64,000 bases of DNA, taken from assembly GCF_023169885.1 (NCBI RefSeq), contig NZ_AP025516.1, positions 682,001-746,000 of the forward strand. Reading direction: 5' to 3'. A model generated the notes under the pieces. The model was not told the DNA's origin. It ran no database searches and was given only the letters and a program-made list of their open reading frames with translations. The DNA comes from Desulfofustis limnaeus (GTDB taxonomy: Bacteria > Desulfobacterota > Desulfobulbia > Desulfobulbales > Desulfocapsaceae). Positions 1 through 64,000 of this stretch are shown here, piece by piece. Positions within the stretch are counted from its first letter, which is position 1. Each line of letters starts with the position of its first letter. The translations under genes and the position numbers were made by a program.

Positions 1-2
1 GG

Positions 3-1640
3 GCCTTTGCGTGCGTCGGTTGGTTCGGCGGCGGGCTCACCCCCCTGTCCGCTCCCTACCGGTTTATCACCGCCTGCGCCGAGGGCAGGGAAGCGGCCGT
101 TTCCGTTGATCGCTATCTGCAAGGCGCGTCGTTGACCGCCAGTCGGGTCGAACCGCGTCACGGTCATACGGCCCTCTTCACCAACATCGACGGCATCGCC
201 CCGGTAGAGCGATTGGAGCCTGCCGCTGGCGCCGGCTATGATCGGTCCGAGGCGTTGCGTGAGGCCCGGCGCTGTCTGGACTGTCAGTGTCTCGAGTGTG
301 TCCGCCACTGTGTCTATCTCCAGGAATTCAAGGGGTACCCGAAGACCTATGCGCGCCAGGTGTACAACAACTCGGCTATCGTCAAGGGCACTCATCTGGC
401 CAACCGGTTGATCAATTCCTGCTCCCTGTGCGGGCAATGCACCATCTTGTGTCCCCACGATTTTTCCATGGCCGAGCTCTGTCACCAGGCCCGTCAGGTC
501 ATGGTGCGCGAGGGGCGGATGCCGCCGTCCGCGCACTGGTTCGCCTTGGAGGAGATGGCCTCGGTGCGCGACGCCTCTCTTGCTTGCCATGCCGTCGGCA
601 CCACACGAAGCCGGTACCTCTTTTTTCCCGGCTGCCAGTTGGTCGGAATCCGGCCCGAGCAGAGTCTGGCGCTTTACGACCTGCTGCGGGAGATGGAGAC
701 GGAGACGGGGCTCTGGTTCGACTGCTGCGGCGCCCCGGCCCGGTGGTCGGGCCGCGCCGCCGAGGCAGGCGATCAGGGCAATCGGTTGCTACGGGTCTGG
801 GAGGAGATGGGGCGGCCGCAGGTCGTGACCGCCTGTTCCAGTTGCCTGCAGTTGTTTCGCGAGCATCTCGCCCAGATTCCCGTCGACTCGGTCTGGAACC
901 TGCTGGCCGGGAGATGTTGGCCGCCCGACAGGAGCCATGCGCTGAGTGCCACCCCCCTGGCGCTGTCCGATCCGTGCACATCGCGCCACGACACGGTAAC
1001 GCGTGGCAGCGTCCGATCCTTGCTGCAGGGCATCGACCAAGTGCTGGCACCGCTGGCCATGTCCGGCGCCTTGACCGAATGCTGCGGCTTCGGCGGCCTC
1101 ATGGAAAACGCCAATCCTGCCCTGGCCCGCCGCGTCTGCGAGGAGCGGGTCGCCCAGTCGCCGGCGCCGTTTCTCACCTATTGCGCCATGTGCCGGGATC
1201 AGCTGGCTCGGACCGGCAAGCCGACCTATCATCTGCTCGACCTGTTGATGCCGAAAACGGCCCGAGACCCGGCTGAAACGCCTGCTTCTCCGTCACAGCG
1301 GCGGGTCAACCGGCGGCAGTTCGTGGATCGGATTCGAGCTGCTCGTGGGGACGGCCCGGCTGAAGAGGCCGAACCCTGGCATCGGGTCCGGTTACTCCTG
1401 TTCGATGGAGCCTCCGCGCTCCTGGAACAGCGCCGTATCCTCGAGGATGACCTGCGCCAGGTATTGTGGCAGGCGGTGCAACAGCGCAACGGTTTCATGC
1501 ATGGCAGCGACGGACGCCAACTGGCGTCGGCCACGATCGGACCGGTGACGTTCTGGGTCGAGTATTTTGTGGAGGAGGGGGCCTGTCGGGTCCTCCGTGC
1601 CTGGAGTCATCGGATGCGCATCGCCGGGAGGAAGGGATGA
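3..1640 (+). CDS. Pyridine nucleotide-disulfide oxidoreductase / dicluster-binding protein, 5' truncated by window edge
   Basis: The frame is open from base 3, so the gene starts upstream of the window. The first ~40 visible residues end in EGREAAVSVDRYLQG, the usual C-terminus of a GltD-like FAD/NAD(P) oxidoreductase. A ferredoxin-like part follows with CLDCQCLECVRHC and CSLCGQCTILCP, enough ligands for two 4Fe-4S clusters. Next comes a heterodisulfide-reductase-type CCG region (DCCGAP, CSSC, ECCGFGG, YCAMC), then a ~110-residue tail I do not recognise. The likely role is electron transfer between NAD(P)H and a thiol/disulfide or iron-sulfur partner in the cytoplasm. An internal TTG at 132 could be taken as a start, but it would cut the flavin domain, so I reject it. 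It is the first visible gene of an overlapping operon (ATGA with the next gene). The family matches DVU_1558 of Desulfovibrio by my recognition only. Confidence 0.85.
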   Translation, partial: AFACVGWFGGGLTPLSAPYRFITACAEGREAAVSVDRYLQGASLTASRVEPRHGHTALFTNIDGIAPVERLEPAAGAGYDRSEALREARRCLDCQCLECVRHCVYLQEFKGYPKTYARQVYNNSAIVKGTHLANRLINSCSLCGQCTILCPHDFSMAELCHQARQVMVREGRMPPSAHWFALEEMASVRDASLACHAVGTTRSRYLFFPGCQLVGIRPEQSLALYDLLREMETETGLWFDCCGAPARWSGRAAEAGDQGNRLLRVWEEMGRPQVVTACSSCLQLFREHLAQIPVDSVWNLLAGRCWPPDRSHALSATPLALSDPCTSRHDTVTRGSVRSLLQGIDQVLAPLAMSGALTECCGFGGLMENANPALARRVCEERVAQSPAPFLTYCAMCRDQLARTGKPTYHLLDLLMPKTARDPAETPASPSQRRVNRRQFVDRIRAARGDGPAEEAEPWHRVRLLLFDGASALLEQRRILEDDLRQVLWQAVQQRNGFMHGSDGRQLASATIGPVTFWVEYFVEEGACRVLRAWSHRMRIAGRKG

Positions 1641-1846
1641 GTCTGAGTTTTCTGCCTGAGGACATGAACTGGCTATGCGAGTCCTGTCGCCAGCCGCTGC
1701 AGCCCGGTCCGGTGGAACTGCACTATTTGGGCAGTGTGTTCACGGTGGAACTGCCGGTGTGCCCGTCCTGCTCCCGGGTTCTGATCATGGAGGAGCTTGC
1801 CTGCGGCCGGATGTTGGAAGTGGAACAGTTACTCGAGGATAAATGA
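1637..1846 (+). CDS. Small two-CxxC redox protein (DVU_1557-like)
   Basis: This 69-residue protein has CESC near residue 14 and CPSC near residue 42, an arrangement typical of a small zinc-ribbon or rubredoxin-like fold. It overlaps the previous stop and the next start by ATGA on both sides, so it is translationally coupled inside the operon. The position between the flavo-iron-sulfur protein and a methyltransferase matches the small redox protein of the Desulfovibrio DVU_1551-1558 locus. No enzymatic motif is visible. It is probably an electron carrier or metal-binding helper for the neighbouring enzymes (inference). Confidence 0.75.
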   Translation: MSLSFLPEDMNWLCESCRQPLQPGPVELHYLGSVFTVELPVCPSCSRVLIMEELACGRMLEVEQLLEDK

Positions 1847-2550
1847 AGCCGCTGCACCTTTCTGCCCCGGTGCGCCAGGGACTCGGAAGCTGCCTGCGAC
1901 CCGGAGGCTTGGTCTTGACTGAACGGATGCTCGCTCTGGTTCGGCTGCCGATCAACCCGGTCGTGCTCGATGCCGGCTGCGGTCCCGGGGCAACGCTGCA
2001 CGTTCTGAGCGAGAGCGGGGTCGCCCGGACCATCGGCATCGATGCCGATGCCTCTTTGCTGGCCGAGGCAGGACCAGGTCGAAGGCGGGTAGCGCAGGCC
2101 GATCTGGCCCATCTGCCCCTGGCCGATGGGTGCGTTGATCTAATCGTCTGCGAGTGTGCCTGGAATCTCACCGAACGGTGCCGGGTCATGGACGAATTCG
2201 CCCGGGTGGCCCGCGCCGGCGCCTTCCTGTGCCTGAGCGATATCTACTATCGACGGCAGGCGCCGGGCGGGACAGGCTGGCCGCTGCCCAGCTGCCTGAG
2301 CTTCGCCTCCGATCTACCGACCGTCCGGGCGCTGGTGAGCGGGGCCGGGTTTATGATCGAGCGGGTCGAGGATCATTCGCAGCTGCTCACCCAAAGTGCG
2401 GCAGAGTTCGTGTTTGCGCACGGCTCGCTGCATGGCTTCTGGACGGCGGTGACCGGGGACCCGGCCCTGGCCGCACAGGCCTGTGCGGCGACGGCCGCCC
2501 ACCGCCCCGGGCTGTTTCTGATCATTGCGAGGCGACACGGAGGACCATGA
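1843..2550 (+). CDS. Class I SAM-dependent methyltransferase (DVU_1556/TrsM-like)
   Basis: The 235-residue protein has a clear SAM motif I, VLDAGCGPGATL, near residue 42, followed by an acidic GIDAD strand end (motif II) and DLIVCECAWNL (motif IV region). It is a Methyltransf_11-type fold. The substrate is unknown. It sits between the small Cys protein and the C-GCAxxG-C-C protein with four-base overlaps, and the radical SAM gene follows, as in the DVU_1551-1558 locus of Desulfovibrio. I infer that it modifies a cofactor or protein in this redox/molybdoenzyme maturation set. Confidence 0.8.
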   Translation: MKPLHLSAPVRQGLGSCLRPGGLVLTERMLALVRLPINPVVLDAGCGPGATLHVLSESGVARTIGIDADASLLAEAGPGRRRVAQADLAHLPLADGCVDLIVCECAWNLTERCRVMDEFARVARAGAFLCLSDIYYRRQAPGGTGWPLPSCLSFASDLPTVRALVSGAGFMIERVEDHSQLLTQSAAEFVFAHGSLHGFWTAVTGDPALAAQACAATAAHRPGLFLIIARRHGGP

Positions 2551-2993
2551 ACCAATACGATGTGGAGATCATGCGGTTGGCTGGCCAGGGGTTCTGTTGC
2601 AGCCAGATTGTCATGCACCTGGCCCTGGATCTGCAGGGGACCGGCAACCCCGGGCTGATTCGGGCCCTGAACGGCCTCTGCCATGGCTTCGGGTCCGAGC
2701 AGGGCGTCTGTGGTGCGCTGCTCGGTGCCGTCTGTCTGCTCGGTTACCACGCCGGCAAGGGGACGGCCGAGCAGGCGGTCGATGAGCGACTGCTTCTGAT
2801 GCGCTCCGAACTGGCCGCCTGGTTCGAACAGGAGGCAAACAGCCGTTTCGGCGGCATCACCTGCAATCATATCGCGCCGGAGGTCAAACCCCGACCCGGG
2901 GTCTGCGGTGCCCTGGTGGCCGAGTGTTTCAGTCAGACCCTGACGCTTTTGCTGAACCATGGCTTCGAACCGACTGCCCCCGCCGACCTCTGA
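2547..2993 (+). CDS. C-GCAxxG-C-C family redox protein (DVU_1555-like)
   Basis: The 148-residue protein shows the family signature in pieces: GFCCSQIV near residue 15, then GVCGALLGAVCLLG near residue 57, a late TCN and a repeated GVCGALVAECF near the C-terminus. Proteins of this family bind iron-sulfur or other metal centres through the conserved cysteines and are common in anaerobes. The start ATG overlaps the methyltransferase stop by ATGA. The 3' end overlaps the radical SAM gene by 35 bases. The role is inferred as a redox partner in the operon. Confidence 0.8.
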   Translation: MNQYDVEIMRLAGQGFCCSQIVMHLALDLQGTGNPGLIRALNGLCHGFGSEQGVCGALLGAVCLLGYHAGKGTAEQAVDERLLLMRSELAAWFEQEANSRFGGITCNHIAPEVKPRPGVCGALVAECFSQTLTLLLNHGFEPTAPADL

Positions 2994-4311
2994 GCTGCTC
3001 GGCACCGTCGAGAGTCTCTGTCCGATCTGCCTGAAACGGGTGTCCGGTCAGTATCGACAGGTGGGCGAGCAGGTGTTGCTGGAAAAAGCGTGTCCGCAGC
3101 ACGGCTCCTTCGCCGCCGTCGTCTGGCGCGGCGAGCCGGATTTTCGTTCCTGGCTGCGCCCGAAGATACCGTGGCGCGGCGGATCTCGGCGACCAGTCGA
3201 GCGGGGATGTCCCCTGGACTGCGGGCTATGCGAGAATCACGGGCAGCGGACCTGTACCGTACTGGTGGAGATCACCTCGCGCTGCAACCTCGGCTGTCCG
3301 GTCTGTTTCGCCGACAGCGGCAGCACGGCCGTTGATCCCGGCATCGATGAGCTGCAACGGCTATTCGTCCGGGTCATGGAGCAGACCGGCGGCTGCAACC
3401 TGCAATTGTCCGGCGGGGAGCCCACCGTCCGTGACGACCTGGCCGAAGTGGTGCGGCGGGCCGTGCGGGCCGGGTTCGAGTTTGTCCAGCTCAACACCAA
3501 CGGGCTGCGTTTCGTTGAAGATCCGGAGTTGGCCCACCGCCTCAAGGATGCCGGTCTCTCGTCCGTCTTCCTGCAATTTGATGGTGTCACCGAACACCCG
3601 TATACCCTGCTCCGGGGGCGGCCGCTCTATGAGCTGAAATGCCGGGCCGTCGACGCCTTGGCCTCGGCGGGGCTGGGGATTGTCCTGGTGCCGACGATCA
3701 GCCGGAAGGCCAATCTCGATCAGTTGTTCGCCCTGGTCGGCTTCGGGGTGGCGCGCCTGCCCCAGGTTCGCGGCGTCCATTTTCAACCGCTCAGTCTGTT
3801 CGGCCGTTATCCGGCGGTCCTCCAGGGCGACCATGTGACCCTGCCGGAGCTGATGCGCGGCCTGGTCGAGCAGAGCGGCGGCAGGCTGGCTGTTGCCGAT
3901 TTTCACCCTCCCGGTTGCGAGCATGCCCTCTGTTCGTTTTCCGCCCGTTACCTGGTCCACGAAGACCATGGTCTGCAGCGTCTCGGCAGCGGTTCATGCG
4001 ATTGCCGGCCGCTGCCGGCGGCTCAGGGTGCGGCAACCGCCATCGCGGTAACGGCCCGGCAGTGGACCGGTGTGACCGACCCGGACGTTGCCGCGTCGGC
4101 GCCTCGTGATGATCTTGATCGATTTTTAGGGCGCGCCCGTTCGCACACCTTCTCCATCTCGGCCATGGCCTTCCAGGATGCGTGGACCCTGAGTCTGGAA
4201 CGGTTGCGGGGGTGCTGCATCCATGTCGCCCAGCCGGATGGTCGCCTGGTTCCCTTTTGCAGTTACAATCTGACCGCTGCCGACGGCACGAGCCTGCACC
4301 GCACCAGATGA
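2959..4311 (+). CDS. Radical SAM protein of the TrsS / DVU_1554-like family
   Basis: The 450-residue protein has an N-terminal zinc-like CPIC (residues 21-24), a CPLDCGLC segment near 84-91 and a canonical radical SAM CNLGCPVC (C109, C113, C116), followed by a LSGGEPTVRDD SAM-binding loop. The layout fits tetraether synthase-like or TrsS-type radical SAM proteins, some of which are selenoproteins. No in-frame TGA interrupts this copy. The C-terminal third has more cysteines (SGSCDCRP, GCCIH, FCSYN) that may bind auxiliary clusters. The start at 2959 lies inside the previous gene. It belongs to the molybdenum-hydroxylase-associated operon, and the substrate is unknown. Confidence 0.82.
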   Translation: MASNRLPPPTSELLGTVESLCPICLKRVSGQYRQVGEQVLLEKACPQHGSFAAVVWRGEPDFRSWLRPKIPWRGGSRRPVERGCPLDCGLCENHGQRTCTVLVEITSRCNLGCPVCFADSGSTAVDPGIDELQRLFVRVMEQTGGCNLQLSGGEPTVRDDLAEVVRRAVRAGFEFVQLNTNGLRFVEDPELAHRLKDAGLSSVFLQFDGVTEHPYTLLRGRPLYELKCRAVDALASAGLGIVLVPTISRKANLDQLFALVGFGVARLPQVRGVHFQPLSLFGRYPAVLQGDHVTLPELMRGLVEQSGGRLAVADFHPPGCEHALCSFSARYLVHEDHGLQRLGSGSCDCRPLPAAQGAATAIAVTARQWTGVTDPDVAASAPRDDLDRFLGRARSHTFSISAMAFQDAWTLSLERLRGCCIHVAQPDGRLVPFCSYNLTAADGTSLHRTR

Positions 4312-5702
4312 GCGCTGCTGCCGGAAAGAGCCTGGTGGGACCGACAGGGGCGACATCGGTGACGCCGGTGGACGAGTTGACCGCCCGGCAATTCTCGCTT
4401 GCAACACCGTTGACCCGGCAAGCGCTGGAACGGGTCCAACTCCAGGTCCTGCAGGCAACGATTGCCGGAGCCGTGAAGCACAGCCCGTTTTATCGGACCC
4501 ATCTGTCATCTCTCACTCCCGCCACCTTCACCTCCCTCGAGGACCTGCAGAACCTGCCGCTGCTTGATGCGGACCAGGTCCGTGCGGCCGGGGAGAGTCT
4601 GCTCTGTGTGTCCAGGAGCCGGGTGGCCCGCGTGGTGACGTTGCAGACCTCGGGCAGTACCGGCCTGCCGAAACGTCTCGCTTTTTCTGCCGCCGACCTG
4701 GAACGGACGCTGGCTTTTTTCAGGCACGGCATGCAGGTGCTGGTCTCTTCTGCAGACCGGGTCCTGGTGCTGTTGCCCTGGGAACTGCCCGACTCGGTCG
4801 GTGACCTGCTGCTGCGGGCCTTGCGGCGGGACGGCTTGTACGCTATCGGTCACTGGCCACCATACCCATTTAGGGCGGCAGCGGAGCTGCTGCGTCGTGA
4901 TCGGATCACCTGTGCCGTCGGCTTGCCCCAACATCTGCTCGCTCTGGCAACCGTTGCTGGTCCTACGCGGTTGCGCAGCGTGCTGCTCTGCTCTGATTAC
5001 GCCGCCCCATCGGTGCGGCGGCGGATCGAGCTGCTGGCCGGGTGTGCGACGTTTCTCCACTACGGCACCACTGAGTCTGGCCTGGGCGGCGGAGTTGAAT
5101 GTTATTGCCATGACGGTTGCCATCTCCGGGAAGCCGATCTCCTCGTGGAGATCATCGATCCGGACAACGGCAGACCGGTTGCTGACGGTCACTACGGCGA
5201 GATTGTGCTGACCACGCTTGGTCGGCAGGCCATGCCGCTGATCCGTTACCGGACCGGAGACGGTGCCCGGCTGAGCCGCGAGACCTGCCGCTGTGGCGGC
5301 GTTACCGCACGGCTCTACGATATCTCGGGTCGTCTGGGGGGGGTGACGCTGGCCGACGGCACTGCCCTCAGCAGCTGTGAACTGGACGATCTGCTGTTTG
5401 ACATCCCTGATCTGCTCGATTACCGTATAACGCTTGAAGCGGCCTCCCGGGATCGTCTGCGGCTCGACTACCTGGCTCATGGCCCGGCGGCGGGGATCGA
5501 AAAGCGCATCGTCGCCTGCCTGCAGGCCATACCGGCGATACAACGAAGCTGCGACGCCGGGTCGTTGAGTCTCGGCCCGATCCAACGGGTGCCCGAGATG
5601 ACCGCTCATCATACGGTTAAACGAACGATTCTCGATCTCCGTCCATCAGGTGATTCCCATGCGCTCACTGCTGTCCAAAATAGGACAGAGTTGGAAATTT
5701 AA
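4308..5702 (+). CDS. AMP-dependent ligase, phenylacetate-CoA-ligase-like (DVU_1553-like); C-terminus altered by IS insertion
   Basis: The 464-residue protein has the adenylate-forming motifs TSGSTGLPK (ATP loop) and YGTTE. A Cys/His-rich CYCHDGCH segment and CRCGG follow, as in phenylacetate-CoA-ligase-like enzymes. The start ATG overlaps the radical SAM stop (ATGA). The insertion sequence begins at 5666, so the last 11 residues (TAVQNRTELEI) are read from IS DNA. Removing the IS plus one copy of the 9-bp duplication gives an original end of ...SHALHRR with TGA at 7087-7089, overlapping the xdhC start by 20 bases. Only three terminal residues were lost, so activity may survive. The substrate is unknown. 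Confidence 0.8.
   Translation: MSAAAGKSLVGPTGATSVTPVDELTARQFSLATPLTRQALERVQLQVLQATIAGAVKHSPFYRTHLSSLTPATFTSLEDLQNLPLLDADQVRAAGESLLCVSRSRVARVVTLQTSGSTGLPKRLAFSAADLERTLAFFRHGMQVLVSSADRVLVLLPWELPDSVGDLLLRALRRDGLYAIGHWPPYPFRAAAELLRRDRITCAVGLPQHLLALATVAGPTRLRSVLLCSDYAAPSVRRRIELLAGCATFLHYGTTESGLGGGVECYCHDGCHLREADLLVEIIDPDNGRPVADGHYGEIVLTTLGRQAMPLIRYRTGDGARLSRETCRCGGVTARLYDISGRLGGVTLADGTALSSCELDDLLFDIPDLLDYRITLEAASRDRLRLDYLAHGPAAGIEKRIVACLQAIPAIQRSCDAGSLSLGPIQRVPEMTAHHTVKRTILDLRPSGDSHALTAVQNRTELEI
5657..5665. repeat. Target-site duplication, left copy (CCATGCGCT)
   Basis: The nine bases CCATGCGCT directly precede the left inverted repeat of the IS element and are repeated at 7068-7076 after the right end. 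This is the expected scar of a recent transposition. Confidence 0.85.
5666..5685 (+). repeat. IS left inverted repeat
   Basis: It reads CACTGCTGTCCAAAATAGGA and matches 18 of 20 bases of the reverse complement of 7048-7067. Confidence 0.85.
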
Positions 5703-5768
5703 TGCCCATTTTCTGGGGAATTGAGATCGACAAATTCGCTTTCTCGAAACTAGGTTCCCTTTTTGCTC

Positions 5769-6959
5769 TCATCTGGCAACCGCCTGTCCAAAACCGGGGA
5801 GCCTGAGTTGGATTACCGGTGGCACCGGCGGTTGGCCATGGGGATCGTGCAGCCATGCCATCAAATCACGATAGGTAAAGAGATTCATGCGCAGCATCGT
5901 CGCCAGATTTGACATTGACCAGCCGAACCGGGAGAGATGATGCAGATACTTGAGCAGGAGCAAAACAATCAAGGCTGTCCAAATCTGGATACGCAAGGCA
6001 TTCTCGCTGGTGCCGATAAAGGTCTTCACCTTGAGATGCTGCTTGAGCGTTTTGAAAAAGATCTCGATCTCCCAGCGGTCCTTGTAGATGGCGGCGATGG
6101 TGCTGGCGCCAAAATCCAGATGATTGGTGAGCAGGACGATCTCCCGCTGGTTCTGGTCGTCCCAGACAACGATGCGACGAAGCAGGTGCGGGCAACGTTC
6201 TTCAGCCCGGGGACCGGTCAGTTTGATGACCTGATCAGCCACGATCGAACGGTTTTGCGGAACCGTTTTATCGTCAACCACCTGGTAGACGGCATTGTCT
6301 TTCTGCCGGGTGACGAAAAACACTCCAGCATCGGTCCACGAGGAAAACAGGGAGTAATCGTTATAGGCACGATCAAAGGCCACGATGGAGCCGGGCTTGA
6401 GCATGAGATGCTTGGCAACGGTGCGATCATGCCGTTTGGCTGCGGTGATCAAGGCGTAGGATGGCATGTAATCGTCGTGATCGAGCAGGACATGGACCTT
6501 AACGCCGCCTTTAGCTCGACGGAATTGAGCCCAGGGAAAAAGATTGAGGCACAGGGAGATGGTTGTCGAGTCGAGGCTGAGCAACTTGTTCTTGAAGCGG
6601 AATTTCCGCTTCCGGCCGCTTAGCCCGCCGGATTGCCGGAAGCGCTGCATCATGGTCCAGAAGAGTTCTTCAAATAGTTCTGCCGGGCGATGCTTGTTGG
6701 CATAGGAGAGTGTGGATTTGTTGGGAGCCTTTCCGATACCGAGGTGTCTGAGTTTCCCCTGGCAGCAAGCGAGGCCGCCACAGATCTCCCGGAGCGAATC
6801 GGCACGAGCCAAGTGGCAGAACAGCATCGCCACCAGCTGCGTCCAACAGGTAAACCCTTTGGCCTTGCGTTCAGCCTGGTGTTTGGCAACCAGGTGAGCA
6901 AATTCAGTGCGGGGAAAATGATGAAGCAGTTGACTAAACAAACTCGCTACCTTTATCAT
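5769..6959 (-). CDS. IS4 family transposase
   Basis: The 396-residue DDE transposase has an N-terminal DUF4372-like region (LFSQLLHHFPR) followed by the IS4-type catalytic core. Candidate catalytic residues are D130 in LLSLDSTT, D196 in VAFDRAYND and E299 in the YREK signature, with Y292, R295, E299 and K306 all present. The length is normal for the family and there is no frameshift. It is read opposite to the host operon. Confidence 0.92.
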   Translation of the reverse strand: MIKVASLFSQLLHHFPRTEFAHLVAKHQAERKAKGFTCWTQLVAMLFCHLARADSLREICGGLACCQGKLRHLGIGKAPNKSTLSYANKHRPAELFEELFWTMMQRFRQSGGLSGRKRKFRFKNKLLSLDSTTISLCLNLFPWAQFRRAKGGVKVHVLLDHDDYMPSYALITAAKRHDRTVAKHLMLKPGSIVAFDRAYNDYSLFSSWTDAGVFFVTRQKDNAVYQVVDDKTVPQNRSIVADQVIKLTGPRAEERCPHLLRRIVVWDDQNQREIVLLTNHLDFGASTIAAIYKDRWEIEIFFKTLKQHLKVKTFIGTSENALRIQIWTALIVLLLLKYLHHLSRFGWSMSNLATMLRMNLFTYRDLMAWLHDPHGQPPVPPVIQLRLPGFGQAVAR

Positions 6960-7047
6960 GACTCTGCCCTCTTCGGAAATTGTGATGAGATGCTTGTTGG
7001 CGCAAAAATCTTACACCACAATTCTCCGGGAGGGCATCCTGTTTAAA

Positions 7048-7067
7048 TCCTATTTTGGACAAGAGTG
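7048..7067 (-). repeat. IS right inverted repeat
   Basis: Its reverse complement reads CACTCTTGTCCAAAATAGGA and pairs with 5666-5685 with two mismatches. Confidence 0.85.
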
Positions 7068-7076
7068 CCATGCGCT
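7068..7076. repeat. Target-site duplication, right copy; contains the current xdhC start codon
   Basis: CCATGCGCT repeats 5657-5665. The ATG at 7070-7072 inside it is the xdhC start, so the duplication preserved the start codon while the IS separated it from its original ribosome-binding region (AGGTGATTCCC upstream of 5659). Confidence 0.85.
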
Positions 7077-8080
7077 CCATCGTCGATGATCTTATTGCGG
7101 CACTTGCCCAGGGGCAGGACGTGGTTCTTGCCGTCGTGGTTCGCAGTTCCGGGTCCGCCCCCCGCGCTTCCGGGGCGCGCATGCTGGTCCGCCCGGACGG
7201 CGGCCTGGTCGGCAGTGTCGGCGGTGGGCTGCTGGAAGGCGCCTGCCTGGAGCGGGCGCACCATATACTGGCGGGAGACGGGCAGTACGACACCCTGCAA
7301 CTGCACCTGGACAACAGCAGCGCCGCCCTGGACGGCATGATCTGCGGCGGTCAGGTGGAGGTTCTGCTGCAGCGTGTTCGCCCGGTTGACGCCCCGCTCT
7401 TTCTCCGTCTTCAGGCCGCCTGTCGAACGGGACGGAGGCCGGTGCTGTTGACCCTTCTGCCCGATGAGACAACCGCTCCGCAGCTGGTGGTGCTGGATGG
7501 CTCGGCGGGGGATGACGCCCCGGCCGACCTGCGCGATGTCGTCATGAAAAAATGCGGACGCCTACCGTTTCTCAGCTCTTATGCGGGGCGCGAATTATTG
7601 GTCGAACCGCTCGCCGCACCGGGGGTGGTCCATTTTGCGGGAGCCGGCCATGTGGCTCTGGCGACCGCCAAGCTGGCCCACTTTGCCGGTTTTGCCACGG
7701 TGGTCATGGATGACCGGGACGCTTTTGCCAACCAGGAGCGTTTTCCCCATGCAGAGATCAGGGTGTTGCCGAGCTTCGATCGGTGTTTCGACGGGCTCGG
7801 ACCGGACGATTACGCGGTCATCGTTACCCGGGGCCATCTCTATGACCGCCAGGTGCTGACCCAGGCGTTACGCACCGAGGCCGGCTATATCGGCATGATC
7901 GGCAGCCGCCGGAAGCGGGATACCATCTATGCGTCCCTGCTGGCCGACGGATTCACGGTCGGCGACCTGGAGCGGGTCCATTGCCCCATCGGCATTGCCA
8001 TCGAGGCGGAGACACCGGAAGAGATCGGGGTGAGTATCGTTGCCGAATTGATCCAGGCCCGCAATGCCGGCCCCCGATGA
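7070..8080 (+). CDS. XdhC/CoxI family molybdoenzyme maturation factor
   Basis: The 336-residue protein has the N-terminal XdhC/CoxI domain (VVVRSSGSAPRASGARM, SVGGGLLEGAC) and the C-terminal Rossmann-type XdhC_C domain (HFAGAGHVALATAKLAHFAG, GYIGMIGSRRKR). XdhC proteins bind sulfurated molybdenum cofactor and deliver it to xanthine-dehydrogenase-family enzymes in the cytoplasm. I chose ATG 7070 because it matches the pre-insertion gene. A start at TTG 7055 would lie in IS sequence. The present upstream AAGAG is a weak ribosome-binding site, so expression may be lowered or driven by the IS. The next gene overlaps by ATGA. Confidence 0.88.
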   Translation: MRSIVDDLIAALAQGQDVVLAVVVRSSGSAPRASGARMLVRPDGGLVGSVGGGLLEGACLERAHHILAGDGQYDTLQLHLDNSSAALDGMICGGQVEVLLQRVRPVDAPLFLRLQAACRTGRRPVLLTLLPDETTAPQLVVLDGSAGDDAPADLRDVVMKKCGRLPFLSSYAGRELLVEPLAAPGVVHFAGAGHVALATAKLAHFAGFATVVMDDRDAFANQERFPHAEIRVLPSFDRCFDGLGPDDYAVIVTRGHLYDRQVLTQALRTEAGYIGMIGSRRKRDTIYASLLADGFTVGDLERVHCPIGIAIEAETPEEIGVSIVAELIQARNAGPR

Positions 8081-9201
8081 AGGTTGGTGCGGTTATCCTG
8101 GCGGCCGGTTTGTCGTCGCGGATGGGGGCCTGCAAGCCGCTGCTGCCCATCGGTGACAGCTCCATGCTGGCGCACGCGGTCGAGTCGCTTCGTTCCGGCG
8201 GGGTAGAGACAGTGGTCGTCGTCACCGGCCATGACGGTACTGCGGTGTGCCAGGAAGCGCAGCGGCTCGGTGTCGAATGCTGTGACAACCCCGACTACCT
8301 GAGAGGCATGCTCTCTTCCGTGCAGGCCGGGTTGCGGCGGTTGCCCAAGGTCGACGCTTTTTTTCTGCTGCCGGTGGATATACCGCTGGTGCGGCCGGTG
8401 ACGATCAGGCGGTTGCTCGATCAGTTCGACGGCAAGCGGGTGCTGCTTCCGGTCTTCCAGAAAAAGCCCGGTCACCCGCCGCTGATCCCGGGCAAAAAGA
8501 TGGGCAAGATCATCGCCTACGCCGGACCCGGCGGGCTCGATCGTTACCTGAAAAAGCAGAAGGTCAGGGAGGTAGCCGTCTGGGATCACGGCATCCTGCT
8601 CGATGCCGATACCCAGGAGGAGTATCGCCGCTTGCAGCAGCGATGGTCGCGCCTGGCCGTCGGCGAACCGCAGGAAGCGGTGGCCCTGGCCCTGCAGGCC
8701 ATGCCTGAGCGCGGTGTCAGACACGGGCAGATGGTGGCCGCGGTGGCACTGGCCATCGGGCAGCGGTTGTGCAGCAACGGCCTCGGCCTGGATCTTGATC
8801 TCATCCATAACGGTGCGCTGCTGCACGACATCGCTAAAGGCGCTCCGTTTCACGAGCAGCGAGGCGGCAGCCTGCTCGCCGGGCTGGGCCTGACTGCGCT
8901 GGTGGATGTGGTTTCCGCCCACCGTGATATCGGCCCTCCGGAAGCGGGCGAACTGACCGAAAAGGAGGTGGTCGGCCTAGCCGATAAGTTCGTGCACGGC
9001 GACGACCTGGTCTCGCTTCGACAACGCTACGAGGAGAAGCTGACTCGTTATGCCGCCGACCCTGAGGCTTGTCGGTCGATCAGAAGGCGGCTAGAGCGGG
9101 CCGAATCGTTGCTGGCGCTGGTGGAGTATCACCTCGGCTGCCCGGTGGAACACCTATTGGTGGCGATACCGCTAGTCCCGGTACCGGTTGGGACCGTCTA
9201 G
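8077..9201 (+). CDS. MobA-like NTP transferase fused to HD domain (DVU_1551-like)
   Basis: The 374-residue protein has an N-terminal nucleotidyltransferase (VILAAGLSSRMGACKPLLPIG, LPVDIPLVRP), the MocA/MobA fold that makes molybdopterin cytosine or guanine dinucleotide. After ~residue 200 comes an HD phosphohydrolase-like domain (RHGQMVAAVALAIG, GALLHDIAKG, SAHRDIG). The H...HD...D pattern is kept, so the domain may be active. It is coupled to xdhC by ATGA, which fits cofactor synthesis followed by delivery. It is the last gene of this operon, before a 184-base gap. Confidence 0.88.
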   Translation: MKVGAVILAAGLSSRMGACKPLLPIGDSSMLAHAVESLRSGGVETVVVVTGHDGTAVCQEAQRLGVECCDNPDYLRGMLSSVQAGLRRLPKVDAFFLLPVDIPLVRPVTIRRLLDQFDGKRVLLPVFQKKPGHPPLIPGKKMGKIIAYAGPGGLDRYLKKQKVREVAVWDHGILLDADTQEEYRRLQQRWSRLAVGEPQEAVALALQAMPERGVRHGQMVAAVALAIGQRLCSNGLGLDLDLIHNGALLHDIAKGAPFHEQRGGSLLAGLGLTALVDVVSAHRDIGPPEAGELTEKEVVGLADKFVHGDDLVSLRQRYEEKLTRYAADPEACRSIRRRLERAESLLALVEYHLGCPVEHLLVAIPLVPVPVGTV

Positions 9202-9269
9202 GCTCGGACCGGCGGCCTCGGCCTTCCCTCTTCATTTCCTGTTTGTGCCTTTGTGCCGCAAGGAATTCG

Positions 9270-9298
9270 TTGCCGCCCGGATGTGGATTGACTAGGAT
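9270..9298 (+). promoter_or_regulatory. Candidate sigma70-type promoter for the 9386 operon
   Basis: TTGCCG (9270-9275), a 17-base spacer and TAGGAT (9293-9298) lie in the gap before the PagL-like gene. The hexamers are moderate matches. The same -10 hexamer appears before the ferritin-like gene at 45900. Confidence 0.4.
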
Positions 9299-9385
9299 AG
9301 GAGCCCGGTGTTGCGGTTGAGATGATGCCACGGAGCAAACGTGGAGCTGCCGGCCGTTTTTCAGCAAAGACTGGATGGAGTCCTC

Positions 9386-9988
9386 ATGACCACGATTCGA
9401 AGGGTGCGGTATCGAGTTGGCATAGTTGCCTGCCTGCTGGTCTGGGCGGCCGGTATCGAATTGTCCCTGCCATTGCCGGGCGCCGCCTTCGACACCAGTC
9501 GGGACAGTTGGTGGCTGCTCGGCGGCTACGGTCAGAGCGTACCCGGCTGGGGGTTGACTGAGGAACGGGTCCAGACCGTCGATGGGGTGCTGCGCTACAA
9601 CCATCTCATCTTTGACGAACTCGGGTCAGGCTGGTACCGCGGCTTTCATTCCATTCTCCTGGAGGTGCCGGTGCACCTGGTGGTGAGCCCGGAGGTCTCG
9701 GCCATGGTCGGCGTCAACTTCCTTGCCGCCTACACCTTCACCGCCGACGAGCGGTGGCACCCCTATATCTTCGGCGGCGGCGGGCCGGTTTACAGTTTTG
9801 CCGACATCGAGGGGATGGGGGCCGATCTCAACGGCAACTACCAGTTCGGCGCCGGTGTCGAATATCCGCTGTCCGGGGGGCGGCGGTTTCTCGTCGAGTG
9901 CCGGTTCCATCATATTTCCAACGCCGGCAGCGAAGACCCCAACGTGCCGCTCAACTCCGCCAAGTTTCTGCTCGGCATCAGGTTCTGA
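9386..9988 (+). CDS. PagL-like acyloxyacyl hydrolase (lipid A 3-O-deacylase family)
   Basis: The 200-residue protein starts with a signal peptide (RRVRYRVGIVACLLVWAAG) and ends in an aromatic residue, as outer-membrane beta barrels do. The C-terminal FHHISNAGSEDPNVPLNS carries the PagL-type His and Ser pair. PagL removes the 3-O acyl chain of lipid A in the outer membrane. ATG 9386 is preceded by GGATGGAG at a good distance. It overlaps the next gene (TGATG). As first gene before the acyl-transfer/export genes it may tailor lipid A or a related lipid, but it could also be an unrelated neighbour that shares the promoter. Confidence 0.72.
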   Translation: MTTIRRVRYRVGIVACLLVWAAGIELSLPLPGAAFDTSRDSWWLLGGYGQSVPGWGLTEERVQTVDGVLRYNHLIFDELGSGWYRGFHSILLEVPVHLVVSPEVSAMVGVNFLAAYTFTADERWHPYIFGGGGPVYSFADIEGMGADLNGNYQFGAGVEYPLSGGRRFLVECRFHHISNAGSEDPNVPLNSAKFLLGIRF

Positions 9989-10452
9989 TGCCTGGCACGC
10001 CTGCACCCAGGCCCGGTCAGCCGACGGTCGACCCAGAGGTGGCGACAGAGGAACCGGACATCAACGACGGGCTCACGTTGGTCAGTTACGTGGCTGAGGA
10101 TGGTGTCTGCCAGCCGCATCAGGGCTACGGTTGGCAGCCGGTCAATGTGGTGAACCGCCAGGCCTGGCAGGAGGTCGAAAACGCGATCGCCAGGTCCCGG
10201 GAAATGGTCGATGCCGGTATTGTCAGTTGCCTCCATTACTATATGACGGCCAACCAGATGACCCCGTCGTTGCTGGCCCGTTACGCCAACCGACCCGGCT
10301 GGTTGGTCCGTCTGCATCTGCGTCCTTTTTTCTTCAGACGGACAAGCCGTGCCAGCCTGGCCCGTTATGCCGAGCTGTTCGGGATTTCCGTCGAGGATCT
10401 GACGGCAGGCCGGTTGCGGTCTCCGGTCTACCAGCGTGAGCGTCATGGCTAA
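9988..10452 (+). CDS. Conserved-looking hypothetical protein, 154 aa
   Basis: I do not recognise this protein. It has no signal peptide or membrane segment and no cofactor motif. Residues ~30-60 (LTLVSYVAEDGVCQPHQGYGWQPVN) and the Arg/Phe-rich RLHLRPFFFRRTSR near residue 107 stand out. The start ATG overlaps the PagL-like stop, and the stop overlaps the BtrH-like gene by eight bases, so it is co-translated with that gene. It may be a partner of the BtrH-like enzyme (inference). Confidence 0.6.
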   Translation: MPGTPAPRPGQPTVDPEVATEEPDINDGLTLVSYVAEDGVCQPHQGYGWQPVNVVNRQAWQEVENAIARSREMVDAGIVSCLHYYMTANQMTPSLLARYANRPGWLVRLHLRPFFFRRTSRASLARYAELFGISVEDLTAGRLRSPVYQRERHG

Positions 10453-11467
10453 CCTTTGCCCGGAAGCTTTCCCGCATCGCCAATCGGCCCATTGCGAGAG
10501 CGGCGTTGTCTCCAATTTGCTGCGCCGGGAAGGGGTCGAGGTGTCGGAGGCGATGGCCTTCGGGATCGGGCGGGGCCTGTTTTTCGGTTACCTGCCGTTC
10601 ATCCGGCTCAACGGTCTGCCGTTGGTCACTTATCGCTCGGTGGCCGGCCGGATTATCCGTCACTTCAGTAAATTTCCCGGCATCTCGCTGCAGCAGAAGA
10701 CCTTTCGCGATCGGCGCCGGGCCATGGTTGAACTGGATGAAGCCTTGGCGGCCGGCCGCCCGGTCGGTCTGCAGACCGGTGTTTTCTGGCTGCCTTATTT
10801 CCCCCGGGCCCTGCGGTTTCATTTCAATGCCCATAACCTGGTGGTCTACGGCAAAGCGGGAGAGGACTACCTGATCAGCGACCCGGTCTTTCCGGCACCG
10901 GTGCGCTGTCCCGCCCCTGATCTGGAGCGGGCCCGTTTCGCCGCCGGCGCCTTGGCCCCCCGCGGCAAGATGTATTGGTTCCAGATTACCGACGAGCTGT
11001 TTTCCCCCCGGCTTCATATTCGAGCAGCCCTTGACGGCGTTTGTCGGGCTATGCTGGGCAGCCCGTTTCCGTTGATCGGTGTCCGCGGCATGCGTTTTCT
11101 CGCCGGGCGTCTGGTACGCTGGCCGGAGCGGCTCGGCCATCAGCGCACCATCCTGCATCTTGGCCATATCGTCCGCATGCAGGAAGAGATCGGCACCGGC
11201 GGCGGCGGGTTCCGTTTCATGTTTTCCTCGTTTCTGCGGGAAAGTGCTGAACTGTTGGCCGACCGACAGTTGCGTGCCGGCGCCGAGCGGATGATGCAAG
11301 CCGGAGACGAGTGGCGGGGGTTTGCCGCCATGGCCGCCCGGATCTGTAAGGAACGGACCCGGCCTGGCGATTCCTGCCTGGCTTTGGCCGCCTCGCTTCG
11401 CTCCTGTGCGGCGCAGGAAGAGGCGATTTTTTGGGAGCTGTCCCGCTGGTGCCGGGAAGGCCGGTGA
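10445..11467 (+). CDS. BtrH N-terminal domain protein, probable ACP-dependent acyltransferase
   Basis: The 340-residue protein resembles the butirosin BtrH family, a papain/C39-like fold that moves an acyl group from an acyl carrier protein to an acceptor. The expected triad is visible: C17 in SAHCESG, H130 in FNAHNLVVYG and D146 in LISDPVF. The C-terminal ~180 residues are helical and unassigned. ATG 10445 overlaps the upstream gene. A GTG at 10436 is possible. An ABC exporter and an ACP follow directly, so I infer ACP-to-acceptor transfer or peptidase-like release coupled to export. Confidence 0.7.
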   Translation: MANLCPEAFPHRQSAHCESGVVSNLLRREGVEVSEAMAFGIGRGLFFGYLPFIRLNGLPLVTYRSVAGRIIRHFSKFPGISLQQKTFRDRRRAMVELDEALAAGRPVGLQTGVFWLPYFPRALRFHFNAHNLVVYGKAGEDYLISDPVFPAPVRCPAPDLERARFAAGALAPRGKMYWFQITDELFSPRLHIRAALDGVCRAMLGSPFPLIGVRGMRFLAGRLVRWPERLGHQRTILHLGHIVRMQEEIGTGGGGFRFMFSSFLRESAELLADRQLRAGAERMMQAGDEWRGFAAMAARICKERTRPGDSCLALAASLRSCAAQEEAIFWELSRWCREGR

Positions 11468-12234
11468 GCGTGGCAACCGCTCCCATCCAGGATCTGCCCG
11501 CGGTGCTGGCCTGCGACCTGGTGCAACGTTACCCAGGCAGTACCGCTGCCGCCCTGGACCGGTTCAGTCTGCAGGTGCGGCCCGGTGAGTGGTATGGTCT
11601 GCTCGGGGTGAACGGGGCCGGGAAGACGACGTTTATCTCTTTGCTCTGCGGCCTGATCCGGCAGCAGAGCGGTTCGCTGCTGGTCTTCGGGCGTAAGCCA
11701 AACGCTCCGGACCGCGAGGTGAAACAGTTGCTCGGCCTGGTCCCGCAGGAGCTTGCCTTGTACGAACCGCTCACCGCCGCTGAAAACATGCGTTATTTCG
11801 GCCGGTTGATTGGTCTGGCGGGGGCGGTTCTCAAGGAGCGGATCGACGACTGCCTGACCGCGGTCCACCTGGAGGCGGTCGGTGACAAGCCGGTATCGAC
11901 CTATTCCGGCGGCATGAAACGCCGTCTCAACCTCGCTGCCGGTCTGCTGGGTGAGCCCCGGCTATTGGTGCTGGACGAACCGACGGTGGGGATCGACATC
12001 CAGTCGCGCCAGCTGATCTACGAGCGTCTGAAGCACCTCAAACGGCAGGGGACGACCATTTTCTACACCACCCATTACCTGAAAGAGGCCCAGGAATTAT
12101 GCGATCGGATCGGCATCGTCGACCAGGGTCGCCTGGTGGAGGAGGGGGCACCCTCGTCCCTGCTTGAACGCAGCGGGGCAACGAGTCTCGACGAGTTGTT
12201 GCTGACCCATGTCGGGAGGGAACATGATTGCTGA
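11464..12234 (+). CDS. ABC transporter ATP-binding protein (ABC-2 / DrrA type)
   Basis: The 256-residue ATPase has Walker A GVNGAGKTT, signature YSGGMKRRL, Walker B LLVLDEPTVGID and the switch TTHYLKEAQ. The long-chain drug/lipid export (DrrA/NodI-like) subfamily fits best. The GTG start at 11464 overlaps the BtrH-like stop (GTGA). Its permease is the next gene. Confidence 0.9.
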   Translation: MSVATAPIQDLPAVLACDLVQRYPGSTAAALDRFSLQVRPGEWYGLLGVNGAGKTTFISLLCGLIRQQSGSLLVFGRKPNAPDREVKQLLGLVPQELALYEPLTAAENMRYFGRLIGLAGAVLKERIDDCLTAVHLEAVGDKPVSTYSGGMKRRLNLAAGLLGEPRLLVLDEPTVGIDIQSRQLIYERLKHLKRQGTTIFYTTHYLKEAQELCDRIGIVDQGRLVEEGAPSSLLERSGATSLDELLLTHVGREHDC

Positions 12235-12260
12235 ACCGCGCCGGCGAGGCAGCCACGGTT

Positions 12261-12296
12261 TGATACCTGGCAACAGGGTGATACCTGGCAACAGGG
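12261..12296 (+). repeat. Perfect 18-bp tandem duplication
   Basis: The 18-base unit beginning TGATACCTGG occurs twice without a gap at 12261-12278 and 12279-12296, in the 72-base gap between the ABC ATPase and permease genes, just before the permease start. Confidence 0.9.
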
Positions 12297-12306
12297 GCAG
12301 GGGGGT

Positions 12307-13593
12307 GTGAAGGTGGCCAGATTGCTCGCTGTCATCGGCAAGGAAATACTGGTCCTGAGTCGGGACCGCGCGGGGCTGCTCGTGTTGTTCGTCATGCCCG
12401 CCGTTTTGGTGATCGTCATAACCCTGGTGCAGGACAACGTAATGCGGTTGACCGGCCAGCAACCGTCCCAACTCCTCTTGCTTGATCTGGATCGCGGTCC
12501 CGTCGGCAGCGAGGTGCTTCGCCAGCTGGACGAGGCCGGTTTGACCGTGGTGGTGGCCGGTGACGAGGCGACTGCCCACTCGGTGCGGACCCAGGTCGTT
12601 GCCGGCCGGTTCGCTGTCGGCCTGATCATCCCCACCGGCACCTCCCGGATCCTGGCGGAGCAGGTGCGCCACGTGCTGCAACGATCGGCAGCCGACCCGG
12701 GAGATGGCCGGCAGAGCCCCGCTATCGCCGTGCCGCTGGTCTTCGATCCGGCCCTTACGGCATCGTTGCGTCAGGGGCTGAGCTGGCAGATTGAGGCGGT
12801 GCTGGCCGCTGTTGGCCGGCAGCGGATGATCGGTGCGCTCGAGTCGGCGCTGGCCCCGCTGTTGTCGACCCAACCGGATGGTGGCTCCGGCACCGGTCGG
12901 CCGTCGCCTACCGAGCTGTCCCAGGTCTTTGCCTTGCCGTTGCTGCAGCCCGCTGCTGATCGAGACGATGCCGTGCCCGATTATCGGCCGGTGCAGCAGA
13001 ACGTTCCGGCCTGGGCACTGTTCGGTATGTTTTTTTCCGCCATCCCCCTTGGCGTCGGGCTGCTCAAGGAGCGTACTGCCGGGATTTGGCTGCGCCTGAG
13101 GACCCTGCCGGTGTCCCTGTCGGTCCTGCTTGGCGGCAAGGCTGTTGCCTACCTGCTGGTATGCTGCTGCCAGTTCCTGCTCATCGTCGTGATCGGTGTG
13201 ACGGTGTTTCCCCTCGTGGGGCTGCCGGTTTTCTCCGTCGCCGCCAACCCCGGGGCGGTCGTGGCCGTGGTGCTGTTGTCCGGACTCGCCGCCTGCTCCT
13301 TCGGCATCCTGCTCGGAGTCTGGTGCCGTACTCAAGAACAGGCGTCGACGCTGGGAGCGGTAGCGGTGGTGATCGGCGCCGCGCTTGGCGGCATCATGGT
13401 GCCGGTCTACGCCATGCCGCCGCTCTTGCAGCGGCTCAGTGTCGTCTCACCGCTCAACTGGGGATTGAACGGTTTTCACGAGGTTCTGGTGCGGGACGGG
13501 CCTTTGTCGGCGGCTGGCGGCGATATGCTGCGTCTGCTGCTCTTTACCGGTGGGGTATTGGTTCTGGCCGTATGGCGAATGCGCCTGAGATGA
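12307..13593 (+). CDS. ABC-2 type permease
   Basis: The 428-residue membrane protein has one N-terminal TM helix (LLVLFVMPAVLVIVITLV), a ~200-residue periplasmic domain and a C-terminal block of about five TM helices beginning WALFGMFFSAIPLG. This is the DrrB/YhgE-like ABC-2 layout. The frame starts at GTG 12307. An ATG at 12225 overlapping the ATPase stop is out of frame, so the native start may have been disturbed by the tandem duplication just upstream. It presumably exports a lipid or amphipathic product with the ATPase. Confidence 0.85.
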   Translation: MKVARLLAVIGKEILVLSRDRAGLLVLFVMPAVLVIVITLVQDNVMRLTGQQPSQLLLLDLDRGPVGSEVLRQLDEAGLTVVVAGDEATAHSVRTQVVAGRFAVGLIIPTGTSRILAEQVRHVLQRSAADPGDGRQSPAIAVPLVFDPALTASLRQGLSWQIEAVLAAVGRQRMIGALESALAPLLSTQPDGGSGTGRPSPTELSQVFALPLLQPAADRDDAVPDYRPVQQNVPAWALFGMFFSAIPLGVGLLKERTAGIWLRLRTLPVSLSVLLGGKAVAYLLVCCCQFLLIVVIGVTVFPLVGLPVFSVAANPGAVVAVVLLSGLAACSFGILLGVWCRTQEQASTLGAVAVVIGAALGGIMVPVYAMPPLLQRLSVVSPLNWGLNGFHEVLVRDGPLSAAGGDMLRLLLFTGGVLVLAVWRMRLR

Positions 13594-13631
13594 CAGGGAA
13601 ACATGATACAAGCGGATGGAATAACGTGTTG

Positions 13632-13916
13632 ATGCAAGAAAGCGAGAGCATGCCAGTAGCAGCTGGCCTGGAACAAGAATTGTTGCGCCTGATCTGCTCC
13701 ACCTGCAACCTGCAGGATGTGGACCTGACGGCCGTCGGACCGGACGATCCGCTCATCGGACCGGATTCGCCGCTCGGTATCGATTCCCTCGATGCGCTGG
13801 AAATCGCCGTGGCCGTCCAGCGAGAATATGGGGTGCGAATGAACGCCGAGCACACTACCCGGGAGGTCATGCAGACGTTGGCTTCGCTGGCCGCCTACGT
13901 GCACCGCAACCGGTAA
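13632..13916 (+). CDS. Acyl carrier protein 1
   Basis: This ACP of about 94 residues has the phosphopantetheine site GIDSLDAL (S52). The start is uncertain: ATG 13590 overlaps the permease stop (ATGA) and ATG 13650 would also leave a full domain. I chose the middle ATG. It is the last gene of the rightward block with the BtrH-like acyltransferase and ABC exporter, so it may be the dedicated donor for that enzyme. It is convergent with the DarB-like ketosynthase ten bases away. Confidence 0.88.
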   Translation: MQESESMPVAAGLEQELLRLICSTCNLQDVDLTAVGPDDPLIGPDSPLGIDSLDALEIAVAVQREYGVRMNAEHTTREVMQTLASLAAYVHRNR

Positions 13917-13926
13917 GGGGAGCGGC

Positions 13927-15078
13927 TCAGACGACCGTCAACAACAGGTAGCCCACCGAAAATCTGCCGCTCTCGGGCACCATGCCGAGGATTTGTTGCC
14001 CTTTGCGCAGTCGTCCCGAGTCGAACAGCTCGTGCAGCATGATGAAAAACGATGCCGAACCGGTGTTTCCTTTGCTGCTGAGATTGGTGAACCAGCGCTG
14101 CTCCTCCAGGGCGAAGTCGTTGTCGCGCAGTTGCCGGGCCAGCGGTTCGCGAAAGTATTCCGACGAATAGTGGGGCAGAAACCAGTCGATCGCCTCGGGG
14201 CTGAGGCGATGTTTGGCGACGATGCCGGGCAGGCTCTGTCCCACCAGGGTGGCGATCACCTCCCGGTTGAGCAGGCGGGCGTCCTGCTTGATGGTGAATA
14301 TGTTCCGGTCGGCTCCGCACCCGCTGCGGATCAGTTCCCGCCAGCCCTGCAGGCGTCCGTTGCCGTCCTTTAGCGCACCGGCGTACATGCAGGGTTCCAG
14401 ACGATGGGCGTGGGAGACGATCTCGACCCAATCGATGCGCAAGCTGAGCCGATCGGCGGCAGTCGGCCGGGCCTCGATGCATACCGCACCGGCGCCGTCA
14501 GAGAGCATCCAGCGGAGAAATTCTGCCTCGAAGCTGAAGGCCGGGTGGCTATCGGTGTCCGGTTCGGATGGTGGCGCACCGCTCATTTTTCCGAAAAATG
14601 CCGTGTCCAGAAAAGAAGAAGCCGTTTCCGAGCCGGTGGCCACCGCTTTTTTCGCCTGGCCAAGCGCCACTGCCATGGCTCCGTAATTGAGGGCGGTGAC
14701 CCCGGTCAAACAGACGCCCGCCGTGCTGACCACCGCGCAGGGAGGGATGCCCAACTCGCCGTGTACCATGGAGGCATGGCCGGGCAGCAGTTGATCCGGA
14801 GAGGAGGTGCCGCAGCACAGGCAATCGATCGGGACGGCATCTGCCGAGCGCTGCAGTTGCCGCACCGCCTCGGCGGCCAGCTGAGCGTTGCTGTGCGTCG
14901 ACTCTCCGGAGGCGGGGTCGATCGCGTAATACCTGGTCTTGATGCCGTTGCCGGCGAGGATCAGCTTCCGGGTGCGGGCCGACAGCTTGGCGACACTGCC
15001 CAGGTAGCGATCCAGGTCTTCGTTGACCACCGGATCTCCCGGCAGGTAGGCAGCGGTTGCGGTGATATAGGCTTCCAT
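13927..15078 (-). CDS. DarB/StlD-like beta-ketoacyl synthase (KAS III fold)
   Basis: The 383-residue thiolase-fold enzyme has the nucleophile C123 in STAGVCLTGVTAL, His in FLPHYSSEYF and Asn in SSKGNTGSAS, so the KAS III triad is complete. The stretch GIKTRYYAIDP...THSNAQLAAEAV is typical of the DarB/StlD family, which condenses two acyl chains in dialkylresorcinol synthesis. No DarA-like aromatase is visible here, so it may instead join chains or prime synthesis. It is the last gene of a long leftward operon, three bases after the B12 radical SAM gene. Confidence 0.82.
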   Translation of the reverse strand: MEAYITATAAYLPGDPVVNEDLDRYLGSVAKLSARTRKLILAGNGIKTRYYAIDPASGESTHSNAQLAAEAVRQLQRSADAVPIDCLCCGTSSPDQLLPGHASMVHGELGIPPCAVVSTAGVCLTGVTALNYGAMAVALGQAKKAVATGSETASSFLDTAFFGKMSGAPPSEPDTDSHPAFSFEAEFLRWMLSDGAGAVCIEARPTAADRLSLRIDWVEIVSHAHRLEPCMYAGALKDGNGRLQGWRELIRSGCGADRNIFTIKQDARLLNREVIATLVGQSLPGIVAKHRLSPEAIDWFLPHYSSEYFREPLARQLRDNDFALEEQRWFTNLSSKGNTGSASFFIMLHELFDSGRLRKGQQILGMVPESGRFSVGYLLLTVV

Positions 15079-15080
15079 GA

Positions 15081-16385
15081 TCAGATGCGGGCGTGCTGGT
15101 GGGCGTTGGCCAGGAGCTGGGCATAGCGGATATAGAACTGTTCTTCCGCCAGCCGTGTCCTGGTTACGGCGTTGGTCAGGGTGTAATAGTCCAGGTCGGA
15201 ATTGACGATCCGTGGGGCCAGCTGCCGGTGCAGGTCGGTGCCGGGCAGCGGGGTCAGCACGGTGATCATCGGCAGGTCGATGGCGGTTTCGGCCAGGTAA
15301 TCTTCCAGCCGGGCGAAATCGTCCTCGTCGTAGTCCGGGGAGATGATGAAGTCACCGACGATGGTGATGCCCAGCTCCTTGAGCAGGGCGACGGCCTCAC
15401 GGTTAGCTTGGGCCTGGGTCCCTTTGTTCATGGCCTGCAGGTTGGCGTCAACCACGTCCTCGAAACCGATGATCACCGCCCGCAGACCGGCCTGCTTCCA
15501 GAGTGCCAGCAGCTCCGGATGGCGGACCACGGTGTCGGCGCGGATGTCGGCCAGATAGTGTCTGGCGAAGCTGCCGGCCAGCAGGGCCCGACCCAGCTCC
15601 TCGGCCCGCCGCATATCGCCAAAGGTGTTGGCGTCAACGAAGCGGATCACCGGCACGCCGTCGAGCAAGGTGATGTCCCGCAGCACCGTTGCCACCGACT
15701 TGGCCAAGTACCTGCCGCCGGTCTGCCCCTGCACGGAGCAGAAGGAGCAGCGGTGCGGACAGCCGAAGGCGGAGGCGACAAATCCCATGGTTATACCGAG
15801 TGTTTCCAAACGGTAATGGGGGCGGTATCGCTGCACCAGGTGGTAGGCGGGCGGCCGATCCTCCACCAGGTCGGGCTGCGTGGCCCGGCTGGCAAGGGCG
15901 CGCAGCGGCCTGCCGGGAGTGGTGCGGGCGATGCCCGGCGGTGGCGTGAATTCTCGGTCCGCCGATATCGCGAGCTGTCCGACCAACTCGGCAAAGCTCT
16001 TTTTGCCCAGGCCGCAGACGATATAGTCGACGTCCGGCCGGTTGAAGAATTCCGGGTCGTTGCTGGCGTGGATGCCGCCGACCACCAGGCAGGTGGACGG
16101 TAACCGGCGCTTGACCTGGGCGGCCAGTTGCAGCACAGTGTTGGCCTCGCAGGTGACACCGGTGATGCCGACCACATCCGGCCGCTGGTCGTCAAGCTGG
16201 GCAGCGAGCCCTTCCGGTTCGACCTTCAGATCGAGGATGATCACGTCGTGGTCGACCAGGTTGCCGGCCAGCTCTTCCAGGGCCAGCGGTTCGCCGCGGA
16301 AAATCTGTTTCAGAGAAGTGATGCCGTAGCGTTCTTCGGGGATGCTGCGGCCGCTATTGGGCGGGTTGACCAGCAGAATATTCAT
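15081..16385 (-). CDS. B12-binding-type radical SAM protein A
   Basis: The 434-residue protein has an N-terminal Rossmann-like cobalamin-binding-type region (MNILLVNPPNSG, VVGITGVT, LVVGGIHAS) without a DxHxxG motif, then the radical SAM CPHRCSFC (C209, C213, C216) and a late LTPLPGT motif common in this class. Such enzymes methylate unactivated carbons or catalyse ring rearrangements. The ATG overlaps the exporter-methyltransferase stop (ATGA). Context implies action on an acyl chain or lipid, and the reaction is unknown. Confidence 0.85.
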   Translation of the reverse strand: MNILLVNPPNSGRSIPEERYGITSLKQIFRGEPLALEELAGNLVDHDVIILDLKVEPEGLAAQLDDQRPDVVGITGVTCEANTVLQLAAQVKRRLPSTCLVVGGIHASNDPEFFNRPDVDYIVCGLGKKSFAELVGQLAISADREFTPPPGIARTTPGRPLRALASRATQPDLVEDRPPAYHLVQRYRPHYRLETLGITMGFVASAFGCPHRCSFCSVQGQTGGRYLAKSVATVLRDITLLDGVPVIRFVDANTFGDMRRAEELGRALLAGSFARHYLADIRADTVVRHPELLALWKQAGLRAVIIGFEDVVDANLQAMNKGTQAQANREAVALLKELGITIVGDFIISPDYDEDDFARLEDYLAETAIDLPMITVLTPLPGTDLHRQLAPRIVNSDLDYYTLTNAVTRTRLAEEQFYIRYAQLLANAHQHARI

Positions 16386-19300
16386 CGGTGTTGTCCCTTC
16401 GTTTGCGCCGCCATCATGCTAAACTCCGTCGTCTCCTCCACCTCGGGACACCGACCGACCGCCCAGATCAGCTCCGGGTTGGCCGCTGAACAACGCAGAT
16501 GGACGACACGCAAACCGGCTTCGGCAAACAGTCGATCCATAGATGCTGCGTCCCGGTAGCAGGGACTATACCCGGCCAGCCGCACTCGGCGGTCTTCCAG
16601 GTGCCAGAGCCAGGAAACCCGGGGCGGCCGGGAAATGAAGCGGGTGACGACGATGCCGCCGGGGGTGAGCCGGCGCCGTCCTTCCTCGAGCAGGACGAGC
16701 AGACGATGATCGTCGAGATAGTGGAGCATGTCAAGCAGTAGCAGTGCATCCGCCTGTCGGGGGATGGCGGGTAGGGGTGGCGCGGAGGTGCAGTGGATGA
16801 CGCCCCGCTCCCCGACAGCGCGAGCGGCCACCCGGGCCTTTTCCGGGTCGGGCTCGACACCGTGGACGACCGCCCGGGGATAACGTTCCAGGCACCAGCA
16901 GGCGGGAACCCCGTGTCCGCAGCCGACATCAACGATGACCTCGACGGTCTGCCGGTACCCGAGCATCTGCTCCAGATCGGTAAACAACGGGTCGAACCGC
17001 AGCTTCATGCGGGCGAACATGCGCGGGTAGACCTCCAGCGGCCGATAGCGGTCCAGCACCCGGATAGCCGGATCGGGGGACGGTTCGGCCCGGCGGCGCT
17101 GCAGTCGCTCGAAGTACCAGTCGAGCAGCGGTGGCAGCAGCAGATAGGTGCCAAGCAATGCATAGGCCAGGCCGAGCGAACAGGTGATGCCGATGCTGCG
17201 CAGCAAGGAATGCTCGGCGAACCACAGGGAACCGAAGCCGATCAGGGTGGAGGCGGCGGCAAGGAAAATGGCGCTGGATGCCAGGGTGGTGGCGGGGGTA
17301 TCGAAGGCCTGGTAGCGCTGGTGGGCGCGGACCAGGAAGATGGCGTAGTCGACCCCCATGCCGAAGACCACGACCGCCAACATCAGCGCCGGGATGTCGA
17401 ACGGATGGCCGAGCAACCGCAGGGTCGCCAGGGTGCAGACGTAAGCGAAGCAGACCGGCAGCAGGGTCAGGGCGGCCAGCATCAGGTCCAGGTAGAAGAC
17501 TACGAGGAGCAGGACGACGCTGCCGGCAACGACGGCCAGCATGGTGACGAAGGTGGAAAACAGCACGTCGGCGAGCCGGTCGGAAAAAAATCGGCTGTCG
17601 AAAAACGTGACCGATTCGTCAAGCCTGTCCCGAAACCGGCCGGCATCGTAATCACTGTCGGCCAGAGCCGTTCCGTGATGATAGAGGGAGGTGCCGGAGG
17701 GATCGCTGGTGATCCCCAGCACCGGATAGAGCTCTGTTGCCGGCGGCGCCATGGCCGGATCGGCGGGCGGCGCAAGAGTTGCGAAAAAACCGGTGAAACC
17801 GTCGGGGTGAAACCCATACCTGGCGGCGGCATCCTGCACCTGCGTCTGCAGTTCGTCGATTCGTTCCATGCTCCAGAACGAACGCCAGGCTGCCAGGTTG
17901 CGGCTTTGCCGTTCCGGTCCGGGGAAGATGACCGAAGAGACGAAAAAATCGCTCAGCTCGCCGCGCCGGGTGGCCTCCTCCAGTTGTTCCAACAGACGAT
18001 CGCTGTGCTGCTGGATTCCGGTGATGGTTGCCGCGTCGTGCATGAGGAGCAGCCGCTCACTGCCATCGCCCCAGGTGCTGGCGAAGCTGGCGTCGGCTGC
18101 CCGAGTCTCGGCCCGCACCGTGTTCATGCTGCTCAGATCCACGTGGAACTCCGGTTTGACCAGCAGCAGTGCGGCACCGGCCACTGCCAGTACGGTCAGG
18201 GCGATGGTGCGGTTGCGGTTGCGCAGTCTGCCCAGCAGCAGCTGCAGCGGCAGCGGGCGGGCGCTGCCCGGCGGCAGGGAGACGAAGATGCGGGGCAAAC
18301 ACCAGTGGACGAAGAGAAAGGAGAAGAGGATGCCCAGGGCGGTGAACTGACCGAGCTGGGTAAAGATCGGAAACGGCGTCAAGCTGAGGATGACAAAGGC
18401 CCCAACCGAGGTGATGACTGCCAGCAGCCCCAGGGAAAATGCTTCCCGCGCCGCTTCCCGGCCGCTGGTGGCCCGGGAACGGTCGAGAAAGAGAAAAAAG
18501 GCGATGCCGTGGTCGACGGTAATGGAGATCAGCGCGCCGCCGAAACCGAGGACCATTACCGAGATAGTGGGATGGAGCAGGGAGTAGCAGAACAGTGCCG
18601 CCGCCGAGCCGGCACAGGCCGGAAGCAGCGCCGCCAGCCCGATCAGCGGCCGGGGAAAGGAAAAGAGCAGCAGCACGGCGATGCCGGCGGTGGCCAGCAG
18701 CAGGGCCAGCCGGACGTCGTGGCGAATGATCAGCTCGTTGTCCAGCGCCGCCCGAAAGGCTCCCACCGGGGTGATCTGCAGCTGCTCATCGTCGAGGTTG
18801 AAGTGCGTGGCCACCGCTTGGCCGCTCTGCTCCAGCACGGCGGCCAGGACGGCTGCCGCCGCGGTGTCGGTACCTGCCGAGCGGGGGGTGGCGGTCAGCA
18901 ACAGGTGACGACCGTCGGCGGAGAGCAGGTGTCCCCGGTAGAGGTTCACCTGCTGTGTCGGAGCGAGCAACGACAGCCGGGCCAGGACCGATTCTCGAAA
19001 CCCGAGCGGGTCGATGCCGAGCAGCTCGTGCCGGCCGATGCCCTCCAGGGTGGCCAACTGGTCCCGGATCTGTCGGAACCGTTCATCGATACGATCCGGG
19101 CGAAGCCGGGGGGCAATATCTTCCTGCAGGTCGGCAGCGGAAAAGAGCAGCGGCAGGTGGCGCCCGGCATGCGCCTCCAGGGCCTGCAGTTGCCTGCCGT
19201 AGGCGGAAAAGCCGACGCTGCTGAACAGGCCGCTGCGCTCCAATTCGGCTTTGAGGAACTCGGCGCAGGCCACCAGCAGATCACGGTTGTCTTCCGCCAG

Positions 19301-19489
19301 CGCCAGGTCGATGGCCACCTGGTCGTGCAGGGGGTGGTGCTGAAAGATATCGGCGGCGTCGGCCAGCAGCTTTTCTCCGGCGGGCAGGGAGCGAACGATG
19401 TCCGTTTCCACGTCCAGGCGCATAAAACCGGCCACGCCGATGACGATGGTGGCCACCAGGCTCAGGAGCAGCAAACGATACCGAATCAT
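16382..19489 (-). CDS. MMPL/RND-type lipid exporter fused to C-terminal methyltransferase
   Basis: The 1035-residue protein has two RND/MMPL halves: an N-terminal TM (LLLLSLVATIVIGVAGF), a periplasmic domain, six TMs, a second periplasmic domain (~residues 450-680) and six more TMs ending near residue 790. A soluble SAM methyltransferase follows with motif VDVGCGHG starting near residue 853. Predicted MMPL exporters are standard in aryl polyene clusters, but the methyltransferase is usually a separate protein. The start ATG 19489 is preceded by GGAGCAGGG. The frame is open 59 codons further upstream but lacks a signal there. It faces the small membrane protein gene across a divergent gap. Confidence 0.87.
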   Translation of the reverse strand: MIRYRLLLLSLVATIVIGVAGFMRLDVETDIVRSLPAGEKLLADAADIFQHHPLHDQVAIDLALAEDNRDLLVACAEFLKAELERSGLFSSVGFSAYGRQLQALEAHAGRHLPLLFSAADLQEDIAPRLRPDRIDERFRQIRDQLATLEGIGRHELLGIDPLGFRESVLARLSLLAPTQQVNLYRGHLLSADGRHLLLTATPRSAGTDTAAAAVLAAVLEQSGQAVATHFNLDDEQLQITPVGAFRAALDNELIIRHDVRLALLLATAGIAVLLLFSFPRPLIGLAALLPACAGSAAALFCYSLLHPTISVMVLGFGGALISITVDHGIAFFLFLDRSRATSGREAAREAFSLGLLAVITSVGAFVILSLTPFPIFTQLGQFTALGILFSFLFVHWCLPRIFVSLPPGSARPLPLQLLLGRLRNRNRTIALTVLAVAGAALLLVKPEFHVDLSSMNTVRAETRAADASFASTWGDGSERLLLMHDAATITGIQQHSDRLLEQLEEATRRGELSDFFVSSVIFPGPERQSRNLAAWRSFWSMERIDELQTQVQDAAARYGFHPDGFTGFFATLAPPADPAMAPPATELYPVLGITSDPSGTSLYHHGTALADSDYDAGRFRDRLDESVTFFDSRFFSDRLADVLFSTFVTMLAVVAGSVVLLLVVFYLDLMLAALTLLPVCFAYVCTLATLRLLGHPFDIPALMLAVVVFGMGVDYAIFLVRAHQRYQAFDTPATTLASSAIFLAAASTLIGFGSLWFAEHSLLRSIGITCSLGLAYALLGTYLLLPPLLDWYFERLQRRRAEPSPDPAIRVLDRYRPLEVYPRMFARMKLRFDPLFTDLEQMLGYRQTVEVIVDVGCGHGVPACWCLERYPRAVVHGVEPDPEKARVAARAVGERGVIHCTSAPPLPAIPRQADALLLLDMLHYLDDHRLLVLLEEGRRRLTPGGIVVTRFISRPPRVSWLWHLEDRRVRLAGYSPCYRDAASMDRLFAEAGLRVVHLRCSAANPELIWAVGRCPEVEETTEFSMMAAQTKGQHR

Positions 19490-19586
19490 ACCCTGCTCCC
19501 CCGGCTCAGAGGCGCCGGCCTTGAGCGATAGTGCCGCCGGTGGCCGGGGGAACGGCAAAAAAAGAGCGACAGCGCCACCGTGGTGG

Positions 19587-19616
19587 TTGTCGACGGCGGC
19601 TGCCCTACGGTATAGT
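19587..19616 (+). promoter_or_regulatory. Candidate promoter for the 19679 membrane protein
   Basis: TTGTCG (19587-19592), an 18-base spacer and TATAGT (19611-19616) sit in the divergent gap between the exporter gene and the small membrane protein gene. Confidence 0.4.
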
Positions 19617-19678
19617 AGCCGCCGGAGTCGGATCCGACGTGCAGCCGGCTCGCTCGTTTCTGCCAAAACAGGTGCGGT

Positions 19679-20050
19679 GTGATCAGAAGAAGCATTGGTA
19701 AAATCGCCTCGACCAGCTATGTCCGTTCCGCCATCGAGGAACCGGTCGATCTTTCAGCCTTCAAGGAAAAACCGACCCCGAGAGCGGTTGCCGGTCTGGC
19801 GGTGATCGGTTTGAGTTATCTCATCGGCTGGCCGGCCATCGGCCTGCTCGGCATCGTTTCCGTGCAGCTGCGGGAGCCGGTACTTGCCGCCGTCGGTGGT
19901 CCAGTGCTGTATGGCCTCTCTCATCTCGTCTTTCTCCTCGGCATGTATCTCTGCGGCTCCGGTTACGCCGGAGTCATGTGTCGCTGGCTCACCCGAATCT
20001 CGATGGAGCGGCTGCTGGCCTGGGCGCGTGTCCGCGACTGGCGCGACTGA
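19679..20050 (+). CDS. Small membrane protein, 123 aa, unknown
   Basis: I do not recognise it. Two or three hydrophobic segments are visible (VAGLAVIGLSYLIGWPAIGLLGIV and GLSHLVFLLGMYLCGSGYAGVM). It starts at GTG 19679. It is the only rightward gene inside the leftward block of the cluster, and its last 62 bases overlap the 3' end of the dehydratase gene on the other strand. A membrane scaffold for the exporter is one guess. Confidence 0.5.
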   Translation: MIRRSIGKIASTSYVRSAIEEPVDLSAFKEKPTPRAVAGLAVIGLSYLIGWPAIGLLGIVSVQLREPVLAAVGGPVLYGLSHLVFLLGMYLCGSGYAGVMCRWLTRISMERLLAWARVRDWRD

Positions 20051-20897
20051 TCCAGTCCGGCGGTCGCAGCCGGCCGCCACTCACATCGCGCATGCGCAGG
20101 CCGCTGACCGTCTCGCAGAGCCCTCCGTCTTGATCGGTGATCCACAGGGAGCAACGCAGCTCTTCGCTGTCGACCTGGTGCACTGCCACCCGTACGAGAT
20201 AGTCCCGGCCCGGTTCGGTGGGCCGGGCAATCACCCGCCGTGCAAAGCCCACCGGAAAAGGAATGAACGGCGTCTGCTGCTGGCCGCAGACGCAGGCCGC
20301 GTGGAACGCACCGTCGAGCGGGAAGGGCGAGCCGAGCAGGGTGTAGGCACGCTCATCGGCCGGTCGTCGCTGCGGCGCCCGCGCCACACCCCGGGCCCCG
20401 CCGGCAAACAAAGACAGCTCGCCCTGCAGGCTCCGATACTGTGGTCCGAACGGCACCAGTTCCTGATAGATCCGAGCAGCGTCGACACTTCCGGTTGGCT
20501 CCCCCAGGTCGGGCATGTCGACCACCGCTCCTACTGTCCCGGTTGCGCGGGGAAAGCGCAGAGTGCCATGCGTCTGCAGGCGGCTGCATGATTTCAGGGC
20601 AATCCTGCTGCTCAGAGTCGCCACCACCGCCCCGTCTTGTTCATCGGCCAGCGTCATCTCTGCCGTCATGATCTCCCGGTCGGGCGGGATCTCGAGAAAT
20701 TTGGCGAACAGCGCCTGCTCCATGGTGTGGACCTGGAGTCCGGGGCGGTGTTTTCGCGCCTGATCGGCCACCAGCAGCATGGTCTCCACCGCCGGGAACA
20801 CGGCCCGGCCCTGGAAGCGGTGGTCGGCGAACCACGGTTCAACGACGATCTCGACGGGAAAGCGGTCGGCGGGCTTCAACGCGGAAAATCCTGCCAC
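19989..20897 (-). CDS. Polyketide-synthase-type double-hotdog dehydratase
   Basis: The 302-residue protein resembles the PS-DH fold. The first hotdog has a catalytic-type His in FADHRFQGRAVFPAVE (HxxxGxxxxP), and the second has the Asp/His pattern in PLDGAFHAACV. Free-standing PS-DH proteins dehydrate beta-hydroxyacyl-ACP. The start is GTG 20897, overlapping the thioesterase gene by 22 bases. The last ~20 residues (RGHAPRPAAAPSRFG) look unstructured and run through the opposite-strand membrane gene, so the 3' end may be slippery in annotation. Confidence 0.75.
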   Translation of the reverse strand: MAGFSALKPADRFPVEIVVEPWFADHRFQGRAVFPAVETMLLVADQARKHRPGLQVHTMEQALFAKFLEIPPDREIMTAEMTLADEQDGAVVATLSSRIALKSCSRLQTHGTLRFPRATGTVGAVVDMPDLGEPTGSVDAARIYQELVPFGPQYRSLQGELSLFAGGARGVARAPQRRPADERAYTLLGSPFPLDGAFHAACVCGQQQTPFIPFPVGFARRVIARPTEPGRDYLVRVAVHQVDSEELRCSLWITDQDGGLCETVSGLRMRDVSGGRLRPPDWISRASRGHAPRPAAAPSRFG

Positions 20898-21352
20898 AGG
20901 CGGATCGTTTTGTCGTCGATTTCCACCGGAATGCCTTTACCGTTGACGGCGCAGTGCTTGGTGAACCCGGTACAGACGATCTCCCCGTTGTCGGCCCGGG
21001 TGATGAGGTAGTCGAACTGGAGTTTGACCAGTTCGATGGTGGCCGGTCGGGTCTGGATAAACATCAGGTCGTCGTAAAAGAGTGGGCTGTAATAGTTGAG
21101 TCCGGTCTGGATGATCGGGTAGACGTACCCGCTCTCCTCGATCATTTTGTAGGGATAATCCAGGTCGCGCATCAGCGATGCCCGGCCGAACTCGAAATAG
21201 CGCAGGTAGTTGGCGTGGTAGACCACCTGGGAGCGGTCGGTGTCCACGTAGAGGGTCCGCAACTCGCTGCGATGCCAGACCAGGCCGCTGGTTTTATCCC
21301 TGATGTAAGGGGCGGTTTCAAGCGGTTCCGGTTTGAACGGTTTCGGACGCAT
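20876..21352 (-). CDS. 4HBT-type acyl-CoA/ACP thioesterase
   Basis: The 158-residue single-hotdog protein has YVDTDRSQVVYHANYLRYFEFGR, the 4-hydroxybenzoyl-CoA thioesterase signature with the catalytic-type Asp and the VxYHxNY loop. ATG 21352 overlaps the ketosynthase stop by one base (TAATG). A longer frame upstream is not supported. It probably releases a free acid from an ACP in the cytoplasm or edits stalled chains. Confidence 0.85.
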   Translation of the reverse strand: MRPKPFKPEPLETAPYIRDKTSGLVWHRSELRTLYVDTDRSQVVYHANYLRYFEFGRASLMRDLDYPYKMIEESGYVYPIIQTGLNYYSPLFYDDLMFIQTRPATIELVKLQFDYLITRADNGEIVCTGFTKHCAVNGKGIPVEIDDKTIRLWQDFPR

Positions 21353-22617
21353 TACCGGCCTCGGAAAACGATACAGCAATTGGTGCCGCCAAAACCGAAG
21401 GAGTTGGACAACACGTGTTCGTGGACATGGTCTCTCGACTGGTTTGGCACGACGTCGAGATCGGCGAGACTCGGGTCGAGCCGGTGGTTGACAGTGGGCA
21501 GGACGATACCGTGCTGCATGGCCTCGATGGCCAGGACCGCTTCGATGGCGGCCGAGGCGCCGAGGCTGTGTCCCACTTGCGATTTGTTGGCCGAGATCGG
21601 AATGGCGGCCAGCCGGTCGCCGAAGACGGTGCGCAGGCAGGTCGCTTCGAGACTGTCGCCGGTGGGGGTGGAGGTGCCGTGAGCATTAATGGCATCGATG
21701 TCGTCCGGTTGCAGTTCGGCGTCGTCGATGGCCGCCCGGATTGCTGCCGTGACCGTATGGCCGTTGGGCCGGGTGAAGTGATGGGCATCGGAATTCCAGC
21801 CGATCCCGGCGACCTCGGCCAGCGGGGTGAGACCGTAAGCGGCGGCTGTCTCCTCGGCGGCCAGCACCAGCACGGCGGCCCCTTCGGCCAGCACAAAGCC
21901 CTTGCGGTCGACGCTGAAGGGGCGTGAGGCCTGGCGTGGATCGTCGTAGGCCCGGTCGGCCGGTTTGATCTTGATGGTGGCCAGCATGTTGGAAAACCCC
22001 TGAATGATCTCCGGGATTACACACGTCTCGACGCCGCCGGCCAACATAAAGTCGCAATCGCCATCGCGAATCATCCGGGCGCCGAGGCCGATGGCATGGT
22101 TGCCGGAGGCGCAGGCGCCCTGCGGTGAGAAGATCGGCCCGGTGAAGCCGAGCAGCATGCCTGCCTTGCCGGCAGGCAGGTTGGCGCAGACGTTGGGCAG
22201 TAGGTAGGGGCTGACCTTGGTGGGGCCGAACTGCTGGTAGTTGGTGGTGGCGATGCGGTAGGCATCGGTACCGTTGAGGGCCGAGCCGATCAGGCAGCCG
22301 GTGCGCGGACCGGTCTGTGCGTCGATCTCCAGGCCGGCGTGGGTCAGGGCCCGCTGGCAGACGGCCATGGTGAGAAAGACGTAGGCGGCATCCCACAGCG
22401 TTTCTTCCTTGCGGGTGACAAACGGCAGGGTGGACGGATTCCAATCGGGGATCTCGCCGACCACGTTGCAGCGGCTGTCGGTGCGGCAGCGGGTGACCCG
22501 ACGCAGGCCGGATTCACCGGCGCAGGCCCGCGACCAGGTCTCGCCCAGGGTCGAACCGAGTGCCGAGGCCACCTCGTAGCCGACGATCACCACTTTTCTG
22601 TTGTGCGGGGCCTTCAT
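21352..22617 (-). CDS. Beta-ketoacyl-ACP synthase II-type (FabF-like) 1
   Basis: The 421-residue ketosynthase has C169 in GACASGNHAIG, His in NAHGTSTPTGD and Lys/His in NKSQVGHSLGASAAIE, so it should be able to condense. I chose ATG 22617 because the family N-terminus KVVIVGYEV follows within ten residues and the upstream frame overlaps the previous gene. It is paired head to tail with a second ketosynthase 10 bases upstream, like KS pairs in aryl polyene clusters. Confidence 0.9.
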   Translation of the reverse strand: MKAPHNRKVVIVGYEVASALGSTLGETWSRACAGESGLRRVTRCRTDSRCNVVGEIPDWNPSTLPFVTRKEETLWDAAYVFLTMAVCQRALTHAGLEIDAQTGPRTGCLIGSALNGTDAYRIATTNYQQFGPTKVSPYLLPNVCANLPAGKAGMLLGFTGPIFSPQGACASGNHAIGLGARMIRDGDCDFMLAGGVETCVIPEIIQGFSNMLATIKIKPADRAYDDPRQASRPFSVDRKGFVLAEGAAVLVLAAEETAAAYGLTPLAEVAGIGWNSDAHHFTRPNGHTVTAAIRAAIDDAELQPDDIDAINAHGTSTPTGDSLEATCLRTVFGDRLAAIPISANKSQVGHSLGASAAIEAVLAIEAMQHGIVLPTVNHRLDPSLADLDVVPNQSRDHVHEHVLSNSFGFGGTNCCIVFRGR

Positions 22618-22627
22618 AGGTTTTGTC

Positions 22628-23878
22628 TCAGTGAATCCGGCGGAATACGGCGCAGGCATTGCAACCGCCAAAACCAAAAGCGTTTTTCAAGACGAATTCC
22701 TGGGCCAGCGACCGGGGGCCGTCAGCGACGCAGTCGATGGGCAGGGCCGGGTCGGGCCGGTAGTTGATGGTCGGCGGCAACAGCCCCTGTTCCATGCCGA
22801 GCAGGGTGAACACCGTTTCGATGGCGCTGGAAGCCCCCATGGCGTGACCGATCAGCGATTTGTTGGCGGTGACCGGTACCGGCCGCTCAGCGAAAACGGC
22901 TGCCAGGGCTTCCTGTTCGACCTGGTCGCCGACCTTGGTGGAGGCCGCATGGGCGTTGACGGCAGCAATATCGGCGGGACTCAGGTCGGCGTCGGCAATG
23001 GCCTCCAGCATGCACTGCCGCACCGTGGGCAGATGGGGGGCGACGAAATGATGGGCGTCCGAGGTCATGCCCCAACCGGCCAGTTGGATACGATAGGGTA
23101 GCCCGTGGGCGTCGGCGAATTCGCGGGTGGCCAGGATCAGTGCGGCCGCCCCCTCGGCGATGACAAAGCCGCGGCGGTCGACGGAAAAGGGCCGGCTAGC
23201 GGCGGTCGGCGGCTCGTCTTTCTGCTCGGGCCGGGGGATGTAGATGCCGTTCATGGTATAAAACCCGGCGACGATCGGTTCCACCAGCGCGAAATCGACG
23301 GCCCCGCACAGCGCCAGGTCGGCCCGCCCCTGCTGGAGTAGCAGGGCTGCCACCAGCAGCGACGTAAGTCCGGTGGCGCAGGCAGTGATGGTGGCGGTGA
23401 TCGGTCCGCGGGCGCCGGTCTCGATGGCGATTTTGCCGCCGACCATGTTGATGCAGGAATTGGGGTTGGCAAACGGGTGCGGCAATCGGTTTTCGGCGAT
23501 CAGGCGACGATCGGCGTGGAGGACTGCGTCCAGCCCGCCGACGGCAGAGCTGTAGGTGATTGCCACCCGGGGGGCGAGGTCCGGGGTGATCTGCACGCCG
23601 CTTTGCTCCAGCGCCCGCACGACCGTCAGCAGCGCATAGCGAAAGACCGGGGAACTCCAGGCGGCCAGATGCCGGGCGGCAAGAAACGGGTAGTCGAATC
23701 GGTCCAGGTTGGGGGCCTGGCCGGCGATTCGCACCGGAAAGTCGTCGGCCAGCGGAAAACGGGTGAGCGGCCCGATGCCGCTCTCTCCAGCCAGGGCCCG
23801 CTGCCATTGGCACGACAACTCGTCGCCCAACGGCGAGACGGCGTCGTAGCCGATTATCACCAGTTCCCTCGCCGCCAT
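22628..23878 (-). CDS. Beta-ketoacyl-ACP synthase II-type (FabF-like) 2
   Basis: The 416-residue ketosynthase has C167 in TACATGLTS, His in NAHAASTKVGD and Lys/His in NKSLIGHAMGASSAIE. The first His motif is NAHAAS rather than the usual NAHGTS, which may alter specificity. The start ATG 23878 follows AGGTAACGACC. A 105-base gap with no gene separates it from the paired radical SAM genes. Confidence 0.9.
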   Translation of the reverse strand: MAARELVIIGYDAVSPLGDELSCQWQRALAGESGIGPLTRFPLADDFPVRIAGQAPNLDRFDYPFLAARHLAAWSSPVFRYALLTVVRALEQSGVQITPDLAPRVAITYSSAVGGLDAVLHADRRLIAENRLPHPFANPNSCINMVGGKIAIETGARGPITATITACATGLTSLLVAALLLQQGRADLALCGAVDFALVEPIVAGFYTMNGIYIPRPEQKDEPPTAASRPFSVDRRGFVIAEGAAALILATREFADAHGLPYRIQLAGWGMTSDAHHFVAPHLPTVRQCMLEAIADADLSPADIAAVNAHAASTKVGDQVEQEALAAVFAERPVPVTANKSLIGHAMGASSAIETVFTLLGMEQGLLPPTINYRPDPALPIDCVADGPRSLAQEFVLKNAFGFGGCNACAVFRRIH

Positions 23879-23983
23879 GGTCGTTACCTGGGCCAGGCGG
23901 CTACCCGGAACGGTTCGGTGCAACCGGCTTTCCGGGCGGTCCCTGGGGGGGGCGGCAGAGGCTGGAAAACCATGGTCACCGTC

Positions 23984-24982
23984 TCACCAGGGGATGAATT
24001 GGTAAAGCTTAGCGAACATCTCGTAGACCTCGATCCAGTTCTGCAGGTCCTGCGTGCTCTTGATATGGGCGCGCTTATTGACCATGACCCAGCTCATGTG
24101 GGCGGCGCCGTCCTTGCAGGTGGCGCAGTCGCGGGTCTCCGAGGTACAGCAGCGGTGCATGGTCTGCAGATCAGAAGCCCAGCGGATGAAGTTGGTTAAC
24201 CGTTTCGGCTGGGGTGAACGCCGGTCCAGCGGCTCGGTCACCGATGGGCATTCCATCCAGCCGAATGGCCGGCCGAGCATGGTTCCGGTGGTGATGATCT
24301 GGTGATAGTATTTGGAGGAGATCACCGTGTCCGGATAGGCGTCCAGCATGGCGTCCATTTCGTCGCGTACCGTCGCCAGCTCCTGGTCCGTCCAGCTGAA
24401 TCCGTCGACGCCCTCATCGTTGGACAGCAGTTGCATGTGCACCTTGAGCCCCACGTCGCGGATCTTGGTGATGATCCGTTCGGTCTTGCCGAGTTGCTTG
24501 GGGGTGATGGTGTAGAGGTAATAGGCGTGCGGATCGCCGGCATAGTTGGCGCTGGAGATCTTGAAAGTGTCCTGGCCGCGCAGGATCTTCTCGTCCTCGC
24601 TGTCGCCCCACAACGAGATGCCGACCATCATGTCCGGAAAGCGGTCGCGCGGCACCTTGATCAGGCCGTTGGTGGCGCAGAAGCTCGGTAGTCGCCGATA
24701 GAACACCTCGACCCGGTCCAGACAGAGCGTCGGCTCGCCGCCGATGAGGATGGCCAGGTTGACGCCCCGCTCCATTTCCTTGTCGACGAAGGCCTTCCAT
24801 TTCTCCAGGTCCCGCTCTTCGGTGGCGACCTGATGCTCGCCGGAGGAGAAAAAGAAACACCCTTTACAGCGCAGGTTGCAGCGATCGGTCACGTCATAGA
24901 TGGAACTGCGGATGTTGAGCCGCGAGATTCGCTTGTAGCGCTCGTACCAGTGATCATCAAGCAGGGAGCTGACGGTAATCAT
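23984..24982 (-). CDS. Radical SAM protein, paired paralogue 1
   Basis: The 332-residue protein has CNLRCKGC (C35, C39, C42) and GGEPTLC, with a C-terminal Cys group (CCTSETRDCATC) that may hold an auxiliary cluster. The ATG at 24982 overlaps the upstream paralogue (ATGA), and I reject the 70-residue upstream extension that lies inside that gene. It aligns by eye with the product of 24979-26064 (YDxTxRCN, GDP...YT.TP, late Cys cluster). No B12-type domain is present. The reaction is unknown. A two-subunit enzyme is plausible. Confidence 0.85.
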   Translation of the reverse strand: MITVSSLLDDHWYERYKRISRLNIRSSIYDVTDRCNLRCKGCFFFSSGEHQVATEERDLEKWKAFVDKEMERGVNLAILIGGEPTLCLDRVEVFYRRLPSFCATNGLIKVPRDRFPDMMVGISLWGDSEDEKILRGQDTFKISSANYAGDPHAYYLYTITPKQLGKTERIITKIRDVGLKVHMQLLSNDEGVDGFSWTDQELATVRDEMDAMLDAYPDTVISSKYYHQIITTGTMLGRPFGWMECPSVTEPLDRRSPQPKRLTNFIRWASDLQTMHRCCTSETRDCATCKDGAAHMSWVMVNKRAHIKSTQDLQNWIEVYEMFAKLYQFIPW

Positions 24983-26064
24983 GATTCTTCGGAAACTGAC
25001 GGATGATGGGGCGGCGGATCGATCAGGCTCTGGCAGAGGTTCTCTCCCTTGTCGTACCCCCTGACCCAGACGGCGAGATAGGTATCCACATAGTCGAGCC
25101 AGGCGGAAAAGGTGGCCGGATCGGTGGCATGACGATACATCCGGGCCGTTACCACGGCGCTGCCGGCGGCGTAGTGGCGGCAGTCCGGGCAATCGGTGTC
25201 CGGTACGCAGCAGGCGGCACGGCGGTCCCAGTGCAGGTCGGTCCGGTATTGGCGGAACGACCGACCCAACCCGATGGCGGTGGACGGGTTCATGCGCGGG
25301 TAGGAGCAGCCAAATAGGTCGTGCAGCCCCTGCTCCGAGGTATGGGCGACGATGCTGTACGGCGAGAAGAGAACGGTCTTGGGATAAGCGGCGAGCAGGT
25401 GCTGCATCATCCCTCTCGTCTTGTGCAGCGATGCCGGTGTATGCCGCAGAGGGCCGTCATAGCCGACCGGGGCGGAGAACATGTTGAAAGTGGCCGTGCA
25501 GTTGTGTTCGACCAGCCGAGCGACGACGGAGTCCGCCTCGTCGATGTTGTCCGGGGTAAAGGTGTAGACGAAGACGGCGCGCGGGTCGCCCTGATAATTG
25601 GCGATCTGGCGCTCGAGCATGGCGGTGGCGTTTCTGATCGCTTTGCTGGTGGTATCGTTGCCCCAGACGGAGATATGGATCTGGTAATCGATCTCCGACG
25701 GAATCGGTTTCAAGCCGTTGGTGGCGATCGCCCCCAGGGGGATGACTTCGAAACAGACCCGGCATAGCTCCGGCACCAGGGACGGCTCGGCGCCGGCCAG
25801 GACGACGAAGGTGATGCCGCGTTCTTTCTCCGCTTCCATCAACCGCCGCCAGGCAGCCTCTTCTTTCTGCTCCGCGGCGAATTGCTTGTCCCCCGCATAA
25901 TAATAACAGCCCTCGCAGCGGATATTGCAGCGATTGGTCATGTCGTAGGTGGATTCGCGCAGGAAGAAATAGCGCCGTACCTTTTCCCAGCGATCCCGAA
26001 TGCTCGGGTCGGCGATGATATCGGAAAATCGGTACGGGGCGGCCGTCGGGGTGTGCACGGTCAT
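24979..26064 (-). CDS. Radical SAM protein, paired paralogue 2
   Basis: The 361-residue protein has CNIRCEGC (C46, C50, C53) and a C-terminal ACCVPDTDCPDC group. The GGEP loop reads AGAEPSL, a variation in the SAM-contacting loop compared with its partner. It begins directly after the ACP stop with no gap and ends in ATGA overlap with its paralogue. A heteromeric pair acting on the chain carried by the adjacent ACP is a reasonable inference. Confidence 0.85.
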   Translation of the reverse strand: MTVHTPTAAPYRFSDIIADPSIRDRWEKVRRYFFLRESTYDMTNRCNIRCEGCYYYAGDKQFAAEQKEEAAWRRLMEAEKERGITFVVLAGAEPSLVPELCRVCFEVIPLGAIATNGLKPIPSEIDYQIHISVWGNDTTSKAIRNATAMLERQIANYQGDPRAVFVYTFTPDNIDEADSVVARLVEHNCTATFNMFSAPVGYDGPLRHTPASLHKTRGMMQHLLAAYPKTVLFSPYSIVAHTSEQGLHDLFGCSYPRMNPSTAIGLGRSFRQYRTDLHWDRRAACCVPDTDCPDCRHYAAGSAVVTARMYRHATDPATFSAWLDYVDTYLAVWVRGYDKGENLCQSLIDPPPHHPSVSEES

Positions 26065-26325
26065 TCACTCACCCTGGCTGCGCTTGTCGTCGATGTAAGC
26101 GGCGATGATGCGGACCGTCGTCAGTTTCGGATAGTCGTCCTCATCAATGCGGATGCCGTATTCGTCACGAAGAACCAGGGCGATGGTGGCCAGATCCATG
26201 CTGTCGATACCAATTTCGTCGACCAAGTCGAGATCCACGTCGAAGGTCTCCGGGGTGACATCTTCGAGTTTCAATTCGTTGATGATGATCTCGGTAATGC
26301 GTTTGATTGTCTGTTGATTGCTCAT
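26065..26325 (-). CDS. Acyl carrier protein 2
   Basis: This 86-residue ACP has the phosphopantetheine site GIDSMDLA (S42) and acidic helices. It lies between the hotdog gene (2 bases away) and the radical SAM pair (0 bases), so it is probably the carrier for that branch. Confidence 0.92.
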   Translation of the reverse strand: MSNQQTIKRITEIIINELKLEDVTPETFDVDLDLVDEIGIDSMDLATIALVLRDEYGIRIDEDDYPKLTTVRIIAAYIDDKRSQGE

Positions 26326-26327
26326 GG

Positions 26328-26690
26328 TTACAACGCTGCCTGAGTGGTGATGAAAGTCAAGGCGCCCGAACTGACCGGTTGTTCGTCGCTGGTTATCTGA
26401 AAGAGAAAGGAGTTCCGAGCCGTATCGCTGACGACACGGATATGCAACACTTCCCCCGGACCGACCGGTCTTCTGAACTTAACCCGGTTCAGGCCGTTGA
26501 CCAACATTTTTTCCTGACGCAGAATCGACACCAGGTCACTTGCCATAGCCACCTGGGCGATGCCGGGCAGAATCGGCTTTTCCGGGAAGTGGCCGGCAAA
26601 CCACGGCGAATCGGCTGCCACCGTCACGGTGGCGGAGATCTCCTCAGCTCCGCGCCGTTGTGTCGAAAGCACTGAATACCTCCGGGGCAT
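26328..26690 (-). CDS. FabZ/FabA-like hotdog dehydratase
   Basis: The 120-residue hotdog protein has WFAGHFPEKPILPG with H34 in the place of the catalytic FabZ His. The helix that follows reads GIAQVAMAS, where FabZ has an acidic residue (…VEAMA), so the usual Glu is not obvious and a neighbouring Gln may take its place. It is the first gene of the leftward block that starts at 26690. Dehydratase or isomerase is most likely, with a binding role possible. Confidence 0.78.
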   Translation of the reverse strand: MPRRYSVLSTQRRGAEEISATVTVAADSPWFAGHFPEKPILPGIAQVAMASDLVSILRQEKMLVNGLNRVKFRRPVGPGEVLHIRVVSDTARNSFLFQITSDEQPVSSGALTFITTQAAL

Positions 26691-26751
26691 GTGTCTCCGA
26701 GTACCAGGAAAGCCGACCGGATCGGCGTTATACCGTTATCCGCAAAGAGCA

Positions 26752-26774
26752 CTGCTCCTATCCGGCCGGAGCAG
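26752..26774. repeat. 7-bp inverted repeat in the leader of the 26690 operon
   Basis: CTGCTCC (26752-26758) pairs with GGAGCAG (26768-26774) around a 9-base loop. It lies between the candidate promoter and the first ATG of the leftward operon. It could be an operator or RNA hairpin. Confidence 0.4.
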
Positions 26775-26798
26775 GGTCATAGCTGGTTGCAGCGGTGA

Positions 26799-26827
26799 TT
26801 AATACTATACAAACGATGGCTTGGCAA
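26799..26827 (-). promoter_or_regulatory. Candidate promoter for the leftward operon starting at 26690
   Basis: On the minus strand TTGCCA (26827-26822) is followed by a 17-base spacer and TATTAA (26804-26799). The gap of 200 bases upstream of 26690 has no gene. Transcription from here could cover the block down to 19989. Confidence 0.5.
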
Positions 26828-26890
26828 CCCGTCGTTGTTTCGCTACGGCAGAGTTTTGATCGGTCCCAGCGAGCCGGCCCTCTCGGCTGC

Positions 26891-28237
26891 CTAACGGATG
26901 AGGTATTCCCACAACGGGCCGCTGAAACGCCGCGCATGCATGGTTTTTATCGTCGCGGCCACGGTCTCGCCGCCGGATCCGATGATCCAGTTGGCCCGTC
27001 CGCCGGCCCGCTCGACGACCAGCGCTTCAACGGCGGTGCGGTCGATTCCGTCAGCCTCGTAAAAAAACGGGCGCAGCAGGTTCGTCTGCGAGGTTATCTT
27101 GCCCTCGGCCAGGGCGATGTCGTAGAGCAGGGTGTTCGGATAGACCCTGATGCCGATGAAAAAAAACAGAGCGGCCCGCTCCAGTTGCTCGATGGCGTCG
27201 AGGCTTGCCGTCACGGTCGCCCTTGATTCACTGGGGCCGCCGAACAGAAAATAGTGGGCCACATGCAGTCCGGCGGCCCGGGCCTGGGCGTGCGCCGCTC
27301 TGACGTCGTCGCCGCGAAACGGTTTGCGATAGACGCGCAGCATCTGCTCGCAGAGCGATTCGGTGCCGAATTCCACGTGTTTCAGCCCGGCTTCCCGCAT
27401 CGTTTGAAAATAGCCGTCAGGCGGTTTCAGGGGGGCGAAAAATCCGCCCCAGGGAATGGTGACGCCCTGTTTCTTGAAGGCGCGGGCGACGGCCAGACTG
27501 TGGGGGGTGTCAGAGTTGAAGGCGGAATCGGTGATAAACAGGTACCGGGCTCCGGCCTCCTGCAGGAGTCGGGCGTTGCGGGCCACCTGGTCGGGCGGCT
27601 GGAGGCGGTGGCGATGCCCTTCGATGTGGGGGTAGGGGCAGTAGAGACAGGTGAAGGCGCACCCGCGTTTGGTCTGCAGGTTGAGCATGCCGCCGTTGGC
27701 GATATAGAATTGGTGGTGGTCGGTTCGGTCGGCACACAAGCGCTGTTGTTCGCCGCTCCACGGGGGCGGGTAGACGGCCGGCTGACCGGCGGTGATGACA
27801 CCGGTCAGGGCAGCCACCTCGCGACCCGTTTCAAGAGCGTCGATGAATGATCGGAACCGTTCGCCCTCGCCGATGATGCCGAAATCGGCCCCGACCGCGG
27901 CGAGAAACGGCTGCGGCAGGATGGTGAAACCGCTGCCCCCGAGCACCAGGACAGCATTGCTCTGCCGGCGCAGCCAAGCGATCAGCTCCCGGTAGGAGTC
28001 GATAAAGGGGAGCGGCGCGCCGGCTTCGGTGTTGTCGATGTTGCGGCAGCTGATACCGATCACCTCGGGACGCAACTCTTCTATAATTCGTCTCAGGGCG
28101 TCTCGGTCCACCACGTTGAGGTCGGCGATGCGGACCTGGTGGCGATCGGCCACGGCGGCGGCCACATAGTCGAGGCCGATGGGGTAGACCGGATAGGGAA
28201 CGGTCAAGGTGTTGGGCGAGATCAGCAGGATGTTCAC
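26891..28237 (-). CDS. B12-binding-type radical SAM protein B
   Basis: The 448-residue protein has an N-terminal cobalamin-binding-type region (MNILLISPNTL, VIGISCRN, LVLGGSGFTI) and radical SAM CAFTCLYC (C193, C197, C200), then an elongator-type TIM barrel with FGTES and HYFLFGGP. It overlaps the KS-CLF stop by ATGA. The order ACP, KS-CLF, B12 radical SAM suggests that it modifies the chain made by that synthase. Confidence 0.85.
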   Translation of the reverse strand: MNILLISPNTLTVPYPVYPIGLDYVAAAVADRHQVRIADLNVVDRDALRRIIEELRPEVIGISCRNIDNTEAGAPLPFIDSYRELIAWLRRQSNAVLVLGGSGFTILPQPFLAAVGADFGIIGEGERFRSFIDALETGREVAALTGVITAGQPAVYPPPWSGEQQRLCADRTDHHQFYIANGGMLNLQTKRGCAFTCLYCPYPHIEGHRHRLQPPDQVARNARLLQEAGARYLFITDSAFNSDTPHSLAVARAFKKQGVTIPWGGFFAPLKPPDGYFQTMREAGLKHVEFGTESLCEQMLRVYRKPFRGDDVRAAHAQARAAGLHVAHYFLFGGPSESRATVTASLDAIEQLERAALFFFIGIRVYPNTLLYDIALAEGKITSQTNLLRPFFYEADGIDRTAVEALVVERAGGRANWIIGSGGETVAATIKTMHARRFSGPLWEYLIR

Positions 28238-30408
28238 GGCAGAGCGATCTCCAGAGCGCTCAGATAGTCATCGCTGGTGAGCAGCAAGATGGTCTTACCG
28301 GCTAGGGACCGGGGCGGGCCCTGAGCCAGGGAGGCGGGGAGTTCCCCATGGACCAGCAGCTGCCAGGCGAGCACGGCGGCCACCGCCGAGGCCGAGGCAT
28401 ACTCGCCGACCAGCTCACGGTAACGGAGCACCGGCACCGTCGTTCCAGCCATCGCCAGGAAACGGCTCAGCTGTTCTTCTCCGGCATCACGTCGGTCTGC
28501 GGGAAATCCAGCCAGGATGGCACCGCAGCGGCTTCGAATGGCATCGCTGCCGCCGTACCAGTCGAGCAGGGCGGCAATTGCTTCCGGGTCCCGGCGGCAG
28601 CGATAAAACGGGGTACTGATGAGACCGGTGGCGCCGTCGTGCCGACGGCTGACCAGCAGAGCGCCGCCGCCGTCGGCAAGCGGAGAGTCGGCCGGGATCG
28701 ACGCATCGAACAATGGCGACAGGTGTTGGTGACCTTCGTCCACGCCGAGCACCAGTGCCGGGGCGTCGTGGTCATCGAGAATCAGGTCGGCGGCCCACAA
28801 GGCTTGTTCGAAGGAATGGTTGCCGCCGCTGACGGTGATATTGGCCCCGGTCGCGTGAGCCCAGATGGCGATCTGGCTGGCCGGAGCGTTGTGCACCGAG
28901 CCGACGAAATCGGTGGGGCTGGGGAATTGTTCGTTGGAGGAAGCCAGACGTTCGAGAAAATCATGGGTCTCCGACAGGGCGCCCCAGCCGGTGCCGAGAA
29001 AAATTGCGGTCGGTACGCCGGCGGATCGGTCGTTGCCGAGCGTGGCGGCGGCCAGAGCCAGGGCCAGCCGAGGCAGCCGTTTGAGTCGGCGTACCAGACG
29101 CGGTGGCAGATGAGCGGCGGCGCTCAGATCGACCAGGCCGGCGGCCGTCACTCCGTTCCGAAGCCGCTCGAGGGTGGCGGCGGTATCACCGGCACCGCTC
29201 AGACAGCGGCCGTCGTGGATGGCCAGAAATCGTTTGTCCGTCTCGTGGTGCCGCGGTGCAAGGGTGCAGCGGCCGGCATCCGGCGGGACCTGGAGCACCA
29301 GGCAGCAATTGTTGCCGCCGAAACCGAACGAATTGGATAAAACCGTGGTCACGATTCGGTGCTGCGGTGTGCGCAGGGGCTTGAGATCGAGGGCCGGATC
29401 AGGCTGGCGACAGCCGGTGTTGGCCGGCAACAGACCCCGTGAGACGGCCAGGGCGGCGAGTACCGCCTCAATGGCGCCGGATGCCGCCAGCGAGTGACCG
29501 GTGGCGCCCTTCACCGAGGAGAGAGGGGGCGGTTGGGCGAAAAGGCGATGGATTGCCTTGGCTTCGGCCAGATCGTTGTCCGGCGTACCGGTACCGTGCA
29601 GGTTCAGGTAGTCGACCGACTCGGGTTTGCAAGCGGCATCGTCCAGGGCCGCCTGCATCGCCGCCAACGCGCCGTCTCCATCCGGGTGCGGTGCCGCGGG
29701 GTGGTGGGCATCGCAGGAGAGTCCGGCGCCGGCGAGAACGGCCAGCGGCCGGGCCGGGCGGGTTCTGGTCAACAGCAGCAGCGCCGCGCCTTCGGCCACG
29801 CTCATTCCCAGGCGCTTCTGGTCGAGCGGCCGACAACCGATCCGATCCACCAGTTGCAGTGAGTGAAAACCGAAATAGGTCAGGCGGCAGAGCGAATCGG
29901 CGCCGCCGGCCAGAATCCGTTCGTAGACTCCCTGTTGCAGCAGGCGCAGCGCCAGGGTAAGGGCCACCGAGCCGGAGGAACAGGCGGTGGAGACCGTCAA
30001 GGCCGGACCGTAACACCGGACGGCCCGGGCCACCTCCTCGGCGACGCTGGTCAGGCCGTGGTACCGGAACTGCGCCTGGGCCGTCACTCCGCTCCGGAGG
30101 AGTTCTTCGCTGGTGAGGATACCGCCGGTGGTGGTGCCGATGATCACCGCGTCCGGCGGGCGATCGTCGTCACGCACCACCTGGCCGGCGGCGGCCAGGG
30201 CCAGCCGATGGGTGCGCGGCAGCGGGCTGGGGACGAGTTCGTCGCTCACCTGGCCAACCGGCAGCGGCTGGCCGTGCAGCAGCGGGAACAGGGACAGGGG
30301 TGCGATGGCGGAGCGGCCGGCGGTCAGTGCCGTGCAGGTGGCTTCCGGGCCGGTGCCGAGCGAACTGACGATTCCGATACCGCTTATGTACACGGGGGGC
30401 AAACTCAA
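28234..30408 (-). CDS. Ketosynthase-chain length factor fusion (KS-CLF)
   Basis: The 724-residue protein joins two thiolase-fold units. Residues 1-~375 are an active FabF-like KS with C143 in STACSSGSVAL, NLHGTGTPDND and KGATGHSLAASGAIE. Residues ~385-724 match the chain-length-factor-like ketoacyl synthase N-terminal family (GTGWGALSETHDFL, SVHNAPASQIAIW), where the nucleophile position reads TVSGGNHSFEQ, so Cys is lost. Aryl polyene and type II PKS systems use separate KS and CLF proteins, and fusion into one chain is unusual. It overlaps the ACP gene (ATGA). Confidence 0.88.
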   Translation of the reverse strand: MSLPPVYISGIGIVSSLGTGPEATCTALTAGRSAIAPLSLFPLLHGQPLPVGQVSDELVPSPLPRTHRLALAAAGQVVRDDDRPPDAVIIGTTTGGILTSEELLRSGVTAQAQFRYHGLTSVAEEVARAVRCYGPALTVSTACSSGSVALTLALRLLQQGVYERILAGGADSLCRLTYFGFHSLQLVDRIGCRPLDQKRLGMSVAEGAALLLLTRTRPARPLAVLAGAGLSCDAHHPAAPHPDGDGALAAMQAALDDAACKPESVDYLNLHGTGTPDNDLAEAKAIHRLFAQPPPLSSVKGATGHSLAASGAIEAVLAALAVSRGLLPANTGCRQPDPALDLKPLRTPQHRIVTTVLSNSFGFGGNNCCLVLQVPPDAGRCTLAPRHHETDKRFLAIHDGRCLSGAGDTAATLERLRNGVTAAGLVDLSAAAHLPPRLVRRLKRLPRLALALAAATLGNDRSAGVPTAIFLGTGWGALSETHDFLERLASSNEQFPSPTDFVGSVHNAPASQIAIWAHATGANITVSGGNHSFEQALWAADLILDDHDAPALVLGVDEGHQHLSPLFDASIPADSPLADGGGALLVSRRHDGATGLISTPFYRCRRDPEAIAALLDWYGGSDAIRSRCGAILAGFPADRRDAGEEQLSRFLAMAGTTVPVLRYRELVGEYASASAVAAVLAWQLLVHGELPASLAQGPPRSLAGKTILLLTSDDYLSALEIALP

Positions 30409-30668
30409 GACGAGGCGGGGGTGTGTGCCTTGATGTAGTCTGCCAGCGTGGCCAGGGAGGCAAAGACCTGGGCGCCGATTTCCTGGTTGTTGATGACAAC
30501 TCCGTAATCCTTTTCAACCATGACCACGATCTCCAGGACATCGATGGAGTCGATGCCGAGATCGCCGCCGACGAGTTGGGCATGTTCGTCGATATCGTCG
30601 ACCGTCAGGTCGTCGAGGTGCAGGATGTCGATGAGTTTACGCTTGAGCTCTGCGATTAAGGTGTCCAT
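30405..30668 (-). CDS. Acyl carrier protein 3
   Basis: This 87-residue ACP has GIDSIDVLEIV with S41 as the phosphopantetheine site. It is the first gene of the leftward operon with KS-CLF and B12 radical SAM B, and lies 116-123 bases downstream of the candidate promoter at 30791-30819. Confidence 0.92.
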   Translation of the reverse strand: MDTLIAELKRKLIDILHLDDLTVDDIDEHAQLVGGDLGIDSIDVLEIVVMVEKDYGVVINNQEIGAQVFASLATLADYIKAHTPASS

Positions 30669-30790
30669 AAATCCGTGGTCAATCCGGAAAAGCTGCCGCC
30701 GCGGCCGGCCGGTCAGGGCACGCCGGAGGCCTGCAGGTGCGGGTTTGAATGGTGTCCAGTTCTGCGATTGTGCTGCGTTCCAGACAATGT

Positions 30791-30819
30791 TATATATTAT
30801 GCCTCGAGCGAGTTGTCAT
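30791..30819 (-). promoter_or_regulatory. Candidate promoter for the ACP3/KS-CLF operon
   Basis: On the minus strand ATGACA (30819-30814), a 17-base spacer and TATATA (30796-30791) give a good sigma70-like match in an AT-rich stretch of the divergent gap. Confidence 0.55.
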
Positions 30820-30828
30820 CTTCTTTAG

Positions 30829-30968
30829 GGAACCTTGAAAAATTGCCATTTCGCCCAATCTCGTCGTTGCGCAATCACATTTTATCCTCGGAATATCATG
30901 TATATGCCTGCGGTAAAATGTTCGTGCGCGCCTCGATCTTGAATGAAATTTCGAAGGTTTCAAGCTCC
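30829..30968 (+). repeat. Dispersed intergenic repeat, copy A (~140 bp)
   Basis: The segment is about 85% identical by eye to 61225-61365, including a 26-base identical core beginning TCGGAATATCATG. Its ends form imperfect inverted repeats: GGAACCTTGAAA at the left, and the right end reads GGAGCTTGAAAC in reverse complement. It carries no open frame. It fills most of the 354-base gap between the ACP3 gene and the rightward operon. It looks like a MITE- or REP-like element, or a structured regulatory RNA or site. Confidence 0.75.
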
Positions 30969-31022
30969 CTTTTAGGTGTTTTTTTTCAATGGTAACAAGT
31001 ATACAGCAGCGTGAGCAGGGTC

Positions 31023-31457
31023 ATGGGTCGGCTTTCTGATCTGGGCCTGAGCTTGACCGATCTTCTGCCCCATCGGGAGCCGATGGTGCTTGTCGAGGAA
31101 ATCCTCGAGGTGGATCGGACCGTCGCCCAGACGCGTTCCACTGTCAGGACCAGCTGGCCGTTGGCCGAGTCGGACGGGGTCCAGCCGCTGGTGCTGATCG
31201 AGTTGGCGGCGCAGACCGCCGGGGTGTGCAACGGCTGGGACCGGATCAACACCAAGGGACCGGATTCGGAGAAGATGGGCTACCTGGTCGGGGTCAAACG
31301 GGCCCGTTTGCCCGAGGAACTGCTCGGTTATGGACAACGCCTGCTGGTCCGGGCGGAGAACAAGCATGATTTTGGCAACCTCCGGGAGGTCTTCTGCACC
31401 GTTAGCCGAGAGGACGAGGTGATTGCCGAGATCACCCTGCAGCTATTTCAAGCGTAA
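31023..31457 (+). CDS. ApeP-like hotdog 3-hydroxyacyl-ACP dehydratase
   Basis: The 144-residue protein has LPHREPMVLVEEIL (H17), typical of the single-hotdog dehydratases of aryl polyene and related clusters, and LIELAAQTAGV, which provides the acidic residue on the central helix. ATG 31023 follows AGCAGGG at normal spacing. GTG 31011 is a weaker alternative. It leads the rightward operon and is six bases before the ketoreductase. Confidence 0.82.
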   Translation: MGRLSDLGLSLTDLLPHREPMVLVEEILEVDRTVAQTRSTVRTSWPLAESDGVQPLVLIELAAQTAGVCNGWDRINTKGPDSEKMGYLVGVKRARLPEELLGYGQRLLVRAENKHDFGNLREVFCTVSREDEVIAEITLQLFQA

Positions 31458-31463
31458 GGAGCC

Positions 31464-32201
31464 ATGGAAACCGAAGAAAAGCGGAAAACCGCTCTGGTCA
31501 CTGGCGGCAGCAAGGGGATCGGGCGGGCCATCTGTGTGGAACTGGCGGCGGCCGGCTATGACGTGGTGATCAATTACCGCTCCGACCTGGCCGGTGCCGA
31601 GGAGACCCTGGTGGCCGTCACGGCGGTCGGCGGCCGGGGCGAGATCTGCCGTTTCGACGTGCGCGAGGCGGAGGCGGTCGAACAGGCGGTGGCCGATCTT
31701 GTCGCCCGCCGGGGCGGCATCGACGTGCTGGTCAATAATGCCGGGGTCGTGGCCGACGGACTCTTCTTGATGATGTCGAAGGACAAGTGGCAATCGGTGA
31801 TCGATACCGGCCTGAGCGGCTTTTACCATGTCACCCGACCGGTGCTCGAGACCATGGTCCCGCGCCGCTCCGGAGCGATCGTCTCCATCTCTTCGGCCTC
31901 TTCGCTGATGGCCAACCGCGGTCAGGCCAACTATGCGGCCGCCAAAGCGGCGATCAACGCCGCCAGTCGGGTGGTTGCCGCCGAGGTGGCCCGCCTCGGT
32001 ATCCGGGTCAACGTGGTGGCCCCGGGGCTGATCGATACCGATATGATCGCCGCCGCGCCCAAGGAGCAGATCAAGTCCTTGATCCCCATGGCCCGCATCG
32101 GCCGGCCGGAAGAAGTGGCCCGCGTGGTTCGCTTTCTCTGTTCCGAGGACGCCTCCTATATCACCGGCCAGGTCATTTCGGTGAACGGGGGGATGTTTTA
32201 G
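31464..32201 (+). CDS. FabG-like 3-ketoacyl-ACP reductase
   Basis: The 245-residue SDR enzyme has the NADP(H) motif TGGSKGIG, NNAG, catalytic S144, Y157 and K161 (NYAAAK) and a C-terminal GQVISVNGGMF. It reduces beta-ketoacyl-ACP in the cytoplasm. The start ATG follows AAGGAGCC. It is the only ketoreductase in the window, so it probably serves all the ketosynthases. Confidence 0.93.
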   Translation: METEEKRKTALVTGGSKGIGRAICVELAAAGYDVVINYRSDLAGAEETLVAVTAVGGRGEICRFDVREAEAVEQAVADLVARRGGIDVLVNNAGVVADGLFLMMSKDKWQSVIDTGLSGFYHVTRPVLETMVPRRSGAIVSISSASSLMANRGQANYAAAKAAINAASRVVAAEVARLGIRVNVVAPGLIDTDMIAAAPKEQIKSLIPMARIGRPEEVARVVRFLCSEDASYITGQVISVNGGMF

Positions 32202-32803
32202 TGGGTATTATCTATCGGATTGCCGTTTTGTTGTTAGGCTGCTGTCTCCTGCCGATCCCGGGAGGCGTTCGGGCCGCGGCCGACGAAACTCCGTTTTATC
32301 TGCAGTCGGTGCAGGCCGATTTCGTCCAGCGCAAGCACTTGCAGATCCTCCTGCAGCCACTCGTCTCCACGGGCAGTTTCGCCTTTCAGGCGCCGCAGTC
32401 GCTGCGCTGGGAATACCGGGAACCGATCCGCTCGGTGCTCGTCATGCACGCCGGTTTCGCCCGCAAATACGTGGAGCGGGACGGGCGCTGGGAGGAGGAC
32501 CGCGGCGCGCCGGTGGGGGCCCTGCAGTTCGTGCTGGCCGAGATGAGCGATTGGTTGGCCGGCCGGTTCACCGACGAGGGGCTGTTTCATGTTACCGTGG
32601 TTGATCCGCAGACCATGCGGTTCGTGCCGAAGGATCAGACGGTTGCGGCCTTCATCCGCTTTGTCGAGATTCGTGTCGGCGAACAGCCGGGGCTGCTCGA
32701 CAGCGTGCTGATCGATGAGGGTGACGGTGCCTTCACCGAGATGACCTTCACCAATCGGGTCCTCAACCCGGATCTGCCCTTCGAGTTGTTTTCCGCACCG
32801 TGA
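32201..32803 (+). CDS. LolA-like periplasmic lipid carrier
   Basis: The 200-residue protein starts at GTG 32201 (one-base overlap with the FabG stop) and has a signal peptide (YRIAVLLLGCCLLPIPGGVRA). The mature part shows LQSVQADFVQRKHLQILLQPLVSTGSFAFQAPQSLRWEY, the LolA-related pattern of aryl polyene clusters. It probably ferries the lipid product or a lipoprotein across the periplasm. Confidence 0.82.
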   Translation: MGIIYRIAVLLLGCCLLPIPGGVRAAADETPFYLQSVQADFVQRKHLQILLQPLVSTGSFAFQAPQSLRWEYREPIRSVLVMHAGFARKYVERDGRWEEDRGAPVGALQFVLAEMSDWLAGRFTDEGLFHVTVVDPQTMRFVPKDQTVAAFIRFVEIRVGEQPGLLDSVLIDEGDGAFTEMTFTNRVLNPDLPFELFSAP

Positions 32804-33465
32804 AACGCTTGTTTTTCTGTCTGTTGGGGATCCTGTTGCTGGCCGCTTGCGCGCGGCAGCCGATCCACGTCCCGCCGGAGATGGCACCACGTGTTGACGA
32901 TGTGTTGCCGTCTTCCTGCCTGGCGGTTTTTCCCCAGGGAAGCTGGCAACTGGTGCACCAGTTGGAGTTTTCTTCGGCGGAGCGGTTTTCCAGCCGGCTC
33001 ATCGGCGTGACGATCTTGACGGCCGACGGCTTGCACTGTGCCCTGGTTAGCGTCGAGGGGGTGACCCTTTTTGAAGCGCGAGCGGTCCATGCTCAGACCC
33101 TGGAAGTCCTGCGGGCCGTGCCGCCTTTCGACCGACCCGCCTTCGGCGCAGGGCTGCTGGCCGATCTGCGGCTGCTGTTTCGGTCGCCGGCGGGTACCCT
33201 GCAGCCGGGGCGGCAGCCCGATGGGCGCGACGTGTGCCGTTCTCATGCCGGGGACGGCCGCGTTGTCGATATCCTGCCGCCGGTGGACGGCCGCTGGCAG
33301 ATTCGGGAGTATCATCTCGACCGGGACCGCAGCGTCGTTGTGGAGGCGGTGGCGGACAACCGGCTGGGCCGTTCCGGCATCGCTTCTTCGCTGGTTGTGC
33401 AGGTCAGGGGAGAGGCAGACTATGAGTTGGAGATCACCCTGATCGAGGCCACGGTCGTACCGTGA
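32800..33465 (+). CDS. DUF3261-type lipoprotein
   Basis: The 221-residue protein has a lipobox LLAAC with C17 as the lipidated residue. The body matches the size and position of the DUF3261 lipoprotein of aryl polyene clusters, next to LolA. GTG 32800 overlaps the LolA-like stop. It is probably an outer-membrane acceptor that pairs with the LolA-like carrier, as LolB does with LolA (inference). Confidence 0.75.
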   Translation: MKRLFFCLLGILLLAACARQPIHVPPEMAPRVDDVLPSSCLAVFPQGSWQLVHQLEFSSAERFSSRLIGVTILTADGLHCALVSVEGVTLFEARAVHAQTLEVLRAVPPFDRPAFGAGLLADLRLLFRSPAGTLQPGRQPDGRDVCRSHAGDGRVVDILPPVDGRWQIREYHLDRDRSVVVEAVADNRLGRSGIASSLVVQVRGEADYELEITLIEATVVP

Positions 33466-33559
33466 GCGGGCCGAAAACGGTTTCCCGGTGTCGACTGCCG
33501 GTGCGGGCCGGCACCTCTCGGTTGCCGATCAGATAGAACGGAGCAAGAAAACACCCACC

Positions 33560-34825
33560 ATGAAATTCAAGCTGATCTATCCGCGCTGGGCGAAACTGGC
33601 CCGGCAGACCGAATTCCACCTGCCGCCCCACGGCCCGGTGGTCTTTGCCGCCACCCTTCCCGACTATGTGGAGGTGGATTTCGTCGACGAGAATCTCGAA
33701 CCCCTTGATTTCGACGAGCCCGTGGATTTCGTCGGGATCTCGATGATGCTCACCATTCAGGTCAAACGTGGCTGGGAGATCGCCGATATCTACCGCAAAA
33801 AGGGGATCAAGGTGATCTTCGGAGGGATCGCCAGCATGCTTCACGCCGAAGAGACCATGGCCCATGCCGACTCCGTTTTTCTCGGTGAGGCCGAGGGGCG
33901 GATGGAGCAAGTCTTTGCCGATTTCCGGCGCGGCGAGCTGCAGCCCTGTTACAACTTTCTCGACCGGCGTCCGGATATCGGCCTGGTCGGCCCGGCCCGG
34001 CGTGATATCCTCAACCGCCGCCTCTACAACTACAAGGGCGTGCAGATGGTGGACCTGGTGCATGCCTCGCGCGGGTGCCGGTTCAACTGCTACCCCTGTG
34101 CCGTTTCCTACCTGGGCGGTCGGGAGTTCCGGCCGCGCCCGGTGAGTAAGACCATTGCCGAGATGGCCGGTATCGACAACAACCGGCTGTTCATCGTCGA
34201 CAACTCCCTGGCCCAGGATGCCCGCTGGGAGATGGAGCTGTTTAAGGAGATGATCCCGCTCAAGAAGAAATGGTGTTCGCACCCCATCGAGGATAAACCA
34301 GAGGTCCTCGACCTGGCCGCGCAGGCCGGCGCCTGGTACGTCTATCAGGCGGTCTTCGACACCTCGGATTATATCAGGGAGCGGATCAAGCGCTACCATG
34401 ATCACGGTATCGGCGTCGAGGGCACGATTCTGCTCGGGCTGGACAGCCACAGCGAGGACTCCATCCGTCGGCTGATCGATTTTTTGCTGGAGATCGAACT
34501 GGACCTGGCCGAGTTTACGGTGCTCACACCGTTTCCTCATACCCGGGCCTATACCGAACTGTACCGTGAAGGCCGGATCCGCTCCTTCGACTGGGACGAC
34601 TATACCGCCGACAAGGTCGTCTACCAGCCGAAACAAATGAGTGGTGAACGGTTGCAGGAACTGCTCGATTTCGCCTGGGATACCTTTTATCGGGAAGAAC
34701 CGCAGCGCATCAAGATGACCAAGCTTTTCCAACAGGTGATTCGCAAGGAGATGGCCGACAACACCTATCACCCGCGGGACCGGAGCCTGGCCGGTCAGGC
34801 TTTCGGCAGGACCGCTCGGCCATGA
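33560..34825 (+). CDS. B12-binding-type radical SAM protein C
   Basis: The 421-residue protein has a B12-type N-terminal region (FKLIYPRW, VDFVGISMML, VIFGGIASML) and radical SAM CRFNCYPC (C173, C177, C180), then FILL-type barrel strands and LTPFPHT. ATG 33560 starts the family core. A 24-codon extension upstream lacks support. It overlaps the AMP-ligase gene (ATGA), suggesting action on an activated or primed chain. Confidence 0.83.
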   Translation: MKFKLIYPRWAKLARQTEFHLPPHGPVVFAATLPDYVEVDFVDENLEPLDFDEPVDFVGISMMLTIQVKRGWEIADIYRKKGIKVIFGGIASMLHAEETMAHADSVFLGEAEGRMEQVFADFRRGELQPCYNFLDRRPDIGLVGPARRDILNRRLYNYKGVQMVDLVHASRGCRFNCYPCAVSYLGGREFRPRPVSKTIAEMAGIDNNRLFIVDNSLAQDARWEMELFKEMIPLKKKWCSHPIEDKPEVLDLAAQAGAWYVYQAVFDTSDYIRERIKRYHDHGIGVEGTILLGLDSHSEDSIRRLIDFLLEIELDLAEFTVLTPFPHTRAYTELYREGRIRSFDWDDYTADKVVYQPKQMSGERLQELLDFAWDTFYREEPQRIKMTKLFQQVIRKEMADNTYHPRDRSLAGQAFGRTARP

Positions 34826-36189
34826 ATGTCCCGACGCTGCAGCAAGGACGCGTACGGCTGGCCGAGGTGCTGGCCGGACCCCGGTATCCCGACCACCCGT
34901 ACGTCCTGTCCGGCTCTACGCACGGGCAGGTGTATGCCATGGCAGCCTGGCTGGTGGAACATTTTCGCACCTCGGGCGGCGAGCGGCAGCTGGTGTGCCT
35001 GGCCGCCGAGGATCGTAGCATCATCGCCGCCGCCGTGCTTGCTTCGTTGGCGGGCGGGCCGATTCTGCTGCTGCCGTACGGCTTTTCCGAACGGATCCTG
35101 GCCGGGATCCACGGGAGCACCGGTTACCGCAGCGCCATCGTCGACCGCGACCTGCCCTGGCCGCCCGGTGTAGAGACCGTGCACCCGCAGCCCCAGGCGA
35201 ACCAGCCGCTGGTCGCCGACCCGGCTCCGACGGCGGACCGGGTCCTGCTTCATCTGTACACCGGAGGGTCCACCGGGGTGCCGCAGTTCTGGTCGAAGAC
35301 GGCCGGCAACCTGCTCTTCGAGACCATGCATCTGGTCGATTTTCTGGTTGTTACCCCGGAAGACCGGATCGTCGCCACCGTCTCCCCCTACCACATCTAC
35401 GGACTGCTCTATTCGGTGCTGCTGCCGCTGCTGGCATCGGCCGCCGTCTCTCCGCTCACCCCCTCCTACCCAGCCGAGATCGTCGAGGCCGTGGCCGCCG
35501 AACAGGCCACCATACTGGTCAGCGTGCCGGCCCACTACGATGCCCTGCACGGCAGGACCTGCGCCACCAGCTGGCTGCGGCTGGCCACCTCGTCCGCCGG
35601 CATGCTCAGCGAAGAAAGCAATCGCGATTTCCGGCAACGCAACTGGCTTGAGCTGATCGAGATCTACGGCTCCACCGAGACGGGCGGCATAGCCAGCCGC
35701 AACCGGTTCCGGGCAGAGGAGTATTTTCGCCTGTTTCCCGCCGTCGAGGCAACACGCGTCGGTGAACGGCTGGCGGTCCGCTCGCCGTTCACCTCGCCGG
35801 AAGCGCCGCGCGACGGGGATGGTTTTTTTCTCTGCGGCGATCGCGCCGTCTTCCCGGAACCCGGTCTGCTGGCCCCGCAGGGGCGGGCCGACCATATCGC
35901 CAAGGTCGGCGGCAAACGGGTCAACCTGGAGGAAGTTCGCACTGCCGTCCGGCACCAGGCCGGGGTCCGCGATGCGGTGGTGCTGACTGTCCCCATTGGC
36001 GGCGGGCGTGAACAGCAGGTGGTGGCCGTGGCTCAGGGACGGTGCACCCCGGAATCCATCAGAGCGGGGTTGGCAGGGCTGCTCGAACCCTATGCCATGC
36101 CTCGCATCATCCGTTGCGTGAACACCATCCCGGTGACCGTTAACGGCAAGTATGACCGGGAAGCGATCCTCGCCCTGGTGAAACCATGA
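34822..36189 (+). CDS. AMP-dependent acyl ligase (acyl-ACP/CoA synthetase-like)
   Basis: The 455-residue adenylate-forming enzyme has YTGGSTGVP, IYGSTETGG, a GR.D hinge and the C-terminal Lys in NGKYDRE. Such stand-alone ligases load starter acids onto ACP or CoA in aryl polyene clusters. Coupled by ATGA to radical SAM C and to the FakAB-like gene. Since no ammonia lyase is visible, the acid is more likely aliphatic (inference). Confidence 0.85.
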   Translation: MNVPTLQQGRVRLAEVLAGPRYPDHPYVLSGSTHGQVYAMAAWLVEHFRTSGGERQLVCLAAEDRSIIAAAVLASLAGGPILLLPYGFSERILAGIHGSTGYRSAIVDRDLPWPPGVETVHPQPQANQPLVADPAPTADRVLLHLYTGGSTGVPQFWSKTAGNLLFETMHLVDFLVVTPEDRIVATVSPYHIYGLLYSVLLPLLASAAVSPLTPSYPAEIVEAVAAEQATILVSVPAHYDALHGRTCATSWLRLATSSAGMLSEESNRDFRQRNWLELIEIYGSTETGGIASRNRFRAEEYFRLFPAVEATRVGERLAVRSPFTSPEAPRDGDGFFLCGDRAVFPEPGLLAPQGRADHIAKVGGKRVNLEEVRTAVRHQAGVRDAVVLTVPIGGGREQQVVAVAQGRCTPESIRAGLAGLLEPYAMPRIIRCVNTIPVTVNGKYDREAILALVKP

Positions 36190-37901
36190 CGTCGCTGGAC
36201 CTCGCCCTGGTCACCGGTTACGAGTGTCTGGCCGCCTGGGCCGATCTGCTTGACCGGATCAACGTCTTTCCCGTGGCCGACGGCGATACCGGCGCCAACC
36301 TGCGGATCAGCCTGGCGCCGCTGAAGGCGCCGGATAGTGAGCGCCGGCTCCTGGTGGATCGGTTGAGTCGCACTGCCACCGGTAATTCCGGTAATATCGC
36401 CGTGGCCTTTCTGCGTGCCTTTGCGGCCGCCACCGACCCGGCCGAGTTGGCGGCCGCCGCCGAGCAGGGACGGCGGCAGGCGTGGCAGGCGGTGGCTCGA
36501 CCGCAGCCGGGGACCATGCTCTCGGTGTTCGATACCGTGGCCGGGTTTTCCGGTTCCTGGCAGGACGGCGAAATCTACGACCGCCTGAGCCGGCTGCTGC
36601 AGCGGAGCGTCGTTGACGGTGCGGCGCTGATCCCCGCCATTCGGCAGGCCGGCGTGGTGGACGCCGGGGCGCTGGGGATGTATATCTTTTTCGACGGTTT
36701 CTGCCAGAGCCTGGCCGGCAGAGAGCGGATCGAGGTTGATGTGCGGGGGCCGTTCGCCGGCCGGCTGGACATCAATCCCGGGATTTTTCTGCCGGCCGCC
36801 GAACCCGGGGAACAGTTCTGCGTCGATGCCGTGTTGGCCACGAATAGCCCTCCAGCCGAGATGAGCGAAGCCCTGAACGAGCTGGGCGATAGCCTGGTGC
36901 TGCTTGATGATGCCGCAGGGGTCAAGATCCATGTTCACACCGCCGAGCCCCAGCAGCTGCGCCATCGGCTTGCTGGTTTCGGGGAGGTTATCGGTTGGTC
37001 CGATGAGCCGATCCGGGCCTCGGCGGGCACCGGACAGCCGATCGCCCGGACGGGCCAGACGATCAGGGTGGTCAGCGACGCGGCTGGTTCTTTGTCCCGA
37101 GAGCTGGCTGAAAAACACGGTATCACGCTGCTCGACAGCTATCTAGTCTATGACGGTCAGTCACGCCCGGAAAGTCTTTGCGATCCGGGGGAAATCTACC
37201 GTCTGCTGCGTGCCGGCCACCGGGTGACCACGGCCCAGGCCTCGGTCTTCGAGCGCCGGCTGCGCTTCCAGCGCTTTTGTCAGGAAGGGGAGCGCACCCT
37301 CTATCTTTGTGTCGGCTCCGCCTTTACCGGCAACTACGATGTCGCCGCGGACTGGAAGCACGGCCATGACCGGGACAACCGCTTGGAGATCCTCGACACC
37401 GGGGCGGCCTCGGGGCGGCTCGGGCTGATCGCCCTGCTCACCGGGCGTTTAGCCGAGAGCGGTCTCGAGGCCGCGGCGGTGATCGAGTTCGCCCGGCAGC
37501 GGCTGACCAGCTGCCAGGAGTTGGTCTTCATCGATCAGCTCAAATACCTGGTCGCCGGTGGCCGGGTGTCGCGGGCCGGCGGTTTTTTCGGGGACCTGCT
37601 GCAGCTCAAGCCGATCATCAGCCCCACCGCCGGCGGCGTGCGTCGCGAAGGGGTGGTGCGTCATCGCCGGGGGCAGATCGGTTTCGCCCTGGAGCGGCTG
37701 CAACAACGATTTAGCGTCGATGACCGGCCGACAATCCTGCTCCAGTATTCCGACAATCGTACCTGGGTGAGTGAAACGGTGGCCGGTCAGCTGGCGGACC
37801 GGCTGCCCCGGGCGGAGCTGATCCTGGTGCCGTTGTCGCTGACCTCCGGCGTCCATATGGGTCCGGGCACCTGGTCGGTGGCCTGGGATCTGGTGGATTG
37901 A
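36186..37901 (+). CDS. FakA-FakB fusion: DAK2 kinase joined to DegV fatty-acid-binding domain
   Basis: The 571-residue protein starts with a DhaL/DAK2 kinase domain (INVFPVADGDTGANL, TGNSGNIAVAFLRAF, GVVDAGALGMY), followed by the FakA C-terminal region (ELGDSLVLLDDAAGVKIHVHT). From ~residue 295 it is DegV/FakB-like (IRVVSDAAGSLSRELAEKHGI, VTTAQAS, LCVGSAFTGNY). In Firmicutes FakA and FakB are separate proteins that make acyl-phosphate from free fatty acid. The fusion inside a synthase cluster implies acyl-phosphate as an intermediate for the acyltransferases nearby. Overlaps the AMP-ligase by ATGA. Confidence 0.85.
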   Translation: MTSLDLALVTGYECLAAWADLLDRINVFPVADGDTGANLRISLAPLKAPDSERRLLVDRLSRTATGNSGNIAVAFLRAFAAATDPAELAAAAEQGRRQAWQAVARPQPGTMLSVFDTVAGFSGSWQDGEIYDRLSRLLQRSVVDGAALIPAIRQAGVVDAGALGMYIFFDGFCQSLAGRERIEVDVRGPFAGRLDINPGIFLPAAEPGEQFCVDAVLATNSPPAEMSEALNELGDSLVLLDDAAGVKIHVHTAEPQQLRHRLAGFGEVIGWSDEPIRASAGTGQPIARTGQTIRVVSDAAGSLSRELAEKHGITLLDSYLVYDGQSRPESLCDPGEIYRLLRAGHRVTTAQASVFERRLRFQRFCQEGERTLYLCVGSAFTGNYDVAADWKHGHDRDNRLEILDTGAASGRLGLIALLTGRLAESGLEAAAVIEFARQRLTSCQELVFIDQLKYLVAGGRVSRAGGFFGDLLQLKPIISPTAGGVRREGVVRHRRGQIGFALERLQQRFSVDDRPTILLQYSDNRTWVSETVAGQLADRLPRAELILVPLSLTSGVHMGPGTWSVAWDLVD

Positions 37902-37923
37902 AACGGGTGGGGTGCAACCGGCC

Positions 37924-38631
37924 ATGAACGCAGCAATCGTCATTCCCGTCTACAACCACGGGCCGCTGGTCGGCGCGGTGGTGGCTCGCGCCCTGGCGCT
38001 GGCGCTGCCGGTCATTGTCGTCGATGACGGCAGTACCGATGAGACGGCGGCGGTCCTCGCCGAGTATGGCGGAATTACCGTCTGTACCCATCCGGTCAAT
38101 CGGGGCAAGGGGGCGGCGCTGCTCACCGGCTTTGCCGAGGCCCGCAGGCGAGGGTGTGACTGGGCGCTGAGCTTCGACGGCGACGGTCAGCATCACCCCG
38201 AGGACGCGCCGGCCCTGCTGGCCGCCGTCCAGGATGGGCGACGGCGTCTCGTGATCGGCCGGCGCACCGGGATGGCCCCAGGGCGCACCGTTCCCTGGAC
38301 GAGCCGCTTCGGCCGCGGGTTCTCCAATTTCTGGGTGCGGGCCTGCGGCGGCCCGGCGGTGAGCGATTCCCAATCGGGATTTCGTCTCTACCCCTTGCCT
38401 GAGGCCCTGGATCTGGGTGTGCGGGCACGCCGTTACCAGTTCGAGGTGGAGGTGCTGGTACGGGCTGCCCAGGCGGGACTGGCCGTGTGTGAGGTGCCGG
38501 TGGGCGTCGTTTATCCGGGACCGGGCGAGCGGGTCAGCCATTTCCGGCCCTGGGTCGATTTCTGGCGCAACTCCGGGACCTTTTCCCGGCTGCTGGGACG
38601 ACGGCTGATCGGGGGGCTGCGGCGCCGATGA
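37924..38631 (+). CDS. Family 2 glycosyltransferase
   Basis: The 235-residue GT2 enzyme has AIVIPVYNHG, IVVDDGSTDE and the metal-binding SFDGDGQHHPED, resembling dolichol-phosphate-mannose-synthase-like enzymes without TM tails. ATG 37924 follows a GGTGGGG stretch. GTG 37912 is possible. It overlaps the LpxL-like gene by ATGA. GT2 proteins next to acyltransferases are common in aryl polyene clusters and may build the glycan head group. Confidence 0.85.
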   Translation: MNAAIVIPVYNHGPLVGAVVARALALALPVIVVDDGSTDETAAVLAEYGGITVCTHPVNRGKGAALLTGFAEARRRGCDWALSFDGDGQHHPEDAPALLAAVQDGRRRLVIGRRTGMAPGRTVPWTSRFGRGFSNFWVRACGGPAVSDSQSGFRLYPLPEALDLGVRARRYQFEVEVLVRAAQAGLAVCEVPVGVVYPGPGERVSHFRPWVDFWRNSGTFSRLLGRRLIGGLRRR

Positions 38632-39500
38632 GCGGCTGGTTCTATCGGCTTCTCTGCCTCTCCGGCCGGGTCTTCGGAGCCAGGCTGTTCGCGCTTGTGG
38701 CCCGGGTCGTTGCCGTCGGTTATTTCCTCTTTTCACCCCGCGCCGGGGAGAGCCGCCGCTTCTACGCCCAGCTCTTTCCGGGCAAGGGGTGGTGGTTTTA
38801 TCAGTGGTGCACCTTCCGCCAATACCAGAGCTTCACCACCATCCATCTCGATCGGTTTCTTCGCAATCGCCTCGGCAGGCCGGTGAGCTTCACCTCGACC
38901 GGCTGGGAAAAACTGACCGCCACGCTGGGCGGCAGCGGCGGTATCCTGCTCATGTCGCATCTCGGCAATTGGGAGATGGCCGCCCACCTGCTCCGGGAAC
39001 GGCAGCGGCATCTGCCGGTGGTGCTTTACATGGGGATCAAGGAACGAGAAGCTATCGAGGGAGAGCAGAAGGAGGACCTGCGCCGGGCCGGAATAACCAT
39101 CGTCGGCGTGGAGCGCGGTGCTGCCTCCCCCTACAGTCTGGTGGAAGGGATCGCCTGCCTGCGGGCCGGCGGCATTGTCTCTCTGGCCGGAGATCTGCTA
39201 TGGAGCGACCAGCAGCGGCAGGTGGAGGTGGCGTTTCTCGGTGGGCGGGCATATCTGCCCAGTACCCCCTATATCCTGGCCCTGCTCACCCGGGCGCCGT
39301 TGTTCGCCTTCTTCTCGTTTCGTCGCGGTCCCAACAGCTACGATTTTTCCCTGTCCGAGCCCCTGTCGGTCCAGTGCCGGGATCGCCGCGAGCGGGATGA
39401 AGCCATCGACCGGGCCGCCCAGCACTACGCCGACCTGCTGATCGAGGCGCTGCGGCAGCACCCGTTCGAGTGGTACCACTTCGAGCGGTTCCTGCACTGA
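38628..39500 (+). CDS. LpxL/HtrB-like lysophospholipid acyltransferase
   Basis: The 290-residue protein has the acyltransferase motif SHLGNWEMA (HX4E), GGIVSLAGDLLW and an N-terminal hydrophobic helix (LFALVARVVAVGYFLF). It moves an acyl chain from ACP to a lipid or glycan acceptor at the inner membrane. It closes the rightward block before a 98-base gap. Confidence 0.87.
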   Translation: MSGWFYRLLCLSGRVFGARLFALVARVVAVGYFLFSPRAGESRRFYAQLFPGKGWWFYQWCTFRQYQSFTTIHLDRFLRNRLGRPVSFTSTGWEKLTATLGGSGGILLMSHLGNWEMAAHLLRERQRHLPVVLYMGIKEREAIEGEQKEDLRRAGITIVGVERGAASPYSLVEGIACLRAGGIVSLAGDLLWSDQQRQVEVAFLGGRAYLPSTPYILALLTRAPLFAFFSFRRGPNSYDFSLSEPLSVQCRDRRERDEAIDRAAQHYADLLIEALRQHPFEWYHFERFLH

Positions 39501-39598
39501 GCCGAGGGGAAGAATTGCTTGTGCTGGGGCCGGGGAAAGGTGTATGTTCCCAGATTAACTCTTTTGATTCTCAATCTATTTCAGGCCACGACCAGCTG

Positions 39599-39880
39599 AT
39601 GACCAGAGAAGAACTGCAAAAGCGGATTTTGACCATCCTCGAGGAGGAGTTCGAGTTCGAGTCTCCGGGGCTCGATGACAACTTGCGCGACGACCACGGT
39701 TTCGATAGCATCGACGCCATCGAGCTGTTGGCCAAGATCGAGAAAATGCTCGGCATATCCTTGAGTCGCCAGGAAAAAGAGCAGGCGATGACCATCCGTA
39801 CCATCAACGACATCCTCGATTACATCGAGCGGATGCAAGCCGGCCGGAAAACCTCGAACGATTCGGCGCCGCGCCCATGA
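39599..39880 (+). CDS. Acyl carrier protein 4
   Basis: This 93-residue ACP has GFDSIDAIELL (S37). ATG 39599 gives the right domain start. The frame runs further upstream without support. It overlaps the next ketosynthase by ATGA, which marks the KS-ACP pair as a functional unit. Confidence 0.9.
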   Translation: MTREELQKRILTILEEEFEFESPGLDDNLRDDHGFDSIDAIELLAKIEKMLGISLSRQEKEQAMTIRTINDILDYIERMQAGRKTSNDSAPRP

Positions 39881-41124
39881 ATCGCCGTGTCGTCATCACC
39901 GGTTGTTCGGCCATCACGCCGATCGGCTACGGCAAGCAACCGATCGTCGACAGCCTCCTGCACGGCCGTTCGGGGATCCGCCCCCTGCGCGACGACGGGT
40001 TGCTGACCGAGCATATCCATTCCCGGGTCTTCGGCACGGTCGACTATCCCATCGACTACCAGTTCAAACGGGCGCACCGCAAGACCATGGGGCCGGTGGC
40101 CTGCTACGCCTGTCAGGTGGCCAAGGACGTCCTGGAGGCCTCCGGTTTGAGCGAGGAGTTCATTACCTCCGGCCGGCTTGGAGTGGCGTTCGGCTCGACG
40201 CACGGCAGTCCCACCGTGCAGCGGGAGATCTACAAGACCTTTTTCGGCGATCTGGCCAACCGGTTGTCGTCGATCGGCGCCGTCGATTATCTGCGCTCCA
40301 TGGTCCACACTACGGCGGTCAACATCACCCGGATGTTCGGCATCACCGGGCGGGTGATCGCCTCGTCCACCGCCTGCACCACCTCCAGCCAGGCCATCGG
40401 TTTCGGCTACGAGACGATTAAATTCGGCCTGCAGGATGCGATGATCTGCGGCGGCGCCGACGAGTATGATACCACCACGGTGGCGGTCTTCGACAATCTG
40501 CTGGCCTGTTCGGTGGCCTACAATGACCAGCCGTCGCGGACGCCGCGACCCTTCGACGCCGCCCGTGACGGGTTGGTGGTCGGCGAAGGCGGCGGCGCCG
40601 TGCTGCTCGAGGAATACGAGGCAGCCAGGCGGCGCGGCGCGCCGATCCTCGGTGAGGTGATCGGCTTTGCCTGCAACAACAACGGCGGAGATCTGATCCT
40701 GCCGAACCTGGAGGGTATCACCGCTACGCTGCGGTTGGCCTTGGACAGCGCCGGGATCGGTGCCGAGCAGGTGGATCTGATCAGTGCCCATGCCACCGCC
40801 ACCAAGATGGGTGACGTGGTGGAGGCCCAGGCCATTGCCGCGGTCTACGGCGACCGTCCGTGGGTGGCCGGCCTGAAGAGCTACATGGGCCATACCATGG
40901 GCACCTGCGGTGTCATCGAACTGGCGCTGCTGCTCTACATGATGGAGCAGGGTTTCATCGCCCCGACGCTGAACCTGGAAAACGTCGATTCTCGCTGCGC
41001 CATGATCCGCCACGTCCGTCGTCTCGAGGAGCAGCCGGTGCGCATCGCCGCCCTGCAGAACTTCGCCTTCGGCGGCGTCAACACCTGTCTGATTATCAGA
41101 AATGACCCCGATCACGCCGCGTGA
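39877..41124 (+). CDS. Beta-ketoacyl-ACP synthase (FabF-like) 3
   Basis: The 415-residue ketosynthase has C167 in STACTTSSQ, H305 in SAHATATKMGD and K334/H339 in LKSYMGHTMGTCG. The STACTT and SYMGHTMGTCG contexts differ from housekeeping FabF and from the other two FabF-like enzymes here, so a different chain length or substrate is likely. Its 3' end overlaps the PlsC-like gene by 23 bases. Confidence 0.9.
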   Translation: MNRRVVITGCSAITPIGYGKQPIVDSLLHGRSGIRPLRDDGLLTEHIHSRVFGTVDYPIDYQFKRAHRKTMGPVACYACQVAKDVLEASGLSEEFITSGRLGVAFGSTHGSPTVQREIYKTFFGDLANRLSSIGAVDYLRSMVHTTAVNITRMFGITGRVIASSTACTTSSQAIGFGYETIKFGLQDAMICGGADEYDTTTVAVFDNLLACSVAYNDQPSRTPRPFDAARDGLVVGEGGGAVLLEEYEAARRRGAPILGEVIGFACNNNGGDLILPNLEGITATLRLALDSAGIGAEQVDLISAHATATKMGDVVEAQAIAAVYGDRPWVAGLKSYMGHTMGTCGVIELALLLYMMEQGFIAPTLNLENVDSRCAMIRHVRRLEEQPVRIAALQNFAFGGVNTCLIIRNDPDHAA

Positions 41125-41947
41125 GCAGGGGGCGACCGGCCGCTTGGATCGCTTGATCGACGGCGTGGTCACCATCATCTGCTGGCTCTATTTCACCTTC
41201 GGCTTCATTGTTCTCTTCTCCTGGCGTTACCTGTTCGCATTTTTCCTGCCGGATCGGGCAACCCGTTTTCAGCGGTTCAACAACTTGTTCTACCGGGGTT
41301 TTTTTCGCCTGCTCCAGGCTCTGACACCGCGCCAGCGCTGGCAGATAGACCGGCACGCGCGGGCGTTGCACTCGTCGGTCATCGTCTGCAACCATGTCTC
41401 CTATCTCGACCCGCTCATCCTCATTTCGCTGTATGAGCGTCACAAGACGGTGGTCAAGACCGTCTTTTTCAAAGTGCCGATCTTCGGCTGGGTGCTGCGT
41501 CATGCCGGCTATTTCCCCGCCGATGGAGGCGGGCGGTACGGGTCGATGATGATCGATCAGGTGGAAGGGATGGAGGAGTTTCTTGGCGGCGGCGGCAATT
41601 TTTTCATCTTTCCGGAAGGCACCCGCAGCCGCGACGGCAGCCTCGGGGCCTTGAACCGGGGCGCGCTGAAGATCGCCCGGTTGTGCCGGGCGCCCATCCA
41701 GGTGGTGCGGCTGACCAATACCGGCAACCTCTTTATTCCGGGGCGATTCTTCTTCAACACCAGGCAACCCAATCACATTCGACTCGACCTGGTGGCCTCC
41801 CTGGATGCGGGTACCGTGGCCGGTTTGTCGCTGGCGCAGTTGGAAAGCCGCATCGAGGCCGCGCTGCGTTTCCCTGATGGCGCAGAGCGGTCCGGCAACG
41901 AACTGGCGGCGAGCGGTTTCCGGGACGACTCGACGGTGAAGCCATGA
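41102..41947 (+). CDS. PlsC-like 1-acyl-sn-glycerol-3-phosphate acyltransferase
   Basis: The 281-residue protein has an N-terminal TM segment (LYFTFGFIVLFSWRYLFAFF), NHVSYLD (block I) and FPEGTRS (block III). It should transfer an acyl chain to a lysophospholipid or related acceptor on the inner membrane. It overlaps both KS 3 and the next radical SAM gene, pointing to incorporation of the product into glycerolipid. Confidence 0.88.
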   Translation: MTPITPREQGATGRLDRLIDGVVTIICWLYFTFGFIVLFSWRYLFAFFLPDRATRFQRFNNLFYRGFFRLLQALTPRQRWQIDRHARALHSSVIVCNHVSYLDPLILISLYERHKTVVKTVFFKVPIFGWVLRHAGYFPADGGGRYGSMMIDQVEGMEEFLGGGGNFFIFPEGTRSRDGSLGALNRGALKIARLCRAPIQVVRLTNTGNLFIPGRFFFNTRQPNHIRLDLVASLDAGTVAGLSLAQLESRIEAALRFPDGAERSGNELAASGFRDDSTVKP

Positions 41948-43437
41948 AAGTACTGCTGTTGTCCATGCCGGACGTGGTGCCGATCATCATCCACGAGGCC
42001 GCCGTACATATGCCGAATCACGGTATCGCCTGTGTCGGCGGCAATATCGATCCCGAACATGAGGTCCATCTGGTTGATCTGATCAGAAAACGGCGCAGCG
42101 TCAGAAGGTATCTGAGTCGCCTTATGGAGCGTCTGCAGCCCGATCTGGTCGGGCTTTCGGCCATGGCCTGGCAGTATGATACCTGCATCAGGATCGCCCG
42201 TCTGCTCAAGGCGCTTCGTCCCGAGACCAAGATCGCCATCGGCGGCTATCACGCCACGCTGATGCACGAGGAGATCGCAACGGCGCCGGAGGCCCGGTGG
42301 ATCGACTTCATGATCCGCGGCGAGGGCGAAGAGGCCTTCCGCCGCCTGGTCAACGGCCTGGCCGGCTGCGATGACCTGGCCGCCATCCCGTCGCTCTCCT
42401 ACAAGCAGGGTGATGCTTTCGTGCACAACGAGCGGGCCGCCAATCTGGATCTGGCCACCCTGCGCCTGCCCATCCGCGACAAGCGGCGGCTGACCTGGGG
42501 CTACCACATGGTCAACGCCAAGATCGAGGTGCTCGAGACCTCCCGCGGCTGCACCCGGGCCTGCACGTTCTGCAGCATGAAGCACATGTATGGCAGGAGT
42601 TTTCGCGCCTATCCGCTGGAGCGGGTGCTGGACGACCTGGATGACATCTATTATCGCTGCCGGGCCCGCTGGGTATTCGTCAGCGATGACAACTTCGTGC
42701 TCTATCCGGCGCGGGTTATGGAACTCTGCGAGGCGATCATCGCCCGCAACTATCGTGGTCTCCATTTCTGCGTCCAGGCCGATTGTCGGACCATGGCGAG
42801 CAACGAAGAGATGGTGGCGAAGATGGCCGAAGCCGGCTTCTGTTCGGTCTTTCTCGGCATCGAAAGCGGTTCCGCCAAGAATCTCAAACTGGCCGGCAAG
42901 GGCGATATCGTTGATGCATCGCGCCGGGCGGTTCGGATGTGTCACAAATACCAGATGATGGTCATCGGCGGGCTGGTCTTCGGGTTTCCCCCGGACGATG
43001 TCGATTCCATCCGGGAGACCTACGAGTTCTTCCGCGACATCGATGCCGATGCCGCCTATTGTCAGATCCTCACCCCCTATCCGAAGACCGGGATGCGGCA
43101 ACAGCTGCTCGACGAGGATCTGATCGTCAACAAGAGCGACTACAAAAAGTACAACGGGTTGTGGGCCAACGTTCGGACCAGGCATCTCAGTGCCGAGGAG
43201 TTGCACTATCAGTTCTGGTATCAGCGCCAGGTAGTGCTCGGCTGGTGGAAACCGAGCCCGCTGATGGCCCGGCAGGGGCGGTTGTGGACGTCGATCTGGC
43301 GCTTCGCCTTCAAACCGCTGCTGCAATGGCGCCACCGTCGGGCCATGGCGAAGCACGGCTGGCGTGGGTTGTACCTACAGGAGGTGGAACACTGGCAGCA
43401 GATGAACACCTTCAGTGATCTGGAGGGCTATCGATAA
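41944..43437 (+). CDS. B12-binding-type radical SAM protein D
   Basis: The 497-residue protein has a B12-type N-terminal domain (MKVLLLSMPDVVP, LVGLSAMAW, IAIGGYHATLM), radical SAM CTRACTFC (C203, C207, C210) and a long C-terminal extension ending in a Trp/Arg-rich basic stretch (WWKPSPLMARQGRLW) that may contact the membrane. Related to BchE/HpnJ-like enzymes in layout. Coupled to PlsC by ATGA, so a lipid-bound substrate is plausible. Confidence 0.85.
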   Translation: MKVLLLSMPDVVPIIIHEAAVHMPNHGIACVGGNIDPEHEVHLVDLIRKRRSVRRYLSRLMERLQPDLVGLSAMAWQYDTCIRIARLLKALRPETKIAIGGYHATLMHEEIATAPEARWIDFMIRGEGEEAFRRLVNGLAGCDDLAAIPSLSYKQGDAFVHNERAANLDLATLRLPIRDKRRLTWGYHMVNAKIEVLETSRGCTRACTFCSMKHMYGRSFRAYPLERVLDDLDDIYYRCRARWVFVSDDNFVLYPARVMELCEAIIARNYRGLHFCVQADCRTMASNEEMVAKMAEAGFCSVFLGIESGSAKNLKLAGKGDIVDASRRAVRMCHKYQMMVIGGLVFGFPPDDVDSIRETYEFFRDIDADAAYCQILTPYPKTGMRQQLLDEDLIVNKSDYKKYNGLWANVRTRHLSAEELHYQFWYQRQVVLGWWKPSPLMARQGRLWTSIWRFAFKPLLQWRHRRAMAKHGWRGLYLQEVEHWQQMNTFSDLEGYR

Positions 43438-44474
43438 TGCAGTACTACAACCTTGAGTTCAGCGAGGCGGATGTCCGTGAGGCTGCAGCGGCTGGGCGGC
43501 TGCTGTCGATGGAAATCGAAGTGAGCCGCCGCTGCAACTTCCGTTGCCGTTACTGCTACGTCCCTCACGAAGCGGAACTGCAGGGCGAGCTGAGCCGGGT
43601 CGAGCTTGAGGATGCCATCGAGCAGGCCCGGGCCCTGGGCGCGCGCAAGATCATCCTGCTCGGCGGCGAGCCGAGCATCTATCCGGAGTTGAAGGAGCTC
43701 ATCGAGTTTCTCAGCGACCGCGGCGCCGAGATTGAACTGTTCACCAACGGTTCCGGGATCGACAGCAATATGGCCGCCTTTTTAGCCGATCATCGGGTCC
43801 GGGTGGTGCTGAAGATGAATTCCCGGAAACCCGAGGTGCAGGATCGGCTCGCCGGTCTGCCCGGTGCGGCCAGGATCATCGACCGCGCCTTTACCGCGCT
43901 GCGGCGGGCCGGATATCCGGGAGCGGGCCGTTTCCTCGCGGTCAGCACCGTCATCTGCCGGCAGAACATCGATGAGTTGGAGGAGCTGTGGCGATGGCTA
44001 CGCCAGGAGGCCATCGAACCCTATTTCGAGATCATCACTCCCCAGGCCAACGCCCAGACCAATACCTGGCTGCAGCCGGAACCCGGGGCGGTGCGCGATC
44101 TCTTCTTCCGGCTGGCCACCATCGACCGCGAGGAGTTCGGCCACCGGTGGGACCCGCAGCCGCCTCTGGTGGGCAACCGCTGCATGCGCCACCAGGTCTC
44201 CTGTCTGCTTACCGCCCAAGGGGAGGTGATGCCCTGCGTCGGGGTCACCATCCCGCTCGGCAACATCCGACAACGGCCGTTGGCCGAGATCCTGCGCACC
44301 AGCGACGTCATCGCCAACCTGAAGAACTACCGCCAGCGGATCACCGGACCCTGTCGTGACTGTGACAAGGCTGACGGCTGTTACGGCTGCCGTGGGGCCG
44401 CCTACCAGTTGACCGGTGATTATCTGGCCTCCGACCCCACCTGCTGGCGCAACGGCGGCTGTTCTTCAGCATAG
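43437..44474 (+). CDS. Radical SAM protein with SPASM-like C-terminal Cys cluster
   Basis: The 345-residue protein has CNFRCRYC (C33, C37, C40), LLGGEPSIYPE and a SPASM-type tail (CMRHQVSC...GEVMPC...GPCRDCDKADGCYGCRGAAY), enough cysteines for two extra 4Fe-4S clusters. SPASM enzymes often form C-C, C-S or C-O bonds or dehydrogenate. ATG overlaps the previous stop by one base. It is the seventh radical SAM gene of the cluster. Confidence 0.87.
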   Translation: MQYYNLEFSEADVREAAAAGRLLSMEIEVSRRCNFRCRYCYVPHEAELQGELSRVELEDAIEQARALGARKIILLGGEPSIYPELKELIEFLSDRGAEIELFTNGSGIDSNMAAFLADHRVRVVLKMNSRKPEVQDRLAGLPGAARIIDRAFTALRRAGYPGAGRFLAVSTVICRQNIDELEELWRWLRQEAIEPYFEIITPQANAQTNTWLQPEPGAVRDLFFRLATIDREEFGHRWDPQPPLVGNRCMRHQVSCLLTAQGEVMPCVGVTIPLGNIRQRPLAEILRTSDVIANLKNYRQRITGPCRDCDKADGCYGCRGAAYQLTGDYLASDPTCWRNGGCSSA

Positions 44475-44485
44475 GAGGCAAACCG

Positions 44486-44512
44486 GTGCTGTTGAGACCT
44501 TGTTGGTCATGA
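44486..44512 (+). CDS. Possible 8-codon leader ORF
   Basis: GTG 44486 sits 6 bases after a perfect AGGAGG (44474-44479). It reads MLLRPCWS with TGA at 44510-44512, overlapping the ATG 44509 of the permease-like gene. It could couple translation of that gene, or the strong site may simply serve a downstream TTG. Weak evidence. Confidence 0.25.
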   Translation: MLLRPCWS

Positions 44513-45804
44513 GCCGCCTGGCCGGCATGCTGCTGGCTGCCATGACGATCGGCGCCATCGGTCATGGGTTGTGGCCGATCCTGCCGTCCTGGCCGGCCGG
44601 ATTGTGTGCTTGGATTGCCGCGCTTTTGCTGGCGCCTCGTGTTTCCCGGCCGCAACTGGTGCAGATCGGCCTGTTGCTGGTCATCGCCCTGATGACGATC
44701 GCTGGGGCGCTGCTGCTTGATGCTGATATTGCCTGGTTGCGTTTGTTGGACACCAATGTCGGGTTGCTGTCCATGCTCGCTGCCATCAGTTTTCTACAGC
44801 TGCTGCCGATTCGCACCGGGTCGCCGGCGACCGACGAGCGCCGCGGGCCGGTCGCCTACCTGAAAACACTGCTCAGTGTCGCCGTTTTTGGTGGTTTCAT
44901 CAATCTTTCGGCGATGCTGCTGGTGGCCGATCGGGTGGCCAGGAAGAGCGGATTGAGCGCGTTTGCCGGTCAGTCGATTACCCGTGCTTTTTCCGGGTGT
45001 CCCTGCTGGTCCCCGTTTTTTGCCGGTATGGCGGTGGTCTTGACCTATGTTCCCGAGACCGGCTTACTTCGGGTTGTCGCTCTTGGATTGCCGTTCGCCG
45101 TGGTCGGCCTGGCTGTCGTTTTCATTGAAGCGCGTCTTCGTCATGCCGGCGAGCTGGCCGATTTTGAGGGATATCCGCTCACCGTCGCCAGCCTCTGGCT
45201 CCCGTGTTTGCTGGCAGCGGCGGTGACCTTCGGGCATCTGCTGCTGCCGTTGGCCTCGGTCATGGTCATCATCGCGCTGGCGGCGCTGCTGGTGACCGTC
45301 GGTGTTCTGGCGGCTAGCAGCGGCGTCGCAGCCTCCGCGCGTCGCCTCGGCAGCTATGTGCAGCATGGTTTGCCGGCGATGGTCGGTGAGTTGCTGCTCT
45401 TTCTCGCCGCCGGGGTGCTCGCCGTCGGGCTGCGGGGGCTGAGCACCGGGATGCACCTGAGTCTGCCGTTTCTGCGGGTCTTCGATTTTTCCGCCGCCGC
45501 TCTGCTGCTGGCCGCACTGATCCTGGCCTCGATGCTCGGCGCCCATCCGATCATCACCATCTCCGTGGTGGTCCCGCTGCTTGCTCCACTCCATCCGGAC
45601 CCGCAACTGTTGGCCGTGACGCTGTTGTTCGGCTGGGGGCTCGGTACCTGCGGCGGCCCCTTGTCCGGTACGCATCTGGTGATGCAGGGCCGCTACGGTA
45701 TCTCCAGTCTCAAGGGAGCCATGCGCAATTGGCCTTACGTGCTGGCCATGTATCCGTTAGCGCTGCTGTTTCTCTTTCTGGCCGAGCGCTTTCAGACCGT
45801 CTAA
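44509..45804 (+). CDS. Polytopic membrane protein, possible transporter, unknown substrate
   Basis: The 431-residue protein has about 10-12 hydrophobic helices and paired features such as GFINLSAMLLVADRVARKSGLSAFAG, SGCPCWSPFFAGMAVVL and GLGTCGGPLSGTHLVMQG, reminiscent of ion-transporter-superfamily permeases with a half-repeat. I do not recognise a substrate family. It follows the SPASM gene with no terminator, so it may be part of the cluster, exporting product or importing a precursor. Confidence 0.7.
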   Translation: MSRLAGMLLAAMTIGAIGHGLWPILPSWPAGLCAWIAALLLAPRVSRPQLVQIGLLLVIALMTIAGALLLDADIAWLRLLDTNVGLLSMLAAISFLQLLPIRTGSPATDERRGPVAYLKTLLSVAVFGGFINLSAMLLVADRVARKSGLSAFAGQSITRAFSGCPCWSPFFAGMAVVLTYVPETGLLRVVALGLPFAVVGLAVVFIEARLRHAGELADFEGYPLTVASLWLPCLLAAAVTFGHLLLPLASVMVIIALAALLVTVGVLAASSGVAASARRLGSYVQHGLPAMVGELLLFLAAGVLAVGLRGLSTGMHLSLPFLRVFDFSAAALLLAALILASMLGAHPIITISVVVPLLAPLHPDPQLLAVTLLFGWGLGTCGGPLSGTHLVMQGRYGISSLKGAMRNWPYVLAMYPLALLFLFLAERFQTV

Positions 45805-45876
45805 GGCGGCCCCGGTGGCGATCGCTTCCAGACTCCCGGGCGGGGTGCCGGTGCCGGCAGGGGGTGGGAAAGCACC

Positions 45877-45905
45877 TTGTCAGGCTGGGGGCGAACCGTT
45901 AGGAT
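45877..45905 (+). promoter_or_regulatory. Promoter for the ferritin-like gene
   Basis: TTGTCA (45877-45882), 17-base spacer and TAGGAT (45900-45905) lie ~80 bases before the gene in a 178-base gap. No clear iron-box palindrome is visible. Confidence 0.55.
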
Positions 45906-45982
45906 ACCGGCAGACAAGCGGCATAGCCGCTACCGGTTGTCGCCTGTGCTCTTACTAATCAAAAAAAGAAGAGGAGGAAGCA

Positions 45983-46300
45983 ATGCCTGAATTCTGCAGT
46001 CCGTTTTCCGTGAAGAAGAGCGAGCGTCCGTTGACGAGCGAGGAATTGGTGCGGGCCATCCGTTTCATGGTGGCCGCCGAATATGAGGCCATCCAGCTCT
46101 ACGAGCAGACCGCCGAGAGTACCGATAACGTGCTGGCCCGGGCGGTGCTGCTGGATATTGCCAACGAGGAGAAGGAGCACGCCGGTGAGTTTCTTCGCCT
46201 TCTCCGGGAACTCGATGACAAGGAAGAGGAGTATTACAAGGAAGGGTACGAGGAGGTTGAGGAAATCATCGCCAAGATGAAGAAGAAAAAAAAGAAATAA
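45983..46300 (+). CDS. Small ferritin-like / encapsulated-ferritin-type protein
   Basis: The 105-residue helical protein has the diiron pattern AAEYEAIQLYEQ ... NEEKEHAGEFLRLL and a charged C-terminal helix ending in a six-lysine run. Size and motifs resemble EncFtn or rubrerythrin-like minimal ferritins that store or oxidise iron. No encapsulin gene lies in this window and the Lys tail is not an encapsulin targeting peptide. The start has a strong AGAGGAGGAAG site. Confidence 0.82.
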   Translation: MPEFCSPFSVKKSERPLTSEELVRAIRFMVAAEYEAIQLYEQTAESTDNVLARAVLLDIANEEKEHAGEFLRLLRELDDKEEEYYKEGYEEVEEIIAKMKKKKKK

Positions 46301-46321
46301 CGGTCGATTTGGCAAGATACC

Positions 46322-46340
46322 GCTCAGGCGCCGCCTGAGC
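46322..46340. terminator. Perfect inverted repeat between convergent genes, possible terminator
   Basis: GCTCAGGCG and CGCCTGAGC form a near-perfect palindrome that could fold as a 7-bp stem with a 5-base loop. It overlaps the stop of the AbrB-type gene and lies 22 bases after the ferritin-like gene. No T-run follows on either strand, so termination is uncertain. Confidence 0.35.
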
Positions 46341-47430
46341 CATCCCGGGTGGTGTTTTGCTGGTGTCGCAGCTGGTTGGCCTTGAACAGCAGGGGAAGCA
46401 GAGCCATCAGCAGGAAGATGCGGAACAGATGGTGCACGGCCACGTAGGACGGGTCGTAGTGGAGGGCGATGGCCATGGCCGCCATGGACTCGACGCCGCC
46501 CGGGGCGAAGGCGACGAAGACCTGACCGTAGGGGACGTCAAGCAGCCGGGCCACCGGCACGGCGCAGCCGGCGCTGATGGCCACCGACAGCAGCAGGACC
46601 AAAAGCGACGCACCGAACAGCCGGCGTAGATCGGCAAGCGGGATGGTGGAAAAGCGGGCCCCGACTACCGTGCCGGTGATGGCGAAGCCGAAAAACAGGA
46701 TAGAAGCGGGTGGCCGACCCTGCACCAGACCCAGGTAATGGGCAATCGAGCTGATCAGCAGGCCGGCCAGCAGGTAGGCTGCCGGTAGACGCAACCGGGT
46801 GAGAAGTAGTCCGAGCACCAGAGACGGCAGCAGGACGAGGAGGAGATCGAGCCCGCTCATGGCGGTGGTCGCCGCTCCCGACGGGCCGCTGGGCTGGCCG
46901 AGGAACCCGAGGATGAAGGGGAGCAGTGTGGTTATCAAGAGCAGGCGGACGCTCTGGATGACGACAATGGTCCGCGCGTCGCCGATGCCGCCTGTCGCCA
47001 GGGCCAGGGCGTAGGCCAGGGCTCCGGGAGAAGTGGACAGGGCGGCGGTCTCGAGGCTCTGGTCGAAGCAGCGGATCAGCAGCCAGCCGCAGCACAGCAT
47101 GATCAACACCACCGTCACCGCCAGGATGAGCAGGCTGAGAGGCCAGCGGGCGGCCTGGTCCAGCATCTCCGGGGTGACGCCGCTGCCCATGGAGCAGCCA
47201 ATCAGCAGAAAGGCCAGCTGGCGCAACGCCGGCGGGACGTCAGTGGTCAGTCTGGCCAGAGCCAGCCCGGCTACGGCGATCGACGAGCCGATCAGGGCCG
47301 CCGCCGGTAGTCCGGCTGCGGCGGCCAGGGTCGCACCGACCAAGCCGATCAGCAGGGTGAACGTCACCTTGATTGGTTTCCTTACGCGGGTGCCCGGTGC
47401 GGGTGATCGTGGGTAGCTACCGGTACTCAT
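46324..47430 (-). CDS. AbrB family (ammonia monooxygenase-like) membrane protein
   Basis: The 368-residue membrane protein has two similar halves of helices with repeats such as PAAALIGSSIAVAGL/RQLAFLLIGCSMGSGVT and LPAAYLLAGLLISS/FFGFAITGTVVGARF, plus SPGALAYALALATGG and APGGVESMAAMAIAL. This fits the AbrB/PF05145 duplicated membrane domain, whose function is not settled. ATG 47430 starts two bases after the upstream permease stop. A longer N-terminus would overlap that gene. Last gene of the leftward efflux operon. Confidence 0.8.
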   Translation of the reverse strand: MSTGSYPRSPAPGTRVRKPIKVTFTLLIGLVGATLAAAAGLPAAALIGSSIAVAGLALARLTTDVPPALRQLAFLLIGCSMGSGVTPEMLDQAARWPLSLLILAVTVVLIMLCCGWLLIRCFDQSLETAALSTSPGALAYALALATGGIGDARTIVVIQSVRLLLITTLLPFILGFLGQPSGPSGAATTAMSGLDLLLVLLPSLVLGLLLTRLRLPAAYLLAGLLISSIAHYLGLVQGRPPASILFFGFAITGTVVGARFSTIPLADLRRLFGASLLVLLLSVAISAGCAVPVARLLDVPYGQVFVAFAPGGVESMAAMAIALHYDPSYVAVHHLFRIFLLMALLPLLFKANQLRHQQNTTRDGSGGA

Positions 47431-47432
47431 GA

Positions 47433-48641
47433 TTATTCGGTGCGCAGCGCCTCGACCGGATGCAGGCGGGCGGCGTGGGCCGCCGGCAGGATGCCGGCCA
47501 GCAGGCCGATAGTCGCCGCCAGCAGCTCGGCGTACAGGGCGTATTGCCACGGGGTATGGGTCGGCAGGGCGGGCAGGAAGGTGGTCAGCAGCCAGGCGAT
47601 GCCGGCCCCGGTCAGCAATCCGGCCAGCCCGCCGATGCCGGCCAGCACCACCGCCTCGCCGAGAAAGAGCAACATGATCTGCCGCCGGTCGGCGCCGATC
47701 GCCCTCAGCAGACCGATTTCCGGGGTCCGTTCATGCACGGCGATGGTCATGATGGTGAGAATCCCGACGCCGCCCACCAGCAGCGAGATCGCGCCGAGCC
47801 CGCCGACCGCCAGGGTGAGGATGTCGAGGACCGAACCGAGCACCTTGAGCATCTCGTCCTGGGTGGTGATGGTGAAATCCTCGCTGCCGTGCCGGTCGAT
47901 CAACACCTTTTTCACCCGCTCGGCGATGCTCCGCGAAGCGAGCCCTTCGCGGTAGAGGACGTCGATCTCCATCAATCCTTCCAGGTTGAACATGGCCATG
48001 GCGCGGCTGGTAGGGATGTAGACGGCGTCGTCGAGATCGAAACCGAGCATCTGTCCTTTGGACTCCATGACCCCGATGACCCGGTAGCGTTCATCGCCGA
48101 TTCGCACGAAGCGGCCCAACGGGCTGGAATCGCGGAACAGTTCGTCGGCGACCTTGGAACCGAGCACCGTGAACGAACGGGCCGACCGCGGCTCATCGTC
48201 GGGCAGGAAGCGGCCGATGGCAACCCCCATGCGCCACACTTCGCCCACCGCCGGCCCGGTGCCGAGCACGGTGGTGCGCCGGATGCGCTTGCCGAAGGAG
48301 ACGGCGGCGTTGCCCTGGACCACCGATACCGTGCCGGTAACCCCCGGCAACCGTTTGATGGCCTCCTCATCGGCGAATGTCAGGGGTCGGACGGTATTGA
48401 TCAGGGCGCCGGAGACACCGGCGGTGGTGGTACGCCCAGGGTTGACAGCCACCAGGTTGCTGCCGAACTGGGTGAACTCGTCAAGCGTAAAGCGATGGAC
48501 CCCCTCGCCGATGGAGGTGAGCAGCACTACCGAAGTGATGCCGACGCCGATGCCGAGCAGGGTCAGCAGGCTGCGCAGCCGCTGGCTGAGCAGTGAATTG
48601 ATCGACAGCCGAACGAGGTCGCCCAACAGCATGGTGCTCAC
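47433..48641 (-). CDS. MacB/FtsX-type ABC permease 2
   Basis: The 402-residue permease has the MacB layout: N-terminal TM (LRSLLTLLGIGVGITSVVLLTSIGEG), a periplasmic MacB_PCD domain and three C-terminal TMs with ERTPEIGLLRAIGADRRQI. GTG 48641 overlaps the upstream permease stop (GTGA). ATG 48632 is the alternative. Works with the ATPase and adaptor upstream. Confidence 0.9.
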   Translation of the reverse strand: MSTMLLGDLVRLSINSLLSQRLRSLLTLLGIGVGITSVVLLTSIGEGVHRFTLDEFTQFGSNLVAVNPGRTTTAGVSGALINTVRPLTFADEEAIKRLPGVTGTVSVVQGNAAVSFGKRIRRTTVLGTGPAVGEVWRMGVAIGRFLPDDEPRSARSFTVLGSKVADELFRDSSPLGRFVRIGDERYRVIGVMESKGQMLGFDLDDAVYIPTSRAMAMFNLEGLMEIDVLYREGLASRSIAERVKKVLIDRHGSEDFTITTQDEMLKVLGSVLDILTLAVGGLGAISLLVGGVGILTIMTIAVHERTPEIGLLRAIGADRRQIMLLFLGEAVVLAGIGGLAGLLTGAGIAWLLTTFLPALPTHTPWQYALYAELLAATIGLLAGILPAAHAARLHPVEALRTE

Positions 48642-49843
48642 CGCCTGGCCAGGGCCTGCACCGGGTCGAGCCGCGCCGCCCGGCGGGCCGGCAGGACCCC
48701 GAAGATCAACCCGGTGCCGAGGGCGACCCCGACGGCGGCGGCCAGGGCCCAGAGCGGCGCGGCGATGGGGAACTGGGGAAAAATCCGGGCGAGGATCCAG
48801 ATGGCCAGTGTCGCGATCAGCAGGCCGAGCACGGCACCGATCAAAGAGAGAATCGCCGATTCGGCCATAAACAGGGTGGTGATGCGGCCGGCCGGGGTGC
48901 CGATCGCCTTGAGCAGACCCACCTCGGCCTTGCGCTGGGAGACGGCGATCAGCATCACGTTCATGATCAGGATGCCGGCCACGGCCAGGCTGATGGCGGC
49001 GATGCCGGCCACAGTCAGCGTCAGGGCGGCGAAGATGCGGTCAAACGTGGCCAGGACCGCATCCTGGGTGATCACGGTGATGTCGTCTTCACCCTCGTGC
49101 CGATCCCGAATGATGCGGATGACGGCCTCCCGGGCCCGACTGATGGCGTCACGGTCCCGGGCCTCGATCATGATCCTGAACAGGGCCGGGTTGTTGAACA
49201 GGGTCTGGGCGGAGGCCACCGGGACGACCACGATATCGCTCATGTCCAGGCCCACCGACTGTCCTTTTTGCGAGAGAATGCCGATGATCCGGTAGCGGTA
49301 GTCGCCGATGCGCACCGTCTCGCCGAGGGCCGGAGCGGACCCGAACAGCTCCTGCTTGAGCTTGTGGCCGAGCACGCAAACGGCCGAACCGCGCTCCGGG
49401 TCGCCGGGCGGCAGAAACCGGCCCTGTGCCATTTCCAACTGGCGGATGGGAAAGAGGTCGGCGGTGGAGCCGAGGACCGTGGTCTCCCGTTCCAGCGCTC
49501 GGTACGACACCGGTGCCGCACCCACCGAGATAGGGGCGACGTAGCGGATGGCGGAAGAAGCAGTCAGGGCTGCAGCATCGCCGATGGTCATATCCCGGGG
49601 TGTGATGCCCAGAAGCGGCGGGGGGCCGCCAACGGTTTCCGAGCGGCCCGGAAGCACGATCAGCAGATTGGTGCCCAGGGCGGAAAACTCGCCGATCACA
49701 TAACGCCGCGCCCCCTCGCCCAGCGCCGACAGGATGACCACTGAGCCGACGCCGATGGCCATGGCCAGCAGCATCAGCAGCGTCCTGGTGGGATAACCGG
49801 TGGCGGCCCGCCCGGCAAATCTGATGATATCGAGCGGTTTCAT
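48638..49843 (-). CDS. MacB/FtsX-type ABC permease 1
   Basis: The 401-residue permease is a paralogue of the next gene: TRTLLMLLAMAIGVGSVVILSALGEG, MacB_PCD domain, and SQRKAEVGLLKAIGTPAGRI before the last TMs. Two different permeases with one ATPase suggest a heterodimeric MacB-type exporter. ATG 49843 overlaps the ATPase stop. Confidence 0.9.
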   Translation of the reverse strand: MKPLDIIRFAGRAATGYPTRTLLMLLAMAIGVGSVVILSALGEGARRYVIGEFSALGTNLLIVLPGRSETVGGPPPLLGITPRDMTIGDAAALTASSAIRYVAPISVGAAPVSYRALERETTVLGSTADLFPIRQLEMAQGRFLPPGDPERGSAVCVLGHKLKQELFGSAPALGETVRIGDYRYRIIGILSQKGQSVGLDMSDIVVVPVASAQTLFNNPALFRIMIEARDRDAISRAREAVIRIIRDRHEGEDDITVITQDAVLATFDRIFAALTLTVAGIAAISLAVAGILIMNVMLIAVSQRKAEVGLLKAIGTPAGRITTLFMAESAILSLIGAVLGLLIATLAIWILARIFPQFPIAAPLWALAAAVGVALGTGLIFGVLPARRAARLDPVQALARR

Positions 49844-50538
49844 AGCCCTGGCTGGGGGGGCGGCGTCCCGCCCGTGTCGGCGTCGACAGTGCCGTCGACC
49901 ATGGTGATGCGCCGGCCGGCACGCTTGCCCAGATCCGGGTCGTGGGTGACGACGATCAACGTGATTCCCCGGCTGTTGAGCCCCTCGAGGATGTCCACCA
50001 CGTCCTGGCCGGAAGACCGGTCCAGGTTGCCGGTGGGCTCGTCGGCCAACAAGATGTGCGGTTGCATGATGGTGGCTCGGGCGATGGCCACCCGTTGCCG
50101 TTGGCCGCCGGACAGCTGGTCGGGCCGATGGCGGGCCCGGTCGCGCAGTCCGAAATCCTGAAGCGCCTGTTCGACGCGCTGCCTGCGCTCGCCCAGGTCG
50201 AGGCCGCCGAGCATCATAGGTAGCTCGATGTTCTCGGCGGCGGTGAGCCGGGGCACCAGGTGAAAGAATTGGAAGACGAAGCCGATCTTGTGACGTCGCA
50301 GGGCGGCCTGGCGGCTGTCGCCAAGGCTGGTCACCGGCTCGCCCTCGAGGAGATAGGTGCCGCTGTCCGGCCGGTCGAGCAGGCCGATGACGTTGAGCAG
50401 GGTCGACTTGCCGGAGCCGGAAGGGCCCATGATCGAGACGTAATCGCCGGCGCCGATTTCCAGATCCACATCGCGCAGGGCGATCACCCGTTCGTCGCCA
50501 ACGACGAATTCCCGTCTGATTTTACGCAGGCTGATCAC
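49840..50538 (-). CDS. MacB/LolD-type ABC ATPase
   Basis: The 232-residue ATPase has Walker A GPSGSGKST, Q-loop FVFQFFHLVPRLTAAEN, signature LSGGQRQRV and Walker B ILLADEPTGNLD. GTG 50538 overlaps the adaptor stop (GTGA). It powers the two permeases downstream. Confidence 0.93.
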   Translation of the reverse strand: MISLRKIRREFVVGDERVIALRDVDLEIGAGDYVSIMGPSGSGKSTLLNVIGLLDRPDSGTYLLEGEPVTSLGDSRQAALRRHKIGFVFQFFHLVPRLTAAENIELPMMLGGLDLGERRQRVEQALQDFGLRDRARHRPDQLSGGQRQRVAIARATIMQPHILLADEPTGNLDRSSGQDVVDILEGLNSRGITLIVVTHDPDLGKRAGRRITMVDGTVDADTGGTPPPQPGL

Positions 50539-51686
50539 GGCGACTCAGCGCTTTTGAGGGCGGCAGCCCCGTCGACCAGGCCGGGGGTGTCGACATTGAG
50601 CACCACCAGGTCGTTTTCCGCAAGCCCGTCGGTCACTTCGGTGGAGACCCAGTTGGCCAGTCCGGGGGTGAAGCCGGTGTGGCGCACCCGCTGCTGCCGT
50701 TCGTCGAACACGAAAACGCTCGTGCCGTCGATGACCGCTTCGCTGGGAATGAGCAAGGTATTGCTGCTGGTAGTGAGGATGATTTCCACGTCGGCGCTGT
50801 AACCGGCCAGCAGCGAGGCGTAATCTTCGGGATGGTCGAAAGAGACCTCCACGTCCACCGTGCGCGCCTGTTTTTCCAGGTCGAGCACGTACGGGGCGAT
50901 GCGCCGGACGGTACCGGCAAAGGTGCGATCCCGATAGGCATCGAGGGTGATGCGGGCGACCATGCCGGTACGCACCGCGGCGCCGTCCACCTCGTCGATC
51001 GGCGCGGTGACGTAAAAACAGGTGTTTTCAATGAGGTCGACCACCGGCGGGGTCATCACCCCCACCGGCGATGGGGTCACATACTCGTTGAGTTCCCCTT
51101 CGATTTTGGCGATGACGCCAGCAAAGGGCGCAATGAGCCGGGTGCGGGAGAGGGTGGCGCGGGCCAGTTCCTCCTGCTTGCGGCTGCGCTGAAACGTGGC
51201 CACAGCGGCCTCGCAATGGGCCTGCAGGGCGGACGCCTCGGTGTCGGCCCGCTCGGTCTCCTCCACCGAGCCGATCTTGCGCTCCAGCAGGGTATGGGCC
51301 CGCCGGGCCTGGCGCTGCGCCTCCTCTGCCCGGGAACAGGCGGCGTCGGCCTGGGCGCGGGAGACCGCGCGTTCCTGTTCGGCAACGCCTAGTTGGGCAA
51401 CCAGGTCGTCGTTCCAGATCTCCAGCAGCAGGTCCCCTTGTTGAACTTGATCGCCCTCCCGGATCGGCAGGACGGCGATCTGTCCGCCCATGCTCGGGGA
51501 CAACCGTGCCCGGCGGCAGGCCTCCACGGTCCCGGCCCGGGTGTTGGCGACGGTCTGCTCAACCTTTCCCCGCTGTACCGGCTGCACGGTCACCAGCACC
51601 GGTTCCGGTCTGGTCTGCCACCAGACCAGCAGGCCCAGGCCGGCAATGGCCACGACCAGGAGCAGCCAACGAAACGGTGTGCGCAT
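50535..51686 (-). CDS. RND/MacA-type periplasmic adaptor (membrane fusion protein)
   Basis: The 383-residue protein has an N-terminal anchor (WLLLVVAIAGLGLLVWW), a split lipoyl domain, an Ala/Glu/Arg-rich coiled coil (~residues 100-180) and a beta-barrel part (SFDHPEDYASLLAGYSADVEI). ATG 51686 follows AGAGGACGCAG. First gene of the efflux operon. No TolC-like outer-membrane gene is visible here. Confidence 0.9.
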   Translation of the reverse strand: MRTPFRWLLLVVAIAGLGLLVWWQTRPEPVLVTVQPVQRGKVEQTVANTRAGTVEACRRARLSPSMGGQIAVLPIREGDQVQQGDLLLEIWNDDLVAQLGVAEQERAVSRAQADAACSRAEEAQRQARRAHTLLERKIGSVEETERADTEASALQAHCEAAVATFQRSRKQEELARATLSRTRLIAPFAGVIAKIEGELNEYVTPSPVGVMTPPVVDLIENTCFYVTAPIDEVDGAAVRTGMVARITLDAYRDRTFAGTVRRIAPYVLDLEKQARTVDVEVSFDHPEDYASLLAGYSADVEIILTTSSNTLLIPSEAVIDGTSVFVFDERQQRVRHTGFTPGLANWVSTEVTDGLAENDLVVLNVDTPGLVDGAAALKSAESP

Positions 51687-51825
51687 CTGCGTCCTCTTTG
51701 TTCGGGAAATGGTTCGGTGTTTTTCGGAATTGATCAAGGCATACAACAACCTGGGCCGCTGTACAACGTCTTTTTACGGACCCGACCAGATCTTCTTTAC
51801 CCTCCAGTCGAGCAGCGCTCTATGG

Positions 51826-51831
51826 TATAAT
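51826..51831 (+). promoter_or_regulatory. Consensus -10 element upstream of the thioredoxin-DsbD-like gene
   Basis: A perfect TATAAT lies 86 bases before ATG 51917 in the divergent gap. The -35 region (TCCAGT) is poor, so an activator may be needed. Confidence 0.45.
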
Positions 51832-51916
51832 CGGGAGGTTACGAAGGACGAAGGAAGCGTCGCTAAGCCTTGAGCCACACGCTTTGTGTGAAGATTCCAG
51901 GAGGTGCGTCGAAGTC

Positions 51917-53281
51917 ATGCGCGGTATCATGCAGTCGGTCCTGATCGCTCTTATGGTCGTGCTGGCCGGTTTCGGTCACGCGGCAGGCGACCGGCAGGGG
52001 GGCGAGGTGTATTTTTTCTACAGCTCCAACTGCCCCCATTGCCACCGCCAGATGGGTCTGATGCAGGCCATCGCCGCCAATAACCCGGAAGTGACGATCC
52101 ATTTTCACGAGATCTCGAAGTCGTTCGCCCTTTGGCGGAGCTTTCTCGAGGACCGATCCATCGACTATGGCGGCGTCCCCCGCACCTTTGTCGGCGAGAC
52201 CACCTTCATCGGCTATGCCGAGACCGGCGTGGCGCTCACCTATTCCGAACCGTTGCAGGGGTATCTGGGCAACCGGGTGCAGATCGTCAAGGCGATCGAG
52301 AAGGCGCTCGGCCAGCCGGTGTCCCTCGGATCCTACGCCGAGGCGGCCGAGACGCCTCTGCCCCGCGGCTTGAAGATCTGGTGGCCGCTGCTGCTGCCGG
52401 TGCTCTACGCGGCGAGCTTTGTCGTGGTGCGTTCCCGGTTGGTCTCCGGCGAACGGAAACGGCTGTGGCTCGGTGGGCTAATCGCCTCGCTGATCGTCTC
52501 CTTTTTCCTGCTGCTGGCGCTGCTGCCGGAACCGTTCATCCAGTCGGTGGTTCAGGGGCTGCCCTATCCGCTCTTTGTCTTCACCATCGCTCTGGCCGAC
52601 GGGTTCAACCCGTGTGCCTTCACTGTGTTGGTCATCCTGCTCAGCCTGCTCACCTATACCAAGAGCCGGCGGGATATGGTGCTGCTCGGCACCACCTTCA
52701 TCGCCACTTCCGCCGTCATGTATTTTGTCTTCATCATGATCTTGGTGTTGCTCGGCGGCTTCTTTCTCGACCGCTACGGGCGAGTGATCATGCTGTTGCT
52801 TGGCACCGCGATCACCGGGGCCGGGCTGCTCAATATCAAGGATTTCTTCTTCCTGAAAAAGGGGTTTTCCCTCGGTCTGTCCGAGGAGCAGCAGCTGCGC
52901 TTCAGCAAGAAGGCGTCACGGATCGTCAAGGGGCTGGGCCGGCCGGGGGCCCGTCTGGGGCTGGCGGTGGGCGGGACGATCATGCTGGGGATCTTTGTCA
53001 ACTTGGTGGAGCTCGGCTGCACGGCCATCCTGCCGGCCGTCTACCTGACCACCCTGGTGAGCCGATACGACGGTCTTGCCGCCTACAGCGGCTGGACGGC
53101 CTTCTACTGCCTGGTCTACATCCTGCCGCTGCTGGCCATCCTGCTCAACTTCGTCTATGTCTTCAAATCGGTGCGGCTGACGGAGAACCAGGGCCGCCTG
53201 CTGAAGCTGACCGCCGGCGCCTTCATGCTCTTTTTTGGCCTGTTGATGATCTTCAAGCCGGAACTGCTGGCATTCGGCTGA
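51917..53281 (+). CDS. Thioredoxin domain fused to DsbD-like membrane domain
   Basis: The 454-residue protein has a signal peptide, a glutaredoxin/thioredoxin-like domain with SSNCPHCHRQM (C39, C42) and then ~7 TM helices with GFNPCAFTVLVILLSLL and ELGCTAILPAVYL, the paired cysteines of DsbD/CcdA-type electron conduits. It should pass electrons across the membrane to its own periplasmic CPHC domain. ATG 51917 follows AGGAGGTG. It is divergent from the efflux operon. Confidence 0.87.
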   Translation: MRGIMQSVLIALMVVLAGFGHAAGDRQGGEVYFFYSSNCPHCHRQMGLMQAIAANNPEVTIHFHEISKSFALWRSFLEDRSIDYGGVPRTFVGETTFIGYAETGVALTYSEPLQGYLGNRVQIVKAIEKALGQPVSLGSYAEAAETPLPRGLKIWWPLLLPVLYAASFVVVRSRLVSGERKRLWLGGLIASLIVSFFLLLALLPEPFIQSVVQGLPYPLFVFTIALADGFNPCAFTVLVILLSLLTYTKSRRDMVLLGTTFIATSAVMYFVFIMILVLLGGFFLDRYGRVIMLLLGTAITGAGLLNIKDFFFLKKGFSLGLSEEQQLRFSKKASRIVKGLGRPGARLGLAVGGTIMLGIFVNLVELGCTAILPAVYLTTLVSRYDGLAAYSGWTAFYCLVYILPLLAILLNFVYVFKSVRLTENQGRLLKLTAGAFMLFFGLLMIFKPELLAFG

Positions 53282-53308
53282 GCGCCGGGAACGGCTCTTT
53301 GGTTCCCC

Positions 53309-53325
53309 CCGCCATTTTTTGGCGG
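53309..53325 (+). terminator. Short hairpin after the thioredoxin-DsbD-like gene
   Basis: CCGCCA, a T5 loop and TGGCGG form a 6-bp stem 28 bases after the stop. A second small stem (GGGAAC/GTTCCC) precedes it. There is no downstream T-run, so it is only a candidate. Confidence 0.3.
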
Positions 53326-53403
53326 AGTCCTCCGTGTTGTTCGAACAAAAGACGTGAGTCGTTGCTGATGGTTGCCAGAAATTGCCTGATTGGTGATTGG
53401 AAA

Positions 53404-54765
53404 TCAGCAGTCGAAGATCCCTCGGGGATCATATTTTCGGCGAAGTTCTTGCAGTCTCTTCCAGGCATTCGTGCTGAATGATCGTTCCAGCCGAGTTGGG
53501 GAGTCAACGATATCCGATTCTCCCACGTAGTGTCCCACACAATAGTGCTCAAGATCCTGAGCGAGGGCTCTCGACCAGTCCAGATTCGTCCGGTCATCTT
53601 CCTCGTTGTCCCAGATCGCATAGTGAGCCACAAAGAGTGGGGCCACCAGAGAAAATGCCGCGTCAATCATGGGTGGTGCGTCTCTTGGACGGGGTGGCAG
53701 GAGCAAAGCGAGAATGAGGGAGTGCTCGGATGGCGCTTGGCGAAAATGTTCAGCCGTAAGAGAGAATACCTCGGTTGGTGATGCTGCGGACCAGATGGTA
53801 TCGACCGCGTATCGTTTGCCGGCCGGAAAGGCTCGATCGATAGTGGCGAACAACGTCTCGAACGGGGTTGGCGCCAGAAGATCCTGCATGACCTGGTGGT
53901 CTACATCGCATCGAGCAAAAGGCTTCAGCGCATGCTCAACCTCCGATTTGGAATCGGCGAATACGGTTGCCGACAGGATGCAACGTTTCGTGGTTGCTCC
54001 GGTTGAGCTGTCGGGGATGGTTGTCAGCAGAAGTGTCGTTTCAACGTTTCGGGGCAGGTTCTGGGTTGTAGTGTTCAGCCAATTCACCAGGGAGGGTAAC
54101 GATTCCAGGGGATAGACGAGCGTGCTGGTAAAGATATGGCTCGGCAGTGGGTAAAGCTTGAGCAAGTATTTGGTGACGACACCAAAGAAGCTTGGTCCTC
54201 CTCCTCGCGCGGCCCAGAACCACTCTCTGTTTTCGTTCTCACTAGCGGTGATTAGATCGCCATCGGGAGTGACCACCTCGACCGCCATAACATTCCAACA
54301 GGCTACTCCCCAACTGCCGCCGTTCCAGCCGAAGCCGCCGCCGAGGAGGTAGCCGCTCAGGGTGACGTCGGGGCAATGTCCGGTGGGGAAGGCGAGGTGA
54401 TGCGATGCCAAGTGCCGGGCCAGCTCCCGGTTGGTGACCAGTGGTTGTACCCAGGCGATTCGCTTGTCAGGGTCGATCGAGATCTGGTTTAGCCTACTGA
54501 GATCAATAAGGAGCGAGTCGTCCTGTATTGCCACGCCACTCCAGTGATGGCCGCCTCCTCGGACGGAGATTTTCAGGTTTTGGGACCTGGCAAAGGTGAC
54601 CGTTTCGACAATATCCTGTACATGATCGACGTGAATGATTGCGAGTGGATGATGCGGCGGCTTGCGAGCGTTAAAGGTGAGGGTACTTCGAATCGCTTCA
54701 TATTCAGGATCATCCCTGACCGTCATTGTCCCCGACAGTTTGGTTTGGAGCAGATGCAGCGACAT
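53404..54765 (-). CDS. BBE-type FAD-linked oxidase, probably bicovalent flavin
   Basis: The 453-residue protein is a PCMH-type oxidase with a C-terminal berberine-bridge-like segment ending KYDPRGIFDC. SVRGGGHHWSG supplies the 8-alpha His, and FPTGHCPDVTLSGYLLGGGFGWNGG supplies a Cys in the 6-S position, so the flavin may be doubly attached. ATG 54765 or 54777 may start it. Such oxidases act on sugars or alcohols using O2, odd in a likely anaerobe. The codon use and lower GC suggest acquisition. Confidence 0.85.
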   Translation of the reverse strand: MSLHLLQTKLSGTMTVRDDPEYEAIRSTLTFNARKPPHHPLAIIHVDHVQDIVETVTFARSQNLKISVRGGGHHWSGVAIQDDSLLIDLSRLNQISIDPDKRIAWVQPLVTNRELARHLASHHLAFPTGHCPDVTLSGYLLGGGFGWNGGSWGVACWNVMAVEVVTPDGDLITASENENREWFWAARGGGPSFFGVVTKYLLKLYPLPSHIFTSTLVYPLESLPSLVNWLNTTTQNLPRNVETTLLLTTIPDSSTGATTKRCILSATVFADSKSEVEHALKPFARCDVDHQVMQDLLAPTPFETLFATIDRAFPAGKRYAVDTIWSAASPTEVFSLTAEHFRQAPSEHSLILALLLPPRPRDAPPMIDAAFSLVAPLFVAHYAIWDNEEDDRTNLDWSRALAQDLEHYCVGHYVGESDIVDSPTRLERSFSTNAWKRLQELRRKYDPRGIFDC

Positions 54766-55062
54766 GGGTGACACCATTCTCTTTTTGGGTTTGATAACTG
54801 ACGTTCACACAAGAGGATAAGAGCACCAGAATGTGGTTGTGTGCAGCCAACCAAGAAATGGGACTCTTATTCGCCGAGAATAAGCATTTCCTGTCGGTGA
54901 GCAATAAGCGATGATTGAGAGAGGAGTATTCAATGCAAATTGCTTAATGGAAACCCTTGGGCTTGCCATCAGGACGAGGTTACTTTCTTGCTCGTTAACG
55001 TAACGGCTATTGAAGGAAAATAATGTAAGGTGAAATTCGATCTCGATGAGGTCTTGCAAGAT
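54766..55062. other. Gene-poor stretch left of the IS remnant
   Basis: This stretch of about 300 bases is AT-richer than the rest. An open frame on the minus strand continues out of the transposase remnant but has no recognisable content, and I see no clear promoter or RNA gene. Confidence 0.4.
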
Positions 55063-55329
55063 GTCTTCATAGTTCACGACCATCTCGCCGCCCCGGTGAA
55101 TTTCCATTTTCTCCTTTATCGTTTGGCTCGCGATTTTCAGGGAGCCGTGCTCCAACCACTGATTCAGCTTTTTCGCCTTCTGCTCGCAGGCTCGTATGGG
55201 CAGCTTTGGCGAGGAGAAGCTCCAACACTGCAACGAGGTGGCTATCGCCCGTAACGGCAGCTCAATGCCGAATTTCTTCCTGATTGCCCGCACTTTTGCG
55301 GGCTGGGGACCACATCTCGGTCGCTGCAT
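55063..55329 (-). pseudogene. Remnant of an IS630-type transposase
   Basis: The minus-strand translation reads KVRAIRKKFGIELPLRAIAT, then SLQCWSFSSPKLPIRACEQK, and then EIHRGGEM. This parallels the IS630 family pattern of a winged helix (V..L...FGI.LS.R.V...L..WGF.PQKP.RRA.EQ) running into EIHWGDET at the first catalytic Asp, which is changed here (GG for GD). Only the linker region between the DNA-binding and DDE domains survives. Upstream residues appear in another frame, so it is broken. Confidence 0.6.
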
Positions 55330-55425
55330 CAGGGCTTCCGCCGCACTGCGGACGTCTTGCCCAGAGACCGGTTACAATCATACAGCGATATGCTAAGGTA
55401 GAGGGTATCGCCTGTATATGGCGAG

Positions 55426-55962
55426 ATGAGTGCCTTGCGAACAGCAAGCACCCAGTGCGAAAACCTTTGTCACCCAGCTTGCGTGTATATCCTTAGCCAA
55501 CGACATCATTTCCCGGTACCACCCGGGGTCATCTGGGATTTTATCCAGGACCCGGCGAACCTGGATGACATCACCCCGCCGGATCTCCGTTTCACCATCG
55601 TTTCCGAAGTACCGGCCATCATGTATGACGGACTGATCATCGAGTATCGGCTGCAGGTTCCGGTTTTTGGGAAACAATCCTGGGTTACCGAAATCAAGCA
55701 TATCCGGCCGGGGCAATCCTTCGTCGACGAACAGCGCCTCGGACCGTACCGGTTCTGGTATCACTATCATGAGGTCCGGCCGGAGGAAGGCGGTGCGGCC
55801 ATGCTCGATCGCGTCCACTATCGACTGCCGGGCGGGCCACTTGGCAGCCTTCTCCATCAATTGATCGTGCGGCGGACCCTTGCGCGAATTTTCGAATTTC
55901 GCCGGCAGCGACTCGCGACCCTGTTCGGCGCCGGCGATCTGTTGTGCGTTCCACCGTGCTGA
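55426..55962 (+). CDS. SRPBCC family protein (polyketide cyclase / lipid-binding fold)
   Basis: The conserved part runs from YILSQRHHFPVPPGVIWDFIQDPANLDDITPPDLRF through HIRPGQSFVDEQRLGPYRFWYHYHEV, typical of START/CoQ10-binding-like SRPBCC proteins. The first ~20 codons from ATG 55426 lie next to the IS630 remnant and look non-native. GTG 55483 would start right at the domain. The original 5' end may have been lost. Function unknown, perhaps a small hydrophobic ligand. Confidence 0.7.
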   Translation: MSALRTASTQCENLCHPACVYILSQRHHFPVPPGVIWDFIQDPANLDDITPPDLRFTIVSEVPAIMYDGLIIEYRLQVPVFGKQSWVTEIKHIRPGQSFVDEQRLGPYRFWYHYHEVRPEEGGAAMLDRVHYRLPGGPLGSLLHQLIVRRTLARIFEFRRQRLATLFGAGDLLCVPPC

Positions 55963-56082
55963 ACCTGTCAAGAGCACTGTTGATTTAACTCTCGGTTGAA
56001 TGGTTTTGGTCATTGGCATGGGGCCACGGCGACCACGCGCAGGAAGTGTAACATGGACTGCAAGAGATGCCTTTCCGTCACG

Positions 56083-56913
56083 TCACTCACCGACCACAAC
56101 CGAGCGAATTGCCTCGAACATCTGCATCGATTCCCGGTCGTTGTCCCGGGCGAGGTCATGGATGGTTTGTGCCGCATCGATCGTCAATCCTCGCGCCTGC
56201 AGGCCGGCCACCACCGAAGTACAGTCGAGTTGGAACTCTTTGCACACCTGATCGAGGCTCTTGCGACCGAAGCCTGGCATCGGTGCATCGGGAAATGCTG
56301 ATGCTCCTGTCTCTTTTGTAACCTTTGCCGGGAGAATGATTGCGTAGACCTGCTGCGGGGTGAGCCTGTTGGCTTGGGCGATGGCCAAAACGGTCTGGCT
56401 ACCCTCTGCCCCTTTGACCTCCTCCTGGGCGAGTAGTTCCAGGGCCTTGTCGAGATCGATACCTTCCTTTTGGCACAGCATCTTCAGAGAACTCAACTCA
56501 GCATGACCATACGGCGGCTCCCCGTGCTTTTCCGCCCCGGTTTCCTTGAAATACTCGCTCAGGTCGAGTACCAGACTGACCGGCGGTATCTGGAAATAGG
56601 TCATCACCGCCACCAGGGTCGTGACCAGCAGGGCCGTGTTGAAGGGTAGGGTGAAGACCCTTATCTCCTTGATGTTGTTTTTCATATAGTTTTTCACCGC
56701 GGTCCAGTTGTAATACAGATGGAGCAGGCTGGCGATGATGAAGAGAAAACCGATGGTCACATGCTGGTCCCCCCATTCAGTCTTGGTCAGACCGAGAAAG
56801 CGCCAGTCAGCCCAATAAGCGACCCGCCCTTCCGGTACGACATACAAGACAATCGAGTTGAGCAGCAGCAAACTCAAAGAAACCAACATGGTCATGGAAG
56901 CAATTTTACGCAT
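56083..56913 (-). CDS. DUF4405-type membrane protein with periplasmic/cytoplasmic tail
   Basis: The 276-residue protein has four hydrophobic segments. The second and third region includes DQHVTIGFLFIIASLLHLYYNW, with two His spaced as in b-type haem-binding DUF4405 proteins. The last ~120 residues are soluble with two repeat-like units (LKMLCQKEGIDLDKALELLAQ, LDQVCKEFQLDCTSVVAGLQ). ATG 56913 follows AAAAGGAA. Probably membrane electron transfer. It is divergent from the Cys-rich protein. Confidence 0.75.
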   Translation of the reverse strand: MRKIASMTMLVSLSLLLLNSIVLYVVPEGRVAYWADWRFLGLTKTEWGDQHVTIGFLFIIASLLHLYYNWTAVKNYMKNNIKEIRVFTLPFNTALLVTTLVAVMTYFQIPPVSLVLDLSEYFKETGAEKHGEPPYGHAELSSLKMLCQKEGIDLDKALELLAQEEVKGAEGSQTVLAIAQANRLTPQQVYAIILPAKVTKETGASAFPDAPMPGFGRKSLDQVCKEFQLDCTSVVAGLQARGLTIDAAQTIHDLARDNDRESMQMFEAIRSVVVGE

Positions 56914-57011
56914 TTCCTTTTCTCCACCCCGCCTGGCTAAGCGGTGAGGAAAATCAGTCGCCGATGCAGCGCTCGTGGAGGCGCCATGCGTGGAATGCTC
57001 TTGACTGCAAA

Positions 57012-57026
57012 TACTACTATGTAGTA
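57012..57026. promoter_or_regulatory. TACTAC-TAT-GTAGTA palindrome, BlaI/CopY-like operator candidate
   Basis: The perfect 6-bp inverted repeat lies in the divergent gap, ending 4 bases before a TTGACA. BlaI/CopY-type sites read TACTACANNTGTAGTA, and this one has one base fewer in the middle. No such regulator gene is visible here. Confidence 0.35.
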
Positions 57027-57030
57027 ATTC

Positions 57031-57060
57031 TTGACACGACTCGTTCTTATTAACGGTAAT
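57031..57060 (+). promoter_or_regulatory. Candidate promoter for the Cys-rich protein gene
   Basis: TTGACA (57031-57036) with an 18-base spacer and GGTAAT (57055-57060). The distance to ATG 57069 is so short that the transcript would be nearly leaderless. Confidence 0.35.
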
Positions 57061-57068
57061 CCACATTG

Positions 57069-57485
57069 ATGCAGAGAGTCTTTTTCCACCTTATGATCCA
57101 GCTGCTGGTGGCGGCAATCGCCGGCCTTGGCGTTGCCCAGGCCGGGGCGGATCTCTGTCCACCGGACTGCAGCCAGTGCGGTGTTGTCGCCGTCGCGTCT
57201 CCCTGCTGTGCTGCCATGAACGGCAAGGAGGCTGTTCCGGCCGACCCTGATAAGACCGGTGATCGGCCGGTATGCGACCATGGTGGCTATTGCACTGCGA
57301 GTGATGCGAACAAAGATGCATTCTCTGTTCAGCGCAGTGTCGACGTCGATGTTGCCTCCCGTGCGCCTGCTCTCGTTGTCGTGGTACCGGAATGGCCGGT
57401 TAGGCAGCTCTGCTTCTCTCTCATGTCTCTTCCTCAGGCGAGACACCCAGCCCTTTACACCCTCCACTGCTCCTTGATCATGTGA
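57069..57485 (+). CDS. Secreted Cys-rich protein, unknown
   Basis: The 138-residue protein has a signal peptide (FFHLMIQLLVAAIAGLGVAQA) followed by a Cys-rich part (LCPPDCSQCG, SPCCAAM, VCDHGGYC) and a Pro/Val-rich tail. I do not recognise the family. The Cys pattern suggests metal binding in the periplasm, which fits its place before the DUF2318/FtsX/ATPase genes and after the DUF4405 gene. Confidence 0.55.
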   Translation: MQRVFFHLMIQLLVAAIAGLGVAQAGADLCPPDCSQCGVVAVASPCCAAMNGKEAVPADPDKTGDRPVCDHGGYCTASDANKDAFSVQRSVDVDVASRAPALVVVVPEWPVRQLCFSLMSLPQARHPALYTLHCSLIM

Positions 57486-57585
57486 CGGCAGCGGTCTGTC
57501 CGCTCGTTCCGTTATCTGTCTGAGGCTCCTCATCTCGGCTGCCAACTCGGGATATCGCTTCAAATTATGCTTACAAGGAGTAGAA

Positions 57586-58044
57586 ATGGTTAGAAATATA
57601 GTTTCGTTCATGATGGTTCTCGTCATCCTATGTGGTGTTCTGATCACATCAGATGGGCATGCTTTTGGTTTGTTCGGTCGTTATAAGAGCGTTTCGGCGG
57701 TGGGTGACGACGTGCGCTTGCCAGTCAAGGCTCTGGATGACGGAAAAGCCCATTATTACGTGTATAAGGGTGGTCAGACCGACATCAAGTTCTTCGTCGT
57801 CACAAGCAGCGATGGTGTTCTCCGTGCAGCTTTTGATGCCTGTGACGTCTGTTTCTTGTCGAAAAAAGGTTACAGCCAGGACGGCGAGTTCATGATCTGT
57901 AACAATTGCGGCATGCGATTTCACTCCAGCCAGATCAATATGCAGGAGGGCGGCTGCAACCCGGCGCCGCTGTATCGAGAAACGGTTGGGGAAGATCTGG
58001 TGATCAAGATTGAGGACCTTCTTTCAGGCTCCCGTTATTTCTAG
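57586..58044 (+). CDS. DUF2318 protein (Fe-S-containing, P19-operon type)
   Basis: The 152-residue protein has an N-terminal membrane/signal segment and a C-terminal DUF2318 domain: AFDACDVCFLSKKGYSQDGEFMICNNCGMRFHSSQIN, with paired CxxC motifs and GGCNPAPLY. The strong AAGGAG site precedes ATG 57586. In Campylobacter-type P19 iron-uptake operons a DUF2318 gene precedes FtsX-like permease and ATPase genes, as here. Confidence 0.85.
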   Translation: MVRNIVSFMMVLVILCGVLITSDGHAFGLFGRYKSVSAVGDDVRLPVKALDDGKAHYYVYKGGQTDIKFFVVTSSDGVLRAAFDACDVCFLSKKGYSQDGEFMICNNCGMRFHSSQINMQEGGCNPAPLYRETVGEDLVIKIEDLLSGSRYF

Positions 58045-58053
58045 GAGATTGCC

Positions 58054-59217
58054 ATGAACATCATGACCATTCCGATGAGAAATATCCGCCGAAAGCCGTC
58101 AAAAACGCTGCTGCTGCTTCTGGTCTTCTCCCTTGGGGTCATGTCCATCGTGGCCTTATACGAGGTCTCACAGGTGGTGGGTCACAACCTTGAGAAAAAG
58201 TTGATCGCTTTCGGCGCCAACATCATTATTTCGCCGGTGAGTGAAAAACTGAGTGTCAGCTACGGCGGTCTGCATATGGGTGATATGCTGTTTGATATCC
58301 AAAATCTGCCGGAGCAGAAGACGATTGAGGCGATTCGCAGCATTGGCTTGAAAGACCGACTCAGTGCCGTTGCCCCCACCTTGGTGACCATGACCAAGGT
58401 AAACGATACCGCTGTTGCCCTGGTCGGGGTTCGCTGGCCTGATGAGCGTGGCGTGAAAAGCTACTGGGCGCCCAAGGGTACGTTTCCTGAGCGATCGGAC
58501 GAGGTTCTCGTCGGCAGTAAGGCTGCGGAAAAACTGCACCTGAAAACCGGGGGCCGCATCTCGCTTCTGGGTAGGAGTTTTACTGTTTCCGCAACGCTTT
58601 ATGAGACCGGCAGTGATGACGACACCGTTATCTTCATGGATCTGACCGCCCTTCAGGCGCTGACGGGTAAACCCGGGGCCACCAGCTTTATCCAGGTGGC
58701 GGCTCTCTGTTCCGGCTGCCCCATTGAAGACATCGTTGCGCAACTCCAGGAAAAACTGCCGGGGGTCGAGGTGAAGGCCCTGCAGCAGGTGATCAACCAG
58801 CGCATGACCTCCATCCACTTTGTCCAGAAGCTGGCGTTGGGTATCAGTGTGGTGATTCTGGTGACTGCGGCGGCCATGGTGGGGTTGTCCATGATGTCGG
58901 CGGTGAATGAACGGAAAAAGGATATCGGCATCCTCCGCTCTCTTGGTTACGGCAAGCCGCAGGTTTTCCTGATCTTTTGCCTTGAAGCAGGTCTTATCGG
59001 CATCTTCTCCGGGGTTGTCGGCTATCTGGTCGGCTTTGCTGCGAGTTTTCAAGTTTTGGGATTTCTGCATCTGGCCGAAGGGGGCACGCCGATCTTTTCC
59101 TCAACGCATCTGCTCATGTCCGCAGGGCTCTTTTCGCTGGTAACCGTGTTTGCGGCGGTCTATCCCGCCTGGAAGGGTGCCGGAGTTGAACCGTCTGCCG
59201 CGCTGGTGGCGCTCTAA
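58054..59217 (+). CDS. FtsX-type ABC permease (P19-operon type)
   Basis: The 387-residue permease has an N-terminal TM (TLLLLLVFSLGVMSIVALYEVSQVV), a periplasmic domain and three C-terminal TMs with NERKKDIGILRSLGYGKPQV. AGGAGATTGCC precedes the ATG. Together with the ATPase 12 bases downstream it forms a MacB-like unit. The Campylobacter operon has two permease genes, whereas only one is present here. Confidence 0.88.
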   Translation: MNIMTIPMRNIRRKPSKTLLLLLVFSLGVMSIVALYEVSQVVGHNLEKKLIAFGANIIISPVSEKLSVSYGGLHMGDMLFDIQNLPEQKTIEAIRSIGLKDRLSAVAPTLVTMTKVNDTAVALVGVRWPDERGVKSYWAPKGTFPERSDEVLVGSKAAEKLHLKTGGRISLLGRSFTVSATLYETGSDDDTVIFMDLTALQALTGKPGATSFIQVAALCSGCPIEDIVAQLQEKLPGVEVKALQQVINQRMTSIHFVQKLALGISVVILVTAAAMVGLSMMSAVNERKKDIGILRSLGYGKPQVFLIFCLEAGLIGIFSGVVGYLVGFAASFQVLGFLHLAEGGTPIFSSTHLLMSAGLFSLVTVFAAVYPAWKGAGVEPSAALVAL

Positions 59218-59229
59218 GGGAGAGAAAAC

Positions 59230-59892
59230 ATGCTGTCAGCACAGAATATAAGTAAAAGCTTTATCACCGACAACAAGGTGGTGTCGGTTTTGAAAAACAT
59301 ATCAGTCGCTATTGAAGAGGGCGAATTCGTCTCCATCGTCGGTAGATCCGGTTCCGGCAAGACAACCCTGTTGAATGTCATGTCGACCCTGGTACGTCCG
59401 GATAGCGGAGAACTCCATTATGGCGAGGAAAACCTCTCGGCTCTGCCCGAAAAACGACTGAACAAGCTGCGGCAGTCCGACTTTTCAGTGATCTTTCAGT
59501 TCCACCATCTCCTGCCCTATCTGACGGTTCTGGAAAACACCCTGTTACCCTTCATGCAGTCGGTGCGACCAGTGAAAAAATCGGCTATGGAAAAGGCTCG
59601 TGGTTGTCTGGAGCGGGTTGGTCTTGCCGATAAGGCTGATCGTCTACCGGGGAATCTGTCCGGTGGCGAGCAACAAAGGGTGGCCATTGCCAGGGCCCTG
59701 GTCAAATCTTCAAAGGTTCTCTTTGCCGACGAACCTACCGGCAGTCTTGACAAGGGCACCGGTGAAAAGATTATGGGCTTGCTCTCTGAACTGCATAACG
59801 ACGGACTCACCGTGGTGATGGTGACCCATGACCCTGTTTACGCCGGGATGGCTGCCCGTTCGGTCTACCTCGAGGATGGCGTGATCGTCTAG
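59230..59892 (+). CDS. ABC ATPase of the DUF2318/FtsX system
   Basis: The 220-residue ATPase has GRSGSGKTT, FQFHHLLPYLTVLEN, LSGGEQQRV and VLFADEPTGSLD, of the MacB/LolD class. Last gene of this operon. No FTR1 permease or P19 gene follows. Confidence 0.92.
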   Translation: MLSAQNISKSFITDNKVVSVLKNISVAIEEGEFVSIVGRSGSGKTTLLNVMSTLVRPDSGELHYGEENLSALPEKRLNKLRQSDFSVIFQFHHLLPYLTVLENTLLPFMQSVRPVKKSAMEKARGCLERVGLADKADRLPGNLSGGEQQRVAIARALVKSSKVLFADEPTGSLDKGTGEKIMGLLSELHNDGLTVVMVTHDPVYAGMAARSVYLEDGVIV

Positions 59893-60008
59893 GAAGCAGA
59901 ACCGTTCACCGTCTGCGGGCCTCTGCGAACCGTTTTCCAGCGACGCCTTTTGCCCCCCGGTCGTAGATACGCATGCTTGGGTCGGATGAACCATTTTTTG
60001 TTTACCGG

Positions 60009-61091
60009 TTATTGGGTAGAAGGGATTTCACCGGCCAATTGTCTGGCCAGTTCCAGCAATTCCGAATGATTTTCAATCCCTTGTATAAAACGCTTCGGAA
60101 TGTGCGATAAGCCAACTTGGGCTCCCACCAAGCTGCCTGTCAGGATGGCTCTGGCCTGGTTTTGACCGCCGCCATTTACCGCATGGAGCACAGCGGCCTC
60201 AAAATCGTCATGGAACCGAGCAGCGAGGTAATATGCTGCAGGCAACTGATGGTAGATCGCACACGGCATACCGTAGACAATCGAAACTTTCCAGGCCGGC
60301 TCAATCCGGATACCGGGATCGATCGCCGCTGCAGCCATATAGGACGGTGTCAGCAATGCGTCCGGAGATGCAAACCGGCCTGCTCGTGGAGGGTCCGAGG
60401 CACCTTGTTTAGGTGGCTGCAGGTTGTCACTGGTGACGGCGTGAAAAGGCAAATCTCCCTTTTTCACCAGGTTCATCAGCTTTGTCGACAAAGCGGCGTC
60501 AAAAGGGTGCCCTTGGACGAGCATACCAAGAACTGCTCCAAAGGCCACGGTCATCGAAACGACCGTGTCGTCCGTTTGGGTGAGCACGGTGTTACTGGCT
60601 ATGGCGGCGGCCAGTTCTGAAGGGCGGGTGGCATAGCGTATTCCTATCGCCAGCGTACGTTCGATGGCCTCGGTAGTGTCTGCATTGCTTCCGGTATCTT
60701 GCCAGCCTCTCCCATCAATGGTCCTCTGTCTCCAGATTTCTCGTATCGATTGGCTGGTATACCCTCCTGGGCCGCTCATCGGCATGCCGTTCAGGTGCGG
60801 AAAAAGCTCCTGATCCAGTCGCTTACAAAAATCGCTCTCATCATAACCACCACAATCATTTAAGGAGCGAATCAACATGGTCAGGATATATCCGGACTGG
60901 GACAGCTGACCGGCCTTTAGCCCATCATGATATCGTCCGGGCTTGGGATCGGTATAGTCATCGATCCATTCCCCGTAATCGGCACGCAGTTCAGCGAGGT
61001 CATAGTACCAATGTGGGCCGAGCCCCAACGCATCACCGATAAATGCCCCAAGTAGCGCCCCTTGCGCTCTGTCATGGATTGTTGTTGCCAT
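60009..61091 (-). CDS. ADP-ribosylglycohydrolase family protein with altered C-terminal motif
   Basis: The 360-residue protein has RAQGALLGAFIGDALGLG and GSNADTTEAIERTLA, the first metal/substrate motifs of ADP-ribosylglycohydrolases. The C-terminal motif, normally GGDTDT followed by AGALAGA-type helix, reads NGGGQNQARAILTGSLVGA, so the usual Asp ligands are replaced by Gln/Asn. Activity on ADP-ribose is therefore doubtful, or a different substrate is used. ATG follows GAGGAAGATAA. Confidence 0.82.
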   Translation of the reverse strand: MATTIHDRAQGALLGAFIGDALGLGPHWYYDLAELRADYGEWIDDYTDPKPGRYHDGLKAGQLSQSGYILTMLIRSLNDCGGYDESDFCKRLDQELFPHLNGMPMSGPGGYTSQSIREIWRQRTIDGRGWQDTGSNADTTEAIERTLAIGIRYATRPSELAAAIASNTVLTQTDDTVVSMTVAFGAVLGMLVQGHPFDAALSTKLMNLVKKGDLPFHAVTSDNLQPPKQGASDPPRAGRFASPDALLTPSYMAAAAIDPGIRIEPAWKVSIVYGMPCAIYHQLPAAYYLAARFHDDFEAAVLHAVNGGGQNQARAILTGSLVGAQVGLSHIPKRFIQGIENHSELLELARQLAGEIPSTQ

Positions 61092-61224
61092 TTTATCTTC
61101 CTCTTTGATTTCAAAGTCCTGCTGCAGTATGGACGGTAGAGGCCGAATTTCCCCATAAAGGAAGAGTGCTCGTTTTTTTTGATTGAATAATCAGGAAAAA
61201 TGCGGTTCCTCTGCAATCGAAAAT

Positions 61225-61365
61225 GGAACCTTGAAAACGGGCCATTTCGCCCAATCTCATCGTTGCGCAATCACACTGATCATCGGAATATCATGTATAT
61301 GCCTGCGGCAAAATAATCTTGTGCGCCTCGATCTTGAACGAAATTTTGAATTATTCAAACTCTCC
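61225..61365 (+). repeat. Dispersed intergenic repeat, copy B (~141 bp)
   Basis: About 85% identical by eye to 30829-30968, same orientation, including the terminal GGAACCTTGAAAA and the CGCCTCGATCTTGAA segment. It lies in the 388-base gap between divergent genes (ADP-ribosylglycohydrolase-like and EamA), as copy A does between its own divergent pair. Nothing else is evident in this gap. Confidence 0.75.
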
Positions 61366-61479
61366 ACACGTATCGAAAAAAATACCTTAATCACGGAAAA
61401 GCATTTGTGTCCTGCCATCAGGTGAGGCTATCTATTGTCCGGTGTCAGAATTATTGTAGCAGGATTGCTCTCTGTGACA

Positions 61480-62361
61480 ATGTCAACTCAGCCCCGAGTC
61501 TCATATATGGAACCCCGTCTCAAAGGTGTCGGCTACATCGCCATTTCGGCCTGTTCTTTTGCAACCATGGCCATCTTTGCCAAAACTGCCTATGGTTCTG
61601 GGGCTGAAACCCTCGCGGTACTATTGATGCGTTTTGGGTTGTCTTCCCTGATCATGATCGCAATCATGCAGGTGGGGAATTATCGATGGCCACAAGGCCG
61701 AAATCTCCTGACCTTGATTGGCATGGGAAGCCTCGGGTACGCCGGGCAATCGTTCTGTTTTTTCGCGGCCCTTAACTACGCTTCAGCCGGTCTCGTTGCG
61801 TTGCTTCTGTACCTGCATCCCGTAATGGTTGCACTTGCTGGGAGCACCTTTCTCGGTTATCGCCTGACCGTAAAAAAATTCCTGGCCATCCTGACAGCGC
61901 TAGCAGGAACAGCGCTGACCATCGGCGGAGCGGCCTCAGGTTCCACTCTGGGCATTTTCCTCGGCATCTCTGCTGCGATCATCTACTCGGTCTATATCCT
62001 GGTGGGTAGCAAAATGCTCAAAGCAGAAACACCGATTGCGGCGGCCACGGTGATCATGCTGTCTGCAACCGCCGTATTTGCATCCCTGGCCTTGATGACG
62101 AAACCCGCTTTTCCTCAGACCACCACCGGCTGGATTGCGGTTGGCTGCATCGCGCTCATTTCCACGGTCGTCGCCATGATCACCTTTTTCGCAGGACTGA
62201 GACTGATGTCACCAGGGGATGCGGCTACGATTTCCACTTTGGAGCCCTTGGTGACTGTCGTGCTTGCTGCGATATATCTGGCAGAACCGCTTACTGTGAC
62301 CAAAGTCATAGGAGGTGCCATCATCGTCGGTTCGCTGATCGTGCTGGCAAGATCCAGGTAA
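61480..62361 (+). CDS. EamA/DMT family transporter
   Basis: The 293-residue protein has about ten TM helices in two EamA halves (GYIAISACSFATMAIFAKTAYGS ... LNYASAGLVALLLYLHPVMVAL; SLTIGG; ISTLEPLVTVVLAAIYLAEPLTV). The LEPLVTVVLA segment is typical. Substrate unknown, often amino acids or metabolites. The start could also be ATG 61507, and no clear ribosome site distinguishes them. Confidence 0.88.
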   Translation: MSTQPRVSYMEPRLKGVGYIAISACSFATMAIFAKTAYGSGAETLAVLLMRFGLSSLIMIAIMQVGNYRWPQGRNLLTLIGMGSLGYAGQSFCFFAALNYASAGLVALLLYLHPVMVALAGSTFLGYRLTVKKFLAILTALAGTALTIGGAASGSTLGIFLGISAAIIYSVYILVGSKMLKAETPIAAATVIMLSATAVFASLALMTKPAFPQTTTGWIAVGCIALISTVVAMITFFAGLRLMSPGDAATISTLEPLVTVVLAAIYLAEPLTVTKVIGGAIIVGSLIVLARSR

Positions 62362-62371
62362 ACTGCAGCCC

Positions 62372-62479
62372 TTAGTAAAGAGTGCGGGACGAATAGCTCA
62401 TGCGAACCAGCTCTGTGAATGGCTGAATGAGGCTTATGTGCATGACCCACTCGCGGAGTATCCGCAAATTACAGCATAA
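62372..62479 (+). pseudogene. Possible 3' gene remnant
   Basis: Thirty-five codons without a start end at TAA 62477-62479 and translate to a protein-like tail (HANQLCEWLNEAYVHDPLAEYP). It lies between the EamA and flavin reductase genes and has no ribosome site. It may be the scar of a lost gene, or chance. Confidence 0.25.
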
Positions 62480-62490
62480 AGGAGAAAAAT

Positions 62491-62994
62491 ATGGATAAGC
62501 GGCCGTATCTCAAAGACGCCGACGAGGTGATGGCGCAGATCACCAAAGGTGCTTTTCTCACCGTCAAGGCCGGTGGTGAGATCAATACCATGACCATCGG
62601 TTGGGCCACGATCGGCTATATTTGGAAGCGTGAGGTGTTCATGGTGGCGATCAGGGATTCAAGGTATACCTTCACCTTGATTGAAAAGACAGACAATTTC
62701 ACCGTCAGCATTCCCCTAGATGCTTCCTACAAAGATGCCGTATTGTTCTGCGGCACCAAATCAGGCAGGGATTACGACAAGTTCAAGGAGTGCAGCCTGC
62801 AGCAACGGGCGGCCCGGCAGGTTGATTCGCCCATTGTCGACATTCCCGGCATACACTACGAGTGTCGCATCGTCTACAAGACCCCGATGAACAACGCCCT
62901 GCTTGACCCCACACTGGAGGCGCTGTACCCGCAAAAGGACTATCACACGCTCTATTTTGGCGAGATCCTGGATTGTTATGAGCTGAGAGGGTAG
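62491..62994 (+). CDS. Flavin reductase-like FMN-binding protein
   Basis: The 167-residue protein shows the FMN-binding split barrel of flavin-reductase-like proteins (NTMTIGWATIGYIWKREVFMVAIRDSRYTFTLIEKTDNFTVSIP) and KEC in the middle. The AAAGGAGAAAAAT site gives a clear start. The role could be flavin reduction or O2/NO-related redox chemistry. Confidence 0.87.
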   Translation: MDKRPYLKDADEVMAQITKGAFLTVKAGGEINTMTIGWATIGYIWKREVFMVAIRDSRYTFTLIEKTDNFTVSIPLDASYKDAVLFCGTKSGRDYDKFKECSLQQRAARQVDSPIVDIPGIHYECRIVYKTPMNNALLDPTLEALYPQKDYHTLYFGEILDCYELRG

Positions 62995-63055
62995 ACCAGC
63001 AAAACGGGTGTGCCGGTTCGACGGTCCGTGGGGCAGGTGGCAAGAGGAACGGCAC

Positions 63056-63132
63056 TGGCGTGCCCGGAGGGATTCGAACCCCCGACTCCCAGGTTCGAAG
63101 CCTGGTGCTCTATCCAGCTGAGCTACGGGCAC
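63056..63132 (-). tRNA. tRNA-Arg (anticodon TCG)
   Basis: On the minus strand the sequence starts GTGCCCGTAGCTCAGCTGG and folds as a normal cloverleaf: acceptor GTGCCCG/CGGGCAC, anticodon stem CCAGG/CCTGG with loop CTTCGAA (anticodon TCG), T loop GTTCGAATC. Discriminator G and an encoded CCA (63056-63058) are present. Anticodon TCG reads CGA, arginine. Confidence 0.96.
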
Positions 63133-63212
63133 GTGCGCGGTGTGTCGGCCTCTTTTACCACTCTGCTGTCCCGGTGTCAACCGGAGGCTGATGGCGGTGG
63201 CGTTCCTGTCGT

Positions 63213-64000
<788 letters not shown>

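Follow-up and report, generated by a model that had tools for sequence, protein, structure and literature searches.

Results

A predicted single-chain fatty acid kinase in lipid clusters

The sulfate-reducing bacterium Desulfofustis limnaeus carries a gene for a fatty acid kinase predicted to act as one chain, and its relatives share this one-piece enzyme in pigment-like lipid gene clusters. The gene lies in a stretch of 64,000 nucleotides (the window; Table 1) and is associated with a lipid pathway that is APE-like and of the outer-membrane type. Its domains and catalytic positions strongly suggest kinase chemistry, and the protein probably serves as a dedicated enzyme that converts free acid to acyl phosphate for the GT2/LpxL assembly of a lipid anchor.

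Table 1. Features of the window, with positions counted from its first nucleotide
Feature	Positions	Strand	Remark
Single-chain fatty acid kinase, predicted (the fusion)	36186..37901	+	FakA_N-like (Dak2) + FakA linker domain + FakB-like (DegV)
ApeH-like AMP-forming acyl/aryl ligase	34822..36189	+	stop overlaps the fusion ATG by 4 bases
GT2 glycosyltransferase	37912..38631	+	ApeJ N-part equivalent by inference
LpxL-like lipid A acyltransferase family protein	38628..39500	+	ApeJ C-part equivalent by inference
Acyl carrier protein	39470..39880	+	true start probably near 39599
Beta-ketoacyl-ACP synthase	39877..41124	+	profile match
PlsC-like acyltransferase (ApeD-like)	41102..41947	+	profile match
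B12-binding radical SAM enzyme	41944..43437	+	profile match
Radical SAM/SPASM enzyme	43437..44474	+	profile match
B12/radical-SAM-type protein, co-occurrence marker	33488..34825	+	Pfam B12-binding 30.9 bits, below cut-off 32.1
LolA-like chaperone	32201..32803	+	start approximate, ORF opens at 31787
3-ketoacyl-ACP reductase-like SDR (ApeQ-like)	31464..32201	+	
ApeP-like dehydratase, weak	31011..31457	+	24.4 bits, below cut-off 27
Ketosynthase + second ketosynthase-like domain, one chain	28234..30408	-	KS-CLF-like by inference
Lipid-biosynthesis B12 radical SAM	26891..28237	-	TIGR04072 above cut-off
4HBT/YbgC-type thioesterase	20876..21379	-	named in the original prediction
MMPL exporter fused to methyltransferase	16382..19666	-	
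StlD/DarB family ketosynthase	13927..15078	-	above cut-off

The reading frame starts with ATG and encodes 571 amino acids. Pfam assigns Dak2 to residues 29-173 (2.1e-13; 51 bits, cut-off 27), the linker domain FakA-like_M (PF21645) to residues 210-269 (8.2e-10; 38.8 bits, cut-off 24.9) and a complete DegV/FakB domain (PF02645) to residues 293-567 (2.2e-39; 135.9 bits, cut-off 27), and the NCBIfam DegV model TIGR00762 is likewise above its cut-off (145.2 vs 99.7). The original prediction of DAK2, a FakA C-terminal region and DegV/FakB in one chain was right for Dak2 and DegV, while the remaining piece is the middle or linker domain of FakA. The FakA model TIGR03599 (YloV) scores 133.1, short of its cut-off of 396.1, and its match ends at profile position 336 of 530, having begun at 5; the third FakA domain is therefore not recognised, and FakA_C, the docking domain for a separate FakB, was not found with this profile. 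In Staphylococcus FakA_C docks FakB and is itself a FakB relative. Judged from the sequence, FakB itself occupies the place of FakA_C in the fusion. A plain FakA misread as a fusion was ruled out, since the third domain scores above the cut-offs for DegV, the FakB Arg is kept and the FakA model ends where it does. Chance fusion, frameshift or assembly join were rejected because 98 of 257 genomes in the host's order have the same chain, contig-end fragments included.

Catalytic positions and structure model

Ten catalytic positions of FakA and FakB, with roles as described in PMC9136124, are invariant in 81/81 fusion sequences. N26, D32, D34, T35, N67 and D159 correspond to FakA Asn32, Asp38, Asp40, Thr41, Asn82 and Asp185 in an alignment with S. 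aureus FakA_N; the counts for N26 and D159 are biased because both lie in the search patterns used. C212, H249 and H251 are taken as FakA Cys240, His282 and His284 by motif alignment with S. suis FakA, and R460 is taken as FakB1 Arg173 from an equal-length match to 6nyu that was assumed to be gapless. Missing binding residues had been named as evidence against the prediction; the ATP/Mg, Cys-His-His and FakB-Arg positions are all kept. One sequence (L073) ends at residue 498, which is its contig end.

Structure prediction of both halves, suggested earlier as a check, gave matches to FakB structures and to FakA_N. The AF2 model from 50 sequences (pLDDT 87.9, pTM 0.89) supersedes one from 15 sequences (pLDDT 76.7, pTM 0.57), whose structure comparison agrees; the region of R460 is less confident (blocks 451-470, pLDDT 70 and 60). 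Among FakB structures, the DegV half matches 7w7h_E (Z 28.4, rmsd 2.9 over 274) and 5uto, which is FakB1 of S. aureus (Z 26.8, rmsd 2.9 over 277). For the kinase half the match is FakA_N 7rm7 (Z 23.2, rmsd 2.1 over 180). According to their titles, the matched DegV structures are long-chain fatty acid binders. The FakA_C structure 6W6B is absent among the 50 structure matches listed, which proves nothing by itself.

Neighbourhood and spread of the fusion

The fusion lies between the AMP ligase and GT2, LpxL- and PlsC-like genes, as was first described. Neighbourhoods were surveyed in the best 80 of 249 relatives, and all counts in this and the following paragraph refer to these loci. A location mostly outside lipid neighbourhoods, which was to speak against the prediction, was not observed, as every one of the 80 loci has a thioesterase next to the fusion or one or more genes of the lipid cluster. 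Among loci with enough flank, GT2 lies downstream in 65/68 and the LpxL-like acyltransferase in 61/61; a beta-ketoacyl-ACP synthase match follows downstream in 39/49, and a PlsC-like acyltransferase was found in 38/46, a B12-binding radical SAM enzyme in 30/43 and a radical SAM/SPASM enzyme in 22/41.

Directly upstream, 43/80 loci have the AMP ligase (44 of the 68 with 1.5 kb of upstream sequence have it upstream) and 25/80, all of a single clade, a 4HBT thioesterase. On the tree (81 rows, 9 of them unlabelled) a single change accounts for this difference, so that the counts are not independent and repeated independent recruitment of the thioesterase is unneeded. Six other loci that include upstream sequence have neither of the two next to the fusion: L074 and L076 have a response regulator-GGDEF gene there, L103 has an aromatic lyase and L108 a relative of ORF 32800, and no next gene was found in L057 and L082.

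The 80 named loci from the genome scan all carry the fusion chain, with L073 cut at its contig end. Not counted as carriers were G125, G126, G127, G128 and G159, whose best matches have 24-25% identity to the DegV part, and G059 with a 41-aa fragment. Across the 257 order genomes, fusion and cluster marker occur together in 92, the fusion only in 6, the marker only in 3 and neither in 156. In the phylum search at E 1e-10, 34 of 395 genomes gave a match, four of them with separate or partial matches only; one genome from this search is also represented among the 80 loci. Three genomes elsewhere in the phylum (G442, G550, G585) encode FakA-like and FakB-like proteins in two separate, neighbouring genes.

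In the window the APE core set (AMP ligase, KS/CLF, KR, DH, ACPs) is present, with the ApeP-like match below cut-off and CLF assigned by inference. For the export set ApeL/ApeM/ApeN, LolA and MMPL were found, and the ORF at the ApeN position (32800-33465) matches no model of Pfam or NCBIfam. A scan of 30500-45000 for promoters and terminators was uninformative (promoter-like 0 vs 2.4 in shuffles, terminator-like 16 vs 11.4).

Discussion

The neighbouring genes for sugar and fat transfer suggest a dedicated activation step in building the cluster lipids. Like FakB, the DegV half would hold a free long-chain acid; ATP-Mg would bind to the Dak2 half, and the linker domain would supply the Cys-His-His triad. 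We propose that FakA_C is unneeded because FakB is covalently attached. FakA_NL without FakA_C is still active, with a higher KM for FakB (PMC9136124). The acid activated would most likely be a polyene or alkyl acid freed from ACP by a thioesterase, or an anchor fatty acid, and its acyl phosphate may be used directly, or as acyl-ACP via PlsX, by the GT2/LpxL/PlsC neighbours building the anchor. The original suggestion that acyl phosphate feeds the cluster is supported in part, with adjacency favouring the anchor genes (GT2/LpxL) over the cluster at large. The further suggestion that released acid is recaptured gains weight because of the thioesterase directly upstream in one clade, while the thioesterase of the window lies 15 kb off on the other strand.

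Some observations speak against a dedicated kinase. The operon of the window has the AMP ligase upstream of the fusion, not a thioesterase, and no PlsY was found among the cluster ORFs scanned. The E. coli thioesterase ApeK showed no hydrolysis in vitro (PMC8253772). Moreover, the acyltransferase neighbours belong to families of acyl-ACP users, as LpxL relatives take acyl-ACP as substrate. The same applies to PlsC relatives, and PlsY is the direct acyl-phosphate user (PMC9136124). A stricter version, in which the fusion is the obligatory maker of a polyenoyl (aryl-polyene-type) phosphate between thioesterase release and the glycolipid anchor and the LpxL-like enzyme takes acyl phosphate directly, is tentative and rather doubtful; if true, the LpxL-like enzyme would join PlsY as a second class of acyltransferase that uses acyl phosphate.

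The fusion might instead serve salvage only, as a general kinase for fatty acids that are exogenous or come from turnover; their acyl phosphate would go to PlsY or be turned into acyl-ACP by PlsX, and the cluster would be a mere travelling companion. Salvage is the known Fak role (PMC9136124), the host genome has both PlsX and PlsY, and the fusion is its sole DegV and sole Dak2 match at E 0.001. Salvage is nevertheless unlikely in view of the nearly one-to-one co-occurrence with the marker, the constant LpxL-like neighbour, the gene overlaps in the window and the 159 of 257 order genomes not counted as carriers, many of which are incomplete drafts. We give similarly little credence to a proofreading role, in which acyl-ACPs that are stalled or wrong are cleared by the thioesterase and the acids go back to the ACP pool through the fusion and PlsX, leaving acyl phosphate off the main path. 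The adjoining thioesterase and the presence of PlsX fit this role, and proofreading was proposed for ApeK of E. coli (PMC8253772); the steadiest partners, however, are GT2 and LpxL, which are anchor-type and not elongation genes.

It is also improbable that the fusion does the job of ApeH by phosphorylating the starter acid, aromatic or short, with which the ketosynthases are primed. Such a role would be consistent with an aromatic amino acid lyase upstream in 4 of the best 80 of 249 relatives (L102, L103, L106, L109) and with the absence of an AMP-ligase match from the flank in 25 of 27 loci checked (25 thioesterase-type, L103 and L108; several on short contigs). Yet the window and 43 surveyed loci have the ligase itself directly upstream, the solved DegV structures matched bind long-chain fatty acids, and an ApeH-like ligase lies elsewhere in 6 of 10 genomes tested (5/9 thioesterase-type and that of L103; the remaining four are MAGs), which weakens the fusion as a ligase replacement. 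Least probable is a carrier or sensor that binds acid while its kinase half is dead: the Dak2 score is modest, but the nine catalytic and nucleotide positions of FakA are kept in every sequence. A dedicated kinase for anchor assembly remains our preferred reading.

Fatty acid kinase has been described as a two-component, Gram-positive route for fatty acid use (PMC9136124, PMC10146087), and here it is predicted as one protein within lipid clusters of Gram-negative bacteria. For E. coli, release of APE acids and their joining to a membrane anchor is a proposal (PMC8253772); the fusion gene would offer a concrete, testable activation step in APE-related clusters. In the open-licence PMC literature we found no paper on fatty acid kinase together with aryl polyene, and titles and beginnings of abstracts gave no description of a FakA-FakB fusion in a cluster. 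There was no structure of the closed FakA-FakB active site as of PMC9136124 (2022), and the FakA-FakB2 complex 7w7h has been released since; a docking-free single-chain kinase could help to trap the closed site.

Comparison with known systems

With FakA-FakB of S. aureus (PMC9136124) the fusion shares FakA_N and FakA_L with all tested catalytic residues and the FakB/DegV fold including the essential Arg. FakA-FakB, however, consists of two chains, whereas the fusion is one chain without the FakA_C docking domain and is encoded within a biosynthetic cluster in Gram-negative bacteria. DHA kinase (DhaK + DhaL) likewise pairs a DhaL-type ATP domain with an EDD-fold substrate domain, and E. coli DhaL 2btd matches the fusion model with Z 16.6 and rmsd 2.6 over 174 at 16% identity; the fusion has a DegV domain, predicted to bind acid, in place of DhaK, and it also has a linker domain with Cys-His-His.

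The APE cluster of E. coli CFT073 (PMC8253772) shares AMP ligase, ACPs, ketosynthases, ketoreductase, dehydratases, PlsC-like protein, GT2, LpxL-type acyltransferase, LolA-like protein, MMPL exporter and thioesterase with the window, but its gene table holds no fatty acid kinase. Unlike in E. coli, GT2 and acyltransferase are separate genes in the window, which has in addition several B12 radical-SAM enzymes and a DarB-type ketosynthase. As a difference from ladderane-type clusters, 35 order genomes have a sister form of the marker gene, 34 of them without the fusion. L114, the sole sister locus with a detailed annotation, carries an amine-oxidase/phytoene-desaturase-like gene; no amine-oxidase match was found among the cluster ORFs scanned in the window, which are part of the cluster's ORFs. 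The window, in which 26891-28237 is above the TIGR04072 cut-off, has in common with the ladderane and polyunsaturated-hydrocarbon clusters of anammox bacteria and Desulfotalea (PMC2649909) radical SAM enzymes, numerous ketosynthases, a glycosyltransferase and a CoA-ligase-like gene.

Domain architecture and predicted structure of the fusion

The Dak2 and DegV/FakB domains that the original prediction had placed on a single chain were borne out, both lying above the Pfam cut-offs (residues 29-173 and 293-567), while its "FakA C-terminal region" proved to be the FakA linker (middle) domain, matched above cut-off at residues 210-269. The NCBIfam DegV model also exceeded its cut-off; the NCBIfam FakA model YloV was matched over model positions 5-336 of 530 only, with a score below cut-off. 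S. aureus FakA consists of FakA_N, which binds ATP, the linker FakA_L with Cys240, His282 and His284, and FakA_C, to which FakB binds; FakA_NL without the rest of FakA retains activity with a raised KM for FakB (PMC9136124). Against this architecture, the domain matches identify the window protein as a predicted FakA_NL attached to FakB, with FakA_C gone. The start of its reading frame (ATG) and the end of the preceding ApeH-like AMP-ligase gene overlap by four bases.

The ATP/Mg positions, in the register of an alignment with S. aureus FakA_N, are N26, D32, D34, T35, N67 and D159. The triad, placed by motif against S. suis FakA, is C212, H249 and H251, and R460 corresponds to FakB1 Arg173 in an equal-length match to 6nyu, gapless by assumption. 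These ten residues are invariant in 81 of 81 sequences (window and 80 retained loci), with biased counts for N26 and D159, which lie inside the peptide patterns used for the locus search, and unbiased counts for the other eight. H557 is His in 80 of the 81; the remaining row stops short of that position.

AlphaFold2 with 50 sequences gave a mean pLDDT of 87.9 and a pTM of 0.89 (76.7 and 0.57 in the first run, with 15 sequences). In the 50-sequence model only the linker ahead of DegV (279-287) falls below a pLDDT of 50, and confidence is lower around R460 (block means 70 and 60). In model comparisons the DegV half matched 1pzx, of the lipid-binding DegV/FakB set (Z 32.0, rmsd 2.3 over 281), FakB2 7w7h_E (Z 28.4, 2.9 over 274) and FakB1 5uto (Z 26.8, 2.9 over 277). 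The model's kinase half aligned to FakA_N 7rm7 with Z 23.2 and rmsd 2.1 over 180.

Features of the window considered here
Feature	Position	Strand	Remarks
StlD/DarB ketosynthase	13927-15078	-	511.9 vs curated cut-off 450
MMPL exporter + methyltransferase, single 1094-aa chain	16382-19666	-	domain matches
TIGR04072 lipid radical SAM, ladderane-associated	26891-28237	-	372.1 vs curated cut-off 360
Two ketosynthase-type domains, one 724-aa chain	28234-30408	-	domain matches
B12/radical-SAM-type protein	33488-34825	+	weak family matches only; CxxxCxxC stretch
Fusion ORF	36186-37901	+	571 aa, ATG start
462-aa ORF after SPASM gene	44416-45804	+	no Pfam match

Distribution

Matches were obtained in 104 of 257 Desulfobulbales genomes, and 98 were counted as carriers, a number that takes in contig-end fragments and excludes five genomes with DegV-part matches only (24-25% identity) and one 41-aa fragment. 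Dak2 occurs in 55 of 93 genomes of the family Desulfocapsaceae, 52 of them with the fusion and three without (G136, G137, G160). Two carriers, G113 and G116, have an additional separate Dak2 ORF of FakA-like length, such ORFs being called FakA or DhaL from length and score. The window genome holds a single DegV and a single Dak2, and elsewhere PlsY, PlsX and two aromatic-lyase genes; G117 belongs to the same genus. Across the phylum, 34 of 395 genomes matched at 1e-10, four of them (G442, G540, G550, G585) through separate or partial matches only (22-31% identity), with adjoining FakA-like and FakB-like genes in three of the four. A scan of named genomes yielded 249 relatives. The best 80 were retained as loci; by record title these are mainly Desulfobulbaceae, Desulfobacterales and other deltaproteobacterial records, and also include Allochromatium, Thiorhodococcus, SAR324 and one Spirochaetes-labelled MAG.

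Gene neighbourhood

Searched by tblastn with window proteins as queries, all 80 loci (the best 80 of 249 relatives) have at least one cluster gene or adjoining thioesterase. Counting same-strand matches anywhere in the available flank, at loci with enough sequence, an LpxL-like acyltransferase lies downstream in 61 of 61 and a GT2 in 65 of 68 (absent from L097, L099 and L107), the GT2 being the next match, less than 400 bases away, in 61 of 68. ACP and ketosynthase each follow in 39 of 49, PlsC in 38 of 46 and a B12 radical SAM in 30 of 43; the AMP ligase lies upstream in 44 of 68.

The immediate upstream neighbour is the AMP ligase in 43 of 80 loci, a count in which 10 of the 80 were not judgeable, and a 4HBT-type thioesterase in 25 of 80. 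The thioesterase match ends 12-118 bases from the fusion match in 24 loci and 333 in one; a contig end truncates two of these 25, and Pfam 4HBT was shown in two. On the tree, the AMP type (47 rows including the window) and the thioesterase type (25 rows) fall either side of one branch, with nine rows unlabelled, so the exchange was a single historical change and not many. In six further loci the upstream position differs: at L074 and L076 the next gene encodes a response regulator-GGDEF protein, at L103 it is an aromatic lyase gene and at L108 a relative of ORF 32800, while none was found at L057 and L082. Four loci (L102, L103, L106, L109) have an upstream aromatic amino acid lyase, which we take to be an aryl polyene-like sign. 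Among the sparsest flanks are L096 (radical-SAM ORF, thioesterase, fusion, GT2, LpxL) and L103 (8354-13482), a compact set of lyase, fusion, GT2 and LpxL on a Spirochaetes-labelled contig, possibly through mis-binning or transfer. The 44416-45804 ORF has a relative (72% identity) only at L033, a contig of Desulfofustis glycolicus DSM 9705, among the 80 loci.

The B12/radical-SAM-type neighbour is strikingly conserved: at 75% identity or more (75-88%) its gene occurs in 95 of 257 order genomes, the window genome included. Gene and fusion occur together in 92 genomes, the gene alone in three (drafts of 72-85% completeness), the fusion alone in six and neither in 156 (Fisher p 4e-58, relatedness ignored). 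A sister form (55-60% identity) is present in 35 genomes, 34 of which lack the fusion. Co-occurrence and this sister form together show that the fusion marks one subtype within a larger group of clusters. Loci L114-L119, also from this order, are a sister subtype that lacks the fatty acid kinase. L114, the one annotated in detail, has AMP ligase, GT2, LpxL, PagL and an amine-oxidase/phytoene-desaturase-like gene, a set recalling the Desulfotalea/anammox clusters of PMC2649909; L119 has a match to aromatic lyase.

Discussion

The kinase and acid-binding residues are present as a complete set on one chain, and anchor-type genes constantly adjoin it. We propose that the DegV half would accept a free acid, which would be phosphorylated by ATP in cis or across a dimer, and that the acyl phosphate may enter the GT2/LpxL/PlsC step directly or as acyl-ACP via PlsX. 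The thioesterase that adjoins the fusion in a single clade speaks for a substrate acid set free from ACP. Against this route, the window's own thioesterase is distant from the fusion, and LpxL relatives take acyl-ACP. ApeK, moreover, showed no hydrolysis in vitro (PMC8253772). Activation of the starter by the fusion is improbable, weakened because an ApeH-like ligase is encoded elsewhere in six of ten genomes tested (five of nine of the thioesterase type and that of L103), the other four being MAGs that may be incomplete. A salvage role is unlikely, as is proofreading. The original prediction, that an acyl phosphate feeds the cluster or that released acid is recaptured, is partly supported, and its observation of the fusion stands, with the linker domain as the single correction.

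Compared with the E. coli aryl polyene gene table of PMC8253772, the window shares AMP ligase, KR, PlsC-like, LolA-like, MMPL and thioesterase genes, and two ACPs, several ketosynthases and dehydratases are present. GT2 and LpxL-like are separate genes in the window but one gene in E. coli (PMC8253772, same table). The ApeP-like match falls short of its cut-off. At the ApeN position lies an ORF with no family match in Pfam or NCBIfam. The 28234-30408 protein is perhaps a fused ketosynthase-chain-length factor. Matches at L099, L101, L102 and L108 span both the MMPL and the methyltransferase parts of the exporter chain, with domains checked for L099 only. Beyond the E. coli set, the window cluster has the StlD/DarB ketosynthase and the TIGR04072 lipid radical SAM. 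In the literature searched (open-licence papers, mostly titles and abstracts) we found no description of a single-chain, cluster-bound fatty acid kinase. The predicted enzyme is of a known kind, the fatty acid kinases; new here are the single chain, the loss of the docking domain and the tie to a cluster.
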